From an uncultured Haliea sp. (GTDB taxonomy: Bacteria > Pseudomonadota > Gammaproteobacteria > Pseudomonadales > Halieaceae), in the NCBI GenBank assembly GCA_913062625.1, contig CAJXWP010000002.1:62001-126000 (forward strand): a DNA stretch of 64,000 bases. Reading direction: 5' to 3'. Below the pieces are notes generated by a model. That model saw only the letters and a program-made list of their open reading frames with translations, did no database searches and had not been told where the DNA came from. The position numbers and the translations under genes were made by a program. Positions 1 through 64,000 of this stretch are shown here, piece after piece (positions within the stretch are counted from its first letter, which is position 1; every line of letters begins with the position of its first letter).

Positions 1-842
1 TCAAAGACATTGTTGCCCTGCGCATCCAGCACACTGCAATGTACATGCATTCCATTGCCAGCGAGATTGCCAAAGGGTTTGGCCATGAAGGTCGCCCGCA
101 GCCCCTGTTGCCTGGCCACGCCGCGTACAACGCGCTGCAGCATTATCGCCTGGTCAGCCGCCGCTAGCACATCAGCGCTGTGGTACAGATTAATCTCATA
201 TTGGGAGGGCGCGGCCTCTTTGACCAGGGTGTCTATAGGCAGGCCCTGAGCGGCGCAGGCATCGCGTACGCCATGCATCAGCTCCGAGAATCCAGACATG
301 GTATCGATGCAATAGGCATTACCACTGGCCAGGGCTCCACCGATGCGATCAGTTTGTGTGTGGGCTGGCCGGCCCTGAGAATCATCCTCATCGCGCAACA
401 AATAAAATTCCATTTCACTGGCCATCACTGGCGTGAGGCCGTGCTCTGCCAGCCGCCCGATGAGGTTTTTGAGAATAAAGCGTGGGTCATAGGCGCAGGG
501 CTCCCCACTGACTTCTCGCATGGACATCAGCACCTGGCCAGTGGGGCGCGTAGCCCACGGCGTCGCTACCAAGGTGCTGATATGTGCTTCACACATGCCG
601 TCGCCGTCGCCGCGATCAAACACCCAGGCATCGACATCGCGCCCCCAAATATCGAACGCAAGCGCACTCAGGGGCAATTTGAGGCCACCGGCGAAGACTT
701 TTTCGATTTTATCGCGGGTGATCCACTTACCGCGTAATTTGCCGGCGATATCGGGCAGTATCACTTCGAAAATTTCAATCTTCGGGTGTGATTTCAGGAA
801 CAGCTGCAAGCGTTCATTGTTAGAAGTATTGTTATCAGACAT
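1..842 (-). CDS. Glutamine synthetase family protein (gamma-glutamylpolyamine synthetase-like), partial
   Basis: Only the N-terminal 280 residues lie in the window; the gene runs off the left edge. The start is the ATG at 842 (protein begins MSDNNTSNNERLQ). Visible glutamine synthetase features are the metal-site segment EMEFYLL, the EAAPSQYEINLYH block and NGMHVHCSVLD (ATP/metal region). In this family, members next to aminotransferases and PuuB/PuuC-like genes ligate glutamate to an amine such as putrescine using ATP. The divergent SpuC-like gene and the downstream oxidase and aldehyde dehydrogenase support that role over ammonia assimilation. The substrate is inferred; the family is clear. 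Confidence 0.88.
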   Translation of the reverse strand, partial: MSDNNTSNNERLQLFLKSHPKIEIFEVILPDIAGKLRGKWITRDKIEKVFAGGLKLPLSALAFDIWGRDVDAWVFDRGDGDGMCEAHISTLVATPWATRPTGQVLMSMREVSGEPCAYDPRFILKNLIGRLAEHGLTPVMASEMEFYLLRDEDDSQGRPAHTQTDRIGGALASGNAYCIDTMSGFSELMHGVRDACAAQGLPIDTLVKEAAPSQYEINLYHSADVLAAADQAIMLQRVVRGVARQQGLRATFMAKPFGNLAGNGMHVHCSVLDAQGNNVF

Positions 843-1051
843 TTTTGTAAGCCATAGGTTGTGTCTTGTCTCGTTCTGTTTTGCGCTCCCGCCTCTAAAA
901 AACACCACTTAAGGGGTAATTCCAAATGCCGGGGGTTATGGGAGACTATACAACATCGAAGCTTTTTTTGGGGCTATAACACTTCGGGGTAGTATGTGAG
1001 TTAGCCCCCGGGCCCTGTGCAGCAGAATTTTTGTTTGGAGATAGCGCGCAA

Positions 1052-2419
1052 ATGAACGTGATAAAAGATACATCTGCCCTGCAAAAGATGGATCGGGAGC
1101 ACCATCTGCACCCTTTTACCGATCTTAAAAGCTATAGCGAGAAGGGTGGCCGTATCGTGTCCGGTGCCGAGCATATCTACATCTACGATAGTGAAGGCAA
1201 CCGTATGTTGGACGGTATGTCGGGACTGTGGTGTTGTAGCCTGGGTTATAGCCAGCGCAGCATCGCGGAGGCGGTATTTGAACAAATGCAGCAACTGCCT
1301 TACTACAATAATTTCTTCGGCTGCTCCAATCAGCCCGCCACGGAACTGGCGAAGCTTCTGGTAGACGTCACCCCTGAGCAGTTCACCCATGTATTTTTCA
1401 CCAACTCCGGCTCCGAAGCCAACGACACCAACCTGCGCCTGGTACACCGCTATTACGACTGCCTAGGTAAGCCCGGCAAGAAACACATCATCAGCCGCAA
1501 AAATGCCTACCATGGCAGTACTATTGCTGCCTCTTCGCTGGGCGGCATGGACGCCATGCACCAGCAGACCCACGGCCTGGATTACGTGCACCATATAGGC
1601 CAACCCCACTGGTTCGAGGCGGGTACTGATGAAGATTTGGATACCTTTGGCCTGCGGTTGGCCGGCGAGCTGGCGGCAAAAATTGCGGAGCTGGGCGAGT
1701 GCAATGTGGCAGCCTTCATCGCGGAGCCCGTGCAGGGTGCCGGTGGTGTCATCATTCCACCGTCGACGTATTGGCCCGAGATTCAGCGGATCTGCGACGC
1801 GCACGATATTCTGCTGATTGCCGATGAAGTAATTTGCGGTTTCGGTCGTACCGGTAACTGGTTTGGTTGTGAAACCTACGGCATCAAGCCCGACTTAATG
1901 ACGTTCGCCAAGGCGGTCACCAACGGCTACATGCCGCTTGGTGGCGTAATGGTGGGTGATAAGGTGGCCAATGTATTAATCACGCATGAGGGTGAGTTTG
2001 CCCACGGCCTGACGTATTCTGGTCACCCGGCTGCCTGCGCCGCCGCCCTGGCTACTCTGAAGGTGCTCCAGGACACAGGGATTATCGAGACATGCGCAGC
2101 GGATATCGCCCCGCACTTTCAGTCTCGGCTGCGTGATCTAGCCGATCACCCGATTGTTGGGGAGGTGCGGGGTGACGGAATGTTTGCCGCGGTAGAGCTT
2201 GTCAGCGATAAGGCCAGTCGCGAGCGGCTAGCGCCGGACTCCACCGGCGCTGTGTACTGCCGCAATATCTGTAACGACAACGGCTTGATGGTGCGCCAAA
2301 CCGGTGACGCCATGATCATGGCGCCCCCTCTGGTGTGCAACACGCTGGAGATAGACACCTTGGTGGACACCCTGGCGGTCGCCCTCGATCATACTGCAAA
2401 ACACTACGGCGTTTCATAG
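1052..2419 (+). CDS. spuC: Class III PLP aminotransferase, SpuC-like (putrescine/polyamine:pyruvate)
   Basis: 455 residues from the ATG at 1052, which has GGAG 11 bases upstream; a TTG 21 bases further upstream is less likely. The order of motifs matches class III omega-aminotransferases: substrate-side DREHHLHPFTD, GSEANDT (PLP phosphate), NAYHGST, LIADEVICGFGRTG, and the Schiff-base lysine in TFAKAVTNGY (about Lys287). The N-terminus closely resembles Pseudomonas SpuC, which transfers the amino group of putrescine to pyruvate to give 4-aminobutanal. The gene is divergent from a glutamine synthetase-like gene, a usual polyamine-catabolic pairing. Another diamine could be the substrate. Confidence 0.87.
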   Translation: MNVIKDTSALQKMDREHHLHPFTDLKSYSEKGGRIVSGAEHIYIYDSEGNRMLDGMSGLWCCSLGYSQRSIAEAVFEQMQQLPYYNNFFGCSNQPATELAKLLVDVTPEQFTHVFFTNSGSEANDTNLRLVHRYYDCLGKPGKKHIISRKNAYHGSTIAASSLGGMDAMHQQTHGLDYVHHIGQPHWFEAGTDEDLDTFGLRLAGELAAKIAELGECNVAAFIAEPVQGAGGVIIPPSTYWPEIQRICDAHDILLIADEVICGFGRTGNWFGCETYGIKPDLMTFAKAVTNGYMPLGGVMVGDKVANVLITHEGEFAHGLTYSGHPAACAAALATLKVLQDTGIIETCAADIAPHFQSRLRDLADHPIVGEVRGDGMFAAVELVSDKASRERLAPDSTGAVYCRNICNDNGLMVRQTGDAMIMAPPLVCNTLEIDTLVDTLAVALDHTAKHYGVS

Positions 2420-2492
2420 AGTTTGCAGCGCTGCAGAGACGGAGCTGGATGAATGAACAGCGCCTCTCTCAGGCCCCGTCTCAGGCCCCGAC

Positions 2493-3326
2493 TCAGTGTC
2501 GGGGAGGTTGCAAGTAGGCGATCAGGGTGTCGCCGCCTTTATAGTTTTCTGCGCTCATCAGCGAATCCAGAAACAGGTAGAACAACTCTGCCTGTGAACC
2601 AATTTCCAGCTTGGCGTAGGCGTGTTTTCGGTGCAGCTTGACGGTTTCTATGGAGATGAAAAATTTCTCTGCCACTGTTTTGGTGCTGTGCCCGCGTAAT
2701 ACCAGGTTAATCACTTGTGCCTCACGTTCTGTCAGCACACTGGAACCAAAGGCGTTCAGGGCCGCATGCATCTGACCTCGCAGATTGACGCTATTTGATG
2801 CGTTGCCTGAGTCCGCCCAGTGCTGCTGGCACAGTATTTCAATAGTGGGACGAATCGCTTGCAATGTGTCCAGTTGTTGCCTGGTGAAGGCAGGGCAACC
2901 TTCGGTTCGACCAAGGGCGATGTTGATAAAACCTTCCCCGGTTATGGGTATGAGATAGCCGCATTCGTCCTCGTAGCCGCAGTCTTGATACCAGGTCTTG
3001 TAGTACTCGCTGTCTTTGAAACCGCTGGGTGATAAGTCTTGGAGGCTAAACAAGCCGTAGCTGTTGTCCTGCGTAGCAGCGAGGTAGTAGGGATCGAGCA
3101 GGAAGGCCCCGTTGACAAATAAATTCAGTGTGGAGCGCCCGCCGCTGCTCTGCACCTCGAAATATTCGATCACTGGAAGGTCAGTGCCCGGATAGACCAC
3201 AATGGTGGCATCGCTGACCGGCACCAGCTCCCGGAACATGCCGATCAGCGCTTCGGGGAACTCACCGCTACCTACACTGGGGATTAGTGTTGTTAGCTGT
3301 TCGCTGAATTTCGATAGTTCTGACAT
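2493..3326 (-). CDS. LuxR-family transcriptional regulator
   Basis: 277 residues. The C-terminal third (about 198-245) is a LuxR/GerE helix-turn-helix: LTEREAQVINLVLRG, then KTVAEKFFISIETVKLHRKH. The N-terminal ~190 residues are an unassigned sensor-like domain without a receiver-domain aspartate pattern, so this is probably not a two-component response regulator. It lies 7 bases downstream of the LysR gene on the same strand, so the two are probably co-transcribed. Between SpuC-like and beta-alanine-type aminotransferases, control of amine catabolism is the natural inference. The ligand is unknown. Confidence 0.85.
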   Translation of the reverse strand: MSELSKFSEQLTTLIPSVGSGEFPEALIGMFRELVPVSDATIVVYPGTDLPVIEYFEVQSSGGRSTLNLFVNGAFLLDPYYLAATQDNSYGLFSLQDLSPSGFKDSEYYKTWYQDCGYEDECGYLIPITGEGFINIALGRTEGCPAFTRQQLDTLQAIRPTIEILCQQHWADSGNASNSVNLRGQMHAALNAFGSSVLTEREAQVINLVLRGHSTKTVAEKFFISIETVKLHRKHAYAKLEIGSQAELFYLFLDSLMSAENYKGGDTLIAYLQPPRH

Positions 3327-3333
3327 TGGGTGG

Positions 3334-4284
3334 TTAGGCCTCGTCGTTCTGTGGGCGGTTTAGTTCTTCGACGAACGTTTGTAGCACCAGGTTCGGACGC
3401 GCGCCTTTGCGCGTGATAGCTGCGTAGCGAGTGCGGTAGTTAAATGACTTCGGTAGCAGTGCGCGCATCCGTTCCTCCCCGATCCAGCGCTGTGCATAAT
3501 GGGTAGGCAGAAAGCCAACATACTGACCAGACAGGATCAGGAATGCAATCCCCTCGCGGTCGGTAGCGGTGGCTGCGGAGCGCATTTTTTGCAATTGGGC
3601 TTTGTTCTCGCGCGGTACCGCGTTGGCCGGAAAAACTGCGTCCTGCGCAATCACCATCGAGACTGTCAGCTTCTTCGCAGGCAGTGCAAACAGGCTGTGG
3701 CGATGGCCGCAATAGAGCTTTGATTCCTCATCGTATAAATCAATATACTCCAGCCCTGAGAGCTGTTTGATATCCGGGATTACGCCAATATGTAGGCGGC
3801 CATCGAGTACACTTTTCTCGATTTCACCGGGCGGCATCATACGGATATTAATGCGCACTTCAGGCCCCTGCGTTTTTAAGGCGGCCAGGGAATTAGTGAC
3901 TTGCATGTGGTTATGCATCGTCACCAAATTGTCGGTAATGCCGATATTTAATTCGCCCTTGAGTTGCGCAGTGATGGTGTTGACCTGTGTCGTGAAGTTT
4001 TCCAGTGAAGCCAGCAACTGGAGCACGGCTTGATAGACTTCGCTGCCCTCATCCGTCAATGCAAACCCTGCGCGGCCACGCTGGCACAGTTTCATTCCTA
4101 GCCGTTTTTCCAGATCGGCCACTGCGATGCTGATCGCTGAAAGACTGATATTCAGATCCACCTCGGCTGAGGAAAAACCGCCGTTTTCCACCACCCTTCG
4201 AAATATCCGTAACAACCGGATATCGGCATCGCTGATGTCGCCGGAAAGGGCCAACTGCTTATTGCTCATTTCTTTATTGCTCAC
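3334..4284 (-). CDS. LysR-family transcriptional regulator
   Basis: 316 residues. The winged helix-turn-helix lies at about residues 20-80 (DIRLLRIFRRVVENGGFSSAE, ISLSAISIAVADLEKRLGMKLCQRG), followed by the co-inducer-binding domain. The start is a GTG at 4284 or the in-frame ATG at 4269; both have weak ribosome sites. It is divergent from the aminotransferase gene at 4420, the usual arrangement in which a LysR protein controls its divergent neighbour. It reads into the LuxR gene 7 bases on. The effector is not evident. Confidence 0.88.
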   Translation of the reverse strand: MSNKEMSNKQLALSGDISDADIRLLRIFRRVVENGGFSSAEVDLNISLSAISIAVADLEKRLGMKLCQRGRAGFALTDEGSEVYQAVLQLLASLENFTTQVNTITAQLKGELNIGITDNLVTMHNHMQVTNSLAALKTQGPEVRINIRMMPPGEIEKSVLDGRLHIGVIPDIKQLSGLEYIDLYDEESKLYCGHRHSLFALPAKKLTVSMVIAQDAVFPANAVPRENKAQLQKMRSAATATDREGIAFLILSGQYVGFLPTHYAQRWIGEERMRALLPKSFNYRTRYAAITRKGARPNLVLQTFVEELNRPQNDEA

Positions 4285-4327
4285 TCCGGCTCGCCAGAAG
4301 GAGCCATTACTTAAGTTATTATAAAAG

Positions 4328-4347
4328 TATAGTTAACTAACTGTATA
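4328..4347. promoter_or_regulatory. Candidate LysR operator in divergent promoter
   Basis: An AT-rich imperfect inverted repeat (TATAGTTAACTAACTGTATA) contains the palindrome AGTTAACT. It lies between the divergent LysR gene and the aminotransferase at 4420, where a LysR site would be expected. Only position and symmetry support it. Confidence 0.35.
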
Positions 4348-4419
4348 TAGAACATAAGAATAATGGCGCCATAATGGGCAGACAATAGCACTGAGACTTC
4401 TCAACGGGGTGGCATCATC

Positions 4420-5757
4420 ATGGTGGATCACAGCTCCCGCGCAGGCCTGACCCAAGCGCAACTTGACGCTCACTGGATGCCCTTCACCGGCAACCGACAA
4501 TTCAAGCAGGACCCGCGGATTATTGTTGCTGCCAAGGGGAACTATTATACCGACGCCAATGGTCGCGAGATTTTTGATGCCCTGAGCGGCCTGTGGACCT
4601 GTGGTGCTGGTCACGGTGATGCCAGAATTGCTGAAGCCGTCACCCAGCAGATCAAGCAGCTGGACTATTCGCCGGCATTCCAGTTCGGCCACCCCGCCTC
4701 GTTCCAACTGGCCGAGCGTGTTACCGAGCGTATGCCAGAGGGAATCAACCGCGTGTTTTTTACCGGGTCCGGTTCTGAGTCTGTCGAAACCTCTTTGAAA
4801 ATCGCCCGCGCCTACTGGCGTAAAAAGGGCAAGGCCAGTAAGACCAAATTGATCGGGCGCGCCAGGGGCTACCACGGCGTTAACTTTGGAGGTATCTCTG
4901 TCGGTGGCATTGGCGCTAACCGCGCACTGTTTGGTACCGCTGTCGACGCCGATCACCTGTCCCATACCCTGCTACCCCAGAACAGGCACGTGCGTGGACT
5001 GCCTACCGAGGGGGCCGAGTTGGCTGAAGAGTTGCTGGAACTGATCGCGCTACATGATGCATCCAATATCGCCGCGGTTATTGTTGAACCGCTGGCCGGG
5101 TCCACCGGCGTGCTGCCACCGCCGCAGGGTTATCTACAGCGCCTGCGGGAAATCTGCGACCTGCACGATATTTTGCTGATCTTTGATGAGGTGATCACCG
5201 CATTTGGTCGCATGGGAGCCTGGACCGCAGCCGAAAAGTTCGACGTTAAACCTGACATTATCGCTTTGGCCAAGCAACTCACAAACGGCGTGGTGCCAAT
5301 GGGGGCTGTGGCCGTAAAACAGGCGATCTACGATACCTTTATGGAAAACGGCGGACCCGAGTACGCTGTGGAATTGCCGCATGGCTATACGTATTCCGCC
5401 CATCCAGTGGCTTGTGCTGCTGCGTTGGCGTCACTTGATATTATCGAGCAGGATAGTTTGATCGATTGTGTAGAAACGTTGTCGCCCTGGTTTGAAGATG
5501 TACTGCACGGGCTCAAGGGAGTCCAGTACGTGGCCGATGTTCGCAACTACGGTTTTGCCGGTGGTTTGACGATAGAGCACTCGCCAGGGGAGCCGGCGCT
5601 GCGTCCGTTCCAGATCGCAATGAAAATGTGGGATAAGGGCTATTATGTGCGTTACGGTGGCGACACCATTCAACTGGGCCTACCGTTCACTTCCCGGCGC
5701 GAGGAGATAGACAGTTTGATCAACGCCCTGGGCGAGGCGATCAAAGAATTGGCCTGA
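4420..5757 (+). CDS. Class III aminotransferase, beta-alanine/omega-amino acid:pyruvate type
   Basis: 445 residues, full length for the family. The N-terminal DAHWMPFTGNRQFK is characteristic of omega-amino acid:pyruvate aminotransferases. Also present are GSGSESVETSLK (PLP phosphate), GYHGVNFGG, LIFDEVITAFGRMG and the PLP lysine in LAKQLTNGVVPMG (about Lys285). Such enzymes convert beta-alanine or similar omega-amino acids to the semialdehyde, with pyruvate as acceptor. Divergence from a LysR gene suggests dedicated control. In this cluster it may handle aminopropyl-derived products of spermidine breakdown (beta-alanine, 3-aminopropanal); that is inference. Confidence 0.85.
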   Translation: MVDHSSRAGLTQAQLDAHWMPFTGNRQFKQDPRIIVAAKGNYYTDANGREIFDALSGLWTCGAGHGDARIAEAVTQQIKQLDYSPAFQFGHPASFQLAERVTERMPEGINRVFFTGSGSESVETSLKIARAYWRKKGKASKTKLIGRARGYHGVNFGGISVGGIGANRALFGTAVDADHLSHTLLPQNRHVRGLPTEGAELAEELLELIALHDASNIAAVIVEPLAGSTGVLPPPQGYLQRLREICDLHDILLIFDEVITAFGRMGAWTAAEKFDVKPDIIALAKQLTNGVVPMGAVAVKQAIYDTFMENGGPEYAVELPHGYTYSAHPVACAAALASLDIIEQDSLIDCVETLSPWFEDVLHGLKGVQYVADVRNYGFAGGLTIEHSPGEPALRPFQIAMKMWDKGYYVRYGGDTIQLGLPFTSRREEIDSLINALGEAIKELA

Positions 5758-6035
5758 CTGATTTTTCAATTATGAGTCGTCAGAGTCTTATCAATGGCAG
5801 TGCCTTAACACTATGGGGGTATTGTTAGTAATGTTACATAAGTAGAGTATAGAGCAACGTGCTTAAGGAGATCGTAGGCTTCTCGAAATGCAGTCGTGTC
5901 ACATTTCTCAAAAAAAACCTATAGGTACGGTTTTCATGACATACAGCCATTCATTTCTTCGGGCTACTTTTGCGGCGCCTGCTGTCTGGCAATTCGCGTT
6001 GAAAGCCAGGTGATTTTTTGGCGGAGAATCTTTCC

Positions 6036-6911
6036 ATGTTTTTAAAGGGCTCAAGGCTGTTAAAAGCGTCAACTCTGCTTCGACTATTCAAATACAGTGT
6101 CTATCTGCTGTTATGCGCGAATGTTGCGATGTTTTTTTTGGAGGAAGCCGAGGCCAGTCTGCATACCTTGAATACCGGTTTTTCCATTTTTGACGTCTTC
6201 GAGAGCTTTGTAATGACCATCGATACAGCATCGTGGGTTGTTTTATTATTGATATTTGAGCTGGAAACCTACGTGCTGGAAGATGAAGTGATTCGAGGTC
6301 GCACTAAACGGCTCCTCACTGGTACGCGCGTTGTTTGTTACTTCTTGGTCGTGTATTCCTTTTACGGCTATTGTGCCAAGGTTTACCAACTGTATCAGTC
6401 TCAACCTATCTCGCAAACGTCCACCTGTGCGGCTGAGTTGGAAGGTTTTTCCTACATGTTTGAAATGGACGAGTACGAAATTCTGGAGAGAGAAAACTGC
6501 TTAGATTTACAGCTGGAAACCGAATCGTCCCGTTTGAATGTACTCGGACACAACAAAACCATTGTCACCAGTGACGCTATTTTGGCAGCCGTCAAAAAGT
6601 TGGCCTGGGTCGATGTTATCAATTCTGTTACCTGGATTATTGTGGTTGTCCTGCTGGAAATCGATGTTCTGATAGAGCTTTCTAAAACTGAGCGTCGCGG
6701 TGCAGTAGCGGCTTTAAACAAAATGTCCAAGGGTGTCTGTTACAGCATCCTGCTCGCGGCCGCTGTGTATTGGGGCGTTTCTGGCGAGCTACTCGATTTC
6801 TGGGACGCGTTCTTGTGGATCGTCGCCTTTATCTTTATCGAACTGAATATCTTCAAATGGCACGAGGAAATACAGCAACACAGACAGGAAGCCGATTCGT
6901 TGCTCAACTGA
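6036..6911 (+). CDS. Polytopic membrane protein of unknown function
   Basis: 291 residues from the ATG at 6036, which has GGAG about 10 bases upstream; a TTG 18 bases earlier is the alternative. Hydrophobic stretches near YSVYLLLCANVAMFFL, ASWVVLLLIFEL, VVCYFLVVYSFYGY, SVTWIIVVVLLEIDVLIEL, VCYSILLAAAVYWGV and AFLWIVAFIFIEL suggest about six membrane segments. A cysteine-containing acidic loop lies in the middle and charged residues at the C-terminal end. There is no recognised catalytic motif. It ends 10 bases before the aldehyde dehydrogenase start, so it is probably co-transcribed with the amine-oxidation genes. Transport or sensing is possible but unproven. Confidence 0.7.
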   Translation: MFLKGSRLLKASTLLRLFKYSVYLLLCANVAMFFLEEAEASLHTLNTGFSIFDVFESFVMTIDTASWVVLLLIFELETYVLEDEVIRGRTKRLLTGTRVVCYFLVVYSFYGYCAKVYQLYQSQPISQTSTCAAELEGFSYMFEMDEYEILERENCLDLQLETESSRLNVLGHNKTIVTSDAILAAVKKLAWVDVINSVTWIIVVVLLEIDVLIELSKTERRGAVAALNKMSKGVCYSILLAAAVYWGVSGELLDFWDAFLWIVAFIFIELNIFKWHEEIQQHRQEADSLLN

Positions 6912-6921
6912 GGAAACCATA

Positions 6922-8406
6922 ATGAAAGGCAAGCACTACATCGGCGGGCAGTGGGCTAGCCCTGCCTCCGCAGAAACCTTTGATGTGATAAATCCGTCAA
7001 CCGAGCAGTTGATTGAGAAAGTGTCGGCAGGCAATGCGCAGGATGTGGATGCAGCCGTACTGGCTGCCCGTAAGGCCTTCGACGAGGGCCCCTGGCCGAG
7101 AATGAGTGGCGCGGAACGTGCCGGATACCTGCACAAGATCGCCGGGATTATTAACCGCCGCTTGGATGAGCTGGCAAAAATCGAGGTGTTAAACAACGGC
7201 AAACCGTACCCTGAAGCCAAGTGGGACATTGAGGATACTGAGGGCACCTTTACCTTTTATGCCGGCTTGGCAGAGCAGATGGAGCCGGATAAGGAAGAGC
7301 CCATTGCGTTGACCGAACCCGGCTTCAGTTCCAAGGCAGTGCAGGATCCCATAGGTGTTGCCGGTGCGATCATTCCCTGGAATTTCCCACTGTTAATGGC
7401 CGCATGGAAAGTGGCCCCCGCACTTGCAGCTGGTTGCACCATGGTGTTGAAACCCTCGGAAATCACACCCTTAACCGCGCTAGCGCTGGCGGAAATTGTC
7501 GAAGAAGCGGGCCTGCCCGCAGGCGTTCTCAACATTGTTACAGGCCTTGGGAGCGTCGCCGGGCAGGCTCTGGCTGAACATCGTGGCGTGGATAAATTGG
7601 CATTTACCGGTTCAGTTCCCACCGGCTCACATATCATGCGTGAAGCGGCCAGAGACATTAAAAATATAAGCCTCGAGTTAGGTGGCAAGTCGCCATTTGT
7701 CATCTTCGCCGACAGCGATATTGAAAGAGCCGTCGAGTGGATTATGTTCGGTATATTTTGGAATCAGGGCCAGGTTTGCTCCGCCACCTCCCGTGTGCTG
7801 GTGGAAGAGCCGCTGTATTCTGCACTGCTTAAGCGCCTGGTAGAGGAGGCGCAAAAAATCACAATCGGTGATGGGGCTGAAGAAGGCGTTTTACTGGGTC
7901 CCTTGGTGAATGCCAACCAGTATCGCAAGGTTGTACTAGCAATAGAGCGCAGCGTGGCAGAAGGTGCGACTTTGGTTACTGGTGGCAAACGGCCGCAAGG
8001 TCTGGACCGGGGTTACTTTCTGGAGCCGACCATTCTGGCCGACATGGATGAAGACAGCGATGTTTGGTGTGAGGAGATTTTTGGTCCGGTGGTCTGCATC
8101 AAACCTTTTAGCAGTGAGGCCGACGCGATTCGCATGGCAAATGACTCGCGCTTTGGTCTGGCGGCAGCGGTAATGTCGAAAGATGAGGCGCGTTGCGAGC
8201 GAGTGGCGAGGGCATTTCGAGCTGGTATCGTCTGGGTCAATTGTTCTCAACCCACTTTCGTCGAAGCGCCATGGGGTGGTTATAAACAGTCTGGAATTGG
8301 CCGCGAGTTGGGCGTGTGGGGGCTGAATAATTACCTCGAAACCAAACAAATCACACGCTACGAGAGCGACGAGCCTTGGGGCTGGTATATCAAACAGGTA
8401 AGTTGA
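6922..8406 (+). CDS. NAD(P)+-dependent aldehyde dehydrogenase (PuuC/betaine-aldehyde type)
   Basis: 494 residues, normal length. Cofactor segment VAGAIIPWNFPLLMAAWKVAPAL, general base Glu252 in ISLELGGKSP, nucleophile Cys286 in NQGQVCSATS, and EIFGPVVCI near the C-terminus are all present. It oxidises an aldehyde to the acid. It sits 12 bases upstream of a PuuB-like oxidase, so the likely substrate is the aminoaldehyde (or gamma-glutamyl aminoaldehyde) made by that oxidase or by the aminotransferases. Start ATG has GAGG about 9 bases upstream. Confidence 0.9.
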   Translation: MKGKHYIGGQWASPASAETFDVINPSTEQLIEKVSAGNAQDVDAAVLAARKAFDEGPWPRMSGAERAGYLHKIAGIINRRLDELAKIEVLNNGKPYPEAKWDIEDTEGTFTFYAGLAEQMEPDKEEPIALTEPGFSSKAVQDPIGVAGAIIPWNFPLLMAAWKVAPALAAGCTMVLKPSEITPLTALALAEIVEEAGLPAGVLNIVTGLGSVAGQALAEHRGVDKLAFTGSVPTGSHIMREAARDIKNISLELGGKSPFVIFADSDIERAVEWIMFGIFWNQGQVCSATSRVLVEEPLYSALLKRLVEEAQKITIGDGAEEGVLLGPLVNANQYRKVVLAIERSVAEGATLVTGGKRPQGLDRGYFLEPTILADMDEDSDVWCEEIFGPVVCIKPFSSEADAIRMANDSRFGLAAAVMSKDEARCERVARAFRAGIVWVNCSQPTFVEAPWGGYKQSGIGRELGVWGLNNYLETKQITRYESDEPWGWYIKQVS

Positions 8407-8417
8407 GTTAGATTTTT

Positions 8418-9839
8418 ATGCATAGACATCACGACCCATTAAAAGACGCAGTAGCACGACCGCTCTGGCACGACCCCGAAATCATGCGAGCTCCCGAGCC
8501 TGCATTATCCGGGAGTGCAGATTGTGAGTTGCTGATTGTCGGAGGTGGATATACCGGACTTTGGGCTGCTCTGCAGGCCAAGGAACGCAAGCCCGACATC
8601 GACATTATTGTCATCGAGCAGACTTTTGTCGGAGACGGAGCCTCAGGCCGTAATGGGGGTTTTCTGTCTAGCAGCATTGCTCACGGTGAGACCAATATTG
8701 ATGCCCAGTTTCCCGGAGAGGCAGACAAGCTCGAGCAACTCGGCGAACAGAATATCAAGGAGTTACTGGAAGCCCTGGAACGCTACGACATCGATGCGCA
8801 TTACGAAAAAACCGGAGTGACCAATGTCGCCCTGGACCCGGAGGCAGCTGTCCGCCTGTACGAAGAATTCCTGGTGCGACAAGCAAGCGGTGAGGACGTG
8901 GTGTGGTATGACAAAGAGGGTATGCGCGAGCAGGTCAATTCCCCGAAATTTTATGGTGGCTGCTGGCAGCGCGGACACCAGGACGGTGTTGTTGATCCCA
9001 TGCGCTTATGCCTGGGCTTGAAAAATGTACTGCTCAATCAGCTTGGCGTTCGCATTTTCGAGGGTACTCGCTTGAAAAAGGTTATGCCCGATGGCAAAAC
9101 CAGCATGCGGGCTATTTGTGAGGCTGGTGAGATCCAGAGCGAAAAAGTGCTAATGGCCACCAATGCCTATACCAACCCCTACCGCAAAATTAATCGCGCC
9201 ATCGTGCCGGTTTGGGATTATCAAATCGCGACAGAGCCGTTGACGCCGCAACAGCTTGACCTAATCAACTGGGGTAAAACGGAATCGCGGCATGCTCTGT
9301 CGGATTTCACCAATCTGTTCCATTACTTTCGCCTGACCAGAGATAATCGCATTACCTGGGGTGGCGGCGGGGCGGTTCGCTCGTATTTCAATCGCGGCAT
9401 CGATATAAAGTATATGGACGCGCCAGCACGCTACGCGCAATTGGCCACCGAGTTCTTCCACATGTTTCCGCAACTGGAAGGGAACGTGAAATTCTCCAAT
9501 AAGTGGGGTGGCATTATCGCCTCATCCACCCGCTTTTGTATGGTGCCCGGGGTAGCATATGATGGCCGTCTGGCTTGGTCGGTCGGGTATACCGGCCATG
9601 GTGTCAGCGCTTCGCGGTTTGGTGCACGAATCGGTATTGAGTTGCTAGGGTACAAGCCCTCAGAAGTAATTCGTATGCAGTTTGTCACTAAGAATGCGAC
9701 ACCGTGGCCGCCCGAGCCATTCCGCTGGATAGGCATACGCCTTACTGAGCACGCGTTGGCTAGGGCCGACAGAAACGGCGGCAAACGCGGCTTGTGGTTG
9801 AAGCTTCTGGACATGATGGGCTTCGGTTTTACCTGTTAG
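8418..9839 (+). CDS. FAD-dependent amine oxidase of the DAO family (PuuB/OrdL-like)
   Basis: 473 residues. The Rossmann FAD motif is at about residues 38-47 (LLIVGGGYTGLWAA), followed by SGRNGGF, typical of gamma-glutamylputrescine oxidase and its DAO relatives. C-terminal WGGIIASSTRFCMVPG and YTGHGVSASRFGARIG form the second FAD contact. The enzyme would oxidise a primary or secondary amine to an aldehyde with O2 as acceptor, feeding the aldehyde dehydrogenase just upstream. Its stop overlaps the stop of the convergent SpdH-like gene by 4 bases. The exact amine is not determined. Confidence 0.87.
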   Translation: MHRHHDPLKDAVARPLWHDPEIMRAPEPALSGSADCELLIVGGGYTGLWAALQAKERKPDIDIIVIEQTFVGDGASGRNGGFLSSSIAHGETNIDAQFPGEADKLEQLGEQNIKELLEALERYDIDAHYEKTGVTNVALDPEAAVRLYEEFLVRQASGEDVVWYDKEGMREQVNSPKFYGGCWQRGHQDGVVDPMRLCLGLKNVLLNQLGVRIFEGTRLKKVMPDGKTSMRAICEAGEIQSEKVLMATNAYTNPYRKINRAIVPVWDYQIATEPLTPQQLDLINWGKTESRHALSDFTNLFHYFRLTRDNRITWGGGGAVRSYFNRGIDIKYMDAPARYAQLATEFFHMFPQLEGNVKFSNKWGGIIASSTRFCMVPGVAYDGRLAWSVGYTGHGVSASRFGARIGIELLGYKPSEVIRMQFVTKNATPWPPEPFRWIGIRLTEHALARADRNGGKRGLWLKLLDMMGFGFTC

Positions 9840-11761
9840 GTCTGCTCCTTGACAGCCCGCCACGCAGCATCAAAGGCTGCATCCATCAGCGCAATCGCCT
9901 CGGAATCTGTGTTGGCAATGGAGATACGCCCGAACTGTGCACGGCCAATCTCGTGGGGTGCCTGTCCTTCCTCCCATTTTGGGTCGTCCAGTGCGAGATA
10001 GGGGTAGGAATAGCCGTGGGGAATGCGGTTGACGGTGATGGCCCGAATGTCGCGCTCGTGGTTGAAGCCGTGCTTGCCCAGTAAAGACTGCAATTGCTCG
10101 CGGATATCCTGTTCGTAGCTGGCGAAGGGGGTGGCGTATATTTTGTGACGCCCCATACGCAGCTGGTCGCGCCCTGATCCTTGTTCATCCGATGTAGTTA
10201 TCGTCATTGGCGAGTTCATCATGAACACCACCATCGGGTCATCCGGTCCGCGTGGGGGTTCGTATCCCCCGACCGTCATTGACGGCGCTGTGCTCACCCA
10301 CTGGAACGGATCATAGGGGCACTGGAACATTGTTGCGCCCAATTCGGAGAAGGCACGGCCGTTTTCCAACTGTACGTTGGCATAGACAAAAGGTGTCTTG
10401 ACGCCGTAGCGCAGGCCTTCCTTCTGTCGTTCCGGCATTTCAGGACACAGATGGGGTATGAGGACGTTATAGCAGGCCAGAACGCTGTGATCAGCGGTGA
10501 CACGCAGGGGCTTCCCCTGCTGCACGTAATCGACTTCAACGTGTTTACCGTCGACTTCACGCACGCCAACTACCGTGCTATTGAGCCGAAGCCGAGTTGC
10601 CTGCTCATCTTTGTCCAGTGCGGTGTAATCGAATCGGGCGATGGCGACGTCTTCTGGCCCCTTCATGTCGGGGGCAACACCGGGTATCAGTTTTTGTACC
10701 AGCAACCTGGCCACAGAGGCATTGCCATCTGGGAACATGCGCACCTCCAGAAGGCTTTCCAAAAAAACTTCCCCAACAGAAGCTGCTGCTTTACCCAGCC
10801 AGCCCATCGCTTTAATGCCGCTGGCGCCGTTGCCGACGGCTTCCAGCACTGTGAGGTGCCATCCAGAGAAGCCTGACAAATGGAGGATGATTGCATTCAT
10901 TATCGGCAGGGTGTCCTCATTGAGGCCGACGCGTTCCAGCAGGAATCGGTTGTAGCTGACAGAATTAACGTAGTCCCATTTCTCGCTGAGTGACAGTCCC
11001 TCGAGGAAGTCTCGTTGGCCACCAAAAAAGTCGATTAAAATGTCTTGCTCGCTACTGGGTAGCGGCAAGGCGCGTACTTTTTCCTCGTAACCTTCACCGC
11101 CGTACATGACCGCGTTCCAGTTGCCACCCACTGTCACGTAGCCGTCCGGTCCTGGTATTGCCACGCCATTATCGGCATCGAGCTTGCCTGCCAGCATAAA
11201 GTTGTCCGGTGTATTGATGTCCATCGTCGCAACAAAGTCATCATCGATACCGATGTCGGTCATCAGTCCCCCAGCTGCTTTGCTGAAGCTACTGGGGGTT
11301 TCCAGGTTTTGGGCGCCGCCCAGGCTCAGCATCATTCTGCCGTCCTGGTGAAACTCGTTACGTTTGGCATGGCCACCAAAGTCGTCGTGATTATCGAGCA
11401 GCAGGATGCGGGCCTCGGGGCCCATTTTCTTGCGATAGAAGTAGGCGGCTGCCAGGCCGCTCATGCCGGCACCGACGACGACCAGGTCATAGTGTTCGTC
11501 CAGCGTTTCGTATTGTGACGGCTTTTCTCCGCGCCAGGCCAGGTCGTGGGCCACTTCGAAGGAGCCCACGTGACTGCCCCGCATGCCGGTGAGGGTAGGG
11601 GGGTAATAGGCGGAGGAGTCTGGCGGGCTGAATGCCGTGGGAGTGCCAATTGATATCTTCGCGGCAGGCTCAATGTCGCTGCCGCAAGCGTGCAGCACGA
11701 CGCCAGCCGCGCCTATCGCTATCCCGTTCATGAAATCTCGACGTGTTATCTGTATTGCCAT
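9836..11761 (-). CDS. Tat-exported FAD-dependent spermidine dehydrogenase-like protein (paralogue A)
   Basis: 641 residues from the ATG at 11761. An apparent TTG start 12 bases upstream is rejected because its GGAG is the ribosome site. The N-terminus carries a Tat signal (TRRDFMN) and a hydrophobic run ending in a cysteine (LHACGS), which could be a lipobox. Then come GMRGSHVGSFEVAH, the FAD motif VVGAGMSGLAAAY (about 94-106) and LLDNHDDFGGHAKRNEF, all typical of bacterial spermidine dehydrogenases (SpdH). It would oxidise a polyamine in the periplasm. It is divergent from a TetR gene and very similar in layout to the protein at 15921. Substrate is inferred. Confidence 0.8.
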   Translation of the reverse strand: MAIQITRRDFMNGIAIGAAGVVLHACGSDIEPAAKISIGTPTAFSPPDSSAYYPPTLTGMRGSHVGSFEVAHDLAWRGEKPSQYETLDEHYDLVVVGAGMSGLAAAYFYRKKMGPEARILLLDNHDDFGGHAKRNEFHQDGRMMLSLGGAQNLETPSSFSKAAGGLMTDIGIDDDFVATMDINTPDNFMLAGKLDADNGVAIPGPDGYVTVGGNWNAVMYGGEGYEEKVRALPLPSSEQDILIDFFGGQRDFLEGLSLSEKWDYVNSVSYNRFLLERVGLNEDTLPIMNAIILHLSGFSGWHLTVLEAVGNGASGIKAMGWLGKAAASVGEVFLESLLEVRMFPDGNASVARLLVQKLIPGVAPDMKGPEDVAIARFDYTALDKDEQATRLRLNSTVVGVREVDGKHVEVDYVQQGKPLRVTADHSVLACYNVLIPHLCPEMPERQKEGLRYGVKTPFVYANVQLENGRAFSELGATMFQCPYDPFQWVSTAPSMTVGGYEPPRGPDDPMVVFMMNSPMTITTSDEQGSGRDQLRMGRHKIYATPFASYEQDIREQLQSLLGKHGFNHERDIRAITVNRIPHGYSYPYLALDDPKWEEGQAPHEIGRAQFGRISIANTDSEAIALMDAAFDAAWRAVKEQT

Positions 11762-11780
11762 TGTTGTCTCCAATTACTTT

Positions 11781-11820
11781 ACATGTCAGATGACATGTTC
11801 TAGCATGTCAGTTGACATGT
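11781..11820. promoter_or_regulatory. Twin palindromic TetR operators
   Basis: Two palindromes lie side by side in the divergent promoter: ACATGTCAGATGACATGT (11781-11798, perfect) and GCATGTCAGTTGACATGT (11803-11820, perfect over the inner 16 bases). Their centres are 22 bp apart, about two helical turns, so two dimers would bind the same face. The core is TGTCA-NN-TGACA. The site begins 20 bases upstream of the SpdH-like start and runs to 18 bases before the GTG of the TetR gene, so it should control both. Confidence 0.8.
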
Positions 11821-11838
11821 CAAATTTTGGATGGTCCC

Positions 11839-12411
11839 GTGACGGATAAGCGCAAGCAACAAATTCTACAAGCGGCAATTGAGCTTGTTGCAGATGAGGG
11901 CTATGGAAGCCTGAGTATGCGCGCTCTGGCGCGCGCCAGCGGTATGAAACTGGGTGCGCTGCAATATCACTTCCGTACCTGGGGCGACCTGCTTCGGGCG
12001 CTCGTGGACTATATCGCTGAAGAAATTCGTCAGGCATTCGAATCGCGCAAATTACATGAGGGCTCGCCGAGTGTTGCGGAAATCGCGGCGTTCATGCTCG
12101 ACGATTCCGCCGGCACCGGGGAGGGATTGCTCGGTGACAGGCTTTGGCCACAACTCTGGGCCATGGAACAGGTGGAGCCAGTGGTGTCCGACCTGTTGGA
12201 GGAAGTCTATGCCGAGTATCTGGAAATCCTCGAAAGAGCAATGGAAGCGGCGGGAATCGAGTCACCCCGAGCGGAAGCGCTTTGCCTGATGTCACTGCTG
12301 GAGGGTGAATCACTTTTCACCGGTAAGGGTAGGCGCTGGGAAGGCGACAGAGAAGCCGTGCGCGAAACAATCCTGAAACTTATTAATGAAAGATACGGAG
12401 ACAAAAAGTGA
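11839..12411 (+). CDS. TetR-family transcriptional regulator
   Basis: 190 residues if the GTG at 11839 is used; upstream TTG codons at 11812 and 11827 also fit the frame, but the first lies inside the operator. The N-terminus is a TetR helix-turn-helix: KRKQQILQAAIELVADEGYGSLSMRALARASGMKLGALQYHF in segments, with conserved G and YHF. The C-terminal half is the ligand domain. The twin palindromes just upstream suggest autoregulation and repression of the divergent SpdH-like gene. A membrane-protein gene overlaps its 3' end (GTGA) and is probably co-transcribed. Confidence 0.88.
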   Translation: MTDKRKQQILQAAIELVADEGYGSLSMRALARASGMKLGALQYHFRTWGDLLRALVDYIAEEIRQAFESRKLHEGSPSVAEIAAFMLDDSAGTGEGLLGDRLWPQLWAMEQVEPVVSDLLEEVYAEYLEILERAMEAAGIESPRAEALCLMSLLEGESLFTGKGRRWEGDREAVRETILKLINERYGDKK

Positions 12412-13127
12412 GCACAGCACAAACATTGGACTACCAAATTAATAGACTTGGGTTCTGGTCGGTGATCGTTGCGATTACCACGGGCGTTGTATCCATGTTT
12501 TTCCCACTGGACGCCCCAGGTGGTTACACCGCAGAGCATGTAGATCGTGTGGCCTGGCTGAGTGCTAATAAAGGTGAATTTATCGCCGGCTGGGTGAACC
12601 AGATAGTGGCTATGTTCAGTTTGTCAGCGGCGTTTGCCTGCGGTGCCTGGGTGGTCGCAGGGAAAAACTCGCTCCGTGCCATACTCGCATTGTTGTTCGT
12701 TGCGATGGCTACGATGGCCTTTATTATTCCGAAATTTATAGCAGTATGGACCATACCCCTGCTGGCAGACACCATTACAGCCGGGGCGATGGGTGCAGAG
12801 CTGGCTGACCCTTTGCTCCGCATGCTGAACGTTTCGATTCCCTTTTCCCTGTATACCTCTTTCGATTATCTGGGTTTCTGGTTGTATTCGGTTTTTGCCC
12901 TGTTAGCCGCCGGCCCACTCTACGGTGACAGCAAGAGCGCCAAGATATCGGCTGTTGGCCTGGGTGTGTTCGGTATGGTCTACCAGGTCTTGATGGTCGC
13001 TTTGTTCCTGGGTGCCATAGCACCGGTAGACATTGAAGCTTATTTCATAGGCGCTTCCCTGCTGCTGCTGTTTCATTTGGTTGCCATGGCGTTTGTTTTT
13101 AAAAGATCGATGTCCTCCGCCTCGTGA
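12408..13127 (+). CDS. Polytopic membrane protein, unknown function
   Basis: 239 residues. The GTG start overlaps the TetR stop (GTGA), with GGAG about 9 bases upstream, so translation is coupled. Hydrophobic segments such as FWSVIVAITTGVVSMFF, IVAMFSLSAAFACGAW, AILALLFVAMATMAFII, YLGFWLYSVFALLAAGPL, VFGMVYQVLMVALFLGAI and AYFIGASLLLLFHLVAMAF indicate about six or seven membrane helices. It resembles DUF4386-like proteins in its helix layout, but I cannot assign it. The operon context suggests that the same signal sensed by TetR controls it. Confidence 0.75.
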   Translation: MSTAQTLDYQINRLGFWSVIVAITTGVVSMFFPLDAPGGYTAEHVDRVAWLSANKGEFIAGWVNQIVAMFSLSAAFACGAWVVAGKNSLRAILALLFVAMATMAFIIPKFIAVWTIPLLADTITAGAMGAELADPLLRMLNVSIPFSLYTSFDYLGFWLYSVFALLAAGPLYGDSKSAKISAVGLGVFGMVYQVLMVALFLGAIAPVDIEAYFIGASLLLLFHLVAMAFVFKRSMSSAS

Positions 13128-13290
13128 TTGTCTCGTAGGTGGCAGGGCCGACCTGAAGTGCGCCCAATTCAAGATTTTTGATTCGATGGTTTATAGGCTA
13201 AGTAAAAAGTGGAAAGCTCCGCCTGAATAAAAAGTCACTATAAGAAGCGTAAAAATACATCAATAAGGTAATGCTGTTATGGAGAATAAA

Positions 13291-15432
13291 ATGAAAATAA
13301 TACACAAGTCTTTGCTGGCGGTGGCTGTCTCTGCTTCGCTTGCTCCCGTTTCGGTTTACGCGCAGCTGGAAGAGGTGGTAGTTACCGCACAAAAGCGGGC
13401 GCAGAACCTTCAGGATGTGCCCATCGCGATCAGTGCGATTAATGCAGAAGTACTTGCGGAAACCGGGGCTATCACCATTACCCAGATCATACCCATGGTG
13501 CCCGGTCTAACCGGATCCGATTACGGGCTGGCGACCAATACCTGGGCGATTCGCGGTATCAGCAGCAACGACTGGTCCTTCGGCTCAGAGCCAGCAGTGG
13601 GTGTCTTCTTCGATGACGCCTACGTGGGGCGTAACATTTTCGCTACCGGTACGTTCTTCGACATATCCCGAATTGAAGTGGTCAAAGGTCCGCAGGGAAC
13701 ACTCTTTGGCCGCAACGCCGCTGCCGGGGCCATCAGTCTGATCAGTAACAAACCCGCTGACGAGAACGAGGCAAAACTGGGAATTTCCTTGGGTGACGAG
13801 GGGCAGCAACGGTATGAGGTCGTTGGTAACCTCGCCCTCAGTGATTCATTTGCCGTACGTCTTGCTTACCAACACGACGAGTGGGAGGGGATGTGGGAAG
13901 AAATCAACACGGGTGATGATGCCTATACAAAAAGCGACGCTGTGCGCCTGATGGCGCGCTGGGACGTCAGTGACAACGTGGAAGCCTTATTTCGTGCTAA
14001 CTACGCCAAAGCAGATACGAACTATACGAGTACAGTCAACATCCCATTTAACGTCGCTGATCCCGGCGTTGAGTACCCCGATAAGTATGCACTCAACGAA
14101 GCCAGCTACGAGGAAAATGAGGACTACGGCTTTGGCATGACGCTTAACTGGGAAATTAATGAAGCGTTGACACTGGTCTCCATCACCGATGTTCGCCATG
14201 GTGAGAATATTTTTCGTGGGGACGGTGATGAGACCGCGGACGATGCAGCGGTTGACCTTATTTTGTTCGGGGGGTTTACCGGGGGAATGACCGTCCCTAT
14301 AGATCTCCGCGGTGACGCAGACACCGTTTACCAGGAGTTTCGGCTGAGTGGCGGCTCGGATTCTATCACCTGGTTCGCGGGTATTAGCTACTATTATGAA
14401 GACCTGGACATGCACAAATATAATATTGATTACGTTGATACGGCTTTGGGCCTGGGCACAGTGTTTGTTACCAGGCTCGCTAATCAAGGTGAAAACAACT
14501 CCTATGGCGTTTATGCGGATGCCACCTGGAACGTGACCGAGAAGCTGGCGCTGATCGGCGGCGCGCGCTGGAGCTACGATGACAAGGATTGGTGTACCAA
14601 TACGCTGGAAAATACTGTTCCTCTTTCTCCACCATTCCCTACCGATGGCAATGTATGCACCGATGAGAACTGGGATGAGATTACGCCTCGCCTCATAGCT
14701 CAGTATGACATTGGCGACGATGCGATGATTTTTGGAAGTGTATCAAAAGGCTACAAAGGCGGTGGCTTTAATAATGACGCGGCGGACACCAACGGCGATT
14801 TCATGGGTGACACCGTTTTCTCCTTTGATCCCGAAACCAGCGTCGCCTACGAAGTTGGATTGAAGTCGACCATGCTGGATGGGCAAATGCAGCTCAATGG
14901 TTCAGTGTTCTACAGTGAATACGACGACTTTCAGGTCGCGCGCGAGAGCCTCGAGACCGGTGTGGTTATCTCGAATGCGGGGGATGCGGAGACGATGGGG
15001 CTGGAGGCGGAACTCTCCTATTCGCCCGTGGAGAATCTGGTGCTGATGGCCAACTATGCCTATCTTGATACGGAGTTCAGCCAGGGTTTCCTCGATGGCA
15101 ACGACTTGGCCTATGCGCCTGGAAACACCTTCTCAGTTGGCACTAACTTCAACCACGACTTGCTGGGAGGTAGGCTCAACTGGTTTGTCATCTATAACTA
15201 TACGGATGACTTTTATCATGAGGCCACTAACGTATGGGAGGAAGATGCCTATGGTTTGCTCAACGGCAAAGTAACCTACACGCCGGCCAGCGAACGCTGG
15301 GATTTTGCCGTAGCGGCGGACAATATCACCGATGAGGACTATGCTGCGGCACGGGGAGACATCGGCTTGGGAGAGTCTATCCATTGGGGTTACAAGCGCA
15401 TGGTGAGGGCAGAGTTCAATGTCTACTTCTGA
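13291..15432 (+). CDS. TonB-dependent outer-membrane receptor
   Basis: 713 residues from the ATG at 13291, with GGAG 7 bases upstream; an ATG 12 bases earlier overlaps that site. A Sec signal peptide (MKIIHKSLLAVAVSASLAPVS then YAQ) is followed by the TonB box LEEVVVTAQKR, a plug domain with RIEVVKGPQGTLFGRNAAAGAI, and a beta-barrel ending in an aromatic residue (FNVYF). It imports a substrate larger than porins admit, using TonB energy. Next to a secreted cupin and a Tat-exported amine dehydrogenase, it may import an amine-bearing molecule or polyamine conjugate; iron chelates remain possible. Confidence 0.92.
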   Translation: MKIIHKSLLAVAVSASLAPVSVYAQLEEVVVTAQKRAQNLQDVPIAISAINAEVLAETGAITITQIIPMVPGLTGSDYGLATNTWAIRGISSNDWSFGSEPAVGVFFDDAYVGRNIFATGTFFDISRIEVVKGPQGTLFGRNAAAGAISLISNKPADENEAKLGISLGDEGQQRYEVVGNLALSDSFAVRLAYQHDEWEGMWEEINTGDDAYTKSDAVRLMARWDVSDNVEALFRANYAKADTNYTSTVNIPFNVADPGVEYPDKYALNEASYEENEDYGFGMTLNWEINEALTLVSITDVRHGENIFRGDGDETADDAAVDLILFGGFTGGMTVPIDLRGDADTVYQEFRLSGGSDSITWFAGISYYYEDLDMHKYNIDYVDTALGLGTVFVTRLANQGENNSYGVYADATWNVTEKLALIGGARWSYDDKDWCTNTLENTVPLSPPFPTDGNVCTDENWDEITPRLIAQYDIGDDAMIFGSVSKGYKGGGFNNDAADTNGDFMGDTVFSFDPETSVAYEVGLKSTMLDGQMQLNGSVFYSEYDDFQVARESLETGVVISNAGDAETMGLEAELSYSPVENLVLMANYAYLDTEFSQGFLDGNDLAYAPGNTFSVGTNFNHDLLGGRLNWFVIYNYTDDFYHEATNVWEEDAYGLLNGKVTYTPASERWDFAVAADNITDEDYAAARGDIGLGESIHWGYKRMVRAEFNVYF

Positions 15433-15470
15433 TTGAATGCAAATCAAGACTGTGAGCGGTAGAGACCATT

Positions 15471-15914
15471 ATGAAAAGACTGATATTTGTTGTTTTCTTC
15501 GTTACGGCGCTCGGAAATATGCAAGCTAAAGCTGACGCTGGAGTGCTGTCACTGAATCCGGAGCAAATGCGGGAGCTAGCGCTCGACAGAATTTCGCCCT
15601 GGCCACCCGAAACGGTGATCAAGGGTACGAACGAGCACTGGCAGAAGGAACTGCATCGAGGCGAGGTCACAGTGGCGATTTATGAGTCTATGCCGGCGCT
15701 GATTGATGTCAGTGATCCCTTTCCCTACGACGAATATGTGTTTGTCTTGGAGGGCGAGGTGACGCTGATTTCCCTAGAGGGTGACAAGCAGACTCATCGG
15801 CAGGGGGACAGCTTCCTGGTGCCCAAAGGGTGGCGAGGCACCTGGGACATGCCGGTCAAATACCGCGAGATGATTGTCGTGGAGACCAAGGCCTGGGTGG
15901 CCTCTGGGGAGTAG
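15471..15914 (+). CDS. Secreted cupin-domain protein
   Basis: 147 residues with an N-terminal signal peptide (MKRLIFVVFFVTALGNMQAKA). The rest is a single cupin barrel: PYDEYVFVLEGEVTLISLEGDKQ and GDSFLVPKGWRGTW resemble the DUF861/cupin_3 group. Metal-binding histidines of canonical cupins are mostly absent, so catalysis is doubtful; ligand binding is as likely. It ends 6 bases before the SpdH-like paralogue B and follows the TonB receptor by 38 bases, so the three form one unit and probably act in the periplasm. Confidence 0.78.
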   Translation: MKRLIFVVFFVTALGNMQAKADAGVLSLNPEQMRELALDRISPWPPETVIKGTNEHWQKELHRGEVTVAIYESMPALIDVSDPFPYDEYVFVLEGEVTLISLEGDKQTHRQGDSFLVPKGWRGTWDMPVKYREMIVVETKAWVASGE

Positions 15915-15920
15915 TTCCTG

Positions 15921-17795
15921 ATGAAGAGAACCATTACCCGGCGCGATTTTCTTAATGGTGCTGCACTGTCAGTGGCGGCGATAGCGACGGCACCCTATCG
16001 CTCGCAGCCATTGCACGCGGCTGTTGGTAAGGCGACTGATTACTACCCGCCGCTGCTTAACGGCATGCGTGGTAGCCATAAAGGTTCATTCGAGGTAGCT
16101 CATGCCCTGGTAATGCAGGGGCAGCGCTCCAGCGAATATGAGCGGATAGACGATGAATACGACCTGGTCGTGGTAGGCGGCGGCATCAGCGGGCTGGCCG
16201 CAGCCTATCTGTACAGAAAGCAGATGGGCGCCAACGCCAAAATTCTCGTGCTGGATAACCACGACGACTTTGGTGGTCATGCCAAGCGCAATGAGTTTGA
16301 TGTCGACGGGAAGATGCTGCTCGGTTTTGGCGGCAGCATAAACCTGGAGCAGTCTGCCATGAGTCCGGCTGCATACCAGCTATTGGAAGAGATTGGTGTT
16401 GATTTCAAAGCGCTACAGGATGCCGGCGCGTCGGACTATGCATTGTCTAATGACGAGGCGCCCTTTGGGCTTTACCTGGGCGCAGATCAGTACGGTAAAG
16501 GCCAGATTGTTACAGGCACTTGGAGCAAGGCACTGTCGGGCGCGGGAGAGTACCGCACCACGATCGGATCGCTGAACCTGTCCGCAGATGACAAGGGCAA
16601 ACTGATCAGCCTGATAGCTGGCGAGAAAGACTACCTTGCTGATATACCCCTACAAGATAAAGACCGTTACTTGCGCAACACCAGTTACGCAAGTTTCCTG
16701 CGTGATCGGATCGGGCTTTCCCCTGGCGGCTGCAAGCTCACTGAGCCGTGGGTGAGCGCGATTTATGGCGTTGGCATAGAGAGCGTGTCAATCATGGAAG
16801 CGCTAAGCTTCGGTGCACCGGGCATGAACGCACTGGGGTTGCGAGATTCTTTGACGCAACCCGAAGAAACAGAAGACCCAAACCAGTACCGCTACCCGAT
16901 GTTTCCCGATGGCAATGCTTCAGTGGCCAGGTTGTTGGTGCGCAAACTGATTCCACAGGTGGCGCCGGGTAATAGCATGCAGGATGTGGTTACCGCACGG
17001 TTTGACTATTCACAGCTGGACTGTGAAAGCTCCCCAGTGCGCCTGCGCTTAAATAGCACGGTCGTTAACGTCGCTAATCGAGGCGATGACGCGGTTGATG
17101 TCAGTTACGTTAGTAACGGCAGGGCCATTCAGGTAAGAGGCAAACACTGCATTCTTGCGGGCTATAACGGCATGATTCCACACCTGTGTCCGGAATTGCC
17201 CAAGGCGCAAAAAGAAAATCTGGCGTATGGCGTTAAAGTGCCGTTTATCTGGGCCAATGTCCTGCTGAAAACCGGCGCGGCTGTGCGACAAGGCGGTGTA
17301 TCAGTGTACCAGGCACCCGGCAGTTTTTTCGAGCTAGTTGCGCACGCTCCGCCTGTGGCATTGGGTGGCTATGAGGCGTCTGCTGGGCCAGATGAACCCA
17401 TGCTGATGTTCATGGGGCACATGCCTGCACCAAAAGGTGACGGTAGCCAGACTGCGCGGGATCTGTGTCGCCTCGGTAGACACAGGCTGCTGACGACATC
17501 ATTCTCCGACTATGAACAGGCCATCCGCCAGCAGCTTACCGGTATGTTTAGCGGATACGGTTTTGACGCAGACCGTGATATTCAAGCCATAACCGTGAAC
17601 CGCTGGTCTCATGGGTATGCTTACGAATACATGGAATTGTACGACCCAGACTGGGCCCAGGGGCAGGCGCCCCATGAACTGGGTCGCAAACCGATTGGCC
17701 GCATCAGTATTGCCAACTCCGACTCTGAGGCTTATGCCTATGTGCAGGCAGCAATCGATGCGGCGATTCGAGCAGTAGGTGAAGTGGTGGCATGA
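15921..17795 (+). CDS. Tat-exported FAD-dependent spermidine dehydrogenase-like protein (paralogue B)
   Basis: 624 residues. The Tat signal TITRRDFLNGAALSVAAIA is at the very N-terminus, followed by YYPPLLNGMRGSHKGSFEVAH, the FAD motif VVGGGISGLAAAY (about 83-95) and LDNHDDFGGHAKRNEF. It shares this layout, and the C-terminal APHELGRKPIGRISIANSDSEA, with the gene at 9836; the two are paralogues. The family oxidises spermidine-type amines. Here it sits between a secreted cupin and a membrane protein whose ATG overlaps its stop (ATGA). The membrane protein may take its electrons; this is inference. Confidence 0.8.
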   Translation: MKRTITRRDFLNGAALSVAAIATAPYRSQPLHAAVGKATDYYPPLLNGMRGSHKGSFEVAHALVMQGQRSSEYERIDDEYDLVVVGGGISGLAAAYLYRKQMGANAKILVLDNHDDFGGHAKRNEFDVDGKMLLGFGGSINLEQSAMSPAAYQLLEEIGVDFKALQDAGASDYALSNDEAPFGLYLGADQYGKGQIVTGTWSKALSGAGEYRTTIGSLNLSADDKGKLISLIAGEKDYLADIPLQDKDRYLRNTSYASFLRDRIGLSPGGCKLTEPWVSAIYGVGIESVSIMEALSFGAPGMNALGLRDSLTQPEETEDPNQYRYPMFPDGNASVARLLVRKLIPQVAPGNSMQDVVTARFDYSQLDCESSPVRLRLNSTVVNVANRGDDAVDVSYVSNGRAIQVRGKHCILAGYNGMIPHLCPELPKAQKENLAYGVKVPFIWANVLLKTGAAVRQGGVSVYQAPGSFFELVAHAPPVALGGYEASAGPDEPMLMFMGHMPAPKGDGSQTARDLCRLGRHRLLTTSFSDYEQAIRQQLTGMFSGYGFDADRDIQAITVNRWSHGYAYEYMELYDPDWAQGQAPHELGRKPIGRISIANSDSEAYAYVQAAIDAAIRAVGEVVA

Positions 17796-18481
17796 GCCTA
17801 CTACAGTACAGGGTACTTAACGGGTGGCCGCTTTTTTTCCTGATAGCTGTGTTGACCTTGACCGCTATGATGGCGGGTCTGATTCTAATCGGTGTACAAA
17901 CACCAGAAGCTACGGTAGACCTGATTCGACTCTCTGTGCAGATCGCTTCGCCCTGGATCTTTGTCGCGTTTGTCACTTCACCCCTGGTACAACTTTTCCC
18001 CGGCAGCATGTCGAAATGGCTTGCGCGTAACCGCCGCTACGTCGGGTTATCTTTTGCTGCCGGATTCGGCTGGCAGGCAATTTTCATTGCAGTATTACTG
18101 ACTAAGTATCCATCCTATTACTGGGAGGTTTTACATAACGCGACTGACCTTTCCCTGCGTATTGTTAGCTATATATTTTTACTTGCCTTAACCGTCACTT
18201 CATTTTTTCCGGTGCGCCGAAAGATGCGTCCTGAGCATTGGCGCCGGTTGCACCTGGCGGGTATCTGGTACTTCTGGGCGGCGATCTGGGCGAGCTATGC
18301 CCCCGCAGCTTTGAGCAGCGACGCCAAGGCGATTCACATTGTTTACTTCGTCCTGGGTTTGCTTGTGCTTTTCATTCGCATTGTTGCCTACCAGAGAACT
18401 CGAGCTGGCAAGTCCATTCACAAAACTACCGGCCGCGATCAAAGTCGTGGCTCTGGAAAATGTCAGGAGCATGTACTGTGA
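17792..18481 (+). CDS. Membrane protein, ferric-reductase/MsrQ-like topology
   Basis: 229 residues with about six membrane segments (PLFFLIAVLTLTAMMAGLILI, WIFVAFVTSPLVQLF, YVGLSFAAGFGWQAIFIAVLL, RIVSYIFLLALTVTSFF, WYFWAAIWASYAPAAL, IVYFVLGLLVLFIRIVAY). The RRYVGLSFA and RRKMRPEHWRRLHLAG segments recall MsrQ-like heme membrane proteins, where they flank heme ligands. However, the first expected histidine is not at the usual place. Its ATG overlaps the stop of the SpdH-like gene, and its stop overlaps the GTG of the acyl-CoA ligase. It may be the quinone-linked electron acceptor for the exported flavoprotein. Confidence 0.6.
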   Translation: MSLLQYRVLNGWPLFFLIAVLTLTAMMAGLILIGVQTPEATVDLIRLSVQIASPWIFVAFVTSPLVQLFPGSMSKWLARNRRYVGLSFAAGFGWQAIFIAVLLTKYPSYYWEVLHNATDLSLRIVSYIFLLALTVTSFFPVRRKMRPEHWRRLHLAGIWYFWAAIWASYAPAALSSDAKAIHIVYFVLGLLVLFIRIVAYQRTRAGKSIHKTTGRDQSRGSGKCQEHVL

Positions 18482-20007
18482 TACATTCGATCGGTGAGAT
18501 CCCCGCCGAAGCGGCGAAGCGCTATGGCGACTGCACTGCTCTCGTCTTGCCGGACAGAAAGTTGTCGTTCAGCGAACTGGATGCACTGACTAATCGTTGT
18601 GCCAATGCGCTGGTTAATCTGGGGGTAAAGCCCGGCGATCGGGTGACCCTCTATTCCGGTAACTGCTGGGAGTGGATAGTCAGTTACTACGGTGCGCTCA
18701 AAATCGGCGCGGTGATTAACCCTATCAACGTAATGCTGACCCCGGGTGAAGTAGAATTCGTGGCTAACGACTGCGGCGCCAGTGTGATTATTGCCTCATA
18801 TGAGAAAGCGCTCCCTCTACAGGATGTGAAAGAGAAGTCGAAGGTGAGGGAACTGATTGCCTTTGGCGACGAATCGCTGCCTGAAGGCATGCTGTCTTTT
18901 AATGAATTGCTGGAACGGAGCGATGACTCATTTCAGGCAGGTGAGATCGACTCCGACTCTCTGTCTACCATCGGCTATACCTCGGGCACTACCGGGCATC
19001 CGAAAGGCGCTTGCCTGTCGCACCGCAATATTCTGCTGAATGTAGCCATGACGGCACTGATGCACCAACGGTGCGAGCGAGACATCGTCGTTACCGCATT
19101 ACCCTGTCCCCACGTTTACGGCAACGTAGTGATGAGCGGAGCCATACAGAATGGTATGACCCTGGTGCTGCATCCAGCCTTTGAGGAAAAGGCGATTATG
19201 CAGAGTATCCAGGAGCACAAGGCGACCCTGTTCGAAGGGGTGCCTACCATGTACCTATTTATGCTCAATCACCCGGAGCTCGATAATTACGACCTGTCCT
19301 CATTGCGCTGCTGCACTGTCGGTGGCCAGACTATGCCGGTCCCTAAAATGGAAGAGGTAGAGCAGCGCTTTGGCTGCCCGCTGATTGAGCTGTGGGGCAT
19401 GACTGAAATAGGGGGTTTAGGGACAACCTTTGCTTCCAACGGCCCGATCAAACATGGTTCGATCGGTGTTGCGCTGCCTTACACCGAGGCGAGGATCGCC
19501 GATACTGAGGATGCTGAAAAGACCCTGCCGGCTGGGGAGGTTGGAGAACTGATGATTAGGGGCGGCATTGTCATGCAGGGCTACTACGGCAACGAACAAG
19601 CCACACGCGATACGATCGAGGCCGATGGCTGGCTGCATACCGGAGATGTGGCCTCCATGGATGAAGACGGCTGTGTGTTCATCGTCGATCGCAAGAAAGA
19701 TATGATTCTTACCGCTGGTTTTAACGTGTACCCCGCCGAGATTGAACGGGTCGTGGCCGGCCACCCCGACGTGGCCCTGGTGGCGGTGGGCAGTATTCCC
19801 GATGCAGTGAAGGGGGAGCTGGCCAAGGCCTACATAGTACCGAAAACGGGTGCCGCCCCGGATGCGGATGACATCATGGCCTACTGCCGCGAGCACCTGG
19901 CTGCCTACAAGGTGCCCCGTGCTGTGCAGTTTGTCGAGGACTTACCCAAGACCAGCACCGGTAAGGTGATGCGCCGCGAATTAAAAACACTAGATCACAA
20001 TACTTGA
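18478..20007 (+). CDS. Acyl-CoA synthetase (AMP-forming)
   Basis: 509 residues from a GTG at 18478 with AGGAG 8 bases upstream; the long upstream extension of the open frame lies inside the previous gene. The P-loop-like motif TIGYTSGTTGHPKGACLSH, the adenylate-binding LIELWGMTEIG, GWLHTGDVASMDEDG and the C-terminal lysine region PKTSTGKVMRRELK are all present. It activates a carboxylic acid as its CoA thioester. With an aldehyde dehydrogenase directly after it, it probably acts on the acid left once the amine and aldehyde have been oxidised. Chain specificity is not evident. Confidence 0.9.
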   Translation: MIHSIGEIPAEAAKRYGDCTALVLPDRKLSFSELDALTNRCANALVNLGVKPGDRVTLYSGNCWEWIVSYYGALKIGAVINPINVMLTPGEVEFVANDCGASVIIASYEKALPLQDVKEKSKVRELIAFGDESLPEGMLSFNELLERSDDSFQAGEIDSDSLSTIGYTSGTTGHPKGACLSHRNILLNVAMTALMHQRCERDIVVTALPCPHVYGNVVMSGAIQNGMTLVLHPAFEEKAIMQSIQEHKATLFEGVPTMYLFMLNHPELDNYDLSSLRCCTVGGQTMPVPKMEEVEQRFGCPLIELWGMTEIGGLGTTFASNGPIKHGSIGVALPYTEARIADTEDAEKTLPAGEVGELMIRGGIVMQGYYGNEQATRDTIEADGWLHTGDVASMDEDGCVFIVDRKKDMILTAGFNVYPAEIERVVAGHPDVALVAVGSIPDAVKGELAKAYIVPKTGAAPDADDIMAYCREHLAAYKVPRAVQFVEDLPKTSTGKVMRRELKTLDHNT

Positions 20008-20021
20008 TAAGAGAGATTGAT

Positions 20022-21452
20022 ATGAAAATTGATACCGATTTTGCAATGACCATCAATGGCCAGAGCGTTACCACTGAAAATACTCTGCCGGTTTATAACC
20101 CTGCGACCAGAAGCGAATTTGCTCAGGTTCCCAATGCCTCGAAGGCGCAGCTTAATGAAGCTGTCAGTGCGGCGCGTCAGGCGCAGCGTAGCTGGAAAAC
20201 GACATCGCTTGAGGAGCGCCAGGCGGCGATGGAGCGCTTTGCGGATCTGCTTGAGGAGAATGCGGAGGGCATGATGGCACTCCTCACTCGCGAGCAGGGC
20301 AAGCCTCGGGCAGGCGCTGAGTGGGAGGTGTTTGGCTCGGCGACCTGGTTGCGGGCGGTCGCCACCCAGAGGCTGCCGGATGAAATAGTGGAAGAGACTG
20401 ATGAGCGGCGCGTTGTGACCCGATTTACCCCAGTAGGTGTGGTCGGTGCGATTGTTCCCTGGAACTTTCCCATTCTACTGGCGATTTGGAAGATTGCCCC
20501 TGCGCTCATGGCCGGGTGCACCGTAGTCCTGAAGCCGTCTCCCTATACACCGTTATGTGACCTGAAAATGGTTGAGTTGGCACAGCAGGCGTTTCCCGCG
20601 GGTGTGTTGAGTGCGGTCAGTGGTGGTGATGATCTGGGCAAGTGGATCACAGCTCACCCTGATATCAATAAGGTGGCATTTACCGGATCGACGGAGACAG
20701 GTAGACATGTGATGCGCTCAGCAGCCGATACCATTAAGCGTGTGACGCTAGAACTGGGAGGTAATGATCCCGCCATCGTGCTGCCCGATGTCGACGCCAA
20801 GGCCATTGCCCCCGAATTGTTCTGGGCCGCTTTTCAAAACAACGCCCAATTCTGTAACGTCACCAAGCGCCTGTATGTGCACGAGGACGTCTATGATGAT
20901 GTGCGAGATGCACTGGTCGAATTCATCGACGCCAACATCAAGGTCGGCGACGGTACCGCCGCAGACACGGATCTTGGCCCGATTCAAAACTCCATGCAAT
21001 ACGGCAAGGTCAAAGATTACTTCGCGGACTGCCATGCCAATGGCTATCGGTTTGCCGTTGGTGGAGAAATCGATGAGAACGCGACGGGGTGGTTTGTGCC
21101 GGTATCTCTAGTTGATAACCCGCCGGATGATTCCCGAATTGTGCGGGAAGAGCCCTTCGGCCCGATATTGCCCCTGTTGAAATGGTCAGATGAGGACGAT
21201 GTAATAGCCCGCGCCAATGACACCATCTATGGTCTGGGTGCTTCGGTATGGGGTAAAGACCTCGAAGCGGTTGAGCGCATTGGCAGCCAACTTGAAGCGG
21301 GCACTGTTTGGCTGAATGAGGTGCACCAGTACTCACCCTTTCAGGCCTTTGGTGGCCATAAGCAATCCGGGTTGGGCTGTGAGAACTCCCTGCACGGCTT
21401 GATGGAATACACCAACTGGCAGACGACAACGCTGAACAAGCTGGCAAGCTGA
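20022..21452 (+). CDS. Aldehyde dehydrogenase
   Basis: 476 residues from the ATG at 20022; an in-frame TTG at 20004 overlaps the stop of the ligase and is less likely. The motif VVGAIVPWNFPILLAIWKIAPAL, the base Glu244 in VTLELGGNDP and the nucleophile Cys278 in NNAQFCNVTKR are present, as is EEPFGPILPL. It is the last gene of the run from the TonB receptor through the cupin, exported flavoprotein, membrane protein and ligase. It probably oxidises the aldehyde released by the exported amine dehydrogenase. Confidence 0.9.
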   Translation: MKIDTDFAMTINGQSVTTENTLPVYNPATRSEFAQVPNASKAQLNEAVSAARQAQRSWKTTSLEERQAAMERFADLLEENAEGMMALLTREQGKPRAGAEWEVFGSATWLRAVATQRLPDEIVEETDERRVVTRFTPVGVVGAIVPWNFPILLAIWKIAPALMAGCTVVLKPSPYTPLCDLKMVELAQQAFPAGVLSAVSGGDDLGKWITAHPDINKVAFTGSTETGRHVMRSAADTIKRVTLELGGNDPAIVLPDVDAKAIAPELFWAAFQNNAQFCNVTKRLYVHEDVYDDVRDALVEFIDANIKVGDGTAADTDLGPIQNSMQYGKVKDYFADCHANGYRFAVGGEIDENATGWFVPVSLVDNPPDDSRIVREEPFGPILPLLKWSDEDDVIARANDTIYGLGASVWGKDLEAVERIGSQLEAGTVWLNEVHQYSPFQAFGGHKQSGLGCENSLHGLMEYTNWQTTTLNKLAS

Positions 21453-21478
21453 GCTAATGGGTAGCTAATGGAGCTAAT

Positions 21479-21616
21479 GGGGACAGATTTATTTTCCGTC
21501 CTAACATTAGCTTCATGTTCCTGCCCTCACCAACGAAATCGAGTTGCGTACCCGTCAGCGCATTGAGCATCGTTTGCCCGGACGTCCTAGAAAGCTAGAA
21601 AAATCAATCTGTCCCC
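21479..21616 (+). repeat. RAYT-derived short element, copy 1
   Basis: 138 bp bounded by inverted ends (GGGGACAGATTTATTTT... and ...AATCAATCTGTCCCC). Read forward, the right half encodes EIELRTRQRIEHRLPGRPRK and ends LEKSICPL-stop; the RLPGRPRK tail is typical of the C-terminus of REP-associated (Y1) transposases. It is therefore a non-autonomous deletion derivative keeping both ends and the last codons of the transposase. The frame is intact in this copy, unlike copies 2 and 3. GAGCTAATGG precedes copies 1 and 2. Confidence 0.8.
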
Positions 21617-21635
21617 TTTAATAAAGGTGTTTATT

Positions 21636-23378
21636 GTGGAAATTAGATTTCGATCCATTACATTAGCCGCAGCTTTGCTGGTACTGGGAGGGCTGTCGTC
21701 ACCCCTGAGGGCACAGCCAGCCGATTATGTATTCAAAAACGCCAAAGTCTATACATTGAATTCAACGAGCCCCTGGACTGAAGCGGTTGCTGTTCGCGGT
21801 AACAAAATCGCCTATGTGGGTGATAATTCGGGGCTGGCTACCTTGATGTCAGCCAAGACACAGGTGATCGACCTTGAGGGTAGAATGGTCTTGCCCGGGT
21901 TTATTGATACCCACGCGCACCCTGTTTTTGCAGCGGCGGTGGCCCATGGTTTTAGCCTGCCAACAGATGGGGCCATAGAGGACTGGCTCAAAATCATTAA
22001 AGACTATGCGGATGAAAACCCTCAACTTAAAGCGCTCTATGGCCAGGGTTTTTTGGCGGCAACCTTTGGGGTTAATGGTCCAAATAAATCGATGCTGGAT
22101 GAGATTGTTGCCGATAGGCCGGTCGTGCTAATGGATGAAGGTGCACATAGTGCCTGGGTTAACTCAAAGGCTTTCGAATTGGCCGGTATCACCAAAGATT
22201 CCGCTGACCCTGTACCTGGAAAGCATTTTTACAAGCGTGACGCAGAAGGTGAGCTGACCGGCTGGTGCCTGGAAGCCATGACCTTTATGCCCATGATGGA
22301 AAAATTGGGAATACTAAGTGAGAGCACTATTGACGAAGGTGCCGATAAGGTTTTTTCCATGTTTAGTCAATTTGGAATAACCACGATATATGATGCCGGT
22401 TTTTTTCAGTTTGAGCATTTCTCCTATCCCGCTGTGCGTCAATTGGAAAAGAGTGGTCGCTTACCGTTTCGCCTGATCGCTTCAAATATGATCCAGAGCA
22501 CCGCCCATGTTGATTCTGCGATTGAAACCTTAAAAGCCTATCAACAACAGTACAGCTCTGAGCTTATACAGCCTCGCGTGATGAAGATTCATAATGATGG
22601 TACCAAAGAGATCTCTACCGCTGCGCAATTTGAGGACTATGAAAATCAACCCGGCAATAAGGGCAGTGTTTTGCTGGGCGGTGAAAAATTACAGCAATTT
22701 GTTGTCGATATAGATGCCGCAGGTTTTGATGTCCATATTCATGCCATTGGTGATAGGGCGGTTGATGAGGCCTTGGATGCGTTTGAGGCTGTAAGAAAAG
22801 CTAACCCCACCAGTAAGAATCGCTATTCAATTAGTCATACTGAGTTAGTCCGCGATCAGGACTTAAAGCGTCTTGCAGAGCTGAATGTCGTTGCTCAAAC
22901 AACACCCTACTGGTTTGCGACCGATGGTGTTGTCGAGCTTAAATCCGTGGGTGAGTTGCGAGCTGGTAAGCTCTATCGTTTCCGAAAAATCATAGACTCC
23001 GGTGGGCGAGTTACTTTTGGTAGTGATTTTTATGGGCCTATTAGTGGCGATTATTACGGTGTTGCCCCTGTTCTAAATATGGAAATGGGGATGACACGTC
23101 AATATCCGGGTGAAAAATCCATGCCGGTTACACCGCCAGTCAATGCCTTACTGACTTTGGAAGAAATGATTCGCGGTTATACCCTGGATGCAGCTTATCA
23201 GCTGAATATGGAGTCTGAACTCGGCTCAATCGAAGAGGGCAAGCTTGCCGATTTAATTGTTGTCGATAAAAACCTGTTTGCTTTGGATACTTATGATATT
23301 CACAAAGCAAAAGTCGACATGACAATGATGAACGGAAAAATGATCTATCAGCGCCCGCTACTCAAGGAGCAGCTATAG
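21636..23378 (+). CDS. Secreted metal-dependent amidohydrolase (YtcJ-like, Amidohydro_3)
   Basis: 580 residues if the GTG at 21636 is used (AAAGG about 9 bases upstream); a GTG 9 bases earlier is possible. A signal peptide (ITLAAALLVLGGLSSPLRAQ) precedes the enzyme. Metal ligands appear in order: VLPGFIDTHAHP (HxH), HIHAIGDRAVDE, ISHTELVRD and FGSDFYGP; GSIEEGKLADLIVVDKN is the usual C-terminal strand. It would hydrolyse an amide or cyclic imide in the periplasm. The gene lies exactly between two copies of the RAYT-derived element and looks more AT-rich than its surroundings, suggesting acquisition as a block. Confidence 0.88.
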   Translation: MEIRFRSITLAAALLVLGGLSSPLRAQPADYVFKNAKVYTLNSTSPWTEAVAVRGNKIAYVGDNSGLATLMSAKTQVIDLEGRMVLPGFIDTHAHPVFAAAVAHGFSLPTDGAIEDWLKIIKDYADENPQLKALYGQGFLAATFGVNGPNKSMLDEIVADRPVVLMDEGAHSAWVNSKAFELAGITKDSADPVPGKHFYKRDAEGELTGWCLEAMTFMPMMEKLGILSESTIDEGADKVFSMFSQFGITTIYDAGFFQFEHFSYPAVRQLEKSGRLPFRLIASNMIQSTAHVDSAIETLKAYQQQYSSELIQPRVMKIHNDGTKEISTAAQFEDYENQPGNKGSVLLGGEKLQQFVVDIDAAGFDVHIHAIGDRAVDEALDAFEAVRKANPTSKNRYSISHTELVRDQDLKRLAELNVVAQTTPYWFATDGVVELKSVGELRAGKLYRFRKIIDSGGRVTFGSDFYGPISGDYYGVAPVLNMEMGMTRQYPGEKSMPVTPPVNALLTLEEMIRGYTLDAAYQLNMESELGSIEEGKLADLIVVDKNLFALDTYDIHKAKVDMTMMNGKMIYQRPLLKEQL

Positions 23379-23389
23379 AATGAGCTAAT

Positions 23390-23528
23390 GGGGACAGATT
23401 TATTTTTCGTCCTAAGATAAGCTTTATGTTCCTGCACCCACCAAGGAAATCGAGTTGCGTACCCGTCAGCGCATTGAGCATGCGTTTGCCCGGATGTCCT
23501 AGAAAGCTAGAAAAATAAAGCTGTCCCC
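23390..23528 (+). repeat. RAYT-derived short element, copy 2
   Basis: 139 bp, same orientation as copy 1, with ends GGGGACAGATTTATTTTTC and AAAATAAAGCTGTCCCC. Against copy 1 it has an extra G (GAGCATGCG instead of GAGCATCG), which shifts the transposase tail into an early stop. It begins 12 bases after the amidohydrolase stop and ends 57 bases before the alpha/beta hydrolase. Confidence 0.82.
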
Positions 23529-23584
23529 TTTAATCTTAAATCTATCCAATTAGATCAAAAGTGCCTTAGTGTGAGACATGAAGC

Positions 23585-24382
23585 ATGAATATAGAAGTCG
23601 TTACGCATCCAGCGAAAGAGCCAACCAATAGGCCAGCTCTTCTGTTTGTCCATGGCGTCTGTCATGGGGCCTGGTGCTGGGAAGAGTTTTATATGCCGTT
23701 TTTCGCGGAGCAGGGATGGGACTGTTACGCCTTGAGCCTGCGAGGGCACTGTGGCAGTGATGGCAGAGAGAACCTTGATAGTTTTGGCTTGGACGATTAT
23801 GTTGCTGATGTACTGCAGGTAATTGAGCAGGAAGGGATACACCCGATTGTGGTAGGGCACTCTATGGGCGGTGGTATCACACAGCTGCTAATGACACGTC
23901 ATCCTGAAAAGATAGCTGCCGCGGTATTGCTTGCCTCAATGCCCTCCGGTGGGCTGACCCTCATAGAAATGCTAGGTGTACTAAAATATCCGTTAGGAAT
24001 AATAGCGTTGATTAAGCTGCTTATGGGAAGAGGTATAACCCCTAAAGAGGCTATGCGCTTATCGTTTGTGTCAAACAGAGTCACCCAGAATCAGGCCATT
24101 AAATACGCAGCGCTGCTTCAGCCAGAATCCCGTAGGGCTCTTCACGAAATTGCAAATTTGAGCGTACCTGCTGGCAAGGTGGATGTGCCGCTGTTTGTTA
24201 TTGGCTCTAGTCAAGATATCATTTTTCGGCAGCCCGCGGTTTTACGCACAGCTGCTCATTTTGGCACTGAGGCAGTGGTTTTGGACAAAGGCTGTCACAA
24301 CCTGATGGACGATTTTGACTGGCGTGAAAGTGCTGGACATATTCAGCGCTGGTTGTCGGAACAGATTCAGGCTGCTGAGTAA
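23585..24382 (+). CDS. Alpha/beta-fold hydrolase
   Basis: 265 residues. The fold signature is clear: LLFVHGVCHGAWCWEEF (oxyanion side), the nucleophile serine in VVGHSMGGG, an acidic residue in IGSSQDII and the catalytic histidine in DKGCHNLMDD. The group includes esterases and lipases of about this length, without signal peptide. No good ribosome site precedes the ATG. It lies between copies 2 and 3 of the RAYT-derived repeat, like the amidohydrolase between copies 1 and 2. The natural substrate is unknown; an ester or lactone is plausible. Confidence 0.88.
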   Translation: MNIEVVTHPAKEPTNRPALLFVHGVCHGAWCWEEFYMPFFAEQGWDCYALSLRGHCGSDGRENLDSFGLDDYVADVLQVIEQEGIHPIVVGHSMGGGITQLLMTRHPEKIAAAVLLASMPSGGLTLIEMLGVLKYPLGIIALIKLLMGRGITPKEAMRLSFVSNRVTQNQAIKYAALLQPESRRALHEIANLSVPAGKVDVPLFVIGSSQDIIFRQPAVLRTAAHFGTEAVVLDKGCHNLMDDFDWRESAGHIQRWLSEQIQAAE

Positions 24383-24613
24383 GCTGTAAGCGCCCTTATA
24401 TCGACTCCGTTGGTTATTTTTTCGGCCCGTAGAACATTAACCAGTTTGCCCCGTCGTCTATCTTCGACTTTCACGTTTCAGGGTAGCAACGCTTCCAACG
24501 AACAGCGCGAGGGCAATGCGGTCGGGGTGCCTCCAACGTAAAAGTGCCGCTGTGCAGTTTCTTGAGTATTGTTATTCCCCCCCCTGCTGAAGGCATCGCT
24601 TGGGACCACTAAT

Positions 24614-24752
24614 GGGCACAGATTTATTTTTCGTCCTAAGATAAGCTTCATGTTCCTGCACCCGCCAACGAAATCGAGTTGCGTACCCGTCAGCGCATTG
24701 AGCATGCGTTTGCCCGGATGTCCTAGAAAGCTAGAAAAATAAATCTGTCCCC
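24614..24752 (+). repeat. RAYT-derived short element, copy 3
   Basis: 139 bp in the same orientation as the other two. The left end is slightly decayed (GGGCACAGATTTATTTTTC); the right end is AAAATAAATCTGTCCCC. It carries the same extra G as copy 2 and the same TCGTCCTAAGATAAGCTT segment, so copies 2 and 3 are closer to each other than to copy 1. Confidence 0.82.
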
Positions 24753-24753
24753 T

Positions 24754-24870
24754 TTAATCCGATAGTCGTTTTAGCGCGGATTCTGCTGTTGGCATAAAAT
24801 CGATGAAGACCTTGGCGCCGTTATCCCATTGTCCTTGAACTGCGGCGCGGGTGGCGGCCAGTTGCGCCGC
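24754..24870 (-). pseudogene. C-terminal gene remnant
   Basis: On the minus strand about 38 codons read QEAAQLAATRAAVQGQWDNG and end in SALKRLSD followed by TAA. The composition is protein-like and amphipathic, but upstream of it the frame is not supported by any start or family. Its stop codon lies at the outer edge of repeat copy 3. I read it as the tail of a gene lost by rearrangement. The original function is unknown. Confidence 0.35.
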
Positions 24871-24893
24871 CTCTTGTTATTTACGACAGGATC

Positions 24894-24910
24894 TAATAAA
24901 GTATACTATT
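24894..24910. promoter_or_regulatory. AGTATACT element upstream of aldehyde dehydrogenase
   Basis: TAATAAAGTATACTATT carries the palindrome AGTATACT (24900-24907). The same 15-16 base context recurs upstream of other transcription units in this locus. TATACT also fits a sigma-70 -10 hexamer, so this can be an operator, a -10 element or both. It lies 205 bases upstream of the aldehyde dehydrogenase. Confidence 0.55.
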
Positions 24911-25112
24911 CAGAATCGTCAACAAACTAAGCATGCGTGCCCCCGCAGGCTGACATCAGCCCTCATGCCGCTAGCTTCGGTGGATTACTGTTATTGGTGG
25001 TTGTCAGACTCGCTGTCCGCTTCAGGGCAGCGATGTCATCCTAAGTGCGAGATACACAAAACGCTGCAAACGGACCTATTTATAAAGCCATAGAAGTATT
25101 ACTGGAACTGGT

Positions 25113-26540
25113 ATGGAAATGTCAAAAAACGAAAACATGTTGCGATCCATGCTGGAGAAACAGCGAACGGCATTTCTCAGCGACGGTTTTCCCAGCGCCG
25201 AGACCAGGATTGACCGCATAGATCGGGTCAAGGATATTCATATCCGCTACAAGGATCGAATTGTTGAGACGCTGGCTTCGGATTTTGGCGGTCGACCTGC
25301 AGGCCAGTCTCTTGCAACGGACGTGCTCACTACCGTGATAGAAGTTAAGGAAACGCGGGGGAAAATTCGGCGGTGGATGAAACCGCAGCGGCGCAAGACA
25401 CCATTGTTTATGCGCCTGACCGGTGGCAGGGCGGAACTCCAGTTTCAACCCTTAGGGGTGGTGGGCAATATCTCGCCCTGGAACTTCCCAGTGGCTTTGG
25501 CATTTTCGCCCGCCATAGGGGCGCTGGCAGCTGGCAACCGGGTCATGCTGAAGCCTTCAGAAGCGACACCGCAAACGTCTGAGTTGATCAAGGAAATGGT
25601 AGAAAGTGCCTTCGACCCTGCTGAGATGGCTGTGGTCACTGGTGGCGTGGATGTCGCGCAGGGGTTTAGTCAGCTGCCCTTCGATCACCTCGTGTTTACC
25701 GGGGGTCCGGAGATCGCAAAACACGTGATGCGTTCTGCGGCGGACAACTTGGTGCCTGTGACCCTGGAATTGGGTGGTAAGTGCCCGGTTGTGGTCGGCT
25801 CCTCAGCCGATATAAAGATGGTTGCTGACCGGGTTATTGCAACCAAGACATTGAACAGCGGGCAGTTATGCCTCACACCAGACTACATCTTTCTGCCTGA
25901 GGGCACGGCAGAGTCCTTCGTCCAGGAGGCATATAAGGTTCTTGGCAAATGTTACGAGTCGTTGCTGGATAACCCGGATTACACAGCGGTGATTAATGAG
26001 CGACACTGGGAGCGGCTGAAGGGCTATATTGACGATCTGGAAAAACGCGGTACGCGTGTTGAGATTTTCAATCCAGCCAATGAATCTTTCGACAGTCCGG
26101 ACAAGCACAAGTTACCTTTTATGCTGCCGATCGAACCTGATGATGAATCGCTAATCATGCAGGATGAGATTTTCGGCCCCATGCTGTCGATCAAGACCTA
26201 CCACTCACTGGATCAGGTCATCGATTTTATCAATAACAAGCCCCGGCCCTTGGCGCTCTATTATTTTGGCAAGGACAAAGGTGAAATTGAAACGCTTTGT
26301 CAGCGTACAACTTCTGGTGGTATAACAATCAATGATTGTGGGCAACACGTGGCCTGCTCGGACCTGCCTCTGGCGGGTGTGGGTAACAGCGGAATGGGCG
26401 CCTATCACGGCCATCATGGCTTTTTGCAGTTTAGCCACAGCAAGGCTGTGTATCGGCAGGGTTTGCTAAGCATGGGTAAGATAATGAGGCCTCCCTACGG
26501 CACACGAAAGGTCAAGATTTTTGAGTCTATGATCAAGTAG
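25113..26540 (+). CDS. Aldehyde dehydrogenase, coniferyl-aldehyde-dehydrogenase type
   Basis: 475 residues; the start is the ATG at 25113 or the one 6 bases on. The motif VVGNISPWNFPVALAFSPAIGALAAG, the base glutamate in VTLELGGKCP and the nucleophile cysteine in NSGQLCLTPDYI are present. The C-terminal GHHGFLQFSHSKAVYRQG and PPYGTRKVK are typical of the coniferyl aldehyde dehydrogenase branch, which often takes hydrophobic aldehydes. A recurring AGTATACT element lies upstream. It probably belongs with the iron alcohol dehydrogenase and the large catabolic locus to the right. Confidence 0.88.
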   Translation: MEMSKNENMLRSMLEKQRTAFLSDGFPSAETRIDRIDRVKDIHIRYKDRIVETLASDFGGRPAGQSLATDVLTTVIEVKETRGKIRRWMKPQRRKTPLFMRLTGGRAELQFQPLGVVGNISPWNFPVALAFSPAIGALAAGNRVMLKPSEATPQTSELIKEMVESAFDPAEMAVVTGGVDVAQGFSQLPFDHLVFTGGPEIAKHVMRSAADNLVPVTLELGGKCPVVVGSSADIKMVADRVIATKTLNSGQLCLTPDYIFLPEGTAESFVQEAYKVLGKCYESLLDNPDYTAVINERHWERLKGYIDDLEKRGTRVEIFNPANESFDSPDKHKLPFMLPIEPDDESLIMQDEIFGPMLSIKTYHSLDQVIDFINNKPRPLALYYFGKDKGEIETLCQRTTSGGITINDCGQHVACSDLPLAGVGNSGMGAYHGHHGFLQFSHSKAVYRQGLLSMGKIMRPPYGTRKVKIFESMIK

Positions 26541-26548
26541 CGCGTGCT

Positions 26549-26749
26549 GTGCTTGCCCTAGATGCTGGCGGTCGGCGTTTCCGTATCTGTGCTGCGCTGG
26601 CGCGCATGGAGCTTAAGGCTCTGGTGTCGATCCTGACCGAAGAGTGGGCGAGCGAATCTCTACTTAATAAAGATGTTTATTATGGGAATGGCGTGTCGAT
26701 CCATTTTCAAGGCGGTTTATGTAATCTTGTTTTGAGTTCACAGTATTGA
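26549..26749 (+). pseudogene. Remnant of a cytochrome P450 heme-region C-terminus
   Basis: The frame reads DAGGRRFRICAALARMELKA, then LVSILTEEW. This aligns by eye with the P450 cysteine loop and L-helix (GGxHFCIGAxLARMELKxL). The heme-ligand position is arginine instead of cysteine and the following glycine is cysteine. No upstream P450 body is present, so this is a fragment. It sits between the aldehyde dehydrogenase stop and the stop of the convergent alcohol dehydrogenase. Confidence 0.6.
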
Positions 26750-26754
26750 CCAGG

Positions 26755-27984
26755 CTACATTTGGATTCTCTTAATTAGCTGCTCGCACGTTTTTTTGTTG
26801 AAGTATTTTGGCGGCGCATAATTGATATGGCACTCCTTTAGAGCGCTTTTCGCCAGGCTTGGAATATCCTCGCTTTTGATCACATCCAGTTGTTCAGGGA
26901 TTTCCAGTTGTTTCGACAAGGTCCTTACTGCGTCAATGAATGCACGAGACAACGCGGTGTCGGAATCAGTGGATTTACCCAGGTCCGAGTTGCCCAGGTT
27001 TAAGCTGCGTGCAATCTCCGCAAGACGGTGTTCCGCCGCTCCGGAAGATGCCTCCAGCACGTGGGGCAGTACAACCGCGTTGGCCAGGCCATGCGGTACG
27101 TGGTAATTCTCCCCGAGCCGATGGGCAATGGCGTGCACATAGCCCACCAGCGGCGTAAAGCAGGCCAGCCCCGCATAGGTTGAAGCGATGGCCATATTCA
27201 TTCTCGCGTTAAGATCCTGGCCGTTCTGGTAAGCCCGTGGCAAATAGTCGAAGATGAGTTTGATAGCCAGTAGAGCGTAGCGATCAGATTCCTGCGTTGC
27301 CCGGCGGGAGATATAGGCTTCGATCGCATGGGTCAGGGCATCCATTCCGCTGGCGGCGGTCACTGCTGGCGGCATGGTGGTCATAAAGGTCGGATCAAGG
27401 GCTGCGGCCAGTGGCATATGGCGGCTGCCGCCCAATCCCCCCTTGTGTTGTTTCACGGGGTCGGTAAGAACTGCGCCGGGAGAGACCTCTGAGCCGGTGC
27501 CAGCAGTAGTGGGTATAACGAACAGCGGGGCTGGCCAGTTTTTGCACTTGTTCAGGCCAACCAGTTCACCGATGTCTTTGTGGTTGGTCATGCATGCGGC
27601 GATGCCTTTGGCGCAGTCCATGCTGGAGCCACCGCCAATGGCCAGTACAGAGTCACAGTTATTCTCGCGCGCAATTTCAACACCTGCCCTCACATGGTCA
27701 AATGTTGGGTCGGGGTCTACCTCGCCATAGGTTGTGGTGGTTATACCGAGTTCCTGTAACCGGGAGGAAATCGGCGCGACGAGGTCAAGGTCGATCAGTA
27801 TTTGATCCGTGACCAGCAGAATGTTTTTGTTGTCCACGCCGGCAATATAGTCGCACAGTTGGTTTGTACTGCCTTCTCCGCAGAACAGCAGGGGTTGTCG
27901 GCGCGTCATGCGGGCCAAAACCGGTGAGATCAGCAATGCATAGCTTTTTAAAAGGGCCGATTTAATGGGTGACATGTTATTCAC
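26755..27984 (-). CDS. Iron-containing alcohol dehydrogenase
   Basis: 409 residues, type III alcohol dehydrogenase. The nucleotide-binding GGGSSMDCAKGIA, PTTAGTGSEVSPGAVLTD, the metal-site segment THAIEAYISRRA, and histidines in GYVHAIAHRLGENYHVPHGLANAVVLPHV (read in parts) are all present. It interconverts an alcohol and an aldehyde with NAD(P). It is divergent from the amidohydrolase-2 gene and shares a promoter region with an AGTATACT element. With the aldehyde dehydrogenase at 25113 it would take an alcohol to an acid. Confidence 0.9.
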   Translation of the reverse strand: MNNMSPIKSALLKSYALLISPVLARMTRRQPLLFCGEGSTNQLCDYIAGVDNKNILLVTDQILIDLDLVAPISSRLQELGITTTTYGEVDPDPTFDHVRAGVEIARENNCDSVLAIGGGSSMDCAKGIAACMTNHKDIGELVGLNKCKNWPAPLFVIPTTAGTGSEVSPGAVLTDPVKQHKGGLGGSRHMPLAAALDPTFMTTMPPAVTAASGMDALTHAIEAYISRRATQESDRYALLAIKLIFDYLPRAYQNGQDLNARMNMAIASTYAGLACFTPLVGYVHAIAHRLGENYHVPHGLANAVVLPHVLEASSGAAEHRLAEIARSLNLGNSDLGKSTDSDTALSRAFIDAVRTLSKQLEIPEQLDVIKSEDIPSLAKSALKECHINYAPPKYFNKKTCEQLIKRIQM

Positions 27985-28094
27985 TTCCTCTGCGATGCTG
28001 GCGGTCCACCCTGTGTAAGCCTTCTCAGTATTTTGCGATGTTATAGCTTCACTGAAGTGACTTACAAGTTTGTGCTCGTTTTATTTTCTTGCGC

Positions 28095-28120
28095 TTTTAA
28101 ATAGTATACTTTATTATAAA
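28095..28120. promoter_or_regulatory. AGTATACT element in divergent promoter (alcohol dehydrogenase / amidohydrolase)
   Basis: AGTATACT at 28103-28110; read on the minus strand the context is AATAAAGTATACTATTTAAA, matching the sites at 24900 and 57738. It lies 119 bases from the alcohol dehydrogenase start and 86 from the amidohydrolase start, so it could serve both. Confidence 0.6.
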
Positions 28121-28195
28121 ATCAACATGCAATGATTGAAAGCTGAGCTCATGCAGGTTTCGGTCAGTAAATAGAACCTCGAGAGAATACCTATT

Positions 28196-29506
28196 ATGGA
28201 ACTAAATGATCTGATACTCGTTAGTACCGATGACCACATCTGTGAACCCCCCACGGTATTCGATAACTACAACGGCAAATACAAGGATCAAATGCCGCAG
28301 GTGGGAACCGACAGTAGTGGCATAGATGCCTGGGAGTTCAATGGCAGGCGCATGCCCAATCTCGGTTTGAACGCCGTTGTCGGACGCCGCCCGGAAGAAT
28401 ATGGCGTGGAACCTTGCGCCTTCAGCCAGTTACGCAAGGGTTGCTATGACGTGCACGCGCGGGTGGACGACATGAGCGCTAACGGCGTGCTGGGTAGCCT
28501 GAACTTCCCCCAGTTTGTTAACAATGGCTTGGCGTTGAAATGTGATGATCAGAAATTATCTTTCGCGGCGGTCAAAGCCTATAACGATTGGCACATCGAC
28601 GAGTGGGCCGGAGCCTATCCGGGGCGCTTCATCCCTACCGCGATCGTGCCCATCTGGGATATGGAAGCCGCTGTAGAGGAGGTGAAACGTGTCAAAGCGA
28701 AAGGGTGTAATGCGATAAATCTCCTTCCCGTGCCAAACCGGGAAGGTCTGCCAAGTTGGAATACGGGTGCCTGGGATCCTCTGCTGGCAGTGTGCGAAGA
28801 TCTCGAGGTCGTTATCAATCTGCATATCAATGATGCCACCCTGGCTACCCCGTCACCGGAGTCCCCGGTTGATGTGTTCATTACTAATATGCCGGTTACT
28901 CTATTCAACACGGCTTCAGACATCGTCTGGTCGCCTATTTGTCGCAAGTTCCCAAATATCAAGTTTGCACTGTCTGAAGGCGGGGCAGGTTGGGTGCCAC
29001 ACTGGAAGGAGCGTGCTGACTTCACCTATAGACACCACAGCGCGTGGACGCATCAGGACTTTGGCGACATGCTGCCCAGCGAAGTGTTCGAGCGCAATTT
29101 CTTTACCTGCTTCATCCAGGACCGTGTCGCCATCGAAAACCGGGCTAGAGTTGGTATCAACAATATGACCTGGGAGTGTGACTATCCTCACTCCGACTGT
29201 ACCTGGCCAAAATCACCGGAAATTGCACACCCTGACTTCGCCGGTTGCTCTGACGAGGAGATCAACAAGATCACCCACCTCAACGCCATGAAGTTGTATC
29301 AATTCGACCCGTTCAAACATATGACCAGGGAAGAGAGTACCGTGGGAGCTTTACGTGCAAAGGCCGCTCATGTCGACCTGAGCTTTCTGAATTCAGAGGG
29401 TGTGATCGATACTAACAAAGGTGGCGGCGTTCCGACTATGGGCGAGATATCGAAGACTATTGCAGAGGCTTATGCAGCCGACAGTTGGGCAGATTTGAGT
29501 AATTAG
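28196..29506 (+). CDS. Amidohydrolase-2 family metal-dependent hydrolase/decarboxylase
   Basis: 436 residues. The N-terminal LVSTDDHICEPP is the usual start of the amidohydrolase-2 (LigW/ACMSD-like) barrel, with an aspartate-histidine pair in place of HxH. Further segments are VINLHINDA, FALSEGGAGWVPHWKER and the late metal-site WECDYPHSDCTWP. Members act as hydrolases or non-oxidative decarboxylases on ring or keto acids. It is divergent from the alcohol dehydrogenase and controlled from a region with an AGTATACT element. A C-C hydrolysis or decarboxylation step in the degradation pathway is the best guess. Confidence 0.85.
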   Translation: MELNDLILVSTDDHICEPPTVFDNYNGKYKDQMPQVGTDSSGIDAWEFNGRRMPNLGLNAVVGRRPEEYGVEPCAFSQLRKGCYDVHARVDDMSANGVLGSLNFPQFVNNGLALKCDDQKLSFAAVKAYNDWHIDEWAGAYPGRFIPTAIVPIWDMEAAVEEVKRVKAKGCNAINLLPVPNREGLPSWNTGAWDPLLAVCEDLEVVINLHINDATLATPSPESPVDVFITNMPVTLFNTASDIVWSPICRKFPNIKFALSEGGAGWVPHWKERADFTYRHHSAWTHQDFGDMLPSEVFERNFFTCFIQDRVAIENRARVGINNMTWECDYPHSDCTWPKSPEIAHPDFAGCSDEEINKITHLNAMKLYQFDPFKHMTREESTVGALRAKAAHVDLSFLNSEGVIDTNKGGGVPTMGEISKTIAEAYAADSWADLSN

Positions 29507-29570
29507 CGCTGATTGATCTCTGCCCGCGAGCGGCCGTTTTCGCTTCTGGAGAAATCTAAGAAGGTTTTTT

Positions 29571-29588
29571 GTACTAGTGTACTAGTGC
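29571..29588. repeat. Tandem GTACTAGT repeat between convergent genes
   Basis: GTACTAGTGTACTAGTGC holds two direct copies of GTACTAGT, each with the palindrome ACTAGT. It follows a T-run (GGTTTTTT) downstream of the amidohydrolase. No function is evident. Confidence 0.4.
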
Positions 29589-29608
29589 TTGTCAGGATGC
29601 TAGCAACC

Positions 29609-29640
29609 GTCTCCATCAGGGTCTGATTGGACCCGGAGAC
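29609..29640. terminator. Stem-loop between convergent genes
   Basis: GTCTCC, a 4-base bulge, GGGTC, a 6-base loop, GACCC and GGAGAC can fold into an 11-bp bulged stem. It sits between the amidohydrolase and the convergent thiolase, 3 bases beyond the thiolase stop. There is no following T-run on either strand, so a Rho-independent role is uncertain. Confidence 0.4.
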
Positions 29641-29643
29641 AAG

Positions 29644-30876
29644 TTAAATCCGCTCGATGATTATAGCCGGCGCCATGCCACCGGCTGCACACATGGTTAC
29701 CAGCCCGGTTTGCAGGTCGCGGCGCTCGAGTTCATCTAACACTGTCCCGATCAATATAGATCCGGTAGCGCCAATCGGATGGCCGAGCGCCATGGCCCCG
29801 CCATTGACATTGACCCTGTTTCGATCGAGATCCAGGTCCCGGATAAATTTCTCTGCAACGACGGCGAATGCCTCGTTGATCTCGAACAGGTCGATATCTG
29901 ATAAGTTCATGCCGGCCTTGGTCAGGACCTTGTGGGTTGCAGGGACCGGTGCATTGAGCATCAGTGCCGGTGAATCCCCAGTATTGGCATAGCCGACGAT
30001 TCTGGCGCGCGGCGTCATACCGTTCGCTCTGGCGTAAGCTGGTGACGCCAATAAAATCGCCGCTGAGCCATCCACCACGCCTGATGAATTGCCAGCGTGA
30101 TGTACATGGTTGATCTCAAGGCCAGGATAGGCCTTCTGGATCAAAGCTCTAAAAGTAGTGCCGCCATCCTCCAAGGGGTGGTCGGCTATAGCTTTAAAAG
30201 ATGGCTTCAACGCAGCCAGGCTTTCCAGGGTGGTTTCAGGGCGGGGAAATTCCTCTTTAGCGAGAGCCAGGCTACCGTCTTCGTTAAAGACAGGCACCAG
30301 GCTCTTATCGAAATATCTTTGCTCGATGGCGTGATGCGCTCGCTGTTGGGACACAAACGCAAGGCTGTCCAAGGCATATCGGTCGATGTTCTCCAGGGTG
30401 GCAATGGCGTCTGCGCTGAGCCCCTGATGTGATTGTGCGTGTGCCTCACGCAGGCGCAGGTTGCCGTTGTCCATGAATGGCGATTGAGTTGGATCCGAGC
30501 CATACAGCGACATCATCTCGCAGCCACCGGCGACAATAAGGTCCTCCATGCCGGACATGATCGAGGCGGCGGCCATATTGACGGAGCTGATACCTGACCC
30601 GCAGAAGCGGTCTATGGTTATCCCGGAACTGACCATAGCGTAGCCAGCATCCAGCGCGGCCATTCTCGCCAGGTTGCCGGCCTGGGTGACGCGCTGCCAG
30701 CTGGTACCGAAGATGACATCGTCCACCTCTGCAGTATCGAGATCATTGCGCTCGGCAATGGCCTTGAGAACGGCGGCACCCAAGTGTTGTGGGTGCAAAT
30801 GAGAAAGCGCCCCTTTACCGGGCTTACCGATACCTCGCGGAGTCCTGCAGGCATCTATAATCCAGGCTTCTGACAT
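29644..30876 (-). CDS. Thiolase (acetyl-CoA C-acyltransferase)
   Basis: 410 residues, usual thiolase length. The nucleophilic cysteine is in IDRFCGSGISSVNMAA, the active-site histidine in NGGAMALGHPIGATGS and the second cysteine in LVTMCAAGGMAPA. It performs thiolytic cleavage of a 3-ketoacyl-CoA to acetyl-CoA (or propionyl-CoA) and a shortened acyl-CoA, as the last step of beta-oxidation. It starts 2 bases after the ligand-binding-protein gene and probably shares a transcript with it and with the rubredoxin gene. Confidence 0.93.
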   Translation of the reverse strand: MSEAWIIDACRTPRGIGKPGKGALSHLHPQHLGAAVLKAIAERNDLDTAEVDDVIFGTSWQRVTQAGNLARMAALDAGYAMVSSGITIDRFCGSGISSVNMAAASIMSGMEDLIVAGGCEMMSLYGSDPTQSPFMDNGNLRLREAHAQSHQGLSADAIATLENIDRYALDSLAFVSQQRAHHAIEQRYFDKSLVPVFNEDGSLALAKEEFPRPETTLESLAALKPSFKAIADHPLEDGGTTFRALIQKAYPGLEINHVHHAGNSSGVVDGSAAILLASPAYARANGMTPRARIVGYANTGDSPALMLNAPVPATHKVLTKAGMNLSDIDLFEINEAFAVVAEKFIRDLDLDRNRVNVNGGAMALGHPIGATGSILIGTVLDELERRDLQTGLVTMCAAGGMAPAIIIERI

Positions 30877-30878
30877 TT

Positions 30879-31985
30879 TTAACCCCCAAACTCAAACGGC
30901 ACCAATTCAGTAGTGCCATTCCTGGCCACACGCACATTAAGATAATCCAATCCCTTGAAGCCTCGATGGTCGTGAGGCCCAAACGTTATATAGGTGCCTG
31001 GTCCGCCGGTCATTGCCGGCAGCATACGAATGGTTTCCAGTGCTTTGGACAGCGACTCGGGAGTCGCAATCTCCATGCGCGACAGGGCAATGGCGATGCA
31101 CAGTCCGATGTCGTAGCCGGTACTAACAGCACTATTAGAAATCAGTTCTTTGCCGTCATTGGCTTTCTTATAGCGCTCCAACATGTTCGTAAGTCGGGTA
31201 TTGCGCTCATCGTACTGGTCGATGCCATGCCAGCCATCGATCAGTTTGGCGAAAAACTCATTGTAGGACGCCTGGATGAAAGCGGTGGTCATAATGCGCT
31301 CGGGGGCCCAATCATTGTTTCGCAGGCCGTTATTTAATTGACGGCAGGCCTCGCCGAAGCCCAGGTAGGCCAGGGCATCGGGATTGGTCGCTTTCAAGCG
31401 GGCCATTACGCCGGTCACATCTTCTTCAGTGGGGCCGGGAAATACATTGCCCACGCCGATGATCTCAAGGCCAAACTGCTGGCAGGCGTATTCGAAGAAG
31501 CGGTAGTATTCCATCCCAATACGGGAGGGGTAGTCGCGAACGATGGCGATGCGCTGGTGACCCTGGTTCTTCAGCCAGGCGGCCATGTAGGCGGGTTCGT
31601 CCGCCAGATTGCCGTTGGGCAGGTTATAGGCGTGTTTGCCGACGTATTCCTGAGTGCCACAGATGGTAATAGCCGGCACCTGGTATTCTTCCACCTGGTC
31701 GAGAATTGCCAGGCAGTTGTCCGTCGACATCGGGCCGGCAATAGCCAGAACCTGGTGCTCTTCCACCAGTTCGCGATAGGCGTTCCGAGAGGCGGAGCCG
31801 TCGCCCCATGGCTGACCCATATGTTCGTTATTGATGATCTGTGCGGGCCGGTCAATCAGACCGCTCTCATAGGCCTCGTCCAGAGCAAACTTCACCCCCA
31901 GGGGAAACATATCTGTAAGGCCGGGAAATCCGGGCAGATCCACCATAACGCCAATGCGATAGGGGGATGTGGGATTCTGTTCCAT
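30879..31985 (-). CDS. Leucine-type ligand-binding protein (Peripla_BP_6) without signal peptide
   Basis: 368 residues. The sequence follows the branched-chain amino acid/amide-binding fold: YRIGVMVDLPG, AIAGPMSTDNC, VPAITICGTQEY, RIAIVRDYPSRIGMEYYRFFE and DALAYLGFGEACRQL. It starts at MEQNPTSPYRIGV with a strong GAGGAG site, so no export signal exists and the protein should stay in the cytoplasm. No ABC permease or ATPase genes are in the window. An AmiC-like cytoplasmic ligand sensor, or a CoA-pathway accessory, is more likely than a transporter part. It lies between rubredoxin and thiolase in one operon. Confidence 0.8.
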   Translation of the reverse strand: MEQNPTSPYRIGVMVDLPGFPGLTDMFPLGVKFALDEAYESGLIDRPAQIINNEHMGQPWGDGSASRNAYRELVEEHQVLAIAGPMSTDNCLAILDQVEEYQVPAITICGTQEYVGKHAYNLPNGNLADEPAYMAAWLKNQGHQRIAIVRDYPSRIGMEYYRFFEYACQQFGLEIIGVGNVFPGPTEEDVTGVMARLKATNPDALAYLGFGEACRQLNNGLRNNDWAPERIMTTAFIQASYNEFFAKLIDGWHGIDQYDERNTRLTNMLERYKKANDGKELISNSAVSTGYDIGLCIAIALSRMEIATPESLSKALETIRMLPAMTGGPGTYITFGPHDHRGFKGLDYLNVRVARNGTTELVPFEFGG

Positions 31986-31990
31986 AAGTT

Positions 31991-32161
31991 TTACTCCTCG
32001 TCTCTCAATTCAAAATAGTCCTTCGGCGAACCACACTCGGGACAAAGCCAGTCGTCGGGCAGGCTCTCGAAATTAGTTCCGGGCTCAATACCAAATTCTG
32101 GTAGACCCAGGGCCTCGTCGAATACGAAATCACAGGTCATGCAGTACCACTTTCTCATCAT
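31991..32161 (-). CDS. Rubredoxin
   Basis: 55-56 residues, the usual rubredoxin size. The start is one of two adjacent ATGs (32161 or 32158). It has two CxxC pairs for a single iron: [12 protein letters not shown] near the N-terminus and [15 protein letters not shown] near the C-terminus. Rubredoxins carry single electrons, for example to alkane hydroxylases or away from flavoprotein dehydrogenases. It leads the operon with the ligand-binding protein (5-base gap) and thiolase. Its partner here may be the P450, the molybdoenzyme or a dehydrogenase. Confidence 0.93.
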
Positions 32162-32227
32162 CGGTTCTCAACAAAACTTATTGCAGCGAGCCTGAATTGG
32201 GCAGGATTAGACTACACTTGAGTACAA

Positions 32228-32249
32228 TTAAATAAGTATACTAATTAAA
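32228..32249. promoter_or_regulatory. AGTATACT element upstream of rubredoxin operon
   Basis: TTAAATAAGTATACTAATTAAA; the core is at 32235-32242, 74 bases upstream of the rubredoxin start. The whole 22-base stretch is close to symmetric. This fits promoter control of the rubredoxin, ligand-binding protein and thiolase operon. Confidence 0.6.
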
Positions 32250-32293
32250 AGATCAATATACGTCAAGCGTCCAGGCCGTTGAAGAACGCCCGA

Positions 32294-33073
32294 TTAGATG
32301 CTTTTCACCAGATGGCCTCCGTCCACTACCAGGTTCGCGCCGCTGATAAAAGAGCCCGCATCGCTAGCCAGCAGGAGTAGAGCGCCGTTCAGCTCGTCCA
32401 GGTTTCCCGGTCGCTGCATGGGAAGTGCATTGAAGTAGGCTTTGCCGGCATCGCTGTCGAAGAACCCATCATCAAGTTCAGTGCGAAAATATCCTGGGCT
32501 AAGGGCGTTGATTCGAATGCCCTTGCGTGAAAGCTCAAGCGCCATGGAGCGGGACATCTGAATCAGCCCAGCCTTTGACGTCGCGTAAGCAGCGTTGCCA
32601 ATCCCCACGCCCACGCCATACACGGAAGCAATATTGATGACAGATCCGGGCTTGTTCGCGTCCAACATGCGCCTTGTTGCTTCCTGAGCGACCAGCCAGG
32701 CGGCCCTGAGGTTAGTGTTGTTGACCTGGTCCCAGGAGTCGATGTCGATTTTCATTAAGTTCTTGCGGTCGGATATTCCAGCATTGTTGACTAGGATTTC
32801 GACGGTGCCGCAGGCCGCTTCTGCCTGCTCAAAACCCGCAAATACCGACCCCTCGTCGGTCACATCCATGGATACCGGGTGAATGCTGCCGGGCAGGCCA
32901 GAACAGGTATCCGCGAGCGCCTCCAGTCGGTCCAGGCGTCGCGCGGCGGCGATAACCTTGGCACCATTGCGGCACAGCACTTTGGCAAAATGCGCACCGA
33001 GTCCGCTGGATGCGCCCGTGATCAGGGCCACTTTACCTGTCAGGTTGAATTGTTGAACGTCGCTACTATGCAT
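32294..33073 (-). CDS. Short-chain dehydrogenase/reductase
   Basis: 259 residues. The cofactor motif VALITGASSGLGAHFAKVL is at about 14-32, the NNAG motif follows, and the catalytic Tyr-Lys pair is in AAYATSKAGLIQ. The R at ARRLD after the second strand suggests NADP preference, weakly. It oxidises a hydroxyl or reduces a ketone; 3-hydroxyacyl-CoA or ring alcohol are both possible. It follows the ACAD fusion gene by 36 bases on the same strand. Confidence 0.9.
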   Translation of the reverse strand: MHSSDVQQFNLTGKVALITGASSGLGAHFAKVLCRNGAKVIAAARRLDRLEALADTCSGLPGSIHPVSMDVTDEGSVFAGFEQAEAACGTVEILVNNAGISDRKNLMKIDIDSWDQVNNTNLRAAWLVAQEATRRMLDANKPGSVINIASVYGVGVGIGNAAYATSKAGLIQMSRSMALELSRKGIRINALSPGYFRTELDDGFFDSDAGKAYFNALPMQRPGNLDELNGALLLLASDAGSFISGANLVVDGGHLVKSI

Positions 33074-33109
33074 AACCAGATTCTTCCTTATCGTGTTCTG
33101 TGTGTATCC

Positions 33110-35311
33110 TCAGCGAGGCAGTCCCAGCCCGCGCTGGGCAATCAGGTTGCGCTGAATCTCGTTGGTGCCACCGCCAATAACCATCATGATGGACTGGCGC
33201 AGCATCTGTTCCAAACCCCCTCGAATGGCCCCGGGTGTATCCGGCTCAAGGGTGCAGGCGTTGCCAAGAATATCCAGGGCCGCCTCCCCGAGACGTTCCA
33301 TAAGCTCACTGTTATAGACGCCGCACATGGACGCTTCGTGAATGGGAATGCCGCCGCTCTGGGTGATGCGGGTCGCGTTCATAACCAGTTGCCGCGACGC
33401 CTCGATGTCGGCTGCCAGTTCGCCGATCTTGTTGCGCACCCAGCCATTGCTGGCCAAGCCGTTCTGGTCCTGTCGAACAGCCTCAACGAGGTAGCGAAAT
33501 TTCTCTCGCACCGTGGAGACAAAGCCGCCCATGATGACGCGCTCTGTGGCCAGTGCTGCCAGGATCACATACCAACCGCCGTTCACCTGACCCACCAGTG
33601 CATCGCGCGGCACGTGAACATCGTCGAGGAACTCCTCACAAAAGGCTTTACCGTACAGGGCCATCGATGGCTGGATAGTGATTCCGGGAGTGTCCATGGG
33701 AACCATGAACACACTGATGCCGGCGTGCGGTTTTTTTGCCTCGGGGTCGGTACGCGCCGCGAGCCACATGTAATTTGCGTCCTCCGCCATCGTGGTCCAA
33801 ATCTTGGTGCCATTGATCACCCACTCGTCACCGTCGAGTACCGCGGTCGTTTTCAGTGAAGCGAGGTCGGAGCCGGAGCCAGGCTCACTGTATCCCAGGC
33901 AGATTTTCAGCTCCCCTGCGGCGATTCTGGGCAGGAACGCCTGCTGCTGTTGCGGCGAACCGAACAGCATGAGGGCCTGTGCCTGAATTTCGCAGGGTAG
34001 GAAGTCTTCGTGGGTGACACCCGCGCGTTCACATTCCTCGAGAAAGGCAAGTTGCTCCATGGGAGACGCCCCGCGCCCGCCGAACTCCTCCGGCCAGGTA
34101 ACCTGGAACAACTTATAGTCCCTGGCGGCCTGGGAAAATGCCTCAGGGCTGCTGGGGGGCCAATGGCTTGCCAGCCATTCCCGCGTCTCCTGGCGAAATC
34201 GGTTACCGTCCTCGCCCAGGTCGTAATCGGGCATATCGTTGCCCGCATCGAGCAGGTACTGTGCCAGGGCTTCGCGCGAGGCAGCGGCGCCGCCGAAGCG
34301 AACCTGGTCAGCGTGGATGCGTTTGAACTGGTGGGGCGCCTCGTGTTCTTCGGAGTAGCCGATGGCGCCAAATACATGGTGGGTCTCCAGCGATGCCTGC
34401 CGCAGGGTGGTGCTGCCGAAAGCGTGCGCCGCATCGGCAGAGATAACCCAGTCGGGGTTGCCAAAGTCGAAACATTGCGCTGTGTGCGCCAATTGCAGGC
34501 GGGCGGACTCCAGTCGGATCATATTGTCAGCCAGTTTATGCTGTACCGCTTGGAAGCGCCCAATGGGCTGGCCGAATTGCTCTCGCTCCTTTGCGTACTC
34601 CACCACCAGGTCGAAGCCGCGGCTGGCTGCACCCAGAGACCTGGCAACGAGGAACAGCTTGTACAGTCGCAGCAACTCGTCCCCGGTAATCGCAGTACTG
34701 TTTAACAGCTTGAATGACGCATTCAGAAGATGGATGCTGGACAGGGCAGGGTGGGAAAGGCCCGGCAGTGGAGTAACGTGAACAGTATCGTGGTCCAGCT
34801 CGATGCACGCCCAGCCCTCATCCGTATGCACGATCAGGTGGCTGGCGACCTGCGCATCTTCTATATGATTCAGCTCACCCGTAGCGACGCTGCCGGAGAC
34901 CTCGATGCTGCCGGCACTGTTGTCCCGATCCAGGTCACCCAGGTGAAACGCAACGATGGCCTCTCCGCGGTGGATCTGAGCCAGCAATTCAGCGGCGGGC
35001 TCATCTTTCCCGGTAAGCAAGCAGTTTGCCAACAATGCCCCAGTGATCGGCGCCGGGGCACAGCGTCGCCCGACTTCCTCCATCACGATCAGCGCTTCGC
35101 GTAATCCCCCTTCCTCGGGATTGTTGCCCAGTGGGGTGATGCCCAGCGCTACAAATTGCTGATGCAGTTCTCGAATCCGCTGAGTACTATCTGCGCGTGC
35201 TACCGCGGAATGCATTGAATTCAGGGGCCAGTGCTGTTCCAGCAGTCGGCGTAAGGCGCTGCGCAGCAGTTCTCTTTCTTCATCGGATGGTAAGGTTGCC
35301 ATCTGGTTCAT
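33110..35311 (-). CDS. Two-domain (fused) acyl-CoA dehydrogenase, FadE34/ChsE3-like layout
   Basis: 733 residues, about twice a normal acyl-CoA dehydrogenase. Residues 1-345 form one ACAD unit (YAKEREQFGQPIGRFQAVQHKLAD, then THHVFGAIGYSEEHEAPHQFKR). Residues 350-733 form a second (CEIQAQALMLFGSPQQQ, GYSEPGSGSDLASLKTTA, NEIQRNLIAQRGLGLPR). The second unit carries the GSGSDLASL FAD motif. The same short-plus-long pairing exists as separate genes at 52632 and 53622. Fused pairs like this are known for steroid or bulky acyl-CoA substrates. A strong AAGGAGAC ribosome site precedes the start. Confidence 0.88.
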   Translation of the reverse strand: MNQMATLPSDEERELLRSALRRLLEQHWPLNSMHSAVARADSTQRIRELHQQFVALGITPLGNNPEEGGLREALIVMEEVGRRCAPAPITGALLANCLLTGKDEPAAELLAQIHRGEAIVAFHLGDLDRDNSAGSIEVSGSVATGELNHIEDAQVASHLIVHTDEGWACIELDHDTVHVTPLPGLSHPALSSIHLLNASFKLLNSTAITGDELLRLYKLFLVARSLGAASRGFDLVVEYAKEREQFGQPIGRFQAVQHKLADNMIRLESARLQLAHTAQCFDFGNPDWVISADAAHAFGSTTLRQASLETHHVFGAIGYSEEHEAPHQFKRIHADQVRFGGAAASREALAQYLLDAGNDMPDYDLGEDGNRFRQETREWLASHWPPSSPEAFSQAARDYKLFQVTWPEEFGGRGASPMEQLAFLEECERAGVTHEDFLPCEIQAQALMLFGSPQQQQAFLPRIAAGELKICLGYSEPGSGSDLASLKTTAVLDGDEWVINGTKIWTTMAEDANYMWLAARTDPEAKKPHAGISVFMVPMDTPGITIQPSMALYGKAFCEEFLDDVHVPRDALVGQVNGGWYVILAALATERVIMGGFVSTVREKFRYLVEAVRQDQNGLASNGWVRNKIGELAADIEASRQLVMNATRITQSGGIPIHEASMCGVYNSELMERLGEAALDILGNACTLEPDTPGAIRGGLEQMLRQSIMMVIGGGTNEIQRNLIAQRGLGLPR

Positions 35312-35365
35312 ACCTTTGTCTCCTTGGAAATAACGGTTGTAGTGTGTGACTGGAACAGTATTCCT

Positions 35366-35384
35366 TTTAATAGTATATTATATA
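35366..35384. promoter_or_regulatory. Degenerate AGTATA element in divergent promoter
   Basis: TTTTAATAGTATATTATAT at the divergent ACAD fusion/thiolase-crotonase promoter, with AGTATATT at 35372-35379. It differs from the locus consensus by one base in the core. It lies 61 bases from one start and 76 from the other. Confidence 0.45.
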
Positions 35385-35454
35385 GAAATTCGACGCAGAT
35401 TGTGTACGAGGCGCCGAAATCGACCTAATAGCGAACATTAATAAGGATTAGCAA

Positions 35455-37809
35455 TTGGAAACCACTAAGTACGAACCTGTAATAATCGGTGTTGCCGAGG
35501 TGTGCCAGCAGTTAGCTGAGAATCTAGAAGACTCCCCATCTCTAGTGGACCTCCTGGAGCAGGTGGTAAGTGCCGCCTGTGCGGATACCGGGGCGCAGGA
35601 GGCAGTGATTGCCGCGATCGACTCGGTGGCGATGGTGCGGACCTTTGCCGACTCTACGCCCATGTACCCCAACCCCTTTGGCAAGGTGGTGAACTATCCC
35701 CGGGCGGTGGCCGGGCGCGTAGGGGCTGAGCCGCTGCACGCTATCTATAGTATGGCTGGCGGTAATACACCGCAGTCGCTGTTGTCTGAATTTGCCGGCA
35801 AGATCGCTGCGGGAGATGCAGACGTCGTCGTGCTGATGGGTGGCGAGGCCATCGCGACCACCAAGACGGCGATGAAAGCGGGCGTCAACCTGAACTGGGC
35901 GGATGATACCGGCGGCCAATTAGAAGATCGTGGCCTGGGCATGAAAGGCATGCTGGACCGGCAGATGATGGATAACGGCTTTGTTTCGGCACCGCTCAGC
36001 TACGGCCTTTTGGAAAATGCCCGGCGACAGGGTCTGGGACTCAGCCGGGAAGACTACGCACAGAAGATGGCGGCACTGTTCTCACGCTTTTCAGGCGTGG
36101 CAGCGGCCCATGAAGCGTCGATGTTTCCCGAGGCCTACAGCCCTGAGCAACTGCTGACTATCGATCAGAGTAATCCAATGATTGCCGAGCCTTACCCAAA
36201 ACACCTGGTGGCCAAAGATGGTGTGAACCAGGCGGCGGCGGTGATTTTGACCAGCCGGGAAAAGGCCGAAGCTCTGGGTGTCTCCCCGGACAGGATGGTG
36301 TTCCCGCTCTCAGGCAGCACGGTGCGTGAGCAGGGCCTGACGCAGCGGCCCGATCTTGGTAAATCCGAGGCGATGCGCCTGGCCTATGAAGCCACCTTTA
36401 CAGCAGCGGGTCTATCGCCGGACGACATGTCCTGCATGGATATTTACAGTTGTTTCCCCATAGCGGTGTTCTCCGCCTGTGATGCTTTGGGTATTGCCGC
36501 GGACGATAAACGCGGCCTTACCTTGACCGGAGGTTTGCCGTTTTTTGGCGGCGCCGGCAACAACTACGCCATGCACTCGATTGTCAACGTGGTGAAAAAA
36601 TTACGCGAACAGGAGTCAGGCTACGGCCTGGTTGGCGCCAACGGCGGGATGCTGTCCAAACATGCGGTGGGTATTTATTCGCGCCAGTCTTCGGGCGGGG
36701 GATGGCGACCCTGTAACGATAGGGCGTTGCAGGCGACTATTGACGGGGCCGAGGTGCCGGCGGTGGAACACAATCCAGACGGCCAGGCCACGATTGAATC
36801 CTATACCGTTACCTTTCGCCGCGGTGTCCCCAATGGCGCGTGCATTATCGGCCGAACCGGGGAGGGCAAGCGCTTCCTCGGGCATACCGATCCGACAGAC
36901 TCCAATACCCCACAAGCGATGCTGGACGACGATCCGATTGGCAAGACCATCTATGTCACCAGTGTCGGTCCGGGCAATCGATTTACCTTTGATGAGCAGC
37001 GCACCCGGGAGCTGGTTCCCGCCCGCCCAAAAACACTGGACGAGAAACACGAGTACTGCACGGTAGCGCGCAACGGCCCTGTGCTCGAGGTCACTATCAA
37101 CCGCCCCGATGCGCGCAACAGCCTGAACGCAGAGGCCAATTATGAATTGGAGGGTGTTTTCGATCTGTTTGAGGAAGATCCCGATCTCTGGGTGGCAATT
37201 ATTACGGGGGCGGGCGACAAGGCCTTCTGTGCCGGTGCCGATCTCAAGTCCGCTGCGGGGACATGGATACCTGACGCAGGTTTTGGTGGCCTCACTCACC
37301 GCAAACACCGCCACAAGCCGGTGATCGCCGCAGTCAATGGCATCGCCATGGGAGGCGGTATGGAAATCGCGCTCACTTGTGAATTGGTAATAGCCAGTGA
37401 GAACAGCCACTTTGCCCTGAGCGAGGTTAAACGCGGTGTGATCGCCGGTGCCGGTGGTATACAGCGGATAACGCGCAGCCTGCCGCGGCAACAGGCGATG
37501 GAGATATTGCTTACAGGAGACAATATTTCTCCACAGCGGGGGCAGCAGTTGGGCTTTGTTAACCAGGTGGTCCCTCCTGCAGAGGTGATGACGGTGGCGC
37601 GTGCGCTAGCGCAAAAGCTTACGGAAGCTTCTCCTACCTCGATAAGCTGTACTTTGCAATTGGAAGACGAGGTGCGGGGTATTGCCGACATAGTCGATGC
37701 AGTGCGCCACCCCGCCGAGGCCTTCGACCGTTTGCTTACCAGTGAAGATATGCTGGAAGGCCTGACCGCCTTTGCCCAGAAGCGTCCACCACAGTGGAAA
37801 GGACGATAG
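35455..37809 (+). CDS. Thiolase-like protein fused to enoyl-CoA hydratase (crotonase)
   Basis: 784 residues. The start is a TTG with AAGGA 8 bases upstream. Residues 1 to about 520 are an acetyl-CoA acetyltransferase-like (thiolase superfamily) unit with DIYSCFPIAVFSACDALGI, LTGGLPFFGGAGNNYAMHSI and a C-terminal extension. Where thiolases carry their nucleophilic cysteine this protein has MAGGNTP (about 100-106). Residues from about 535 are a crotonase: VTINRPDARNSLNAE, AFCAGADLKSAAG, NGIAMGGGMEIALTCEL and ALSEVKRGVIAGAGGIQR. It probably hydrates an enoyl-CoA and passes the product to the thiolase-like half for C-C cleavage, perhaps by an aldolase-type mechanism. Confidence 0.87.
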   Translation: METTKYEPVIIGVAEVCQQLAENLEDSPSLVDLLEQVVSAACADTGAQEAVIAAIDSVAMVRTFADSTPMYPNPFGKVVNYPRAVAGRVGAEPLHAIYSMAGGNTPQSLLSEFAGKIAAGDADVVVLMGGEAIATTKTAMKAGVNLNWADDTGGQLEDRGLGMKGMLDRQMMDNGFVSAPLSYGLLENARRQGLGLSREDYAQKMAALFSRFSGVAAAHEASMFPEAYSPEQLLTIDQSNPMIAEPYPKHLVAKDGVNQAAAVILTSREKAEALGVSPDRMVFPLSGSTVREQGLTQRPDLGKSEAMRLAYEATFTAAGLSPDDMSCMDIYSCFPIAVFSACDALGIAADDKRGLTLTGGLPFFGGAGNNYAMHSIVNVVKKLREQESGYGLVGANGGMLSKHAVGIYSRQSSGGGWRPCNDRALQATIDGAEVPAVEHNPDGQATIESYTVTFRRGVPNGACIIGRTGEGKRFLGHTDPTDSNTPQAMLDDDPIGKTIYVTSVGPGNRFTFDEQRTRELVPARPKTLDEKHEYCTVARNGPVLEVTINRPDARNSLNAEANYELEGVFDLFEEDPDLWVAIITGAGDKAFCAGADLKSAAGTWIPDAGFGGLTHRKHRHKPVIAAVNGIAMGGGMEIALTCELVIASENSHFALSEVKRGVIAGAGGIQRITRSLPRQQAMEILLTGDNISPQRGQQLGFVNQVVPPAEVMTVARALAQKLTEASPTSISCTLQLEDEVRGIADIVDAVRHPAEAFDRLLTSEDMLEGLTAFAQKRPPQWKGR

Positions 37810-37817
37810 TCCGGCGC

Positions 37818-37846
37818 TTGGATTAAATAGACTTAAAGAGTATACT
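37818..37846 (+). promoter_or_regulatory. Sigma-70-type promoter overlapping AGTATACT palindrome
   Basis: TTGGAT at 37818-37823, a 17-base spacer and TATACT at 37841-37846. The -10 lies within the palindrome AGTATACT (37839-37846). It is 30 bases upstream of the ATG of the acyl-CoA synthetase and starts 8 bases after the preceding gene. It shows how the palindrome can be a promoter element and an operator together. Confidence 0.6.
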
Positions 37847-37875
37847 ATAAAGCCTGATTGCGAGACCGGTACCCT

Positions 37876-39498
37876 ATGATGAATTTTGGTGATCTTTTTG
37901 ACTCGATAGACAGCCGACTGGCGCCGGATGTCACGCGTATCATTGAGGAGACGCCAAAGGGAACCCGGCGCACGGTAACCTCGGCCGAGTTGCGTGCAGC
38001 GTCCAATAACCTCGCGCGGAATATGCTTGAGATGGGCTTGCAACCCGGCGACAAGGTGGCCTTCTATGGCAAGAACTCCGCTGACTATCTTATTTCCGTG
38101 GTGGCGGCGATCAAGGCGCGCCTGGTGCATGTCAACGTCAACTATCGCTACGAGCACGAAGAGCTCCGTTATCTCCTCGATAACAGCGATGCGCGCTGCG
38201 TGGTTTTCGACAGTGCTTTTCGCGACAAACTGAAGGCTATCCTTGGTGAACTGCCACTGTGCGAACACGGTGTAGAACTTGGTGGTGAGTCTGCCGATGA
38301 CTGGGCCCTTTCGTTCGACTCCCTGGCGGGAAAAGGCGATGGTGAGCCGCTGGATATCGCGCGTGAACCTGAGGACCTGATATTCATGTACACCGGCGGT
38401 ACTACCGGCATGCCCAAGGGGGTGATGTGGGAGCAGTGCCAGATGTGGAATATGATTGGCAGGAATTTTCTCGATCCCGCTGGTGCTATTCCGCAATCAC
38501 CTGAAGAAATTTCCCTCGCATCGGAAGGTGGGACCTTCAATAACTTGGTCATCTTGCCCTTGATGCATGGCGGCGGCCTTTACACCGCGATCAACGCATT
38601 GGGTTATGGCAATTTGTGCGTGCTGCCCATTAGCAGCGGCTTTGATCCCGACCTGGCCCTGTCCTGTATCGACAAGCATGCCATCATGGTGCTGACGATT
38701 TCGGGAGATGCCTTTGCTACACCCTTGATCAATGCCCTGCAGGACAACCCGGGTAAGTATGGCCTGCAGGCGCTGAAGGTGGTCAATTCCACGGCCATGA
38801 TTTTCAGCAACCATAACAAAAAGGCGTTGCTTAAGCAGATTCCCGAGCTGATCATCTTCGATAACCTGGGCTCATCTGAATCACCCGCCAGTGCCATGGC
38901 AATGTTTGGCAAGGACAACGACCTGGAGGGCAGCTCGGTGGTGCTCAACCTGACACCCAACTCAAAAGTATTCACTGAAGATCTGCGCGAGGTTCAGCCG
39001 GGCAGCGGAGAAAAGGGTTTTCTCGCCTCCACCGGCGCGCTGCCTCTTGGCTATTACAAAGATGAGGCGAAAACCGCCGCCACCTTTATTACCGTGGATG
39101 GAGTTCGCTACTCGCGCCCCGGGGACTGGGTGGAGGTATTGGAAGACGGCAGTGTGAAGTTTCTAGGGCGTGGTAGTGTCAGTATCAATTCAGGTGGGGA
39201 GAAAATTTATCCCGATGAAGTGGAATCGGTCATCAAATCACATCCTTCAGTGGACGATTGTGTGGTGGTGGGCGTGGCTGACGAGCGTTTCGGGCAGGCG
39301 GTAACCGCCGTTGTGCAGCCGAAGCAGGAAGGCGCGGTTACAGCTGATGCGCTAAGGGATCATGTGCGCTCGCGCTTATCCGGTTACAAAGTGCCTAAGC
39401 ATGTGTTGTTTGTTGCAGAAGTCTACCGGGCCCCCAACGGCAAGGTGGACTACCCGGCCACGAAGGCTTGGGCGGAGGCGGCGCACCATGACAAGTAA
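37876..39498 (+). CDS. Acyl-CoA synthetase (AMP-forming)
   Basis: 540 residues from the ATG at 37876; the frame stays open upstream to a TTG at 37858, too near the promoter. The phosphate-binding motif is FMYTGGTTGMPKGVMWE, followed by IIFDNLGSSESPASAM, PGDWVEVLEDGSVKFLGRGSVSINSGGEKIYPDEVE (in parts) and the C-terminal APNGKVDYPATK lysine. It activates an organic acid to its CoA ester. The molybdoenzyme gene begins inside its last codons (11-base overlap), so it leads a long operon. Confidence 0.9.
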   Translation: MMNFGDLFDSIDSRLAPDVTRIIEETPKGTRRTVTSAELRAASNNLARNMLEMGLQPGDKVAFYGKNSADYLISVVAAIKARLVHVNVNYRYEHEELRYLLDNSDARCVVFDSAFRDKLKAILGELPLCEHGVELGGESADDWALSFDSLAGKGDGEPLDIAREPEDLIFMYTGGTTGMPKGVMWEQCQMWNMIGRNFLDPAGAIPQSPEEISLASEGGTFNNLVILPLMHGGGLYTAINALGYGNLCVLPISSGFDPDLALSCIDKHAIMVLTISGDAFATPLINALQDNPGKYGLQALKVVNSTAMIFSNHNKKALLKQIPELIIFDNLGSSESPASAMAMFGKDNDLEGSSVVLNLTPNSKVFTEDLREVQPGSGEKGFLASTGALPLGYYKDEAKTAATFITVDGVRYSRPGDWVEVLEDGSVKFLGRGSVSINSGGEKIYPDEVESVIKSHPSVDDCVVVGVADERFGQAVTAVVQPKQEGAVTADALRDHVRSRLSGYKVPKHVLFVAEVYRAPNGKVDYPATKAWAEAAHHDK

Positions 39499-41644
39499 AA
39501 CAGTATCCACCTTCTGCCGCGTTTGCGAACCTCTTTGTGGTGTATTGGCAACCGTTGAGGATGGAAAAATAACGAAAGTTGGTCCGAATCCGGATCATCT
39601 GTCGTCCCGAGGCCACTTCTGCAAGAAAGCCTCTAAAATGGTCGATGTGACCTATGATCCCGATCGTATTTTATATCCAATGAAACGTACTGGTGGGCCC
39701 GGTGAGTTCACCCGTATTAGCTGGGAGCAGGCTTTTAACGAGATATGTACAAGCCTGAAAAACACCAAGTCGAATTTCGGCAAAGAAGCCGTCGCATTTT
39801 ACCGCGGCAATCCAGCAGTGTTTTCCTCCGCCAATGCCCTGGTGATGGATAGCTTCTGCAAAGCACTGGGCATAAAGTGGCGCTATGACGTCGATGCTGA
39901 GGATGGCAAAGCCTTTAAGGCTGCCCTCATTCTACTGTATGGCTCAATGGGTGCACTTACCCTACCGGATTTATGGCATACAGATTATGTACTAATCATT
40001 GGTGCCAATCCGCTGGTATCGCATGGATCCTCCATATCGGAACCGCGGGTGGCGATGGCACTGAAAGACATTCGTACGCGCGGTGGGCAGGTGGTTGTAA
40101 TTGATCCGAGGCGCACAGAAACTGCCAAAGGTAATACCCATATCCCCATTCAGGCGGGGTCCGATGCCTACCTCATTTCGGCCTTGATTTATGAGGTCAT
40201 TGAACAAGGCTGGGTGGATAAAAATTTTGTCGAATCCCACACCAGCGGGTACGAGGCATTAGAGCAGGCAGTAAGCGGATGTACACCGGAATGGGCCGAG
40301 ACCCACAGCGGTATTCCAGCATCAACCATCCGACAAATTGCTAGAGACTTTGCAACAACCAAGCGCGCCTGTATACATTACCGGCTGGGCACCTCCATTA
40401 CGCGCTTCGGCACATTAACCACTATGCTAATCAACTGCCTAATAGTCGTCACCGGCCATTTAAGCCGCGAGGGTGGCAATAAATTTAGCGCCGGTATTAT
40501 TGACGCCTCTAAATTTGGCGGCCGCAGTATCGGTGAAAACCCGGGGCGCGCTTCCGGTCTGCCTGATGTCGGCGGCACCCTGCCGTCGCTATCAATGATC
40601 AAGGACATCGAAACACCGGGCCCAGAACAGGTAAAAGCGCTATTGATGATCGCCGCTAATCCTTGCTTAACATCTACTGGTGCCGGACCAAAAATGGATG
40701 CGGCGATGCAGAAGCTGGATCTATTTGTTTCATTAGATTTATACATGAATGAAACCAACCGTTTTGCCGACTATATTCTCCCCTCAGCAGGAATGTTCGA
40801 GCGCGAGGATATACCTCTACTGGGTTTTGTTGAGATGCTGAGACCTACTTTGTTTGCAACTGAAGCAGTGATCCCTAAACAGGGCGAGTCACGCGAAGAC
40901 TGGGAGATACTGGACGAGATCTGTCGGCGTCTGGGCCACGGTTCGACATTGCCATTTAGGCCCGTGCGCATACTGGCCAAAATGGGTTTGCGTGTAAAAC
41001 CCAGACATTTAATGGACCTAATGATTCGCACCAGTTCAGTCGGTGATAATTATGGCTTAAAGCCGGGGGGGCTGAATCTAAAAAAATTACAAACCCAATA
41101 CCCCAATGGTTTTGTTCTGCACGAACAGTTACCTGATGTCGATATTGCCAAAAAATTACAGACACCTGACAAGAAAGTTCATCTGGGAACACCAGAGCTC
41201 TGCGCCGAAATGGAACGCCTCAAAAACGATGATTTCTACTTAAATGATGAATATCCATTACGCATGATTGGTATGCGGGAAAAGCTGACTCATAATTCCT
41301 GGATGCATAATGTCCTCTCGCCGCAGACTACGTCGTACAAGCATACTGCGCGTATTCATCCAGAGGATGCCAAGGTGCGGAATATTGATGATGGTGATCT
41401 GGTGCAGATTCGATCGCCTTATGGCGCGCTCGAAGTTGCCGTTAAATTAACTGACACAATGAACCCGGGTAATCTGGCGCTGCCCCACGGATGGGGCCAT
41501 CAAGGCGGTTGGAAAAATGCTAATGCCCGTGGTGGAGTCAATTCCAATATTATTGCCAGCGACAACCCTGATGATATGGACAAGATTTCGGGTATCGCTA
41601 CGCTAAACGGTATACCCGTGCAGGTCAGTAGGGTATCGGCATAA
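39488..41644 (+). CDS. Cytoplasmic molybdopterin oxidoreductase (DMSO reductase superfamily)
   Basis: 718 residues from the ATG at 39488, overlapping the previous gene by 11 bases. The N-terminus has a 4Fe-4S motif, C10-x2-C13-x3-C17-x27-C45, directly at the start, so there is no Tat signal and the enzyme is cytoplasmic. Molybdopterin-binding blocks follow: VLIIGANPLVSHGSS, VVIDPRRTETAKGNTHIPI, MIAANPCLTSTGAG, YILPSAGMFEREDIP and a C-terminal LPHGWGHQGGWKNANARGG. The substrate is unknown; within a CoA-catabolic operon it might hydroxylate or reduce a pathway intermediate. No partner subunit gene is adjacent. Confidence 0.87.
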   Translation: MTSKTVSTFCRVCEPLCGVLATVEDGKITKVGPNPDHLSSRGHFCKKASKMVDVTYDPDRILYPMKRTGGPGEFTRISWEQAFNEICTSLKNTKSNFGKEAVAFYRGNPAVFSSANALVMDSFCKALGIKWRYDVDAEDGKAFKAALILLYGSMGALTLPDLWHTDYVLIIGANPLVSHGSSISEPRVAMALKDIRTRGGQVVVIDPRRTETAKGNTHIPIQAGSDAYLISALIYEVIEQGWVDKNFVESHTSGYEALEQAVSGCTPEWAETHSGIPASTIRQIARDFATTKRACIHYRLGTSITRFGTLTTMLINCLIVVTGHLSREGGNKFSAGIIDASKFGGRSIGENPGRASGLPDVGGTLPSLSMIKDIETPGPEQVKALLMIAANPCLTSTGAGPKMDAAMQKLDLFVSLDLYMNETNRFADYILPSAGMFEREDIPLLGFVEMLRPTLFATEAVIPKQGESREDWEILDEICRRLGHGSTLPFRPVRILAKMGLRVKPRHLMDLMIRTSSVGDNYGLKPGGLNLKKLQTQYPNGFVLHEQLPDVDIAKKLQTPDKKVHLGTPELCAEMERLKNDDFYLNDEYPLRMIGMREKLTHNSWMHNVLSPQTTSYKHTARIHPEDAKVRNIDDGDLVQIRSPYGALEVAVKLTDTMNPGNLALPHGWGHQGGWKNANARGGVNSNIIASDNPDDMDKISGIATLNGIPVQVSRVSA

Positions 41645-41671
41645 TGATTACAACTGAGACGATGTTCAAAT

Positions 41672-42799
41672 ATGAATAATGATATTTGTAAAATGGTTGG
41701 CTGTGAGTTTCCTTTGTTTGCCTTCAGCCACTGCCGCGATGTGGTTGCAGCGGTAAGTCGTGCGGGAGGGTTCGGCGTGTTGGGCGGGAGCAGCTTTTCA
41801 CCGGAGTCGCTTGAGGAGGAGCTGGCCTGGATAGATGCTCACGTAGACGGCAAACCTTACGGTATTGATATCCTGATTCCCGAAAACATGGGTGACCTCG
41901 TTGGGGATATCACCACGGAGCAGTTGCAGGCGATGATCCCCGCGCAGCATCGCCAGTTCACAATCGATTTGTTGGCGCAGTACGGTGTCGAATTTTCTGA
42001 TCAGGATATAAACGAAGGCGAGATACCAGAGATTATAGGTGACATCGGAGAGCGGCTGATGGACGTCGCGTTTCGCCACCCTATCAGCATGATTGTCAAT
42101 GCACTGGGGATTGCACCCCAGTCGATGATGGAGCGCGCCAGGCAGCACGGCGTGCCAGTGGGGGCGCTGGTGGGCGCCAAAGAACACGCTATTCGCCAGG
42201 TGGAGGCGGGCGTAGATTTTCTTGTTGCTCAGGGCACCGAAGCGGCAGGACATTGTGGTGAGGTGTCTACGTTGGTTCTTGTGCCTGAGGTGATTGAAGC
42301 TATCAGAGAAGTACGTTCAGTGCCGGTGTTGGCTGCGGGTGGCATTATGAACGGCCGGCAGATGGCAGGTTGTATGGCTATGGGGGCACAGGGGGCGTGG
42401 ACTGGTTCGGTCTGGTTGGCGACGCCCGAAGCGGAGACCTCTGAGGCGATGCGTGAAAAATTTGTCGCAGCCTCTTCGCGTGACACCATTCGCTCAACAT
42501 CCCGCAGCGGCAAGCCCTCGCGTCAATTACGCTCTGCCTGGCACGATGCCTGGCACGGCGAGGAATCTCCAGATACGCTGCCGCTGCCGCTGCAAGGGAT
42601 GTTGGCGCAGCCCGCTTTTGCCAAGATCGACCTCGCTGTCGAGAAGGGTAATGTCGAGGCGAATGACCTGGCGAGTTACTGGGTCGGTCAGGGTGTGGGG
42701 CTGATCGATTCAGTGCGTACCTCCGGCCATGTCGTGCAGGACTTCAAGGAAGAGTTCGGTGAGGCAGTTATGAGTTTGAATACCCTCCTGGAATTATGA
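41672..42799 (+). CDS. FMN-dependent nitronate monooxygenase-family oxidoreductase
   Basis: 375 residues. The TIM-barrel flavin protein pattern is visible: GFGVLGGSSFSPESLEEEL, FLVAQGTEAAGHCGEV, VPVLAAGGIMNGRQMAGCMAMGAQGAWTGSVW (in parts). Family members are nitronate monooxygenases, enoyl reductases or steroid/ring-degradation flavoproteins such as IpdC. The AAGH segment (active-site histidine) is conserved. It lies 27 bases after the molybdoenzyme. In this locus a role in double-bond reduction or dehydrogenation is at least as likely as nitronate oxidation. Confidence 0.85.
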   Translation: MNNDICKMVGCEFPLFAFSHCRDVVAAVSRAGGFGVLGGSSFSPESLEEELAWIDAHVDGKPYGIDILIPENMGDLVGDITTEQLQAMIPAQHRQFTIDLLAQYGVEFSDQDINEGEIPEIIGDIGERLMDVAFRHPISMIVNALGIAPQSMMERARQHGVPVGALVGAKEHAIRQVEAGVDFLVAQGTEAAGHCGEVSTLVLVPEVIEAIREVRSVPVLAAGGIMNGRQMAGCMAMGAQGAWTGSVWLATPEAETSEAMREKFVAASSRDTIRSTSRSGKPSRQLRSAWHDAWHGEESPDTLPLPLQGMLAQPAFAKIDLAVEKGNVEANDLASYWVGQGVGLIDSVRTSGHVVQDFKEEFGEAVMSLNTLLEL

Positions 42800-42888
42800 A
42801 CTCCGCCTCGCCAAGGTATCTCAGCCTGGACGAATGCGCAGAACTGATCCACAACATACGGAGTTGAGGCCAGTATGGAAGCACACTT

Positions 42889-43905
42889 ATGAAAGTCGCG
42901 ACCGTTATTGCGCCGGGTGAATTGGCTGTTGCGGAGCAAGCTGTACCCAGCCCCGGACTCCGGGAGGCGGTCCTGCGTGTTGATCGGGTCGGTATTTGTG
43001 GCAGTGACCTGCACTATCTGCCGGTGGCCCCACTGGGTGGCGTGATCGGCCATGAGTTCGTCGGCACGATCAGCGAGGTCGGTGCGCATGTGTCCACGCT
43101 CGGCATTGGCGACCGGGTTTGCAGTATCCCCTGTATCAGCTGCGGAAGCTGTGCGCATTGTCTGAAAGGGGATCCGATGAAATGCCTGGAATCCCGCTTG
43201 CATGGCAGCGGTGAAGAGGCCGGCATGGGCGGCTTTGCCGAGTATGTACTGGTGGGTGAAGCGGAGTGCGTCAAGTTGCCCGACAATCTTGACGCCTCCC
43301 GCGCGGCTTTGATAGAGCCACTGACGGTAGGGCTTCACCTGGTTGAGCGCGCCGATATAGCGCTCGGTGAGCATCTGGTCGTGCTGGGAGCCGGTCCGAT
43401 CGGCTTGACCGTTGTGTTGTGGGCGAGGGCGAGGGGGGTCGAGCATATCCTAGTCAGTGACCCGGTAGCCGCTCGTCGCGAGATCGCCCTTGCGATGGGC
43501 GCCACCGGCGTCCTCGACCCGACCTCAACAGATATAGTTGAGGCCTGCCAGCAGCACTGGGGCTGTCTTCCCGAGGTTGTCATCGAGTGTATGGGACGGG
43601 CCGGGCGCTTTGATATTGCGACCGGCGCTGTCGCCAGGGGCGGGCGTGTGGTTCTCGGCGGCATGATGTTCGAGCCGGAAACAGTCGATTCGATGACGCC
43701 GTTTATGAAGGGCGTGCGCGTTGAGTATGTCGTTCAATACGCCCTCAAGCATTACCATCACACGGTCGAGATGCTGGCCCAGGGAAGGATCGATCCATCG
43801 CCCATGATCTCCGCCGTGATCAGCCTGGCAGAGCTACCCGAGATGATGGAGACACTGAATAAACCGAATGATCTGTGCAAGGTGCTGGTCGCACCTCACA
43901 GTTAG
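42889..43905 (+). CDS. Zinc-dependent alcohol dehydrogenase (MDR family)
   Basis: 338 residues. Catalytic-zinc region GICGSDLHYL and GHEFVG, structural-zinc cysteines in CISCGSCAHCLKGDPMKC, and the Rossmann segment LVVLGAGPIGLTVVLWARARG are all present. It oxidises a secondary alcohol to a ketone with NAD(P). Its place just upstream of two SDR genes and a Baeyer-Villiger-type monooxygenase suggests it makes a ketone for oxygen insertion. The 89-base gap before it has no obvious element. Confidence 0.92.
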   Translation: MKVATVIAPGELAVAEQAVPSPGLREAVLRVDRVGICGSDLHYLPVAPLGGVIGHEFVGTISEVGAHVSTLGIGDRVCSIPCISCGSCAHCLKGDPMKCLESRLHGSGEEAGMGGFAEYVLVGEAECVKLPDNLDASRAALIEPLTVGLHLVERADIALGEHLVVLGAGPIGLTVVLWARARGVEHILVSDPVAARREIALAMGATGVLDPTSTDIVEACQQHWGCLPEVVIECMGRAGRFDIATGAVARGGRVVLGGMMFEPETVDSMTPFMKGVRVEYVVQYALKHYHHTVEMLAQGRIDPSPMISAVISLAELPEMMETLNKPNDLCKVLVAPHS

Positions 43906-43937
43906 TCGAAGAATCAACGACGAGGGAAGTATCTCCG

Positions 43938-44765
43938 ATGTTATCCAGCGATTTTGACGAGTTTGCCGTTCGGCCTTTTACCAATGTAATGGGGCGATTC
44001 GACCTGTCGGATAAGAAAGCCCTAGTGACGGGTGCCGCAGGTGGTATAGGTGGCGCGTGCGCCAGGGCTTTTGCGGAAATGGGCGCCGACGTTGCGCTGA
44101 TGGATGTTGTTGCCAGGCAGGCTGAATTGGAGCAGGTGGCAGCTTCGATCGCGGAGCGCTACAAGGTCCGGAGCATTGCGATTACCGGAGACGTGGCTGA
44201 CGAGAGCAGTATCTCGCAGTTTATACACACCACCGTGGACGCCCTCGGCACGATAGACATCTTGCACAACAATGCCGGCATTGCGAGTCTGGATCGCGCC
44301 GATATGGCCTTCGAGGAATGGCGGCGCTTAATGGCGATCAATGTAGATGGGGTGATGCTCGTGGGCCGGGCTGCCGCCAATGTGATGATCGAACATGGGC
44401 ACGGTGGGTCTATTATTAATACGGCCTCTATGTCGGGACACATCGTCAATCGTATGCCAGATGCAAACTATGGCTTCGCCTACACCACGTCCAAAGCCGC
44501 TGTGCTGCACATGACACGCGCGATGGCGGCGGAGTATGTCAAGTATGGCATTCGGGTGAACAGTGTGAGTCCCGGTGTGGTGTTGTCGGGGATCCACGAT
44601 ATGGTTCCTCCCGAGCTACTTCGCGACATTCTGAAAGACGTGCCGCTGGGTCGTTTCGGCACATTGGATGAGGTGGCTGGTGTCGTAGCGTTTCTTGCCT
44701 CCGACCTGTCCAGCTTTATGATCGGATCTGATGTCCTCGCGGACGGTGGCCAGTGTATTACCTGA
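43938..44765 (+). CDS. Short-chain dehydrogenase/reductase
   Basis: 275 residues from the ATG at 43938, with GAGGGAAG about 8 bases upstream; the frame runs open into the previous gene. The nucleotide motif ALVTGAAGGIGGACARAF, the NNAGIA motif and the catalytic pair in FAYTTSKAAVLHMTR are present; a D at the end of the second strand (LMDVV) suggests NAD. It ends with LADGGQCIT, the common SDR tail. It probably oxidises a hydroxyl group ahead of the monooxygenase encoded 13 bases later. Confidence 0.92.
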   Translation: MLSSDFDEFAVRPFTNVMGRFDLSDKKALVTGAAGGIGGACARAFAEMGADVALMDVVARQAELEQVAASIAERYKVRSIAITGDVADESSISQFIHTTVDALGTIDILHNNAGIASLDRADMAFEEWRRLMAINVDGVMLVGRAAANVMIEHGHGGSIINTASMSGHIVNRMPDANYGFAYTTSKAAVLHMTRAMAAEYVKYGIRVNSVSPGVVLSGIHDMVPPELLRDILKDVPLGRFGTLDEVAGVVAFLASDLSSFMIGSDVLADGGQCIT

Positions 44766-44778
44766 TGGGAGAGAAAGC

Positions 44779-46230
44779 ATGATGGAGCACCAGAGAGTGT
44801 TGATCGTGGGGGCTGGCCCTGCTGGTCTGTGTATGGCCCTGAAGTTGAAAGAGGCCGGTATTGAGGACTTCGTCGTCCTTGAATCGGGTGACGGCGTGGG
44901 TGGTACCTGGTACTGGAATACCTACCCGGGTTGCCAATGCGATATTCCCTCTGCCCTGTATTCCTTCAGCTTTGAGAAAAAACTAGACTGGAGCCGGCCC
45001 TTCGGTGATCAGCGAGAGATAGCGCAATACCTGCAAGAGATCGCGGTTAAGTACGAGCTGTTGCCACATCTTCGATTCAACAGCCGCGTGCGCGATACGG
45101 TCTGGGACGAAGCGCAAAACCAATGGTCCGTGTCTACAGTCGCCGGTGAGACGCTATCGTCTGATTTTGTGGTGTCTGCCCAGGGCATGCACAACGAGCC
45201 CTATATACCCGGATTGCAGGGCCTTGAGAGCTTTGCCGGCACGCACTTTCACTCCGCGCGTTGGAATCAAGACCATGATCTGGCGGGGCGCAAGGTCGCC
45301 ATCATTGGCTCGGCGGCCAGCGCAGTACAGATTGCGCCCGCCATATTGCCGCAAGTGGCAGAGCTTACAATATTTCAGCGCACTCCCAACTGGATACTCC
45401 CTAAGGACGATACGCCCTATACACCGGAACAGCTCGAGCAGATGCGTGCTGATCCCGACATTGCCCGGCAGACGCGCGAGGAAATCTTTTCCTGGGCGGA
45501 AGCCACCGTGGGTCTGATTTACAGTGTGGAAGGCGCGCAAACCGAAGAACTTGAAGCGGCTTTTGCGCAGAATATCGCGGTGGTCGAGGATCCCGACATC
45601 CGCGAGAAGCTCACTCCCAGGTATCTGCTCGGCGCGAAACGCATGTTAATGTCAAACCATTACTACCCGTTATTCAACGACAAGAAGGTCACCCTCGTTA
45701 CCGAACCCATCGAGCGCATTACAGCGCAAGGCGTCATGACTGTGGAGGGTGGTTTCCACGATGCTGACACTCTGGTGCTTGCAACGGGATTCCAGGGCAG
45801 CCGCTTTATGTCCACAATAGATGTTGTGGGTGAAAACCAGCTCAGTATTCATGATGCCTGGAAAGATGGCGCGCGGGCCTATAAGGGCATGGCCACCCAG
45901 GGCTTTCCGAATCTGTTTATGCTCTATGGACCCAATACCAACTCGGGTTCGATGATGTATATGATTGAGAGGCAAGTGGAGTACGTGGTTGAGAAGCTTG
46001 AGTACATGGCGAGCTATGAACGCGCTCGAATCGAGATCAAAGCCCAGGCAGAAGCCGAGTATAACGAGCGCCTGCAGGCAGTTCTTACGCGCATCGCAGC
46101 GCTGCAGGAGGACGTAAAGGGATATTTCCGCGCGGCCAGTGGGCGTCACGTCACCAACTGGCCTTTCACCATGGCCGCCTACACCGAGCGTCTGCGAGAA
46201 GACGACATTCAGGACTACCTGATCTCATGA
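44779..46230 (+). CDS. Flavin-containing (Baeyer-Villiger-type) monooxygenase
   Basis: 483 residues from tandem ATGs at 44779/44782, with GGGAGAG upstream. FAD motif VLIVGAGPAGLCMALKLK at the N-terminus, GVGGTWYWNTYPGCQCDIPS, the class B signature FAGTHFHSARWN (about 155), a second nucleotide motif KVAIIGSAASAVQIAP for NADPH, and LVLATGF near the end. This matches type I Baeyer-Villiger monooxygenases, which insert oxygen next to a ketone. It lies after two alcohol-oxidising genes and overlaps BKACE by ATGA. The ketone is unknown. Confidence 0.9.
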   Translation: MMEHQRVLIVGAGPAGLCMALKLKEAGIEDFVVLESGDGVGGTWYWNTYPGCQCDIPSALYSFSFEKKLDWSRPFGDQREIAQYLQEIAVKYELLPHLRFNSRVRDTVWDEAQNQWSVSTVAGETLSSDFVVSAQGMHNEPYIPGLQGLESFAGTHFHSARWNQDHDLAGRKVAIIGSAASAVQIAPAILPQVAELTIFQRTPNWILPKDDTPYTPEQLEQMRADPDIARQTREEIFSWAEATVGLIYSVEGAQTEELEAAFAQNIAVVEDPDIREKLTPRYLLGAKRMLMSNHYYPLFNDKKVTLVTEPIERITAQGVMTVEGGFHDADTLVLATGFQGSRFMSTIDVVGENQLSIHDAWKDGARAYKGMATQGFPNLFMLYGPNTNSGSMMYMIERQVEYVVEKLEYMASYERARIEIKAQAEAEYNERLQAVLTRIAALQEDVKGYFRAASGRHVTNWPFTMAAYTERLREDDIQDYLIS

Positions 46231-47159
46231 CCACCGATTCCTGGCAATTGGACATTACAGCTAACCCGGATGCACCGGCCATCCTCGATGTGGCCATCAA
46301 TGGCATCCGCAGTCAGGCGATGAATCCGAATGTGCCGATGACTGTCGAGAATATCTCCGTCGAGGCTGCTGCGTGCCTGGATGCCGGGGCTTCCATTATC
46401 CACGTTCACAATACCAGTCCACTGCTTACCGGTGCGGGCGCTGCCGCGGAGTACCGCCGTATTATGCAGCCGGTCCGGGAACAACGCCCCGACGTGCTCT
46501 GGTATCCGACCCTGGTTCTGGACGATGATGCCTCCCATAGCGGCGTTGAACATGCCCTCGAGCTGGCGGATAGCTGCGGCCTCGAGATTGGCCCGCTGGA
46601 CCCCGGATCAGTAAACGTCGGCGCCCAGTTGATCGAGGGGGCGCCCACCGGGATGCTACACGGGGTAGCGCCCGAGCGTGTGCGGCAGCAATTTCTTAGC
46701 TACCTGAAGACCGGTCTCGCCGCTGCGCTGGGTATTTATGAGCCGGGGTACCTGCGCACTGCACTTATGTATTACGACGCGGGCTTGATGCCCGCCGGAT
46801 CCTCACTGAACTTCTATTTCGTCGATGAATACGGCTTGCTGGCGACCGAGAAGGCCTGCTCCTGTGGACTGCCACCGGAGCCCCGGTACCTGGACGTGTA
46901 CCTGTCATTGCTGGGCGCGCGGGATATTCCCTGGTTTGTCTCTGTCTGGGGCGCAACCGATGACAGGGCAATCGCCCTGATCGAGCGTGCCCTATCGCTG
47001 GGGGGGCACGTCCAGATTGGTGTGGAGACCTACTATCATCCGGACAAGAGCCCTACCAATCGTGAGTTGCTGGCCCTGGTCAGCGAGTTGGCGCGGCGGA
47101 ACGGGCGGGATATCGCAATACCCGCGCAGGCCCGAGAGATTCTCGGTATTGGAGGCTAG
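46227..47159 (+). CDS. BKACE-family beta-keto acid cleavage enzyme
   Basis: 310 residues; the ATG overlaps the monooxygenase stop (ATGA). The zinc-binding HVHN is in ASIIHVHNTSPLLTG, followed by LEIGPLDPGSVN, TYYHPDKSPTNRELLALV and C-terminal PAQAREILG. This is the 3-keto-5-aminohexanoate cleavage (DUF849) family, which condenses a beta-keto acid with acetyl-CoA and splits it to acetoacetate and a CoA ester. Coupled to a Baeyer-Villiger enzyme, it may split a ring-opened keto acid. It could also be a member with a new substrate. Confidence 0.87.
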   Translation: MTTDSWQLDITANPDAPAILDVAINGIRSQAMNPNVPMTVENISVEAAACLDAGASIIHVHNTSPLLTGAGAAAEYRRIMQPVREQRPDVLWYPTLVLDDDASHSGVEHALELADSCGLEIGPLDPGSVNVGAQLIEGAPTGMLHGVAPERVRQQFLSYLKTGLAAALGIYEPGYLRTALMYYDAGLMPAGSSLNFYFVDEYGLLATEKACSCGLPPEPRYLDVYLSLLGARDIPWFVSVWGATDDRAIALIERALSLGGHVQIGVETYYHPDKSPTNRELLALVSELARRNGRDIAIPAQAREILGIGG

Positions 47160-47166
47160 AAGAAGC

Positions 47167-47928
47167 ATGACTAAACTGCACGTAGATTTCTCTGGCTCCG
47201 CCGTATTGGTTACGGGGGGCGCATCGGGCATCGGGCTGGCGATTGTGCGCAAGTTTGCCCAGGCCGGTGCGTCGCTGGTGATGGCTGATATCGCTGAAGA
47301 GCAAGGTCTGGAAGCCCAGCGATATCTCAGCTCGAAGGGCCACAAGGTGCAGTTTATGTCCATGGATGTCAGTTCGCCTGAATCGGTAGCCGCGACGTTC
47401 TCCAAAGCGGAGGCGGCAATGGGCGGTCTGGACATTGCGGTGAATAACGCCGGTATCGCTTTCACCGGTGAGGCCGTTGCCGAAACGGAACTGGAGACCT
47501 GGAGAAAGACCATGTCGGTCAATCTGGATGGTGTCTTCCTCTGCATGCGCCAGGAGTTGAAGATTATGCAGCGACAGGGTAGGGGTGTGATCATCAATAT
47601 GTCCTCAGGTGCGGGACTTATCGGCGCTCCCATGATGGCCGCCTACAGTGCTTCCAAGCACGGTGTGATTGGTCTCACCCGAACGGCTGCCCAGGAATAT
47701 ATTGCCAGCGGCATTCGTATCAACGCGATATGCCCAGGGGGCGTCGACACGCCAATGCTCGACAGTCTGCTGCCGGGCGAAATGCGCGACAGTATCGCCG
47801 CGCAGCATTTCCAGAGACGGTTCGCTACACCGGAGGAGGTGGCGGACATGGTGCTGTTTGCCTGTTCCGATGCGGCGAGCTATTCGACAGGCGTCGAGTT
47901 CAAAGTTAACGGCGGGGCATTTTTCTAA
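47167..47928 (+). CDS. Short-chain dehydrogenase/reductase
   Basis: 253 residues from the ATG at 47167. The motif AVLVTGGASGIGLAIVRKF, D after the second strand (MADIAEEQG), VNNAGIAF and the catalytic pair in MAAYSASKHGVIGLTR are present. It starts 7 bases after the BKACE gene. NAD is the likelier cofactor. It may oxidise a hydroxy acid or ring alcohol; the operon also encodes an SDR at 43938, so each probably has a different substrate. Confidence 0.92.
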   Translation: MTKLHVDFSGSAVLVTGGASGIGLAIVRKFAQAGASLVMADIAEEQGLEAQRYLSSKGHKVQFMSMDVSSPESVAATFSKAEAAMGGLDIAVNNAGIAFTGEAVAETELETWRKTMSVNLDGVFLCMRQELKIMQRQGRGVIINMSSGAGLIGAPMMAAYSASKHGVIGLTRTAAQEYIASGIRINAICPGGVDTPMLDSLLPGEMRDSIAAQHFQRRFATPEEVADMVLFACSDAASYSTGVEFKVNGGAFF

Positions 47929-48026
47929 CACTCTGCTGGTTTTCGCGCTTTAAACGCTCAGGCTTGTCAGCAGCCCTCAAGAATTAATAGCGAATAGAAG
48001 TTATCTACAAAAGAGAGGATTTCAAT

Positions 48027-49121
48027 ATGGCTACATCAAGTGTGACATCGCCGCCCATCGTGCCCATAGAGGGCACGCCCAGTCGCCCTGTAGTCTGGTG
48101 GGCCTGTATCGGTGTGTTGTTTTTTGCTTTGCAACTCTATGTCTGGATCGCATGGGTGACTTCTGATTTGTTTACACCGACGCTGGTGGGCGATTCTGCG
48201 GTACCCACGTTTGTTGTTGGCTTTGCCAGGTTCTGGGAGCTTGTGGCCGTCTTGTTGGGCCTCGGTGCCCTAGGCCTGATTATCAAGAGCTATGTCAAAG
48301 ATGCACGCTTGTCCGCATTGGCCGTGTTTATTGCTGCCTGGGGGACAACAATCTGGCAGGACCCCTTCATTAACTTTCTGCGCCCGATGTTTAGTTACAG
48401 TTCGGTTTTTTTCAATTACGGTTCCTGGGCGCCATTTATCCCGGGATGGATTTCGCCCAACGCATCTGCCATGCCTGAACCACTGTTTATGCTGGTGGGC
48501 ATGTATACGGTTTTTTGTGTCTTTTTCTCCCTGTGTGTGTGCTGGACGATGCGCTGGGCCAAAAACAGGTGGCCGACGATTGGTGTATTGCAGCTTATAT
48601 TAGTGGGGTGTCTGGCGGGCGTCATCTACGATTTGATCCTGGAATTTTTCTGGCTCAGGATGCAACTCTATTCCTATATAGGCGCCATTCATGAGGCGAC
48701 GCTATTTGCAGATAATATCTGGCAAATGCCACTTTACAACCATCTTGTTTGGGGATTTCTGGGCATCGGGGTAGCAGGGTCACTTTTTTATTTTCGTGAT
48801 GACAAGGGACACATGTTTGCAGAGCGCGGTGCTGAAACGTTTACCTCAAAAACCGGCAATGCCTTTATGCGCATCTTTGCGGTTGGCGGTTTTATTAACG
48901 TAAGCTTTTTAACCTATTCAGTCATTATTGCGATTTCGGTTTTGTGGAATGACCCCTACCCTGAAACTTTGCCTAGCTGGCTTATCAATGGTTTGTGTGG
49001 CCCCAATTCGGCTTATGTTGAAGTGCCATGCCCCACGCATGAAACACCCATTCCCATGCCGCACTCGGGACCGGCACTACCTGCTACTGGCCCGGATGGA
49101 AGCGGATATCCATTTGAATAG
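48027..49121 (+). CDS. AveC-family (spirocyclase-like) membrane protein
   Basis: 364 residues with about seven hydrophobic segments. The N-terminal WWACIGVLFFALQLYVW, then TTIWQDPFINFLRP, FFNYGSWAPFIPGW, PEPLFMLVGM and LEFFWLRMQLYSYIGA correspond, by my recollection, to conserved blocks of Streptomyces AveC, the dehydratase/spirocyclase of avermectin synthesis. It lies 98 bases after the SDR and ends a run of catabolic genes. A GGTTTTTAT-like AT bias is seen in places. Function here is unknown; a membrane cyclase, dehydratase or lipid-active enzyme are options. Confidence 0.75.
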   Translation: MATSSVTSPPIVPIEGTPSRPVVWWACIGVLFFALQLYVWIAWVTSDLFTPTLVGDSAVPTFVVGFARFWELVAVLLGLGALGLIIKSYVKDARLSALAVFIAAWGTTIWQDPFINFLRPMFSYSSVFFNYGSWAPFIPGWISPNASAMPEPLFMLVGMYTVFCVFFSLCVCWTMRWAKNRWPTIGVLQLILVGCLAGVIYDLILEFFWLRMQLYSYIGAIHEATLFADNIWQMPLYNHLVWGFLGIGVAGSLFYFRDDKGHMFAERGAETFTSKTGNAFMRIFAVGGFINVSFLTYSVIIAISVLWNDPYPETLPSWLINGLCGPNSAYVEVPCPTHETPIPMPHSGPALPATGPDGSGYPFE

Positions 49122-49197
49122 CTGAAGATTGCGTCGATTGATGAGGCTTTCAGTGGGAGCCTGGGCGCGCAAGGCACCCACCGTCGCTCCCGCGCCT

Positions 49198-50019
49198 TTA
49201 ATCCACGGTTCGCGTAGTGTAGTGGGGTAAGTCCAGGGCATTACAGAGTCCAGCAGGCGCCGCCACGACATGGGGAATAGCATTAACCACGTGCATGGCG
49301 GTGATCGAAACGGAGGGGTTTTTACCTTCGGCAGAATTCGACATATAGACCTGAACCTTGAGCGCCGGGTCACCCTCGATACTGTAAACGACGGCACATT
49401 CACCGGTATCAGGTGCTCCGCGGGGCCAGTCATCTGGAACCTCCACCTCCCGGGTGAGCTGGCACACGTATTCCACGGACAAAAACGGTCGCCCGTTTAC
49501 GATGCCAGTGAGCTTCCACCAATATGCGCCTATTGATCCGGCCGCGAATACACCCAGCTCTGTGTCTATCTCCTGTGCCAACGGATGAAAGTCGATGTCA
49601 AAGCGCACATCGTGGCAAGCTGCAGATATTGCTTTACGCATGGCAGTGGGGGCCGCGGGCGGGTAGACCATTTGCAGGAAGGCGAAACTCACCACGTCGA
49701 TCCCCGCTTCGAGAAATTGTACGACCTCGGCTATGGCGTCGCTCTCTCGCCCGATTATGCTCGATGCGTAAAATACGCAATCGGGCTGCAGGTCGATAAG
49801 TGAGGCAAGTACATTGCTTGCCTGTATTCCTATTGCCGGGCCGCCGCAGTAGGTTCCTGCGTCCATTCCTACTTTTGTGGGTGTCGATACGTACCAGCCG
49901 ACCAATTCAAGCGCAGGATGGGCAATAATGCCGGAAAGGGCCTCAGTACCGGTATGCCCTGTGCCCATGTGAGCGACATGGACAGGTTCTGGCGTTAAGA
50001 GAGAATTGCTTGCACTCAT
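49198..50019 (-). CDS. Dihydrodipicolinate-reductase-like NAD(P)-dependent protein, internally shortened
   Basis: 273 residues, against about 340-360 for the 2,4-diaminopentanoate dehydrogenase-like family. The N-terminus (VHVAHMGTGHTGTEALSGII) is a Rossmann start, followed by LELVGWYVSTPTKVGMDAGTYCG. After SAACHDVRFDIDFHPLAQEI the usual GTGINPGF segment and about 70-80 residues are missing; the C-terminal TGIVNGRPFLSVEYVCQL and DWPRG then resume. The frame is open, so it may be a pared-down or decayed member. Its promoter region has an AT-rich AGTATACT-like element. It is upstream of nothing else on that strand. Confidence 0.65.
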   Translation of the reverse strand: MSASNSLLTPEPVHVAHMGTGHTGTEALSGIIAHPALELVGWYVSTPTKVGMDAGTYCGGPAIGIQASNVLASLIDLQPDCVFYASSIIGRESDAIAEVVQFLEAGIDVVSFAFLQMVYPPAAPTAMRKAISAACHDVRFDIDFHPLAQEIDTELGVFAAGSIGAYWWKLTGIVNGRPFLSVEYVCQLTREVEVPDDWPRGAPDTGECAVVYSIEGDPALKVQVYMSNSAEGKNPSVSITAMHVVNAIPHVVAAPAGLCNALDLPHYTTRTVD

Positions 50020-50052
50020 AGTATTATTTTCGCCAGTCGTTCATGCTAAATA

Positions 50053-50076
50053 ATATATATATATACTATATAAAAA
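50053..50076. promoter_or_regulatory. Degenerate TATACT element upstream of 49198 gene
   Basis: An AT-rich stretch, ATATATATATACTATATAAA, contains TATACT with an altered left half. It lies about 40 bases upstream of the minus-strand gene at 50019 and overlaps the end of the TetR gene. Weakest member of the series. Confidence 0.35.
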
Positions 50077-50719
50077 GCGGTACAGACATACTTGTAAGCA
50101 GGTCTGCGGTCTGGGGAGAAGTAATACGTTGCCTTTTCTCAAGCAATATCGAGCGGGAGGTCAGCTGTAGGGTGCGAACGAAAAGAAAGATCGCGTAGTC
50201 CAGATCTGAGGTCTTAACCTGATCTTCGAAGTGCTTCAATATGTCCCGAATAATCCTAATTGCCTGGTTGTTTCTCCGGTCTTCGTTGGTGTTGTATTCA
50301 TAGTGGTCGACGTATTTGAGATAGAGCTCGGGAGAGAGTGCATAGAGTTCGTTCCTGCCGGTGAGAGACTCAGTAACTATAATTCTGATGATTTCTTTCA
50401 GGGGAGTACTCTTATCCAGGCCGATGGTGTTTTGACGCATTCTGTGCAGTTGGTCCTCAAGCTTCTGATTTAGTGTCTGTGCAATCAGCGCTTCAATGGT
50501 AGGGAAGTAGTCGTAAATTGACGCCGGTGCAATGCCGGATTCCTCGGCCACTGTGGCCACCGTAACTTGATTCGGGCCCTGCTCAAGCAAGATTTTTGTA
50601 CAAGTTTCGATCAGCGATTCGACCAGGACCTTTGAGCGGCTCTGCCGCGGTTGCTTGCGTAACGGGGGAGGGGAGTCAGATTCCATTGGTTTGCCGGTAA
50701 CCTTATCCGAAAACGACAC
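50066..50719 (-). CDS. TetR-family transcriptional regulator
   Basis: 217 residues; a second in-frame ATG 11 codons in gives a 206-residue form. Helix-turn-helix: SLIETCTKILLEQGPNQVTVATVAEESGIAPASIYDYFPT (read in parts) at about 36-75. The C-terminus is a long ligand domain with LYALSPELYLKYVDHYEY. It lies among the regulon sites and between the two AveC-like genes, so it is the best candidate in the window to bind the AGTATACT element. No such element precedes its own gene, so autoregulation is not supported. Confidence 0.88.
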   Translation of the reverse strand: MSFSDKVTGKPMESDSPPPLRKQPRQSRSKVLVESLIETCTKILLEQGPNQVTVATVAEESGIAPASIYDYFPTIEALIAQTLNQKLEDQLHRMRQNTIGLDKSTPLKEIIRIIVTESLTGRNELYALSPELYLKYVDHYEYNTNEDRRNNQAIRIIRDILKHFEDQVKTSDLDYAIFLFVRTLQLTSRSILLEKRQRITSPQTADLLTSMSVPLFI

Positions 50720-50876
50720 TGTAACATCGCAGGAAAATTTAAAAAATATCTTTGTATCAGTGGCTTAGGAATTTATCGAATACGGAAATCCAGCGCGCAA
50801 CTTCGGCCTATAATATTTGGGATCAAGGGCATAATGACGGTGCCCGTTTTAATTTTAGACAATGCGGGAGAGAAGC

Positions 50877-51674
50877 ATGGACCCATGGAGATTAATGAAC
50901 TTTGTGATGATCGCTATTTTTGTGGCGGCGATTGTCTGGCTTTACCGCGGAGACAAGGAAGCAGGGCATGTCCGCACTGTCACCTGGCTGTTTCTTGGTG
51001 CGACATCAATGTCGTGGATGGAGGCGGTATGGGACTGGGTGCTGTACTACCGTTTCAATCCTGAGCAGTTCTGGTTGATGCCAGAATGGATCCCTGTGCT
51101 GGGCATGGGCGGCGGCTTGCCATACATTATGCCCACCATCTATGGCCCCTGGTTTGTCCTGGTGAACTTTGCCACAGCCGTGTGGATGGTACAGCGCAAT
51201 TTCTCACTGAAACAGATATTTGTGGGCGCGCTTGTTCTTGGTGCATTGGAGGAGCTGATTCTGGAGATTCCCTTCCTCCTGATCGGGACCTATTCCTATA
51301 CTCGCGCATTGCCGGGCTTCCACATTTTTGAAGGACAAGCTCAATACCCCCTCGATGTGCCGTTATTGATGGCACCGGTAATGGCATTTATCACTGTGTT
51401 TATTGCCGTTGCTATCCGCCGGGAACAGGCGAGAGCGGCGGGGACCGGAACGCCGTCCAATACCAGCACTTTCTTCGGCCGCATGCGTGAGTTACGGGCC
51501 TTTGGTGGTACTGACGATCGCAAGGGGATCAATGCGATTTGCGTGATCATCGCTGCGCATCTCGTCTTCCTCATGCCGATGATACCGGCATTGATCATGC
51601 GCGTTACCGGCCTTAAGACCGATATCGGTGACGCAACAGCATTCGGGTGGCCGGCCTATCCATTTCCCATGTGA
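50877..51674 (+). CDS. Second AveC-like membrane protein
   Basis: 265 residues from the ATG at 50877 (GGGAGAG upstream); an ATG 15 bases earlier overlaps that ribosome site. About six to seven hydrophobic segments. SWMEAVWDWVLYYRF, GPWFVLVNFATAVWMV, LEELILEIPFLLIGTYSYTRA and LDVPLLMAPVMAF match the helix and motif order of AveC (LLLExPF, YSxxRAxP, PLxxxLL) more distantly than the protein at 48027. It is divergent from the TetR gene. Paralogous membrane enzyme or partner of the first AveC-like protein; function unknown. Confidence 0.62.
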   Translation: MDPWRLMNFVMIAIFVAAIVWLYRGDKEAGHVRTVTWLFLGATSMSWMEAVWDWVLYYRFNPEQFWLMPEWIPVLGMGGGLPYIMPTIYGPWFVLVNFATAVWMVQRNFSLKQIFVGALVLGALEELILEIPFLLIGTYSYTRALPGFHIFEGQAQYPLDVPLLMAPVMAFITVFIAVAIRREQARAAGTGTPSNTSTFFGRMRELRAFGGTDDRKGINAICVIIAAHLVFLMPMIPALIMRVTGLKTDIGDATAFGWPAYPFPM

Positions 51675-51716
51675 TGCTATTGCCCTGTCGATCAGCGTAA
51701 TCCAGGTATCCCACAG

Positions 51717-51751
51717 AAAAAATCAGCTTCCACTTTCACGCTGGAAGCTGA
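51717..51751 (-). terminator. Rho-independent terminator of the UGSC operon
   Basis: On the minus strand TCAGCTTCCA, a 9-base loop and TGGAAGCTGA form a perfect 10-bp stem followed directly by TTTTTT. The stop codon of the shortened companion gene lies inside the loop. It ends the minus-strand operon that begins at the MaoC gene near 57598. Confidence 0.85.
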
Positions 51752-52020
51752 ATTCGAATGCGCACCGGTCCCCAGGATGGCATGACCATTGAGTAGAGGC
51801 CACTACCTCCTGCCATCACGGCGGCTACAGCTACTTTCTCAATGGTCGCCATGCCCTGCCCTGGCCCCATTGTGCCCAAGCCCAAATCGCCGTCCTGACC
51901 AGAGGCCAAGACCATACGCCGAACGCGTTCTGCAGTAGGAATTACAACCGGTAAGCCATCCGTACAACGCCGAATATGCAGGTCTTCCAACGCCGCTTCT
52001 TCGTCAAAGGCCGATAACAT
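51736..52020 (-). pseudogene. Shortened companion of the UGSC protein
   Basis: 94 residues, starting one base after the selenoprotein candidate's stop (TGAGATG). It reads DGLPVVIPTAERVRRMVLASG, then IEKVAVAAVMAG, the N-terminal layout of a larger family usually found with UGSC proteins (from memory, DGLPV, then VEKIAINAVMAGC followed by a long domain). After AVMAG the sequence jumps to GSGLYSMVMPSWGPV and stops within the terminator stem-loop. This looks like an internal deletion that removed most of the protein. It may now be non-functional. Confidence 0.55.
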
Positions 52021-52021
52021 C

Positions 52022-52558
52022 TCAGTCACTGTTTGCGTCCAGCGCAGCACCAACCTGTGCCGCAAAATCTTGCGCCACCTTGCGCATGTGTTGTGCGCCG
52101 CTCCCGGCAATCGGGTGTGGAAGTTTTACTCGAGGCACGTCGGGCATACCCAATGATTCAGCTACAAAATCGCCTTGAGGCCAGAATTCTTCTGTAACCA
52201 ACGCTACTGCGGGAATACCGAGATTTGCTAAATTGATTCCGTCACGCACGGTGCCGGTGGGGCAAGAGCCTCAGTGCCCGCAGACAGCTACCGCCGCAGA
52301 ACAATGCTGACTTATGTCTGCTAGCATATCTTCATTAGCAGGAACTGTAGGATTGCCCTTGTTATACGCAAGAACTTCAATCGATAGTTCAATGGCCTGC
52401 ATGGCGGCCGCTAACTCGCTTAAAAAGCTCTCTGAGTCAGGAAATCCGTTGGCGAGAAAACCAACCTTTATGGCACTGGCCCCTTTGATATAGGCAGATA
52501 ACTCGTAGGGCGTTATAGCAGCTGCAAACTGAGCTTCAGGGTTATGGTATTCGGTCAT
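52022..52558 (-). CDS. UGSC-family selenoprotein candidate (in-frame UGA at 52271-52273)
   Basis: Two open stretches in one frame, 95 residues then 82, are separated only by a TGA. Read through, the junction is AVAVCGH-U-GSCPTGTV, the exact UGSC motif (Sec-Gly-Ser-Cys) of UGSC/GrdB-like selenoproteins. The total is 178 residues with Sec at 96. Both halves are protein-like (GIPAVALVTEEFWPQGDF, RVKLPHPIAGS after it). A small hairpin with G in its apical loop follows the UGA at bacterial SECIS distance. Seleno- or thiol-based reduction is the likely chemistry; the role in this operon is unknown. The alternative is a nonsense change of a cysteine codon in a CGSC homologue. Confidence 0.75.
52239..52257 (-). 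promoter_or_regulatory. SECIS-like stem-loop after the UGA
   Basis: In the mRNA sense CCG-G-CAC-CGUGC-GUG-A-CGG folds into two 3-bp stems with one mismatch and a 5-base loop. The loop has G as second base, followed by U. It lies 14-32 bases after the UGA, with the loop about 20 bases on, which fits bacterial SECIS rules as I recall them. Short, so only moderate support. Confidence 0.45.
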
Positions 52559-52631
52559 GTGGCCTCCTTTTCAAAATCAGTAAACGCCAAACTAAATACG
52601 CGATGTATCGAAATCGATTGCGGATGGCCGC

Positions 52632-53612
52632 TTATTGCTTGAGCAGCACCTTGCGCCTGTCGATTAACGAATCGAGCAGGCTTGATAACACATGGGTTCG
52701 TTTCACCAGCAAATGGGCGTCGTACTCCACGGTAAAGCCCACGCCGCCGTGAACCTGAATATTGGTGCGGGCGTTTTCCAGCGCTGCACGGGCTGACATC
52801 TCCACCGCGGCGGCGATTTTCCGGGTGGCATCTTCGTGTTCATCCTGCAGGCTCAACCCAGCGTAAACACACTGTGACCACGCGGCCTCGTTGCGTACTG
52901 CCATATCTGCGCACAGGTGCTTGATGGTCTGGAAGGCGCCGATAGGCTGCCCAAACTGCTCGCGCTCCCCGGCGTAGCTAACCGCTGCTGCGCAAGCCGA
53001 TTCTGCGATGCCAGTAAGCACCGCACATAAGCCAATAGCCAGACGCATTACATCACTCTCACCTATGTTCTTGAGTAGTGGGGTTCCGGTCAGTGTTGTC
53101 CTTGTCAGGCTTACAGACTCATCAGTGCCTTTGAGCGTTTCCGCTTTGGCTATTGCTGCAGCCGGGAACAGATTGATTTTATTGTCATGGCAGGTGAGCA
53201 GGTAGTCCGCGTCGCCTCCGTCAAACATCAGATAGTTGTCTTCTTTCGTGGCAAGGGCGATGGCTACACGCTTTTCGCCATTGATGAGCGAGTTGGCTAG
53301 CCCTGCCTGATCGTGACGACTGGCAAGATTGGCAGTGAAAGCCGTGGCTAACACTGTGGGAGAAATCAGCTGGCGTCCGGCCTCGCGGGCCAGAAGTATT
53401 TCTTCGGCAATGCCAAGGCCGCTGCCGCCGAGGTGCTCCGGGCAGCTGACACCGAACCAGCCCAGTTTCACAAACTGCTGCCAAAGTGCGGCGGAATAGG
53501 GGGTGCCCAGGTTGATTGTTTCCTGGTAGCGCCGAATCGGTACCTCGCTAGAGAGAAACTCGCCGATCACACTGACAATTTCGGCCTGCTCGGTTGTGGG
53601 AAGAAGGTTCAT
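52632..53612 (-). CDS. Acyl-CoA dehydrogenase, short (beta-type) subunit
   Basis: 326 residues, shorter than the usual 380-400. SYAGEREQFGQPIGAFQTIKH and IQVHGGVGFTVEYDAHLLVKR show the C-terminal ACAD domain; the GSGSD FAD motif of the middle domain is lacking. It resembles the first half of the fused protein at 33110. Small subunits like this pair with a full-length partner in alpha2beta2 acyl-CoA dehydrogenases for bulky substrates. The partner is probably the gene 9 bases upstream in the operon. Confidence 0.88.
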   Translation of the reverse strand: MNLLPTTEQAEIVSVIGEFLSSEVPIRRYQETINLGTPYSAALWQQFVKLGWFGVSCPEHLGGSGLGIAEEILLAREAGRQLISPTVLATAFTANLASRHDQAGLANSLINGEKRVAIALATKEDNYLMFDGGDADYLLTCHDNKINLFPAAAIAKAETLKGTDESVSLTRTTLTGTPLLKNIGESDVMRLAIGLCAVLTGIAESACAAAVSYAGEREQFGQPIGAFQTIKHLCADMAVRNEAAWSQCVYAGLSLQDEHEDATRKIAAAVEMSARAALENARTNIQVHGGVGFTVEYDAHLLVKRTHVLSSLLDSLIDRRKVLLKQ

Positions 53613-53621
53613 TCGGTCTCC

Positions 53622-54803
53622 TTAGCGGCTCTTGGGCAAGCCGAGAACTCGCTCGCCAATGATGGATCGCTGAATCTGCTCGGTGCCGGCGGCGATAGTA
53701 TCGGCGTAGCGAAACAGGTAAGTGCGCACCAGCTCTTCATGCTTGCCCTGGTAAACCAACCCGTCGGCTCCCAGTAGCTCCATACCGAAATGGCTAATTC
53801 GCTGGCTCAGCTTGGCAAAGAACAGACGCACAATTGATCCTTCAGGCCCGGGCAGATCCTGATTGCTGTTGCGGGAAATGCTCATGTAGGTCATCGCTTT
53901 CAAAGCTATCACCTCTGCCTTGAGACCGGCTAGGCGTTCGGCAATTTCATCATGTGCGATAGCCGCTCTTCCGCCGATGTGGACTTCTCTTGCCAGTTGT
54001 TCCATCTTTACCACGTCGTGTTCGAGTTCTACCTGGTCGGCAATGAACGCGGTGCCGCGCTCGAAGGACAAGGTGGACATGGCGGTGCGCCAGCCGTTAT
54101 TGAGCCCGCCGATGACCTGTGACAGCGGGATGCGAACATCGTCATAGAAGACCTCACAGAACTCGCTCTCTCCGGCCATATTGCGGATCGGGCGTATGGT
54201 GATGCCCGGAGTTTTCATATCACAAACTACCCAGGTGATACCCCTGTGCTTTTGGGCGTCGGGGTCGGTGCGCACGAGCAGTTCCTGGAAGTCTGCGACA
54301 TCGGCATAGCTGGTCCAGAGCTTCTGGCCGTTGATGACCAGGTGGTCCCCGTCGATTTCTCCACGGGTGCGCAAACTCGCCAGGTCAGAGCCTGCTCCCG
54401 GTTCTGAGAACCCCTGGCACCAGACGGCGCTGCCGTCGAGTATCTTTGGCAGGTGCTCGGCCTTGTGGTTGTCTTCACCGCAGGCGATCAGTGTGGGGCC
54501 TGCGTGCGCGAGTCCGACAAAGCAAACGCTTTTCCAGCCGCCTGGAGGAACATCGGCGGCGGCATATTCCTCATACCATATAAGCTGTCGGGTCAGAGAC
54601 AAGCCTCGTCCGCCGCAGGCCTCGGGCCAGGCAATACCCGCCCAGCCTGCGTCGAAGAGGGTTTTCTGCCAGGCGGTGTCATGTTCGCGGCAGGCGGCCA
54701 GATCCGCCACAGAGGGACGCTGCTCCCGCGGGCGGTTATCCGCAAGCCACTGGCGCACGTCTTCCCTGAACAGTTGGTCATCGGGACTGAACTGAATATT
54801 CAT
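53622..54803 (-). CDS. Acyl-CoA dehydrogenase, long (alpha-type) subunit
   Basis: 393 residues, full length. Motifs: IAWPEACGGRGLSLTRQLIWYEEYA, WCQGFSEPGAGSDLASLRTRG (FAD-binding), LVINGQKLWTSYADVADFQELLVR and GTEQIQRSIIGERVLGLPKSR. It introduces a double bond alpha-beta to the CoA ester. Its ATG overlaps the stop of the ligase (4 bases). With the short protein at 52632 it probably forms a heteromer; the same pair occurs as one polypeptide at 33110. Confidence 0.92.
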   Translation of the reverse strand: MNIQFSPDDQLFREDVRQWLADNRPREQRPSVADLAACREHDTAWQKTLFDAGWAGIAWPEACGGRGLSLTRQLIWYEEYAAADVPPGGWKSVCFVGLAHAGPTLIACGEDNHKAEHLPKILDGSAVWCQGFSEPGAGSDLASLRTRGEIDGDHLVINGQKLWTSYADVADFQELLVRTDPDAQKHRGITWVVCDMKTPGITIRPIRNMAGESEFCEVFYDDVRIPLSQVIGGLNNGWRTAMSTLSFERGTAFIADQVELEHDVVKMEQLAREVHIGGRAAIAHDEIAERLAGLKAEVIALKAMTYMSISRNSNQDLPGPEGSIVRLFFAKLSQRISHFGMELLGADGLVYQGKHEELVRTYLFRYADTIAAGTEQIQRSIIGERVLGLPKSR

Positions 54804-56311
54804 TGAGTATGGCTCTCCAGCAGTGCCCGGATTGCAGGCAGGTCCGGTTTCAAGGATGCGTTGCGGGGTATGGACCTAGCCACCAGGAAGCGCACGGGGA
54901 CTTGGTAGGCCGCCAGACCCTCCCTGGCGAGAGACGCCACCGCTTCCAGATCCAGTTCGTCAGTCCCGGTTGTGGGTTGGAGGAGGGCAGCGGGCACTTG
55001 GCCGAGCCTGTCGTCATCAAGGGCGACCACAACAGCCTCTTCGATATCCGGGTGAGTCTGTAGCACGCTCTCCACGTCGGTTGGCAGGATTTTGAAGCCG
55101 CCGCGGTTGATGGCGGCATCGGCGCGGCCCCTGACCCACAGGAAGCTCTCGTCATCGAGGATGGCGATGTCGGTGGTAGGTACCCAGGCTGCCGCGCCCG
55201 ATGCGGACTGCACCGAACGGATTTCGAGAATGCCTTCTTTCCCACTGGGGAGTTCTTCGCCGCTGGTGGCATCCACAACGCGCAATTCTGTCCCCGGGAA
55301 CGCCCGGCCGACGCTGCCCAGCTTAGCGGGCATGAATTCACGGTGCAGTGGGAAACTCCATCCAGCCACGCCCCCGGCAAATTCGGTGGCGCCGTACACA
55401 ACCAGCAGGGGTACAGCATACCGGGCCTCAAAAGACTGCTGGATATCGGGCCGCAAAGCCGCGCTACCGCAGATCACGGCCTTGAGACTGGCCAGCTTTT
55501 CTGCGGGGACATCCTCATCCAGAATCATTTTTACCGTGGCCGGTACCAGGTGGCCCAGTTTCAACTGATGGCGCTGTACAGCATCGCTCCAGATCTTCAC
55601 GTCAAAGCGGTCCATCAGGATTTGTGGCCGGGCGTCGATAATTGCCTTCAGGGTGTGAAACAGACCACCGATGTGCGCCAGAGGGTTGGCTACGATAACG
55701 GGCGTATCCTTGATTTGCACGGCACTGCTGCCGGCCTCGGGCATCTGATCAGAAATCGGGTGCAGCAGCCCTGGATACTTGAGGGGGATACGTTTGGGCG
55801 TGCCGGTGGTGCCACTGGATTGCATCATGACCGCGACGCCTTCCAGGGGGGCGCAGAATCCGGTGAAGGCCATTCCTGCACGAAGTTCCAGCCCGACCCC
55901 TGTAGCCGTATCTGTCGCTTGCAGCACGGCATTTCCGTTCCTGTCGACCGCCGCCATTAATGACTCATCGTCGATATCATCGCCCGCAGCGATCAGCAGG
56001 GGCAATCTCAAAGACTCAAGCTCAGCGCCAATTTTTGCGCCTGAATGCATTGGATTAAAGGTGATGAAACAGTGGCCGGCGCGGGTAATGGCCAGCAGCG
56101 CGGCAACGGTTGCCGCATTGTTGTGGGCAATGACGCCGACCTGACTACCTATCGGCAGGGACAGGGAGCCAAAGATGTTATCGATGGCGTGAATACTGCC
56201 CGCCAGTTGTTCCCAGCTGTAGCTGATGTCATGGACATAGATTGCGGTAGCCTCGGGGGCTAGGGTCAGGACCTGATCCAGATGGCGGCGAAATTCTTCG
56301 TGGTTACGCAC
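54800..56311 (-). CDS. AMP-dependent acyl-CoA synthetase
   Basis: 503 residues. The phosphate motif is AVMMQSSGTTGTPKRIPL, followed by LLVVYGATEFAGG, a weak GRADAAINRGGFKILPTDVESVLQ and a C-terminal catalytic-lysine-like region ASLKPDLPA. Slightly atypical (arginine after TPK), but the fold is clear. Third gene of the region-3 ligases. It overlaps the ACAD gene and starts 3 bases after the MaoC gene's stop, so all share a transcript. It may activate a branched or ring-derived acid. Confidence 0.88.
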   Translation of the reverse strand: MRNHEEFRRHLDQVLTLAPEATAIYVHDISYSWEQLAGSIHAIDNIFGSLSLPIGSQVGVIAHNNAATVAALLAITRAGHCFITFNPMHSGAKIGAELESLRLPLLIAAGDDIDDESLMAAVDRNGNAVLQATDTATGVGLELRAGMAFTGFCAPLEGVAVMMQSSGTTGTPKRIPLKYPGLLHPISDQMPEAGSSAVQIKDTPVIVANPLAHIGGLFHTLKAIIDARPQILMDRFDVKIWSDAVQRHQLKLGHLVPATVKMILDEDVPAEKLASLKAVICGSAALRPDIQQSFEARYAVPLLVVYGATEFAGGVAGWSFPLHREFMPAKLGSVGRAFPGTELRVVDATSGEELPSGKEGILEIRSVQSASGAAAWVPTTDIAILDDESFLWVRGRADAAINRGGFKILPTDVESVLQTHPDIEEAVVVALDDDRLGQVPAALLQPTTGTDELDLEAVASLAREGLAAYQVPVRFLVARSIPRNASLKPDLPAIRALLESHTQ

Positions 56312-56314
56312 TGC

Positions 56315-57598
56315 TCAGCTCTCCAGTGGTTCTTCTGTGCCCCTCAGTTCCATCATTTTTGCACCTCGTTCGCGCAACTCCCGCGGCGCGACCGGCAGTG
56401 AGACAGGGCCGAACTCCCGGGAAGGCAGAAGAATTTCCGCGGTACCGGTGACCGAATCTTCATCGCGTTGGTTAGTGCCGCAAACCTTGATCGTCACCAC
56501 ACACCCAAGCTCATCGCGACGCTTATCTGTAACCTTGCCGCGCATGATGTGGGTATCGCCAAGGAAGTTAAACGTATTAAGCCGGTTGGACATACTCCTG
56601 AGCCATGCGTCATCCCCCATCCAGTTAGTGAGCAGGTGACTCATCCAGCAGCTGCGCATCTGGCCATAGTCATAGGGCGCGGGCAGGCCGATCTGTTGGG
56701 CCCAGTTGGGATCCCAGTGCATCCGCTGCATGACATCTGGCACGCCATACTCGTCGGGATTGTAAAAGCCTTTCAGTTTCTGGGTGCGTCCTTTCCAGGC
56801 ATGGCGCAGCGGGCCGATGCCATACTCGCCCATACCCCAGCCGACGTGTTGGGAAATGACGTCGGTGACAGTCATGGGGCCTTTTACTATCGGTACCAGT
56901 TGGTCACCCACGGCGACATCTTCGAACCAGCGGGGCAGGCCACCGCGCCGTTCCTCGGCCTCATAAAGTGCGTTGATTGCTTCGATGTCCGCCTCCGTGT
57001 AGGTGGCACGTTCGATGTTGGCGTGTTTTCCTGTTTTCTTGGAGCCGCCACGTTCTGCACTGACATAACTCTCGTAGCGGACCGCTACCGGATCTCCCAT
57101 ACGGTCGACATGCATGAACCGGTAGGTCTCGATGATGGAGCGACCGCCGCTGAAACTGGACGTCTTGACCTCCACGCTGGAGGTACTGGAATCGACGAAG
57201 GTCTCATCACCCCTATAGATCGGCTTGTACCATTCCCAGCGCACGCCAGAGTAGTATTTACCTACGCCGCGAAACAAACCGCGGAACAAGTTTTTTTTGT
57301 CTCCACTCAGGGGCGGGATTTCGCATCGGCCGGTCGCGATGGGATACATAGGCGCTGCGACCATGCCGCGCCATCGCGATTGCTTACCGTAGGACTCATC
57401 CTGGTAGAGCGGGTTGTCATCACCATAGCCCCAGTTGAAATTTTTCATGGTCGCTGCCGCGGCTGTGGGTGACAGCGTATCGCAGCGTAAAGGGACCGGT
57501 ACGCCGATTTGCCGGCGGGCGCGGTCGACATCTTCATCGGTGATTTCTGCGCTGATGTCTTTATCTTTGCCGCCATCGACTTGTTTTGATTTGGCCAT
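56315..57598 (-). CDS. MaoC/FAS1-like dehydratase family protein
   Basis: 427 residues from the ATG at 57598; an ATG 36 bases upstream is unlikely. The N-terminal half has MVAAPMYPIATG and a FAS1-like dehydratase outline; the C-terminal half has VTDVISQHVGWGMGEYGIGP, WAQQIGLPAPYDYGQMRSCW and TNWMGDD, which fits the second hotdog. Two fused hotdog domains are common in MaoC-type 2-enoyl-CoA hydratases. It hydrates the product of the acyl-CoA dehydrogenases in the same operon. It is the promoter-proximal gene. An N-terminal charged tail (KQVDGGKDKD) is unexplained. Confidence 0.82.
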   Translation of the reverse strand: MAKSKQVDGGKDKDISAEITDEDVDRARRQIGVPVPLRCDTLSPTAAAATMKNFNWGYGDDNPLYQDESYGKQSRWRGMVAAPMYPIATGRCEIPPLSGDKKNLFRGLFRGVGKYYSGVRWEWYKPIYRGDETFVDSSTSSVEVKTSSFSGGRSIIETYRFMHVDRMGDPVAVRYESYVSAERGGSKKTGKHANIERATYTEADIEAINALYEAEERRGGLPRWFEDVAVGDQLVPIVKGPMTVTDVISQHVGWGMGEYGIGPLRHAWKGRTQKLKGFYNPDEYGVPDVMQRMHWDPNWAQQIGLPAPYDYGQMRSCWMSHLLTNWMGDDAWLRSMSNRLNTFNFLGDTHIMRGKVTDKRRDELGCVVTIKVCGTNQRDEDSVTGTAEILLPSREFGPVSLPVAPRELRERGAKMMELRGTEEPLES

Positions 57599-57658
57599 GG
57601 TATTCCAGCTCTTTGCTGCCCCTGTACAGGGCATAATGTTAGTTAAGTGGTGATAGCA

Positions 57659-57678
57659 ATAAAGAGTATACTAATAAA
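57659..57678. promoter_or_regulatory. AGTATACT element, MaoC side
   Basis: ATAAAGAGTATACTAATAAA, core at 57665-57672, 67 bases upstream of the MaoC start. Paired with the site at 57738: their centres are 73 bp apart, about seven helical turns. Confidence 0.6.
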
Positions 57679-57730
57679 TTGCCAAATACCAGCAAAGCGC
57701 CAAGAGTCGTGGATCGGTTTGCATTGATTT

Positions 57731-57751
57731 TTTATAAAGTATACTATTAAC
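57731..57751. promoter_or_regulatory. AGTATACT element, P450 side
   Basis: TTTATAAAGTATACTATTAAC, core at 57738-57745, 70 bases upstream of the P450 ATG. TTTGCA at 57718 is a possible -35 with a 16-base gap to TATACT. Confidence 0.6.
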
Positions 57752-57814
57752 TTGTTCCACATTGACTGCGAGCACCAGCTCGATAAGGTATAACAGAACC
57801 AACCGGGAAGTATT

Positions 57815-59023
57815 ATGTATAACGTGACCGTCCCCGAGCATGTCCCTGAAGAACTGGTAAGGTCCTTCAATGTTTTTGAAATTCCTCCCACGGCGGATAT
57901 TTTCGCTGAGATTTCAAAACTGCACGAAACCCATCCGCCGATCTACTACAACAGCACACCTCAATTGGACCGGACCTTCTCCCGGGGTGCCTGGCAAGTC
58001 ACTTCCATGGAATATATTCAGGAGATCATGCGTACCCCGGATGACTTTTCCAGCGTAGGTATCTCCGGTTTTAACGAGTTGATCCAGCTCGGTTACGAAC
58101 TGATGATTCCCGTCGATACCGATCCACCTGTGCACGGTGAAGTGCGCGGGCTGATTCGCGAGCAATTGCAACCGAACAATGTTGCCAAGCTTGCCGATGG
58201 CATTCGTGAGCTGTCGCAGGAGGTGGTACAGAAGTGTGTCGCTCAGGGCAGCAGTGAGTTTGTAAAGGACGTCGCTTCCATTTTCCCCACCCAGATTTTT
58301 CTGCTGCTTATGGGCATGCCCATGGAGGAGGCGGAACAGTTCCTGGAGTGGGAGGCCGATTTATTGCAGCCCGACCCCAATAATATTGAAAAGTCTCGGG
58401 ACGCCATCCGCAAGATTGTGGCGCGGGTGCAGCAGGGCTTCGAAGAACGCCGCGCCGATCCGCAGGATGATTTTCTGACCCTGTTGGTCAATGCGGACCT
58501 CACAGAGGAACTGCGTACCGGGCTGGGTTTCAACCTGTTTGTCGGTGGCCTGGATACGGTGATGAACCAGCTCACCTGGGTCTTCAAATACATCGGTGAG
58601 CGCCCTGAGTTGCAGCAGCAACTGCGCGGTAACCCCGAGTTGATAGCCAGTTCGCTGGAAGAAATCATGCGCCTTCACTCAGTGCTGACCACCCGGCGCT
58701 TTGTCACCCGGGATATGAATTTTCAAGGGGTCAGCTTTAAAAAAGGGGACAGTGTGGAACTGCTGATGGCGGCGGGCAGTCTCGATGGAAATGCCTTTGA
58801 GAACCCCCACGAAGCAGACCTTGAGCGCAAGCCAAACCGTCACATGGGCTTCGGCTGGGGACCGCATATGTGTATCGGCATGCACCTGGCGCGCCTGGAG
58901 ATGCGTATTCTTGTGGAAGAGTGGCTGCAGGCGATACCTCAGTTTTCTGTGGTGCGCCCTGAAGAGCTGGAGTTCCACGTGGGCATCTGGGGACTGAATT
59001 CACTCCCGCTGTCCTGGGATTGA
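57815..59023 (+). CDS. Cytochrome P450
   Basis: 402 residues, CYP family length. Heme-ligand loop GFGWGPHMCIGMHLARLEMRIL read in parts, with Cys353; I-helix LFVGGLDTVMNQLTW; EEIMRLHSVLTTRRFVTRDMNF (K-helix region, with ExxR as EEIMR). It would hydroxylate a non-activated carbon, using electrons from a ferredoxin- or rubredoxin-type donor that is not adjacent. It is divergent from the MaoC operon across two AGTATACT elements and leads a plus-strand run of beta-oxidation genes. Probably the entry step for a hydrocarbon or terpenoid substrate. Confidence 0.93.
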   Translation: MYNVTVPEHVPEELVRSFNVFEIPPTADIFAEISKLHETHPPIYYNSTPQLDRTFSRGAWQVTSMEYIQEIMRTPDDFSSVGISGFNELIQLGYELMIPVDTDPPVHGEVRGLIREQLQPNNVAKLADGIRELSQEVVQKCVAQGSSEFVKDVASIFPTQIFLLLMGMPMEEAEQFLEWEADLLQPDPNNIEKSRDAIRKIVARVQQGFEERRADPQDDFLTLLVNADLTEELRTGLGFNLFVGGLDTVMNQLTWVFKYIGERPELQQQLRGNPELIASSLEEIMRLHSVLTTRRFVTRDMNFQGVSFKKGDSVELLMAAGSLDGNAFENPHEADLERKPNRHMGFGWGPHMCIGMHLARLEMRILVEEWLQAIPQFSVVRPEELEFHVGIWGLNSLPLSWD

Positions 59024-59060
59024 TTGTCAGGCGTGAGTTTTTATACAGATGGAGTGGGCA

Positions 59061-59855
59061 ATGGATAATGCACTGCTGCGCGAGGACTTCGATGGGGTCA
59101 TCGCGCTGACACTGAACCGGCCCGACAAGCTGAATGCGATCACGCCCGCGATGCTCGAAGGTATTTCTTTGGCGCTCGCCGAACTGCGTGACAACAACCA
59201 GCACAGGGTTCTGTTAATTAAAGCGACGGGGCGTTATTTCTCCGCCGGCATGGATATCAGCGCTGGCATGGCACCAGCGGGGGATAGCGGGGTCGAGTTC
59301 CGTCGCTGGTACCGTACCTCCCTGCACAGCCTGTTCGATGAAATCGAGGCGGTGGAGAAGCCTGTAGTGCTGGCGGCCCACGGCCCCTGTCTGGGCGGAG
59401 CGCTGGAAATGGCCTGCTCATGTGACTTCCGCCTCGCCGCGACAAGCGCAAAGTTCAGTCTTCCCGAGGTTCAACTCGGGCTGATACCTGGTAGTGGCGG
59501 TACCAGTCGTCTGACGCGGCTGGTTGGCGCTGCCAATGCCAAATGGTTGGTTATGGCCGGTCAGGAGGTGAGTGCCGAGCGGGCCTTACAGATGGGCCTG
59601 GTGCAGGAGGTTTGTAGCGATGATCAGTTCGACCAGCGCTGCCGTCAGTTCTGTACCGATCTGGCGAACCTGCCGGAGGAGGCTAGCGCCATGGCCAAGA
59701 TCACCATTGACACTGTAGCCGACCTTGACCGCACTGGTGCGCGACAGGTGGAGCGGATTGCCAATACGTTTCTCACCCGTTCGCAAGAGCACCGTTCTAT
59801 CATGGATGCCCTCGTGAACCGAAAAAATGACGCCAACCGCAAAAAGAAGAAGTAG
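59061..59855 (+). CDS. Enoyl-CoA hydratase/isomerase
   Basis: 264 residues from the ATG at 59061; an ATG at 59049 overlaps the GGAG. LNRPDKLNAITPAMLEG, YFSAGMDISAG, HGPCLGGALEMACSCDF and FSLPEVQLGLIPGSGGTSRLTR show the crotonase oxyanion hole and catalytic glutamate. A lysine-rich tail (NRKKKK) follows. It hydrates or isomerises an enoyl-CoA. It starts 37 bases after the P450 gene. Confidence 0.92.
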   Translation: MDNALLREDFDGVIALTLNRPDKLNAITPAMLEGISLALAELRDNNQHRVLLIKATGRYFSAGMDISAGMAPAGDSGVEFRRWYRTSLHSLFDEIEAVEKPVVLAAHGPCLGGALEMACSCDFRLAATSAKFSLPEVQLGLIPGSGGTSRLTRLVGAANAKWLVMAGQEVSAERALQMGLVQEVCSDDQFDQRCRQFCTDLANLPEEASAMAKITIDTVADLDRTGARQVERIANTFLTRSQEHRSIMDALVNRKNDANRKKKK

Positions 59856-59865
59856 AGAAACTTGC

Positions 59866-61488
59866 ATGACTGAGAAAAACTGGTCTCTGGGACCACAGGG
59901 TACGGTAACTGGTATTCTTCGCGATTCCGCTGCGCAAAGCCCCGACAAGCTTTTTATCGAGTTCCAGGGCGGCAGCAGGGCAACTTACGGTGAATTCAAC
60001 AACCGCTCCAATGCACTGGCTCGCGGGCTGATTAATGCCGGAGTAAAAGCGGGTGACACGGTTGGCGTAATGCTGGACAGCAATCTGGAGTGTGTGCTGA
60101 GCTGGTTTGCCGTCAATAAAGCGGGGGCGACCTGGGTGCCGTTTAACACCGCACTGAAAGGTGAGTTCCTGCGCCACCAGGTGGACAATGCTGGCGCCAG
60201 CCTAATCCTTGCCGAGAGTGATTATACCGAGCGCTTTGCTGCCATCGAGGGCCAGGTCGATTGTGTGAGTCGTATTTTTGTGCGTGGCGATGTACTTGCC
60301 GACGGCCCCCGTTCGATTGAACTACTGCCACTGACTACACTGTACGCAGCGGATGACAGCGATCTGCCAGAGTGCAATCAACCCTCAGATCTGTCCATGT
60401 TGATTTATACTTCGGGCACCACCGGGCCGGCCAAGGGCTGCATGATTAGCCATAACTACGCGGCCAATATGGCACGCCTGTCCCGTGAGAGTGCCGACCG
60501 CGGGCCGGAGGATGTTAACTGGTCCTGCCTGCCCATGTTCCACCTCAATGCCACCACAACCACCGTGCTGGCCACGCTACTGACCAGCGGACGCTGTTAC
60601 TTCATGCCGCGTTTTTCGCTGTCGGGGTTCTGGTCGTCCATCCAGGCCTCTGGTGCGACTGTGGTTAATATTATCGGCCAGATGGTGCCGCTGATTGCCA
60701 AGTTGGAAGACACCGAGGAATCGAAGGCCTGCTACGAGCAGGTGCGGGCGGTGATGGCTCTGCCTTTCGATGAGCACCTGCAGGCGGTGTGGCGCGAACG
60801 CTTTGGCATCACCATCGCCGGGGCCAACTGCTACGGTCTTACCGAGGCCTCGCTGATGATGAACCTCGAAGCGGGCGAGTACGCCAAGCCTGGATCCTCC
60901 GGCAAGCGCAATGAATACTTCGACGTGATGGTAGTTGATGACGACTTCAATGAATTGCCAGCGGGTGAGGCGGGGGAGGTGGTTTGCCGGCCGCGCAGGC
61001 CCCATATCATGTTCGAGGGCTACTGGAAAAATCCACAGAAGACCCTCGAGATTATGGCGGGCATGTGGTTCCACAGCGGTGATATCGGCAAGTTCGATGA
61101 GGACGGTTTTTTCTTTTTCGTCGATCGTAAGAAAGACTACTTGCGCAGGGGTGGCGAGAATATCTCCAGTTATGAATTGGAAGTGGCGATACAGGCCCAT
61201 CCAGCGGTTAAGGAAGTGGCGGTGCATTCCGTGCTGTCTGAGCTGTCTGAGGACGAGGTTAAGGCCACTATTGTGTTGGCTGACGGTGCCGCTATCACGG
61301 AGGAAGAATTGTGTCGCTGGTCTGTCGACTATCTACCCTATTATGCCGTGCCGCGATATATCGAATTCAGGGGCTCCCTGCCGATCAATCCCCTCAACAA
61401 GGTGATGAAATACGAGCTGCGTGACGAGGGAGTAACCCCCACGACATGGGACCGTAACGACTCTGATTTCCAACTGGTGAAACGGTAA
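59866..61488 (+). CDS. AMP-forming acyl-CoA/aryl-CoA synthetase
   Basis: 540 residues from the ATG at 59866. Motifs: MLIYTSGTTGPAKGCMIS, GANCYGLTEASLMMN, GMWFHSGDIGKFDEDGFFFFVDRKKDYLRRGGENISSYE (in parts), and a C-terminal LPINPLNKVMKYELRDEG catalytic lysine. It resembles CaiC-like carnitine/crotonobetaine ligases in part. It probably activates the acid formed after P450 and dehydrogenase steps. The gene starts 10 bases after the hydratase stop. Confidence 0.92.
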   Translation: MTEKNWSLGPQGTVTGILRDSAAQSPDKLFIEFQGGSRATYGEFNNRSNALARGLINAGVKAGDTVGVMLDSNLECVLSWFAVNKAGATWVPFNTALKGEFLRHQVDNAGASLILAESDYTERFAAIEGQVDCVSRIFVRGDVLADGPRSIELLPLTTLYAADDSDLPECNQPSDLSMLIYTSGTTGPAKGCMISHNYAANMARLSRESADRGPEDVNWSCLPMFHLNATTTTVLATLLTSGRCYFMPRFSLSGFWSSIQASGATVVNIIGQMVPLIAKLEDTEESKACYEQVRAVMALPFDEHLQAVWRERFGITIAGANCYGLTEASLMMNLEAGEYAKPGSSGKRNEYFDVMVVDDDFNELPAGEAGEVVCRPRRPHIMFEGYWKNPQKTLEIMAGMWFHSGDIGKFDEDGFFFFVDRKKDYLRRGGENISSYELEVAIQAHPAVKEVAVHSVLSELSEDEVKATIVLADGAAITEEELCRWSVDYLPYYAVPRYIEFRGSLPINPLNKVMKYELRDEGVTPTTWDRNDSDFQLVKR

Positions 61489-61493
61489 ATACC

Positions 61494-62276
61494 ATGAGTG
61501 AAATACCGATCTTAGTACGCATCGACGGCCACGTTGGTGTTATCAGTATCAACCGCCCTGAGAAGCACAATGCCATGGACGACCTGGCCCAGGCGGCCTT
61601 CCTTGAGGCAGTGCAGAGCATGATCGGGGACCGGGAAGTTCGGGCGATTGTGCTGCGCGGCGAGGGCAAGTCCTTTTGCGCCGGCAGGGACACCTCGGTT
61701 CTGGGGCAGCGCCCGGAGGGGGAGAGTGATTACGACTACGTACGCCGGGCCCAGCAGATTCAGCACTGTCTGCTGGACTGCCCCAAGCCGATTATTGCCG
61801 CGGTTCGTGGAGCAGCTATCGGTGGCGGTTTTGAGTTTGCGTTGGCAGCAGATATGCGCGTGGTGGGTCGGTCCGCCAAAATGAGCTTGCCTGAGATTAT
61901 TTACGGATTGCTCCCGGACATGGGGGGAACCCAGACCCTGATGTCGATGATAGGCCGCGCTCGCACCAAGTATTATGTGATGACGGGCAATACCATTAGT
62001 GGCGAGGAAGCCTTCGATATGGGCATTGCCGACTGGCTCGAAGAGGATGACCAGGTGGATGAAAAGGCCATGGAGATCGCCGGTGAAATTGCCGCTAGAC
62101 CACCCCAGAACGTGAAGATGGCCAAAGCCCTGGTGGACCAGTTCTGGATGGGTGGTATCAAACGCGGCTTGAACCAGGAACTCAATAGCATTACCGCGCT
62201 GTTCAAGACTGAGGATTACGCAGAGGCCCGGACCGCGCTGAAAGAAAAGCGTGATCCTCGCTTCAAAGGTAAATAG
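61494..62276 (+). CDS. Enoyl-CoA hydratase/isomerase
   Basis: 260 residues. INRPEKHNAMDDLAQAAF, SFCAGRDTSVLG, AAVRGAAIGGGFEFALAAD and SLPEIIYGLLPDMGGTQTLMS show the crotonase core; a D replaces the second catalytic-glutamate-type position (PDMGG), which may point to a different reaction than hydration. The ATG lies 5 bases after the ligase stop. Second crotonase in this plus-strand run. Confidence 0.9.
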   Translation: MSEIPILVRIDGHVGVISINRPEKHNAMDDLAQAAFLEAVQSMIGDREVRAIVLRGEGKSFCAGRDTSVLGQRPEGESDYDYVRRAQQIQHCLLDCPKPIIAAVRGAAIGGGFEFALAADMRVVGRSAKMSLPEIIYGLLPDMGGTQTLMSMIGRARTKYYVMTGNTISGEEAFDMGIADWLEEDDQVDEKAMEIAGEIAARPPQNVKMAKALVDQFWMGGIKRGLNQELNSITALFKTEDYAEARTALKEKRDPRFKGK

Positions 62277-62302
62277 CCAAGGGCAAATAGGAGACAGACA
62301 CC

Positions 62303-63178
62303 ATGCCGCTTTCCAACCCCCCCGAATACGGCCAGAGCATGTTGCCAGCGGGCACATACGCCGGACAGGTGGTACTTATTACCGGCGGCGGCACTGGCCT
62401 GGGTAAGGCCATGGCGCTGGAGTTCGCCCGTCTGGGTGCTGCTATCGCGATCATAAGCCGCAAGCCGGAGCACCTCGAGTCGGGGATGGCTGCCATTCGT
62501 GAACTCGGTGGCGAGGTTGCTGCCGTGCCCTGTGATATTCGTGACCCGGATCAGATCGCCAGGGCTTTCGACCAGATCGAGGAAGCTATCGGCCCGGTGA
62601 CCGTCCTGGTGAATAATGCCGCGGCGAATTTTCCCGTGGCGGCAGAGACAATGAGCGCCAACGCCTGGAGGACAGTCACCCAGATCGTTTTGGACGGCAC
62701 GTTTTTCTGCGCCACTGAGTTTACTCGCCGGCGGCTGGTCGCGGGTGAGGGTGGGGCGATTCTCAATATCGGTGCCACCTATTCCTGGACCGGCGGGCCG
62801 GGCACCGCCCATTCGGCTGCGGCCAAGGCGGGTGTGACCAACCTGACCCAGTCCTTGGCGGTGGAGTGGGCACCGGACGATATCCGCGTGAACTGCCTGG
62901 CCCCGGGGTTATTCCTCAACGAGGATCACCCTGACAACCTGGTCAAGGGCGTGAAAGGCGGTGCGGGGCGTGAGTCCAGCCGACCGGCATCCCGGGTGCC
63001 GGCGGGTCGAACCGGCGCTATGCATGAATTGGGCTGGGCGGCCACGTACCTATGCTCGCCATTCGCTGGCTACATAACCGGCCACACACTGGTGGTTGAT
63101 GGGGCCAACTGGTTGCGCCGTTCACTGGTCATGCCGGAATTTGAAACCGTAAGAGACACGATCGCGCCGCGGTTGTGA
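62303..63178 (+). CDS. SDR-family protein, 2,4-dienoyl-CoA reductase-like
   Basis: 291 residues. The nucleotide motif VVLITGGGTGLGKAMALEF, ISRKPEH (NADP-type arginine), VNNAAANF and, in the catalytic block, GTAHSAAKAGVTNLTQ. The usual YxxxK tyrosine is replaced by histidine, as in peroxisomal-type 2,4-dienoyl-CoA reductases. The ending ITGHTLVVDGANWLRR is also of this type. It would remove a double bond from a dienoyl-CoA or enoyl-CoA with NADPH during degradation of an unsaturated or branched chain. Confidence 0.82.
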   Translation: MPLSNPPEYGQSMLPAGTYAGQVVLITGGGTGLGKAMALEFARLGAAIAIISRKPEHLESGMAAIRELGGEVAAVPCDIRDPDQIARAFDQIEEAIGPVTVLVNNAAANFPVAAETMSANAWRTVTQIVLDGTFFCATEFTRRRLVAGEGGAILNIGATYSWTGGPGTAHSAAAKAGVTNLTQSLAVEWAPDDIRVNCLAPGLFLNEDHPDNLVKGVKGGAGRESSRPASRVPAGRTGAMHELGWAATYLCSPFAGYITGHTLVVDGANWLRRSLVMPEFETVRDTIAPRL

Positions 63179-63202
63179 CAACAGTGTATATGGAGAATAA
63201 CG

Positions 63203-63997
63203 ATGTTTGGTAATGACTATAAATCTCGCCGTGTGGTGGTCACCGGTGCGGCATCAGGTATGGGAGCTGAGGCGTGCAAACTCCTGCTCGAGTGCGGTGC
63301 CGAGGTAATCGGGGCGGATATTAACGCCATTGATAATCCTGCTATCACCGGTTACCAGATGAACCTGATGGAACAGGTCAGCATCGACGCCTTTGTCGCT
63401 GAGTTGGAAGATGAATCTATCTATGCCGTATTCTGCTGCGCGGGCCTCCCCCAGACATTTCCGCCGGTCGACGTTGTACAGGTAAATTTCCTGGGTAATC
63501 GCTATCTGATTGAGGGGATCCTCCCGAAGCTGCAAGCTGAGAGTGCTGTTGCAGTCATCACCTCGATGACCTTGGGTTGGGTGCAGGATGCAGAGCGCCT
63601 GTCGCCGTTAATTAACAGCGCCACCATGGAAGAGGGGCGCGCCTGGGTTGAGGATAGCCTGGAGAATCTTGGCGACTCCTACATTGCAGCCAAACACGCA
63701 CTCGCTGCCTGGGCGACCATCAACAGTACTCGCTATATTCAGCGCGGTACCCGTTTGAATGTGCTGTGCCCGGGAATCACCCAAACGCCCATGCTGGCTT
63801 CATTCTTTGAGGCGGCACCCGAGGCGATGGCGATGTTGCCGCAGCCACTAGGCCGTGAGACTACGGCGGAGGAGCAGGCATTTGCCATGCTGTTCCTCAA
63901 TCATCCCCGTGCAAGTGCATTGGTCGGGCTTAGCCTATATAACGATGGAGGCTCACAGGCTGCCATATTGTCGGCGGCAGCTGCGGGATTGATGTAA
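63203..63997 (+). CDS. Short-chain dehydrogenase/reductase
   Basis: 264 residues, ending 3 bases before the window edge. VVVTGAASGMGAEACKLLL, IGADINAID (NAD-type aspartate), VFCCAGLPQT, and the YxxxK pair in YIAAKHALAAWATI; LVGLSLYNDGGSQAA at the end. Shape resembles 3-alpha-hydroxysteroid/7-alpha-hydroxysteroid dehydrogenase-like SDRs, without a full NNAG motif. It continues the plus-strand run, so the operon probably extends beyond the window. Confidence 0.88.
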   Translation: MFGNDYKSRRVVVTGAASGMGAEACKLLLECGAEVIGADINAIDNPAITGYQMNLMEQVSIDAFVAELEDESIYAVFCCAGLPQTFPPVDVVQVNFLGNRYLIEGILPKLQAESAVAVITSMTLGWVQDAERLSPLINSATMEEGRAWVEDSLENLGDSYIAAKHALAAWATINSTRYIQRGTRLNVLCPGITQTPMLASFFEAAPEAMAMLPQPLGRETTAEEQAFAMLFLNHPRASALVGLSLYNDGGSQAAILSAAAAGLM

Positions 63998-64000
63998 TGG

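Follow-up and report, generated by a model that had tools for sequence, protein, structure and literature searches.

A TetR-regulated module of Tat-exported SpdH-fold flavoproteins in Halieaceae with a possible role in the oxidation of isoprenoid-type alcohols

Introduction

Analysis of a 64,000-nucleotide stretch of an uncultured Haliea sp. genome (hereafter the window) revealed a TetR-regulated, horizontally spread catabolic module built around two flavoproteins, A (SpdA) and B (SpdB). Their sequences show both to be SpdH-fold flavoproteins with Tat signals and the two heme-b ligands, forming a clade of their own, and the operator palindrome and the gene set of the module are conserved. The substrate is probably something other than a polyamine; the likeliest candidate is an isoprenoid-type (allylic) alcohol or a hydrophobic compound close to one, because in relatives the operator precedes a signal-peptide-bearing gene of the linalool-dehydratase/isomerase family (Ldi), and the acyl-CoA ligase (ACS) and aldehyde dehydrogenase (ALDH) accompany PQQ alcohol dehydrogenases. 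With confidence that stops a little short of even, we propose that the block may serve to oxidise an isoprenoid-like (allylic) alcohol in the periplasm, yielding the aldehyde, which would then be converted to the acid and the CoA thioester.

Results

Organisation of the locus

The initial annotation had described two SpdH-like Tat flavoproteins with a TonB receptor, a cupin, a membrane protein, a ligase and an aldehyde dehydrogenase, and all of their coordinates and strands were confirmed (Table 1). The run holding paralogue B is indeed tightly packed with ATGA/GTGA overlaps; the junctions are GTGA at 12408-12411, ATGA at 17792-17795 and GTGA at 18478-18481, and the cupin gene and B lie 6 bases apart. 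The proposed extent of 9836-21452 covers the core, and the real cluster is larger: it includes TetR and MP124 and probably also the amidohydrolase and ALDH3, the orthologues of which sit inside the block in relatives. ALDH3 matched the benzaldehyde dehydrogenase MdlD below the cut-off, and the NCBIfam models nearest to ALDH2, aminobutyraldehyde dehydrogenase included, all scored below theirs.

Table 1. Features of the module and its surroundings, in window coordinates.
Feature	Position	Strand	Evidence and remarks
Flavoprotein A (SpdA), SpdH-family FAD + predicted heme b dehydrogenase	9836..11773	-	645 aa
Operator palindrome copy 1, ATGTCANNTGACAT	11783..11796	.	exact match
Operator palindrome copy 2	11805..11818	.	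exact match; 22 bp downstream of copy 1
TetR-family regulator	11812..12411	+	PF00440 E 4.5e-10; divergent from A
MP124, orphan multi-helix membrane protein, module marker	12408..13127	+	239 aa; AF2 pLDDT 92
TonB-dependent receptor	13279..15432	+	PF00593 E 2e-44, PF07715 E 6.5e-16
Small EutQ-like cupin (Cupin_3)	15471..15914	+	PF05899 E 1e-9; PDB 3bcw E 7e-7; signal peptide by eye
Flavoprotein B (SpdB), Tat-exported, soluble, FAD + predicted heme b	15921..17795	+	624 aa
MsrQl, MsrQ/STEAP-fold membrane protein, candidate electron partner	17792..18481	+	Foldseek
Acyl-CoA ligase (ACS), AMP-binding	18478..20007	+	PF00501 E 4.6e-93; PRK06187 477.9 bits, cut-off 476
Aldehyde dehydrogenase (ALDH2)	20022..21452 (alternative start TTG 20004)	+	PF00171 E 3e-149
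Amidohydrolase_3 protein	21627..23378	+	PF07969 E 1.3e-79; orthologues 75-76% between SpdA and TetR in L053, L054
ALDH3	25113..26540	+	orthologues 79-83% within block of L033, L034, L036, L115

Flavoproteins A and B

Both proteins matched the spermidine dehydrogenase of Pseudomonas aeruginosa (PaSpdH, PDB 7d9f/7d9i) over the full length, A with E 2e-119 and B with E 4e-142. The Tat signal of B was recognised by NCBIfam TIGR01409 (22.1 bits, cut-off 16.7), and that of A was seen by eye as a Tat-type motif, RRDFMNG, RRDF being present in both. A is a probable Tat lipoprotein, because a lipobox-like LHAC follows its Tat signal; a lipobox was found in 15 of the 23 members of the A clade (29 in total) that have the RRxF motif and in none of 10 true SpdH. 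His54 and His562, the heme-b ligands of PaSpdH according to the available text of PMC12564564, correspond to His76 and His586 of A, and both positions are His in A, in B and in every other one of the 109 aligned members.

In the tree, from which SpdH sequences shorter than 540 aa and identical C-termini had been dropped, A (29), B (24), C (4) and two singletons formed one clade of 59 with local support of 1.0, separate from the clade of true SpdH (n=10) that holds PaSpdH; a repeat on 93 sequences returned the A/B/C clade (n=54), again with support of 1.0. Residues were compared between 34 rows of true SpdH plus its nearest large clade and 57 rows of A, B and C, with 11 'rest' and 7 'sib' rows assigned to neither side. 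D475, W451 and H327 were each present in 34/34 rows of the former group vs 0/57 of the latter, and Y324 in 33/34 vs 2/57. At D282, which is mutated to Ala in 7d9i, D or E stood in 8 of the 10 true SpdH rows (7d9i is one of the other two) and in none of the A, B or C rows. Both D282 and Y443 are documented solely as mutated positions in deposited chains, and the lost residues are placed by alignment. A and B thus stand apart from the characterised SpdH with a support of 1.0, and the view of them as members of the amine dehydrogenases holds only in part: they share the fold, and residues common to SpdH and its nearest large clade have been lost.

Regulator and operator

The operator palindrome occurred in 25 of 205 fetched loci, some of these being overlapping copies of one site. 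When two mismatches are allowed, 2.27 matches to the 14-mer are expected in the window, therefore the exact tandem pair alone was taken as meaningful; a whole-genome control pattern gave 0 matches. Copy 2 overlaps the called TTG start of the TetR gene, so that the actual start may lie further inside the gene. Other perfect sites in the same genome are located within an SDR gene (C9) and within a DUF6607 frame, close to its 5' end (C24); considered as pathway pointers, they named no pathway. The conserved operator offers a direct handle on the inducer, and hence on the substrate.

Membrane proteins

MP124 is a new 239-aa membrane protein and a marker of the module. It belongs to no Pfam or NCBIfam family above the cut-off, and its AF2 model has no PDB fold match at E <= 0.001. 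Counting only SpdH hits with E <= 1e-60, 27 of the 30 MP124 places and 27 of the 47 places of the MsrQl family have an SpdH-family gene at most 5 kb away.

The protein at 17792-18481 had been labelled as heme-type. Its model resembles the STEAP/NOX transmembrane domains, matching STEAP4, STEAP1 and NOX5 with Foldseek probability of 1.00, TMq of 0.51-0.60, but E of only 0.01-0.13; the heme label is weak by sequence, the scores with the MsrQ model being 20.2 and 19.3 bits, below the NCBIfam cut-off of 130, and a canonical ligand being missing. In MsrQ-type proteins we take the TM3 and TM5 histidines to be the heme ligands; in MsrQl the TM3 histidine is replaced by Trp-Gln, and the TM5 His is retained in 35/38 sequences. 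MsrQl was therefore rejected as a proven heme protein because of the loss of the TM3 ligand.

Conservation of the module

The gene set was found in other Halieaceae genera, in other Pseudomonadales families and in two marine MAGs whose labels place them in other phyla, and the search for the same gene order proposed by the initial annotation revealed it to be kept across genera and beyond. Neighbours within 8 kb were tallied with identity floors of 45% for ACS, ALDH2, ALDH3 and the TonB receptor and of 30% for polyamine genes; loci shorter than 8 kb were dropped, hence A and B of the window itself are not counted. MP124 accompanied 45 of 54 genes of the A/B/C clade vs 0 of 38 outside it, TetR 35/54 vs 0/38, ALDH2 28/54 vs 0/38 and ACS 21/54 vs 0/38. 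Conversely, the c-type cytochrome of the panel was seen near 3 of the 38 outside genes and near none in the clade. SpdH-family genes altogether are present in 69 of the 140 genomes of the family.

Alcohol and isoprenoid links in relatives

A PQQ-cytochrome c dehydrogenase was found together with ALDH3, MP124, TetR, SpdA and the TonB receptor in one locus (L036) and with MsrQl and MP124 in another (L133), while in a third (L223) a PQQ dehydrogenase is followed by an ACS orthologue of 80% identity; the block of the window contains none. The Ldi gene of relatives (PF18566, E 5e-80) has a signal peptide, and its product aligned with LDI structures (E 2e-15), including the NIMYxGHL and CE..C regions. 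The operator lies 60-74 bp upstream of the Ldi genes in all three family cases with upstream DNA on the contig, and is thus common to Ldi and SpdH genes, in relatives only. Of the 140 family genomes, 4 have Ldi, and each of the 4 belongs to the 22 that carry MP124; in one locus (L057) Ldi-DsbA adjoins the A/B block. The genome of the window (a MAG 96.67% complete) gave 0 matches to Ldi. PF18566 is a broad family, with distant members (31-32%) in two genomes of the order that have no listed SpdH match. Furthermore, the nearest PDB structures to the C-type P450 and to the window's own P450 (57815-59023) are CYP101D/P450cam.

Discussion

Proposed route

We suggest that a hydrophobic substrate would be imported via the TonB receptor and oxidised to the aldehyde in the periplasm by soluble B and lipid-anchored A, which may divide the labour between two substrates, two steps or two stereoisomers. 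Electrons would pass from FAD to the surface heme b and on to the membrane and quinone, the membrane step proceeding via the MsrQ/STEAP-fold protein where present and otherwise via another acceptor. The product would reach the cytoplasm, perhaps aided by MP124, where ALDH2 could convert it to the acid, from which ACS would make the CoA thioester that enters beta-oxidation. The elements that the initial annotation had already put forward, i.e. periplasmic location, TonB uptake, electron transfer via the membrane protein and cytoplasmic CoA activation, are plausible. In a broader formulation, which is possible and rather speculative, a branch of the SpdH fold would have left amines in marine bacteria and become Tat-exported flavoheme-b dehydrogenases for isoprenoid alcohols (linalool/geraniol- or phytol/isophytol-type), interchangeable with PQQ alcohol dehydrogenases, linked to the quinone pool by the MsrQ/STEAP-fold protein and united in one TetR/palindrome regulon with a periplasmic linalool-isomerase-like enzyme.

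Alternative readings

Oxidation of an isoprenoid-type alcohol is favoured over that of an amine because relatives pair the operator, the membrane protein, ALDH and ACS with PQQ alcohol dehydrogenases, Ldi-DsbA and CYP101-like P450s; the amine substrate named in the initial annotation has accordingly become doubtful. A reading close to it, unlikely though worth weighing, is that A and B are dehydrogenases of a non-spermidine amine, such as a hydrophobic secondary or tertiary amine or a natural polyamine conjugate, with periplasmic C-N oxidation yielding an aldehyde that ALDH2 and ACS would convert to the CoA thioester. Those members of the fold family met in this analysis whose activity has been characterised do oxidise amines, and Y564, presumably the MAO-type cage tyrosine, is kept in 108 of 109 aligned members. 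Moreover, the A gene is convergent with a PuuB-like oxidase gene and lies near aminotransferase and glutamine-synthetase-like genes, PuuB again adjoins A in another locus (L058), and amide-processing genes that belong to the module or its surroundings (L053/L054 have amidohydrolase_3, L223 an amidase) fit a nitrogen-containing substrate, against the reading we favour. Nevertheless, D475, W451, H327 and Y324 are lost, PuuB, aminotransferase or GS-like genes were found within 8 kb of only 3 of 54 clade genes, and the associations with PQQ alcohol dehydrogenases, Ldi and the CYP101-like P450 point away from amines. Long-chain polyamines and phenolamides were rejected as substrates for lack of gene evidence. 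A tomatidine or steroid alkaloid substrate, considered in view of SpdH genes on Sphingobium Tom plasmids, was likewise rejected: that SpdH is just 37-38% identical and has other neighbours. The available text of the tomatine paper (PMC10653915) mentions neither spermidine nor TonB.

The polyamine-type genes that fill positions 1-9839 of the window, and the 4-base overlap between the end of A and that of the convergent PuuB-like gene, would also suit a scheme in which A is the ordinary spermidine dehydrogenase of these genes and B alone belongs to another pathway. Y443 is indeed kept in 28 of 29 A-clade members, but in the same clade D475 is found in 0/29, Y604 has become Leu in 21/29 and W560 Ile in 28/29; A groups with B and not with SpdH, and accompanies TetR, MP124 and B in loci without such polyamine genes, which makes this scheme very improbable. 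It is improbable, too, that the neighbourhood is a general catabolic island in which SpdA, SpdB, PQQ dehydrogenases, Ldi, P450 and ligases serve separate pathways and tell nothing of the SpdA/B substrate. One genome (G027) carries five SpdH genes and many ligase and acyl-CoA genes over ~130 kb, and the parts stand in different orders among sister genomes; against this stand the operator and TetR in common, the overlapping genes, the partners peculiar to the clade (45/54 vs 0/38) and the recurrence of the set in MAGs that bear the labels of other phyla. That genes lie together in catabolic islands could nevertheless be a general and not a specific feature, and this counts against the isoprenoid-alcohol reading, as do the absence of Ldi from the genome of the window and of a PQQ dehydrogenase from its block, the breadth of PF18566 and the place of aminobutyraldehyde dehydrogenase among the models nearest to ALDH2.

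Implications

Databases tag such genes 'spermidine dehydrogenase', e.g. on the Sphingobium Tom plasmids, and polyamine use in the sea is naturally gauged by counting spdH, which would mislead if this branch acts otherwise. A literature search found no match joining 'spermidine dehydrogenase' with 'TonB', nor with polyamine, TonB and marine. If the proposal is true, a new periplasmic alcohol/terpenoid dehydrogenase with a surface heme b would be of interest for electrode biocatalysis, where PaSpdH is already in use according to the available text of PMC12564564.

Comparison with known systems

The initial annotation knew of no described pathway with this set; nevertheless, as far as the available sources describe them, the logic of dehydrogenase, ALDH and CoA ligase has precedents in PEG degradation by sphingomonads and in the geraniol branch of Castellaniella. 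The sphingomonad PEG operon includes a TonB receptor, and its PegA is a GMC-type flavoenzyme, not SpdH-like; to our knowledge, the operon has no MsrQ-like or cupin gene. No GMC model appeared among the Pfam/NCBIfam hits of A and B. The available parts of PMC7299911 and PMC6987047 describe a large molecule as the target of PEG dehydrogenase (PegA), aldehyde dehydrogenase (PegC) and acyl-CoA synthetase, and the module of the window likewise has a dehydrogenase, ALDH and acyl-CoA synthetase. The monoterpene route of Castellaniella defragrans consists of the LDI isomerase, alcohol dehydrogenase GeoA, which is NAD-dependent, aldehyde dehydrogenase GeoB and CoA ligase GeoC (available text of PMC4109377); it follows the same logic of steps, and in relatives of the window an Ldi-family gene stands under the common operator. 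It differs in that the enzyme of the presumed alcohol step here would be either a Tat-exported flavoheme protein or a PQQ enzyme, and in that the genome of the window is without Ldi. The limonene dehydrogenase CtmAB, set beside A and B by its available description, also comprises FAD enzymes acting on a terpene, but these are phytoene-dehydrogenase-like (COG1233) and cluster with ferredoxin.

MsrQl shares the ferric-reductase-like fold of the MsrQ/STEAP/NOX transmembrane domains, whereas its score and its Trp-Gln in TM3 separate it from MsrQ, the heme-binding subunit of MsrPQ. Finally, with SpdH of P. aeruginosa (PDB 7d9f-7d9j) A and B share the full-length fold, the FAD domain, both heme-b histidines and the Tat-type N-terminus; they differ by their separate clade, the loss of conserved SpdH residues, the frequent lipobox of A-type proteins and their partners, which are TetR, MP124, ALDH2 and ACS, while the panel c-type cytochrome is a neighbour only outside the clade.

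Organisation of the block

The window (G000:C2:62001-126000) derives from a metagenome-assembled genome (MAG) of 3.07 Mb, in 117 contigs and 96.67% complete. All genes listed in the initial annotation were found where it had placed them, and the stop/start overlaps it claimed could be read directly from the sequence as GTGA at 12408, ATGA at 17792 and GTGA at 18478. The flavoproteins A (SpdA) and B (SpdB) share 46% identity; from A to B follow a TetR gene, a gene for a 239-aa membrane protein (MP124), a TonB receptor and a cupin, while 3' of B lie the membrane protein MsrQl, then the acyl-CoA ligase ACS and the aldehyde dehydrogenase ALDH2.

Flavoprotein genes of the block and their match to spermidine dehydrogenase
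Feature	Position	Strand	Match
Flavoprotein A	9836-11773	minus	end-to-end, P. aeruginosa spermidine dehydrogenase
Flavoprotein B	15921-17795	plus	end-to-end, P. aeruginosa spermidine dehydrogenase

The 38-bp gap between A and TetR, together with the first TetR bases, carries two copies of the putative operator ATGTCANNTGACAT, 22 bp apart. Near-exact copies are present on the 5.8-kb contig C106 of the same MAG (L051, G000:C106:1-5814), along with a further A-type gene and, arranged divergently as in the window, TetR and MP124 at 79-83% identity; the contig may carry a second block of this genome, or it may stem from a related strain.

Just upstream of A (window 1-9839) are polyamine-type genes, namely a glutamine-synthetase-like gene, two aminotransferases, an aldehyde dehydrogenase and a PuuB-like oxidase, accompanied by LuxR and LysR regulators. 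The stretch 28196-64000 is a large acyl-CoA catabolic island with a fused acyl-CoA dehydrogenase, a thiolase-ECH fusion, a BVMO-like enzyme, BKACE, an AveC-like protein, a CYP101-like P450 and a FAS1-like dehydratase.

Conservation and specificity of the module

Gene order, which the initial annotation proposed to compare among genomes, proved conserved: A divergent from TetR, then MP124, TonB receptor, cupin and B, with MsrQl, ACS and ALDH2 varying in position. The block recurs in G027, G475, G032, G036, G028 and a series of further genomes of genus g12, as well as in Halieaceae SI047_bin19, gammaproteobacterium NP21 and UWMA-0291; other Pseudomonadales families (L039, L159-L161) have a looser form, as do two MAGs that bear the labels Spirochaeta MED672 and Deltaproteobacteria MED660. 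Among core loci, identity was 79-91% for ACS and ALDH2 versus 56-78% for B. Eight genes at 28-61 kb of the window have relatives (46-75%) in the stretch of G027 that contains its five SpdH genes.

Within 8 kb of 54 genes of the clade comprising A and B (A/B/C, see below) we found MP124 in 45 cases, TetR in 35, ALDH2 in 28 and ACS in 21, against none of the four near any of 38 other SpdH genes. Conversely, 27 of 30 MP124 places in 140 family genomes have an SpdH gene at most 5 kb away; two exceptions lie on contigs without an SpdH match and the third 42 kb from an SpdH gene. No known family or fold match was found for MP124. The module is well supported as real and specific.

Beyond the family, few genomes of the class sample have the SpdH fold (2/369 at E <= 1e-60, the window's own being one). 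Within the window's genus it is present in only 2 of 18 genomes (G000 and G003 among G000-G017), a patchiness that points to horizontal transfer.

Identity of the flavoproteins

In a tree of 109 SpdH-family proteins, 59 form one clade (local support 1.0) of 29 A-type, 24 B-type and four C-type proteins and two singletons; P. aeruginosa SpdH and its near relatives (10) fall elsewhere, and the split was recovered again with 93 sequences. Two histidines, the heme-b ligands according to PMC12564564, are conserved in 109/109.

D475, W451 and H327 were each found in 34/34 proteins when the true-SpdH clade was taken together with another clade from Pseudomonadales, versus 0/57 A/B/C proteins, of which only two have Y324. 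A small sister clade of seven members likewise lacks these residues, so their loss is not unique to A/B/C. Residue 282 is Ala in 7d9i and Asp in 7d9f, and residue 443 is Ala in 7d9j and Tyr in the other structures; these are positions that the depositors of 7d9i and 7d9j chose to mutate. At position 282, 26/29 A-type proteins have His or Ile and 18/24 B-type proteins have Ala, with an acidic residue in none, while Tyr443 is conserved in 28/29 A-type and no B-type proteins. Further A-type substitutions are W560 to Ile (28/29) and Y604 to Leu (21/29). We matched these positions to the MAO cage from motifs and not from structure. The module enzymes are likely not spermidine dehydrogenases proper.

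Among members with a Tat motif, a lipobox follows it in 15/23 A-type versus 0/23 B-type, 0/4 C-type and 0/10 true SpdH proteins; judged from these motifs, A probably has a lipid anchor and B is probably soluble.

In Sphingobium Tom plasmids (L153, L154) an SpdH homologue that carries the annotation spdH adjoins a TonB receptor, a SnoaL-like protein, an amidohydrolase and an acyl-CoA synthetase. A TPR-sulfotransferase occurs beside or near a TonB receptor and SpdH genes outside A/B/C in L046, L048, L081, L083 and L167; two of these loci, L046 and L083, also have NhaC-type antiporters.

Candidate electron acceptors

The initial description of MsrQl as heme-type holds at fold level, its predicted structure (pLDDT 90) resembling the STEAP/NOX transmembrane domain, but not for the TM3 histidine: SpdH-associated MsrQl proteins have Trp-Gln in its place and keep the TM5 histidine alone (35/38). 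Close and distant MsrQl genes have an SpdH gene within 5 kb in 27/47 family places (rough chance estimate ~0.8% per place), which makes MsrQl a good candidate partner; the proximity extends to SpdH genes outside the A/B/C clade. No MsrQl gene adjoins B in the blocks of L053, L054 and L038, and other acceptors than MsrQl must therefore exist. In some loci of true-SpdH type a neighbouring c-type cytochrome stands in its stead; that of ~400 aa following SpdH in L156 and L171 is a likely acceptor of true SpdH. In L070 (10757-12367), away from SpdH, an MsrQ-like domain lies inside a 536-aa ORF, possibly a fusion.

Links to alcohols and the proposed reading

Exact operator copies adjoin A, TetR or MP124 in G027, G475, G484/L053, L054, L056, L057, L058, G486, G489 and G500, and lie upstream of TonB receptors in L039, L057, L131 and L132 and ahead of other genes. 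One of these is a linalool dehydratase/isomerase-family gene (Ldi) of G027; across the family, the operator stands 60-74 bp upstream of Ldi in 3/3 cases with upstream DNA on the contig. The G027 Ldi (PF18566, E 5e-80) has a signal peptide, as judged by eye, and its histidine and cysteine motifs, presumably catalytic, align with those of LDI from C. defragrans. DsbA follows it, and the pair adjoins a run of TetR, cupin, SpdA, cupin, PQQ-cytochrome c dehydrogenase, aldehyde dehydrogenase ALDH3, MP124 and TonB receptor; in MED660 an Ldi-DsbA pair adjoins the A/B block. Ldi occurs in 4/140 family genomes, all within the 22 carrying MP124 (probability 5e-4 assuming independent genomes, which related genomes are not).

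In G487 a PQQ dehydrogenase, not B, precedes an ACS 80% identical to that of the window. C-type SpdH genes adjoin a SnoaL-like protein and a P450 that is closest, among PDB entries, to CYP101D1 and P450cam and shares 40% identity with the window P450 (57815); the window FAS1-like dehydratase (56315) shows 38% identity to its counterpart near Ldi in L131.

On balance we favour, as a hypothesis on the substrate, a route in which an isoprenoid-type alcohol or near relative would be oxidised in the periplasm and pass through aldehyde and acid to a CoA thioester. The main rival is that the substrate is an amine other than spermidine. Against the isoprenoid reading count the PuuB-like gene convergent with A in the window and L058, amidase or amidohydrolase genes close to some blocks, and the lack of Ldi in the window's own MAG at its 96.67% completeness. 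The isoprenoid-type route would share its logic with LDI-GeoA-GeoB-GeoC of C. defragrans, as outlined in PMC4109377, and would differ in that the alcohol step is moved to the periplasm and carried out by a repurposed SpdH.

Follow-up and report, generated by a model that had tools for sequence, protein, structure and literature searches.

Can an in-frame TGA next to a row of acyl-CoA genes be a selenocysteine codon, and if so, does the gene that carries it still work? The question is raised by a gene in the window, by which we mean the whole 64,000-nucleotide stretch of an uncultured Haliea sp. contig analysed here. A sequence-only reading of this DNA had claimed that an in-frame TGA joins two protein-like halves and that reading through it gives CGH-U-GSCPTG, the UGSC motif, without stating the strand. 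Translation of the minus strand from 52558 to 52022, with TGA read as U, gave 178 residues with a single internal TGA at codon 96 (52271..52273, minus strand) and a terminal TGA, and the conceptual product reads ...AVCGH-U-GSCPTGTVRDG... around the selenocysteine (Sec). The list of open reading frames stops at the TGA of codon 96, so that a 95-aa ORF alone is called for this gene, in line with the expectation that ORF callers would split or miss it.

Search of the read-through protein against family models, which had been suggested as a check, matched it with the Pfam UGSC family (PF24696) over residues 26-173 (E 3.4e-37, 128.6 bits, cut-off 25). The NCBIfam model NF041046 was matched nearly over its full length (positions 4-146 of 147; 2e-27, 96 bits), but the score fell under the curated strict cut-off of 125 bits of this equivalog, and hence the gene is filed here as a member of the Pfam family and not of the NCBI equivalog. 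The Sec or Cys expected of the family is present as the TGA of codon 96, followed by GSC. GrdB and PrdB models did not match the protein in either Pfam (E 1e-3) or NCBIfam (E up to 1).

Scanning 84,980 species genomes gave 191 relatives, the best 80 of which, mostly from marine Gammaproteobacteria, were kept. When the motif position was inspected for Cys or Sec, TGA was found at the same site in all 80 of these best relatives, and [YW]GHUGSCT[TS]GTVR was likewise kept in all 80. The half downstream of the TGA was conserved in each, instead of the plain stop and decayed downstream sequence expected had the TGA been a mere terminator. The nearest orthologue shared 69% identity with the window protein, the value being 61% upstream and 78% downstream of the TGA; the downstream half is thus real protein and no product of chance. 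Intact orthologue pairs at a like distance showed a similar contrast between N- and C-terminal parts, which argues that the part after the TGA was translated through nearly all its history. One orthologue (L069, 4001-4030) carries an extra in-frame stop other than TGA at codon 8, after MIEYVNP, which points to a sequencing error or to a further copy in decay.

A SECIS-like hairpin had been noticed about 20 bases after the UGA. The element, CCG-G-CAC-CGUGC-GUG-A-CGG (52239..52257, minus strand), is intact in the window and has 6 bp and the loop CGUGC, 20 bases separating the UGA from the apical loop. It is formed by codons +5 to +10 counted from the UGA (T-G-T-V-R-D, ACC GGC ACC GTG CGT GAC). 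In an alignment of the window with 79 orthologues (n=80; one of the 80 loci was not extracted), five of these six codons showed zero synonymous variation and the sixth a single exception; most other conserved degenerate codons nearby lay at about 0.9 to 2 bits. All 80 sequences are able to pair the consensus hairpin CCG.CAC-CGUGC-GUG.CGG, the window element being unchanged, and the pairs are invariant except for one U-G in place of C-G. Such invariant pairing leaves no covariation to be scored, and the evidence comes from the frozen synonymous sites. The folding energy of the hairpin was not better than that of shuffled sequences (z about 0); thus, thermodynamics alone would have dismissed an element that synonymous-site conservation strongly supports. 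The Rfam model SECIS_1 found no match in the genome and none in the controls either, so its blank on the genome is uninformative. We are therefore practically certain that the gene belongs to the UGSC family and carries a bacterial SECIS.

The UGSC family (PF24696/NF041046; Zhang and Gladyshev 2008, PMC2398784) and the window gene are alike in sequence, in the UxxC with TGA-encoded Sec, in the SECIS directly downstream and in occurring in marine and aquatic bacteria. The window copy differs in that its UGSC is preceded by Cys-Gly-His and followed by Pro, in its destroyed partner gene and in the lack of Sec machinery in the assembly. It is best seen as a new but degenerate member of the known family. 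Among the selenoprotein families of aquatic metagenomes, UGSC ranks with the commonest; a 2026 review still places it among the families with largely uncharacterized functions (PMC13188914).

The partner is a gene of about 355-360 aa that directly follows or overlaps the UGSC stop in all 80 orthologue loci (the best 80 of 191), one of the 80 partner genes being cut by a contig end. Of 28 related genomes, the 11 with UGSC all had it and the others did not. Neither Pfam nor NCBIfam has a model that matched the partner protein. A link of UGSC to a second conserved, cysteine-bearing domain was reported as UGSC/Unknown_1 fusions in the GOS survey (PMC2398784); both arrangements join UGSC to a second protein part, which in the case of the window was a separate overlapping gene. 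In place of an intact partner of about 360 aa, the window holds a remnant (51674..52029, minus strand). It starts normally, with a GTG at 52029 overlapping the UGSC stop, and its first ~74 codons are intact, but a 726-bp deletion then takes the sequence from about residue 74-80 straight on to residue 336. A one-base gap after the deletion puts the remaining recognisable end of the partner (SSVKVEADFFCGIPGL) out of frame, with an early TGA at 51738-51736. The surviving fragment is 76% identical to its nearest relatives, which are 83% identical to one another, and the break is therefore recent. A second copy of the partner gene was not found in the window's genome.

The Sec machinery was then a pertinent point, as selA, selB, selC and selD had been proposed as a check on Sec insertion. 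The window's genome is a 3.07 Mb draft of 117 contigs, estimated to be 96.7% complete. In this assembly SelA had no match, the SelB search returned only other translation GTPases (best 99 bits, as compared to 347-394 for true SelB), tRNA-Sec had no candidate over the cut-off (best 45 bits, as compared to 64-77), and the sole SelD-like match, at 50 bits, was below the cut-off and of the same weak kind as is seen in most other genomes. Sec insertion thus lacks its machinery in the assembly as it stands; the draft state and a possible mis-binning of the contig limit this statement to the assembly. UGSC, SelA, SelB and tRNA-Sec were all absent from the four closest sister genomes as well (92-95% identity on a shared amidohydrolase), so the absence is in keeping with the lineage and does not have to stem from missing sequence. 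One sister tRNA cleared the tRNA-Sec cut-off by 2 bits in a genome without SelA or SelB and was taken for another tRNA.

Real SelD scored over the cut-off in all 17 congeners, the window's genome alone being without it among the 18, and the genome may thus have lost all selenium use. The flanks of the sisters' selD locus had no orthologue in the examined stretches of the window's genome. In the sisters (L159 4000-7324, L160, L161), a gene of ~360 aa adjoins a SelD of fusion length (~800 aa) in a conserved neighbourhood and is probably selU, a candidate selenouridine synthase. Elsewhere, a Halioglobus-like genome (G007) has intact selA, UGSC and partner, with tRNA-Sec on another contig, and a selB that is cut off after about 90 residues inside its contig (L133, G007:C1, 6780-7049); a second Sec system may be disappearing there. 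In a further genome (G013; L128, G013:C57), tRNA-Sec, selB and selA lie within 6 kb of a distant pair of UGSC and partner, so that machinery and client are together there.

The UGSC protein itself was examined for signs of decay. Four departures (A70P, A92V, Y93C and T100P) fall at columns conserved to at least 97%, the highest number among 81 sequences (mean 0.43), and A92V, Y93C and T100P are all within five residues of Sec. Such changes may be a mark of decay in UGSC itself, though they are suggestive rather than conclusive. The tree branch of the window protein (0.32) was close to that of its sister L045 (0.30), its overall length not being raised. With the frame after the TGA and the SECIS intact and the branch hardly longer, any loss must be very recent, if the gene is not in fact still in use. 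The family and the SECIS of the proposed selenoprotein stand, and its working in this genome does not agree with the broken partner and with an assembly that lacks sel genes. We consider the cassette to be probably a recently inactivated relic, the loss of function being deduced from these lesions.

In a tree of 82 UGSC proteins, the window gene grouped (support 99/81) with one from another family of the same order, a long way from the UGSC genes of its congeners. DNA around UGSC had no close match in the sister genomes, and positions 1-20 kb of the window were likewise poorly matched there. The last ~45 kb of the contig, its UGSC-bearing end, have a higher G+C than the rest and atypical tetranucleotides. 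Tree, DNA matches and composition fit a cassette that was acquired horizontally, within a catabolic island, as we infer; the same data would also fit a mis-binned contig. No tRNA genes were present on the parts of the contig examined. A 3.3-kb stretch occurs twice in the assembly at 82% identity (window 9838-13130 and G000:C106:401-3690).

Mis-binning bears on the most serious alternative, namely that UGSC is a working selenoprotein whose sel genes are missing from the assembly or whose contig came from a Sec-using bacterium. As the contig matches the sisters poorly, window DNA having no long close match there, it could come from another organism with Sec machinery, and in that case the argument from missing machinery falls; selA was indeed present in 7 of the 9 genomes with UGSC-TGA in the set of relatives, and the intact SECIS and frame and the normal conservation after the TGA are what a working gene would show. 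However, the partner lesions and the altered surroundings of Sec would remain even then: two independent lesions sit in a partner that is never missing among the 80 orthologues (best 80 of 191), and near-invariant residues beside Sec are changed. Also, the absence of selA, selB and selC agrees with all four nearest sisters, and the contig's initial part and the window up to 16 kb share the composition of the genome. A working selenoprotein is therefore unlikely here, and recent inactivation remains our preferred reading.

That reading would also fail if the partner lesions were artefacts of assembly or of strain mixture and the living cell had an intact cassette. For this speak the fragmented state of the draft genome and the position of the deletion between short direct repeats of 8 bp, ATGGC(A/G)GG, which are present at both places in the nearest orthologue. 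But assembly k-mers are far longer than an imperfect repeat of 8 bp, real deletions at short direct repeats are a common type of mutation, and a second, separate lesion of one base lies downstream. We regard an artefact as very improbable.

Structure prediction gave some indication of what the intact cassette might do. The AlphaFold2 model of the UGSC protein (51 sequences; pLDDT 88.9) is confident and flavodoxin-like in fold; Sec96 and Cys99 lie where the helix 99-112 begins. Many flavodoxin-like chains aligned with the model at VIA-align Z 8.7-9.2 (114-125 residues, rmsd 3.0-3.7), and among chains of every kind the top one reached Z 11.1 (132 residues, rmsd 3.1). Sequence searches of solved structures gave chance matches only for both proteins, the UGSC protein having no sequence relative in the PDB. 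The predicted beta-alpha-beta architecture resembles that of flavodoxin, lumazine synthase, PurE and CheY, but sequence identity to these proteins is low and the Sec-x-x-Cys at the helix start is UGSC's own. The survey of 2008 had guessed a thioredoxin-like fold (PMC2398784); the predicted model shows the flavodoxin-like one instead. The partner model was confident (pLDDT 83.7) and had no clear fold relative; similarities to a class I fumarase subunit (Z 4.6) and to cyclic amide hydrolases (Z 5.4) were within noise.

We propose that the window copy derives from a horizontally acquired marine cassette of two genes, UGSC and an overlapping partner of ~360 aa of unknown family. With the hairpin just after the UGA as their guide, SelB and Sec-tRNA of intact relatives would decode this codon as selenocysteine. 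The product would be a flavodoxin-like protein whose pair Sec96-x-x-Cys99, at a helix start, probably acts together with the partner protein as a redox or nucleophilic centre. In the simplest reading, UGSC would carry the reactive Sec, and the partner would supply or bind the substrate. In the window's genome, the cassette appears to have stopped working very recently, the partner being deleted and frameshifted, the neighbours of Sec changed and the sel genes missing from the assembly; ribosomes would then end at the UGA, leaving a useless fragment of 95 residues. UGSC and its partner could, as a tentative proposal, be an uncharacterised obligate two-subunit selenoenzyme of marine bacteria, and of such a system the window would hold a natural knockout in early decay, either acquired without Sec machinery or having outlived it. 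The obligate partner tells experimenters which two proteins to express together. For selenoprotein annotation, the window is a candidate example of early decay and a caution that an intact SECIS and frame do not prove Sec insertion.

UGSC had been described as the last gene of an operon of MaoC, ligase and acyl-CoA dehydrogenases. These genes are present on the same strand, i.e. a MaoC/FAS1-like dehydratase (56315..57634, Pfam) as first gene of the row, an AMP-dependent acyl-CoA ligase (54800..56311, NCBIfam/Pfam) and two acyl-CoA dehydrogenases (53622..54803, pimC-like, NCBIfam/Pfam, and 52632..53612), all on the minus strand, but UGSC is not the last, as the broken partner follows it. A recruitment of UGSC by these genes to carry out a redox step of their pathway, as had been suggested, is highly improbable despite the shared strand and the gap of only 73 bases after the second dehydrogenase, since the row stood beside UGSC in none of the 80 orthologue loci, whose examined flanks gave only scattered weak matches (26-47% identity) to single genes of it. 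Besides the partner, no neighbour recurred in more than 13 of the 80 loci, and none gave a steady hint at function. Downstream of the remnant, window 50862-51674 matches the AveC-like spirocyclase family (PF17198), and 48027-49121 resembles it by eye, both lying between catabolic gene rows.
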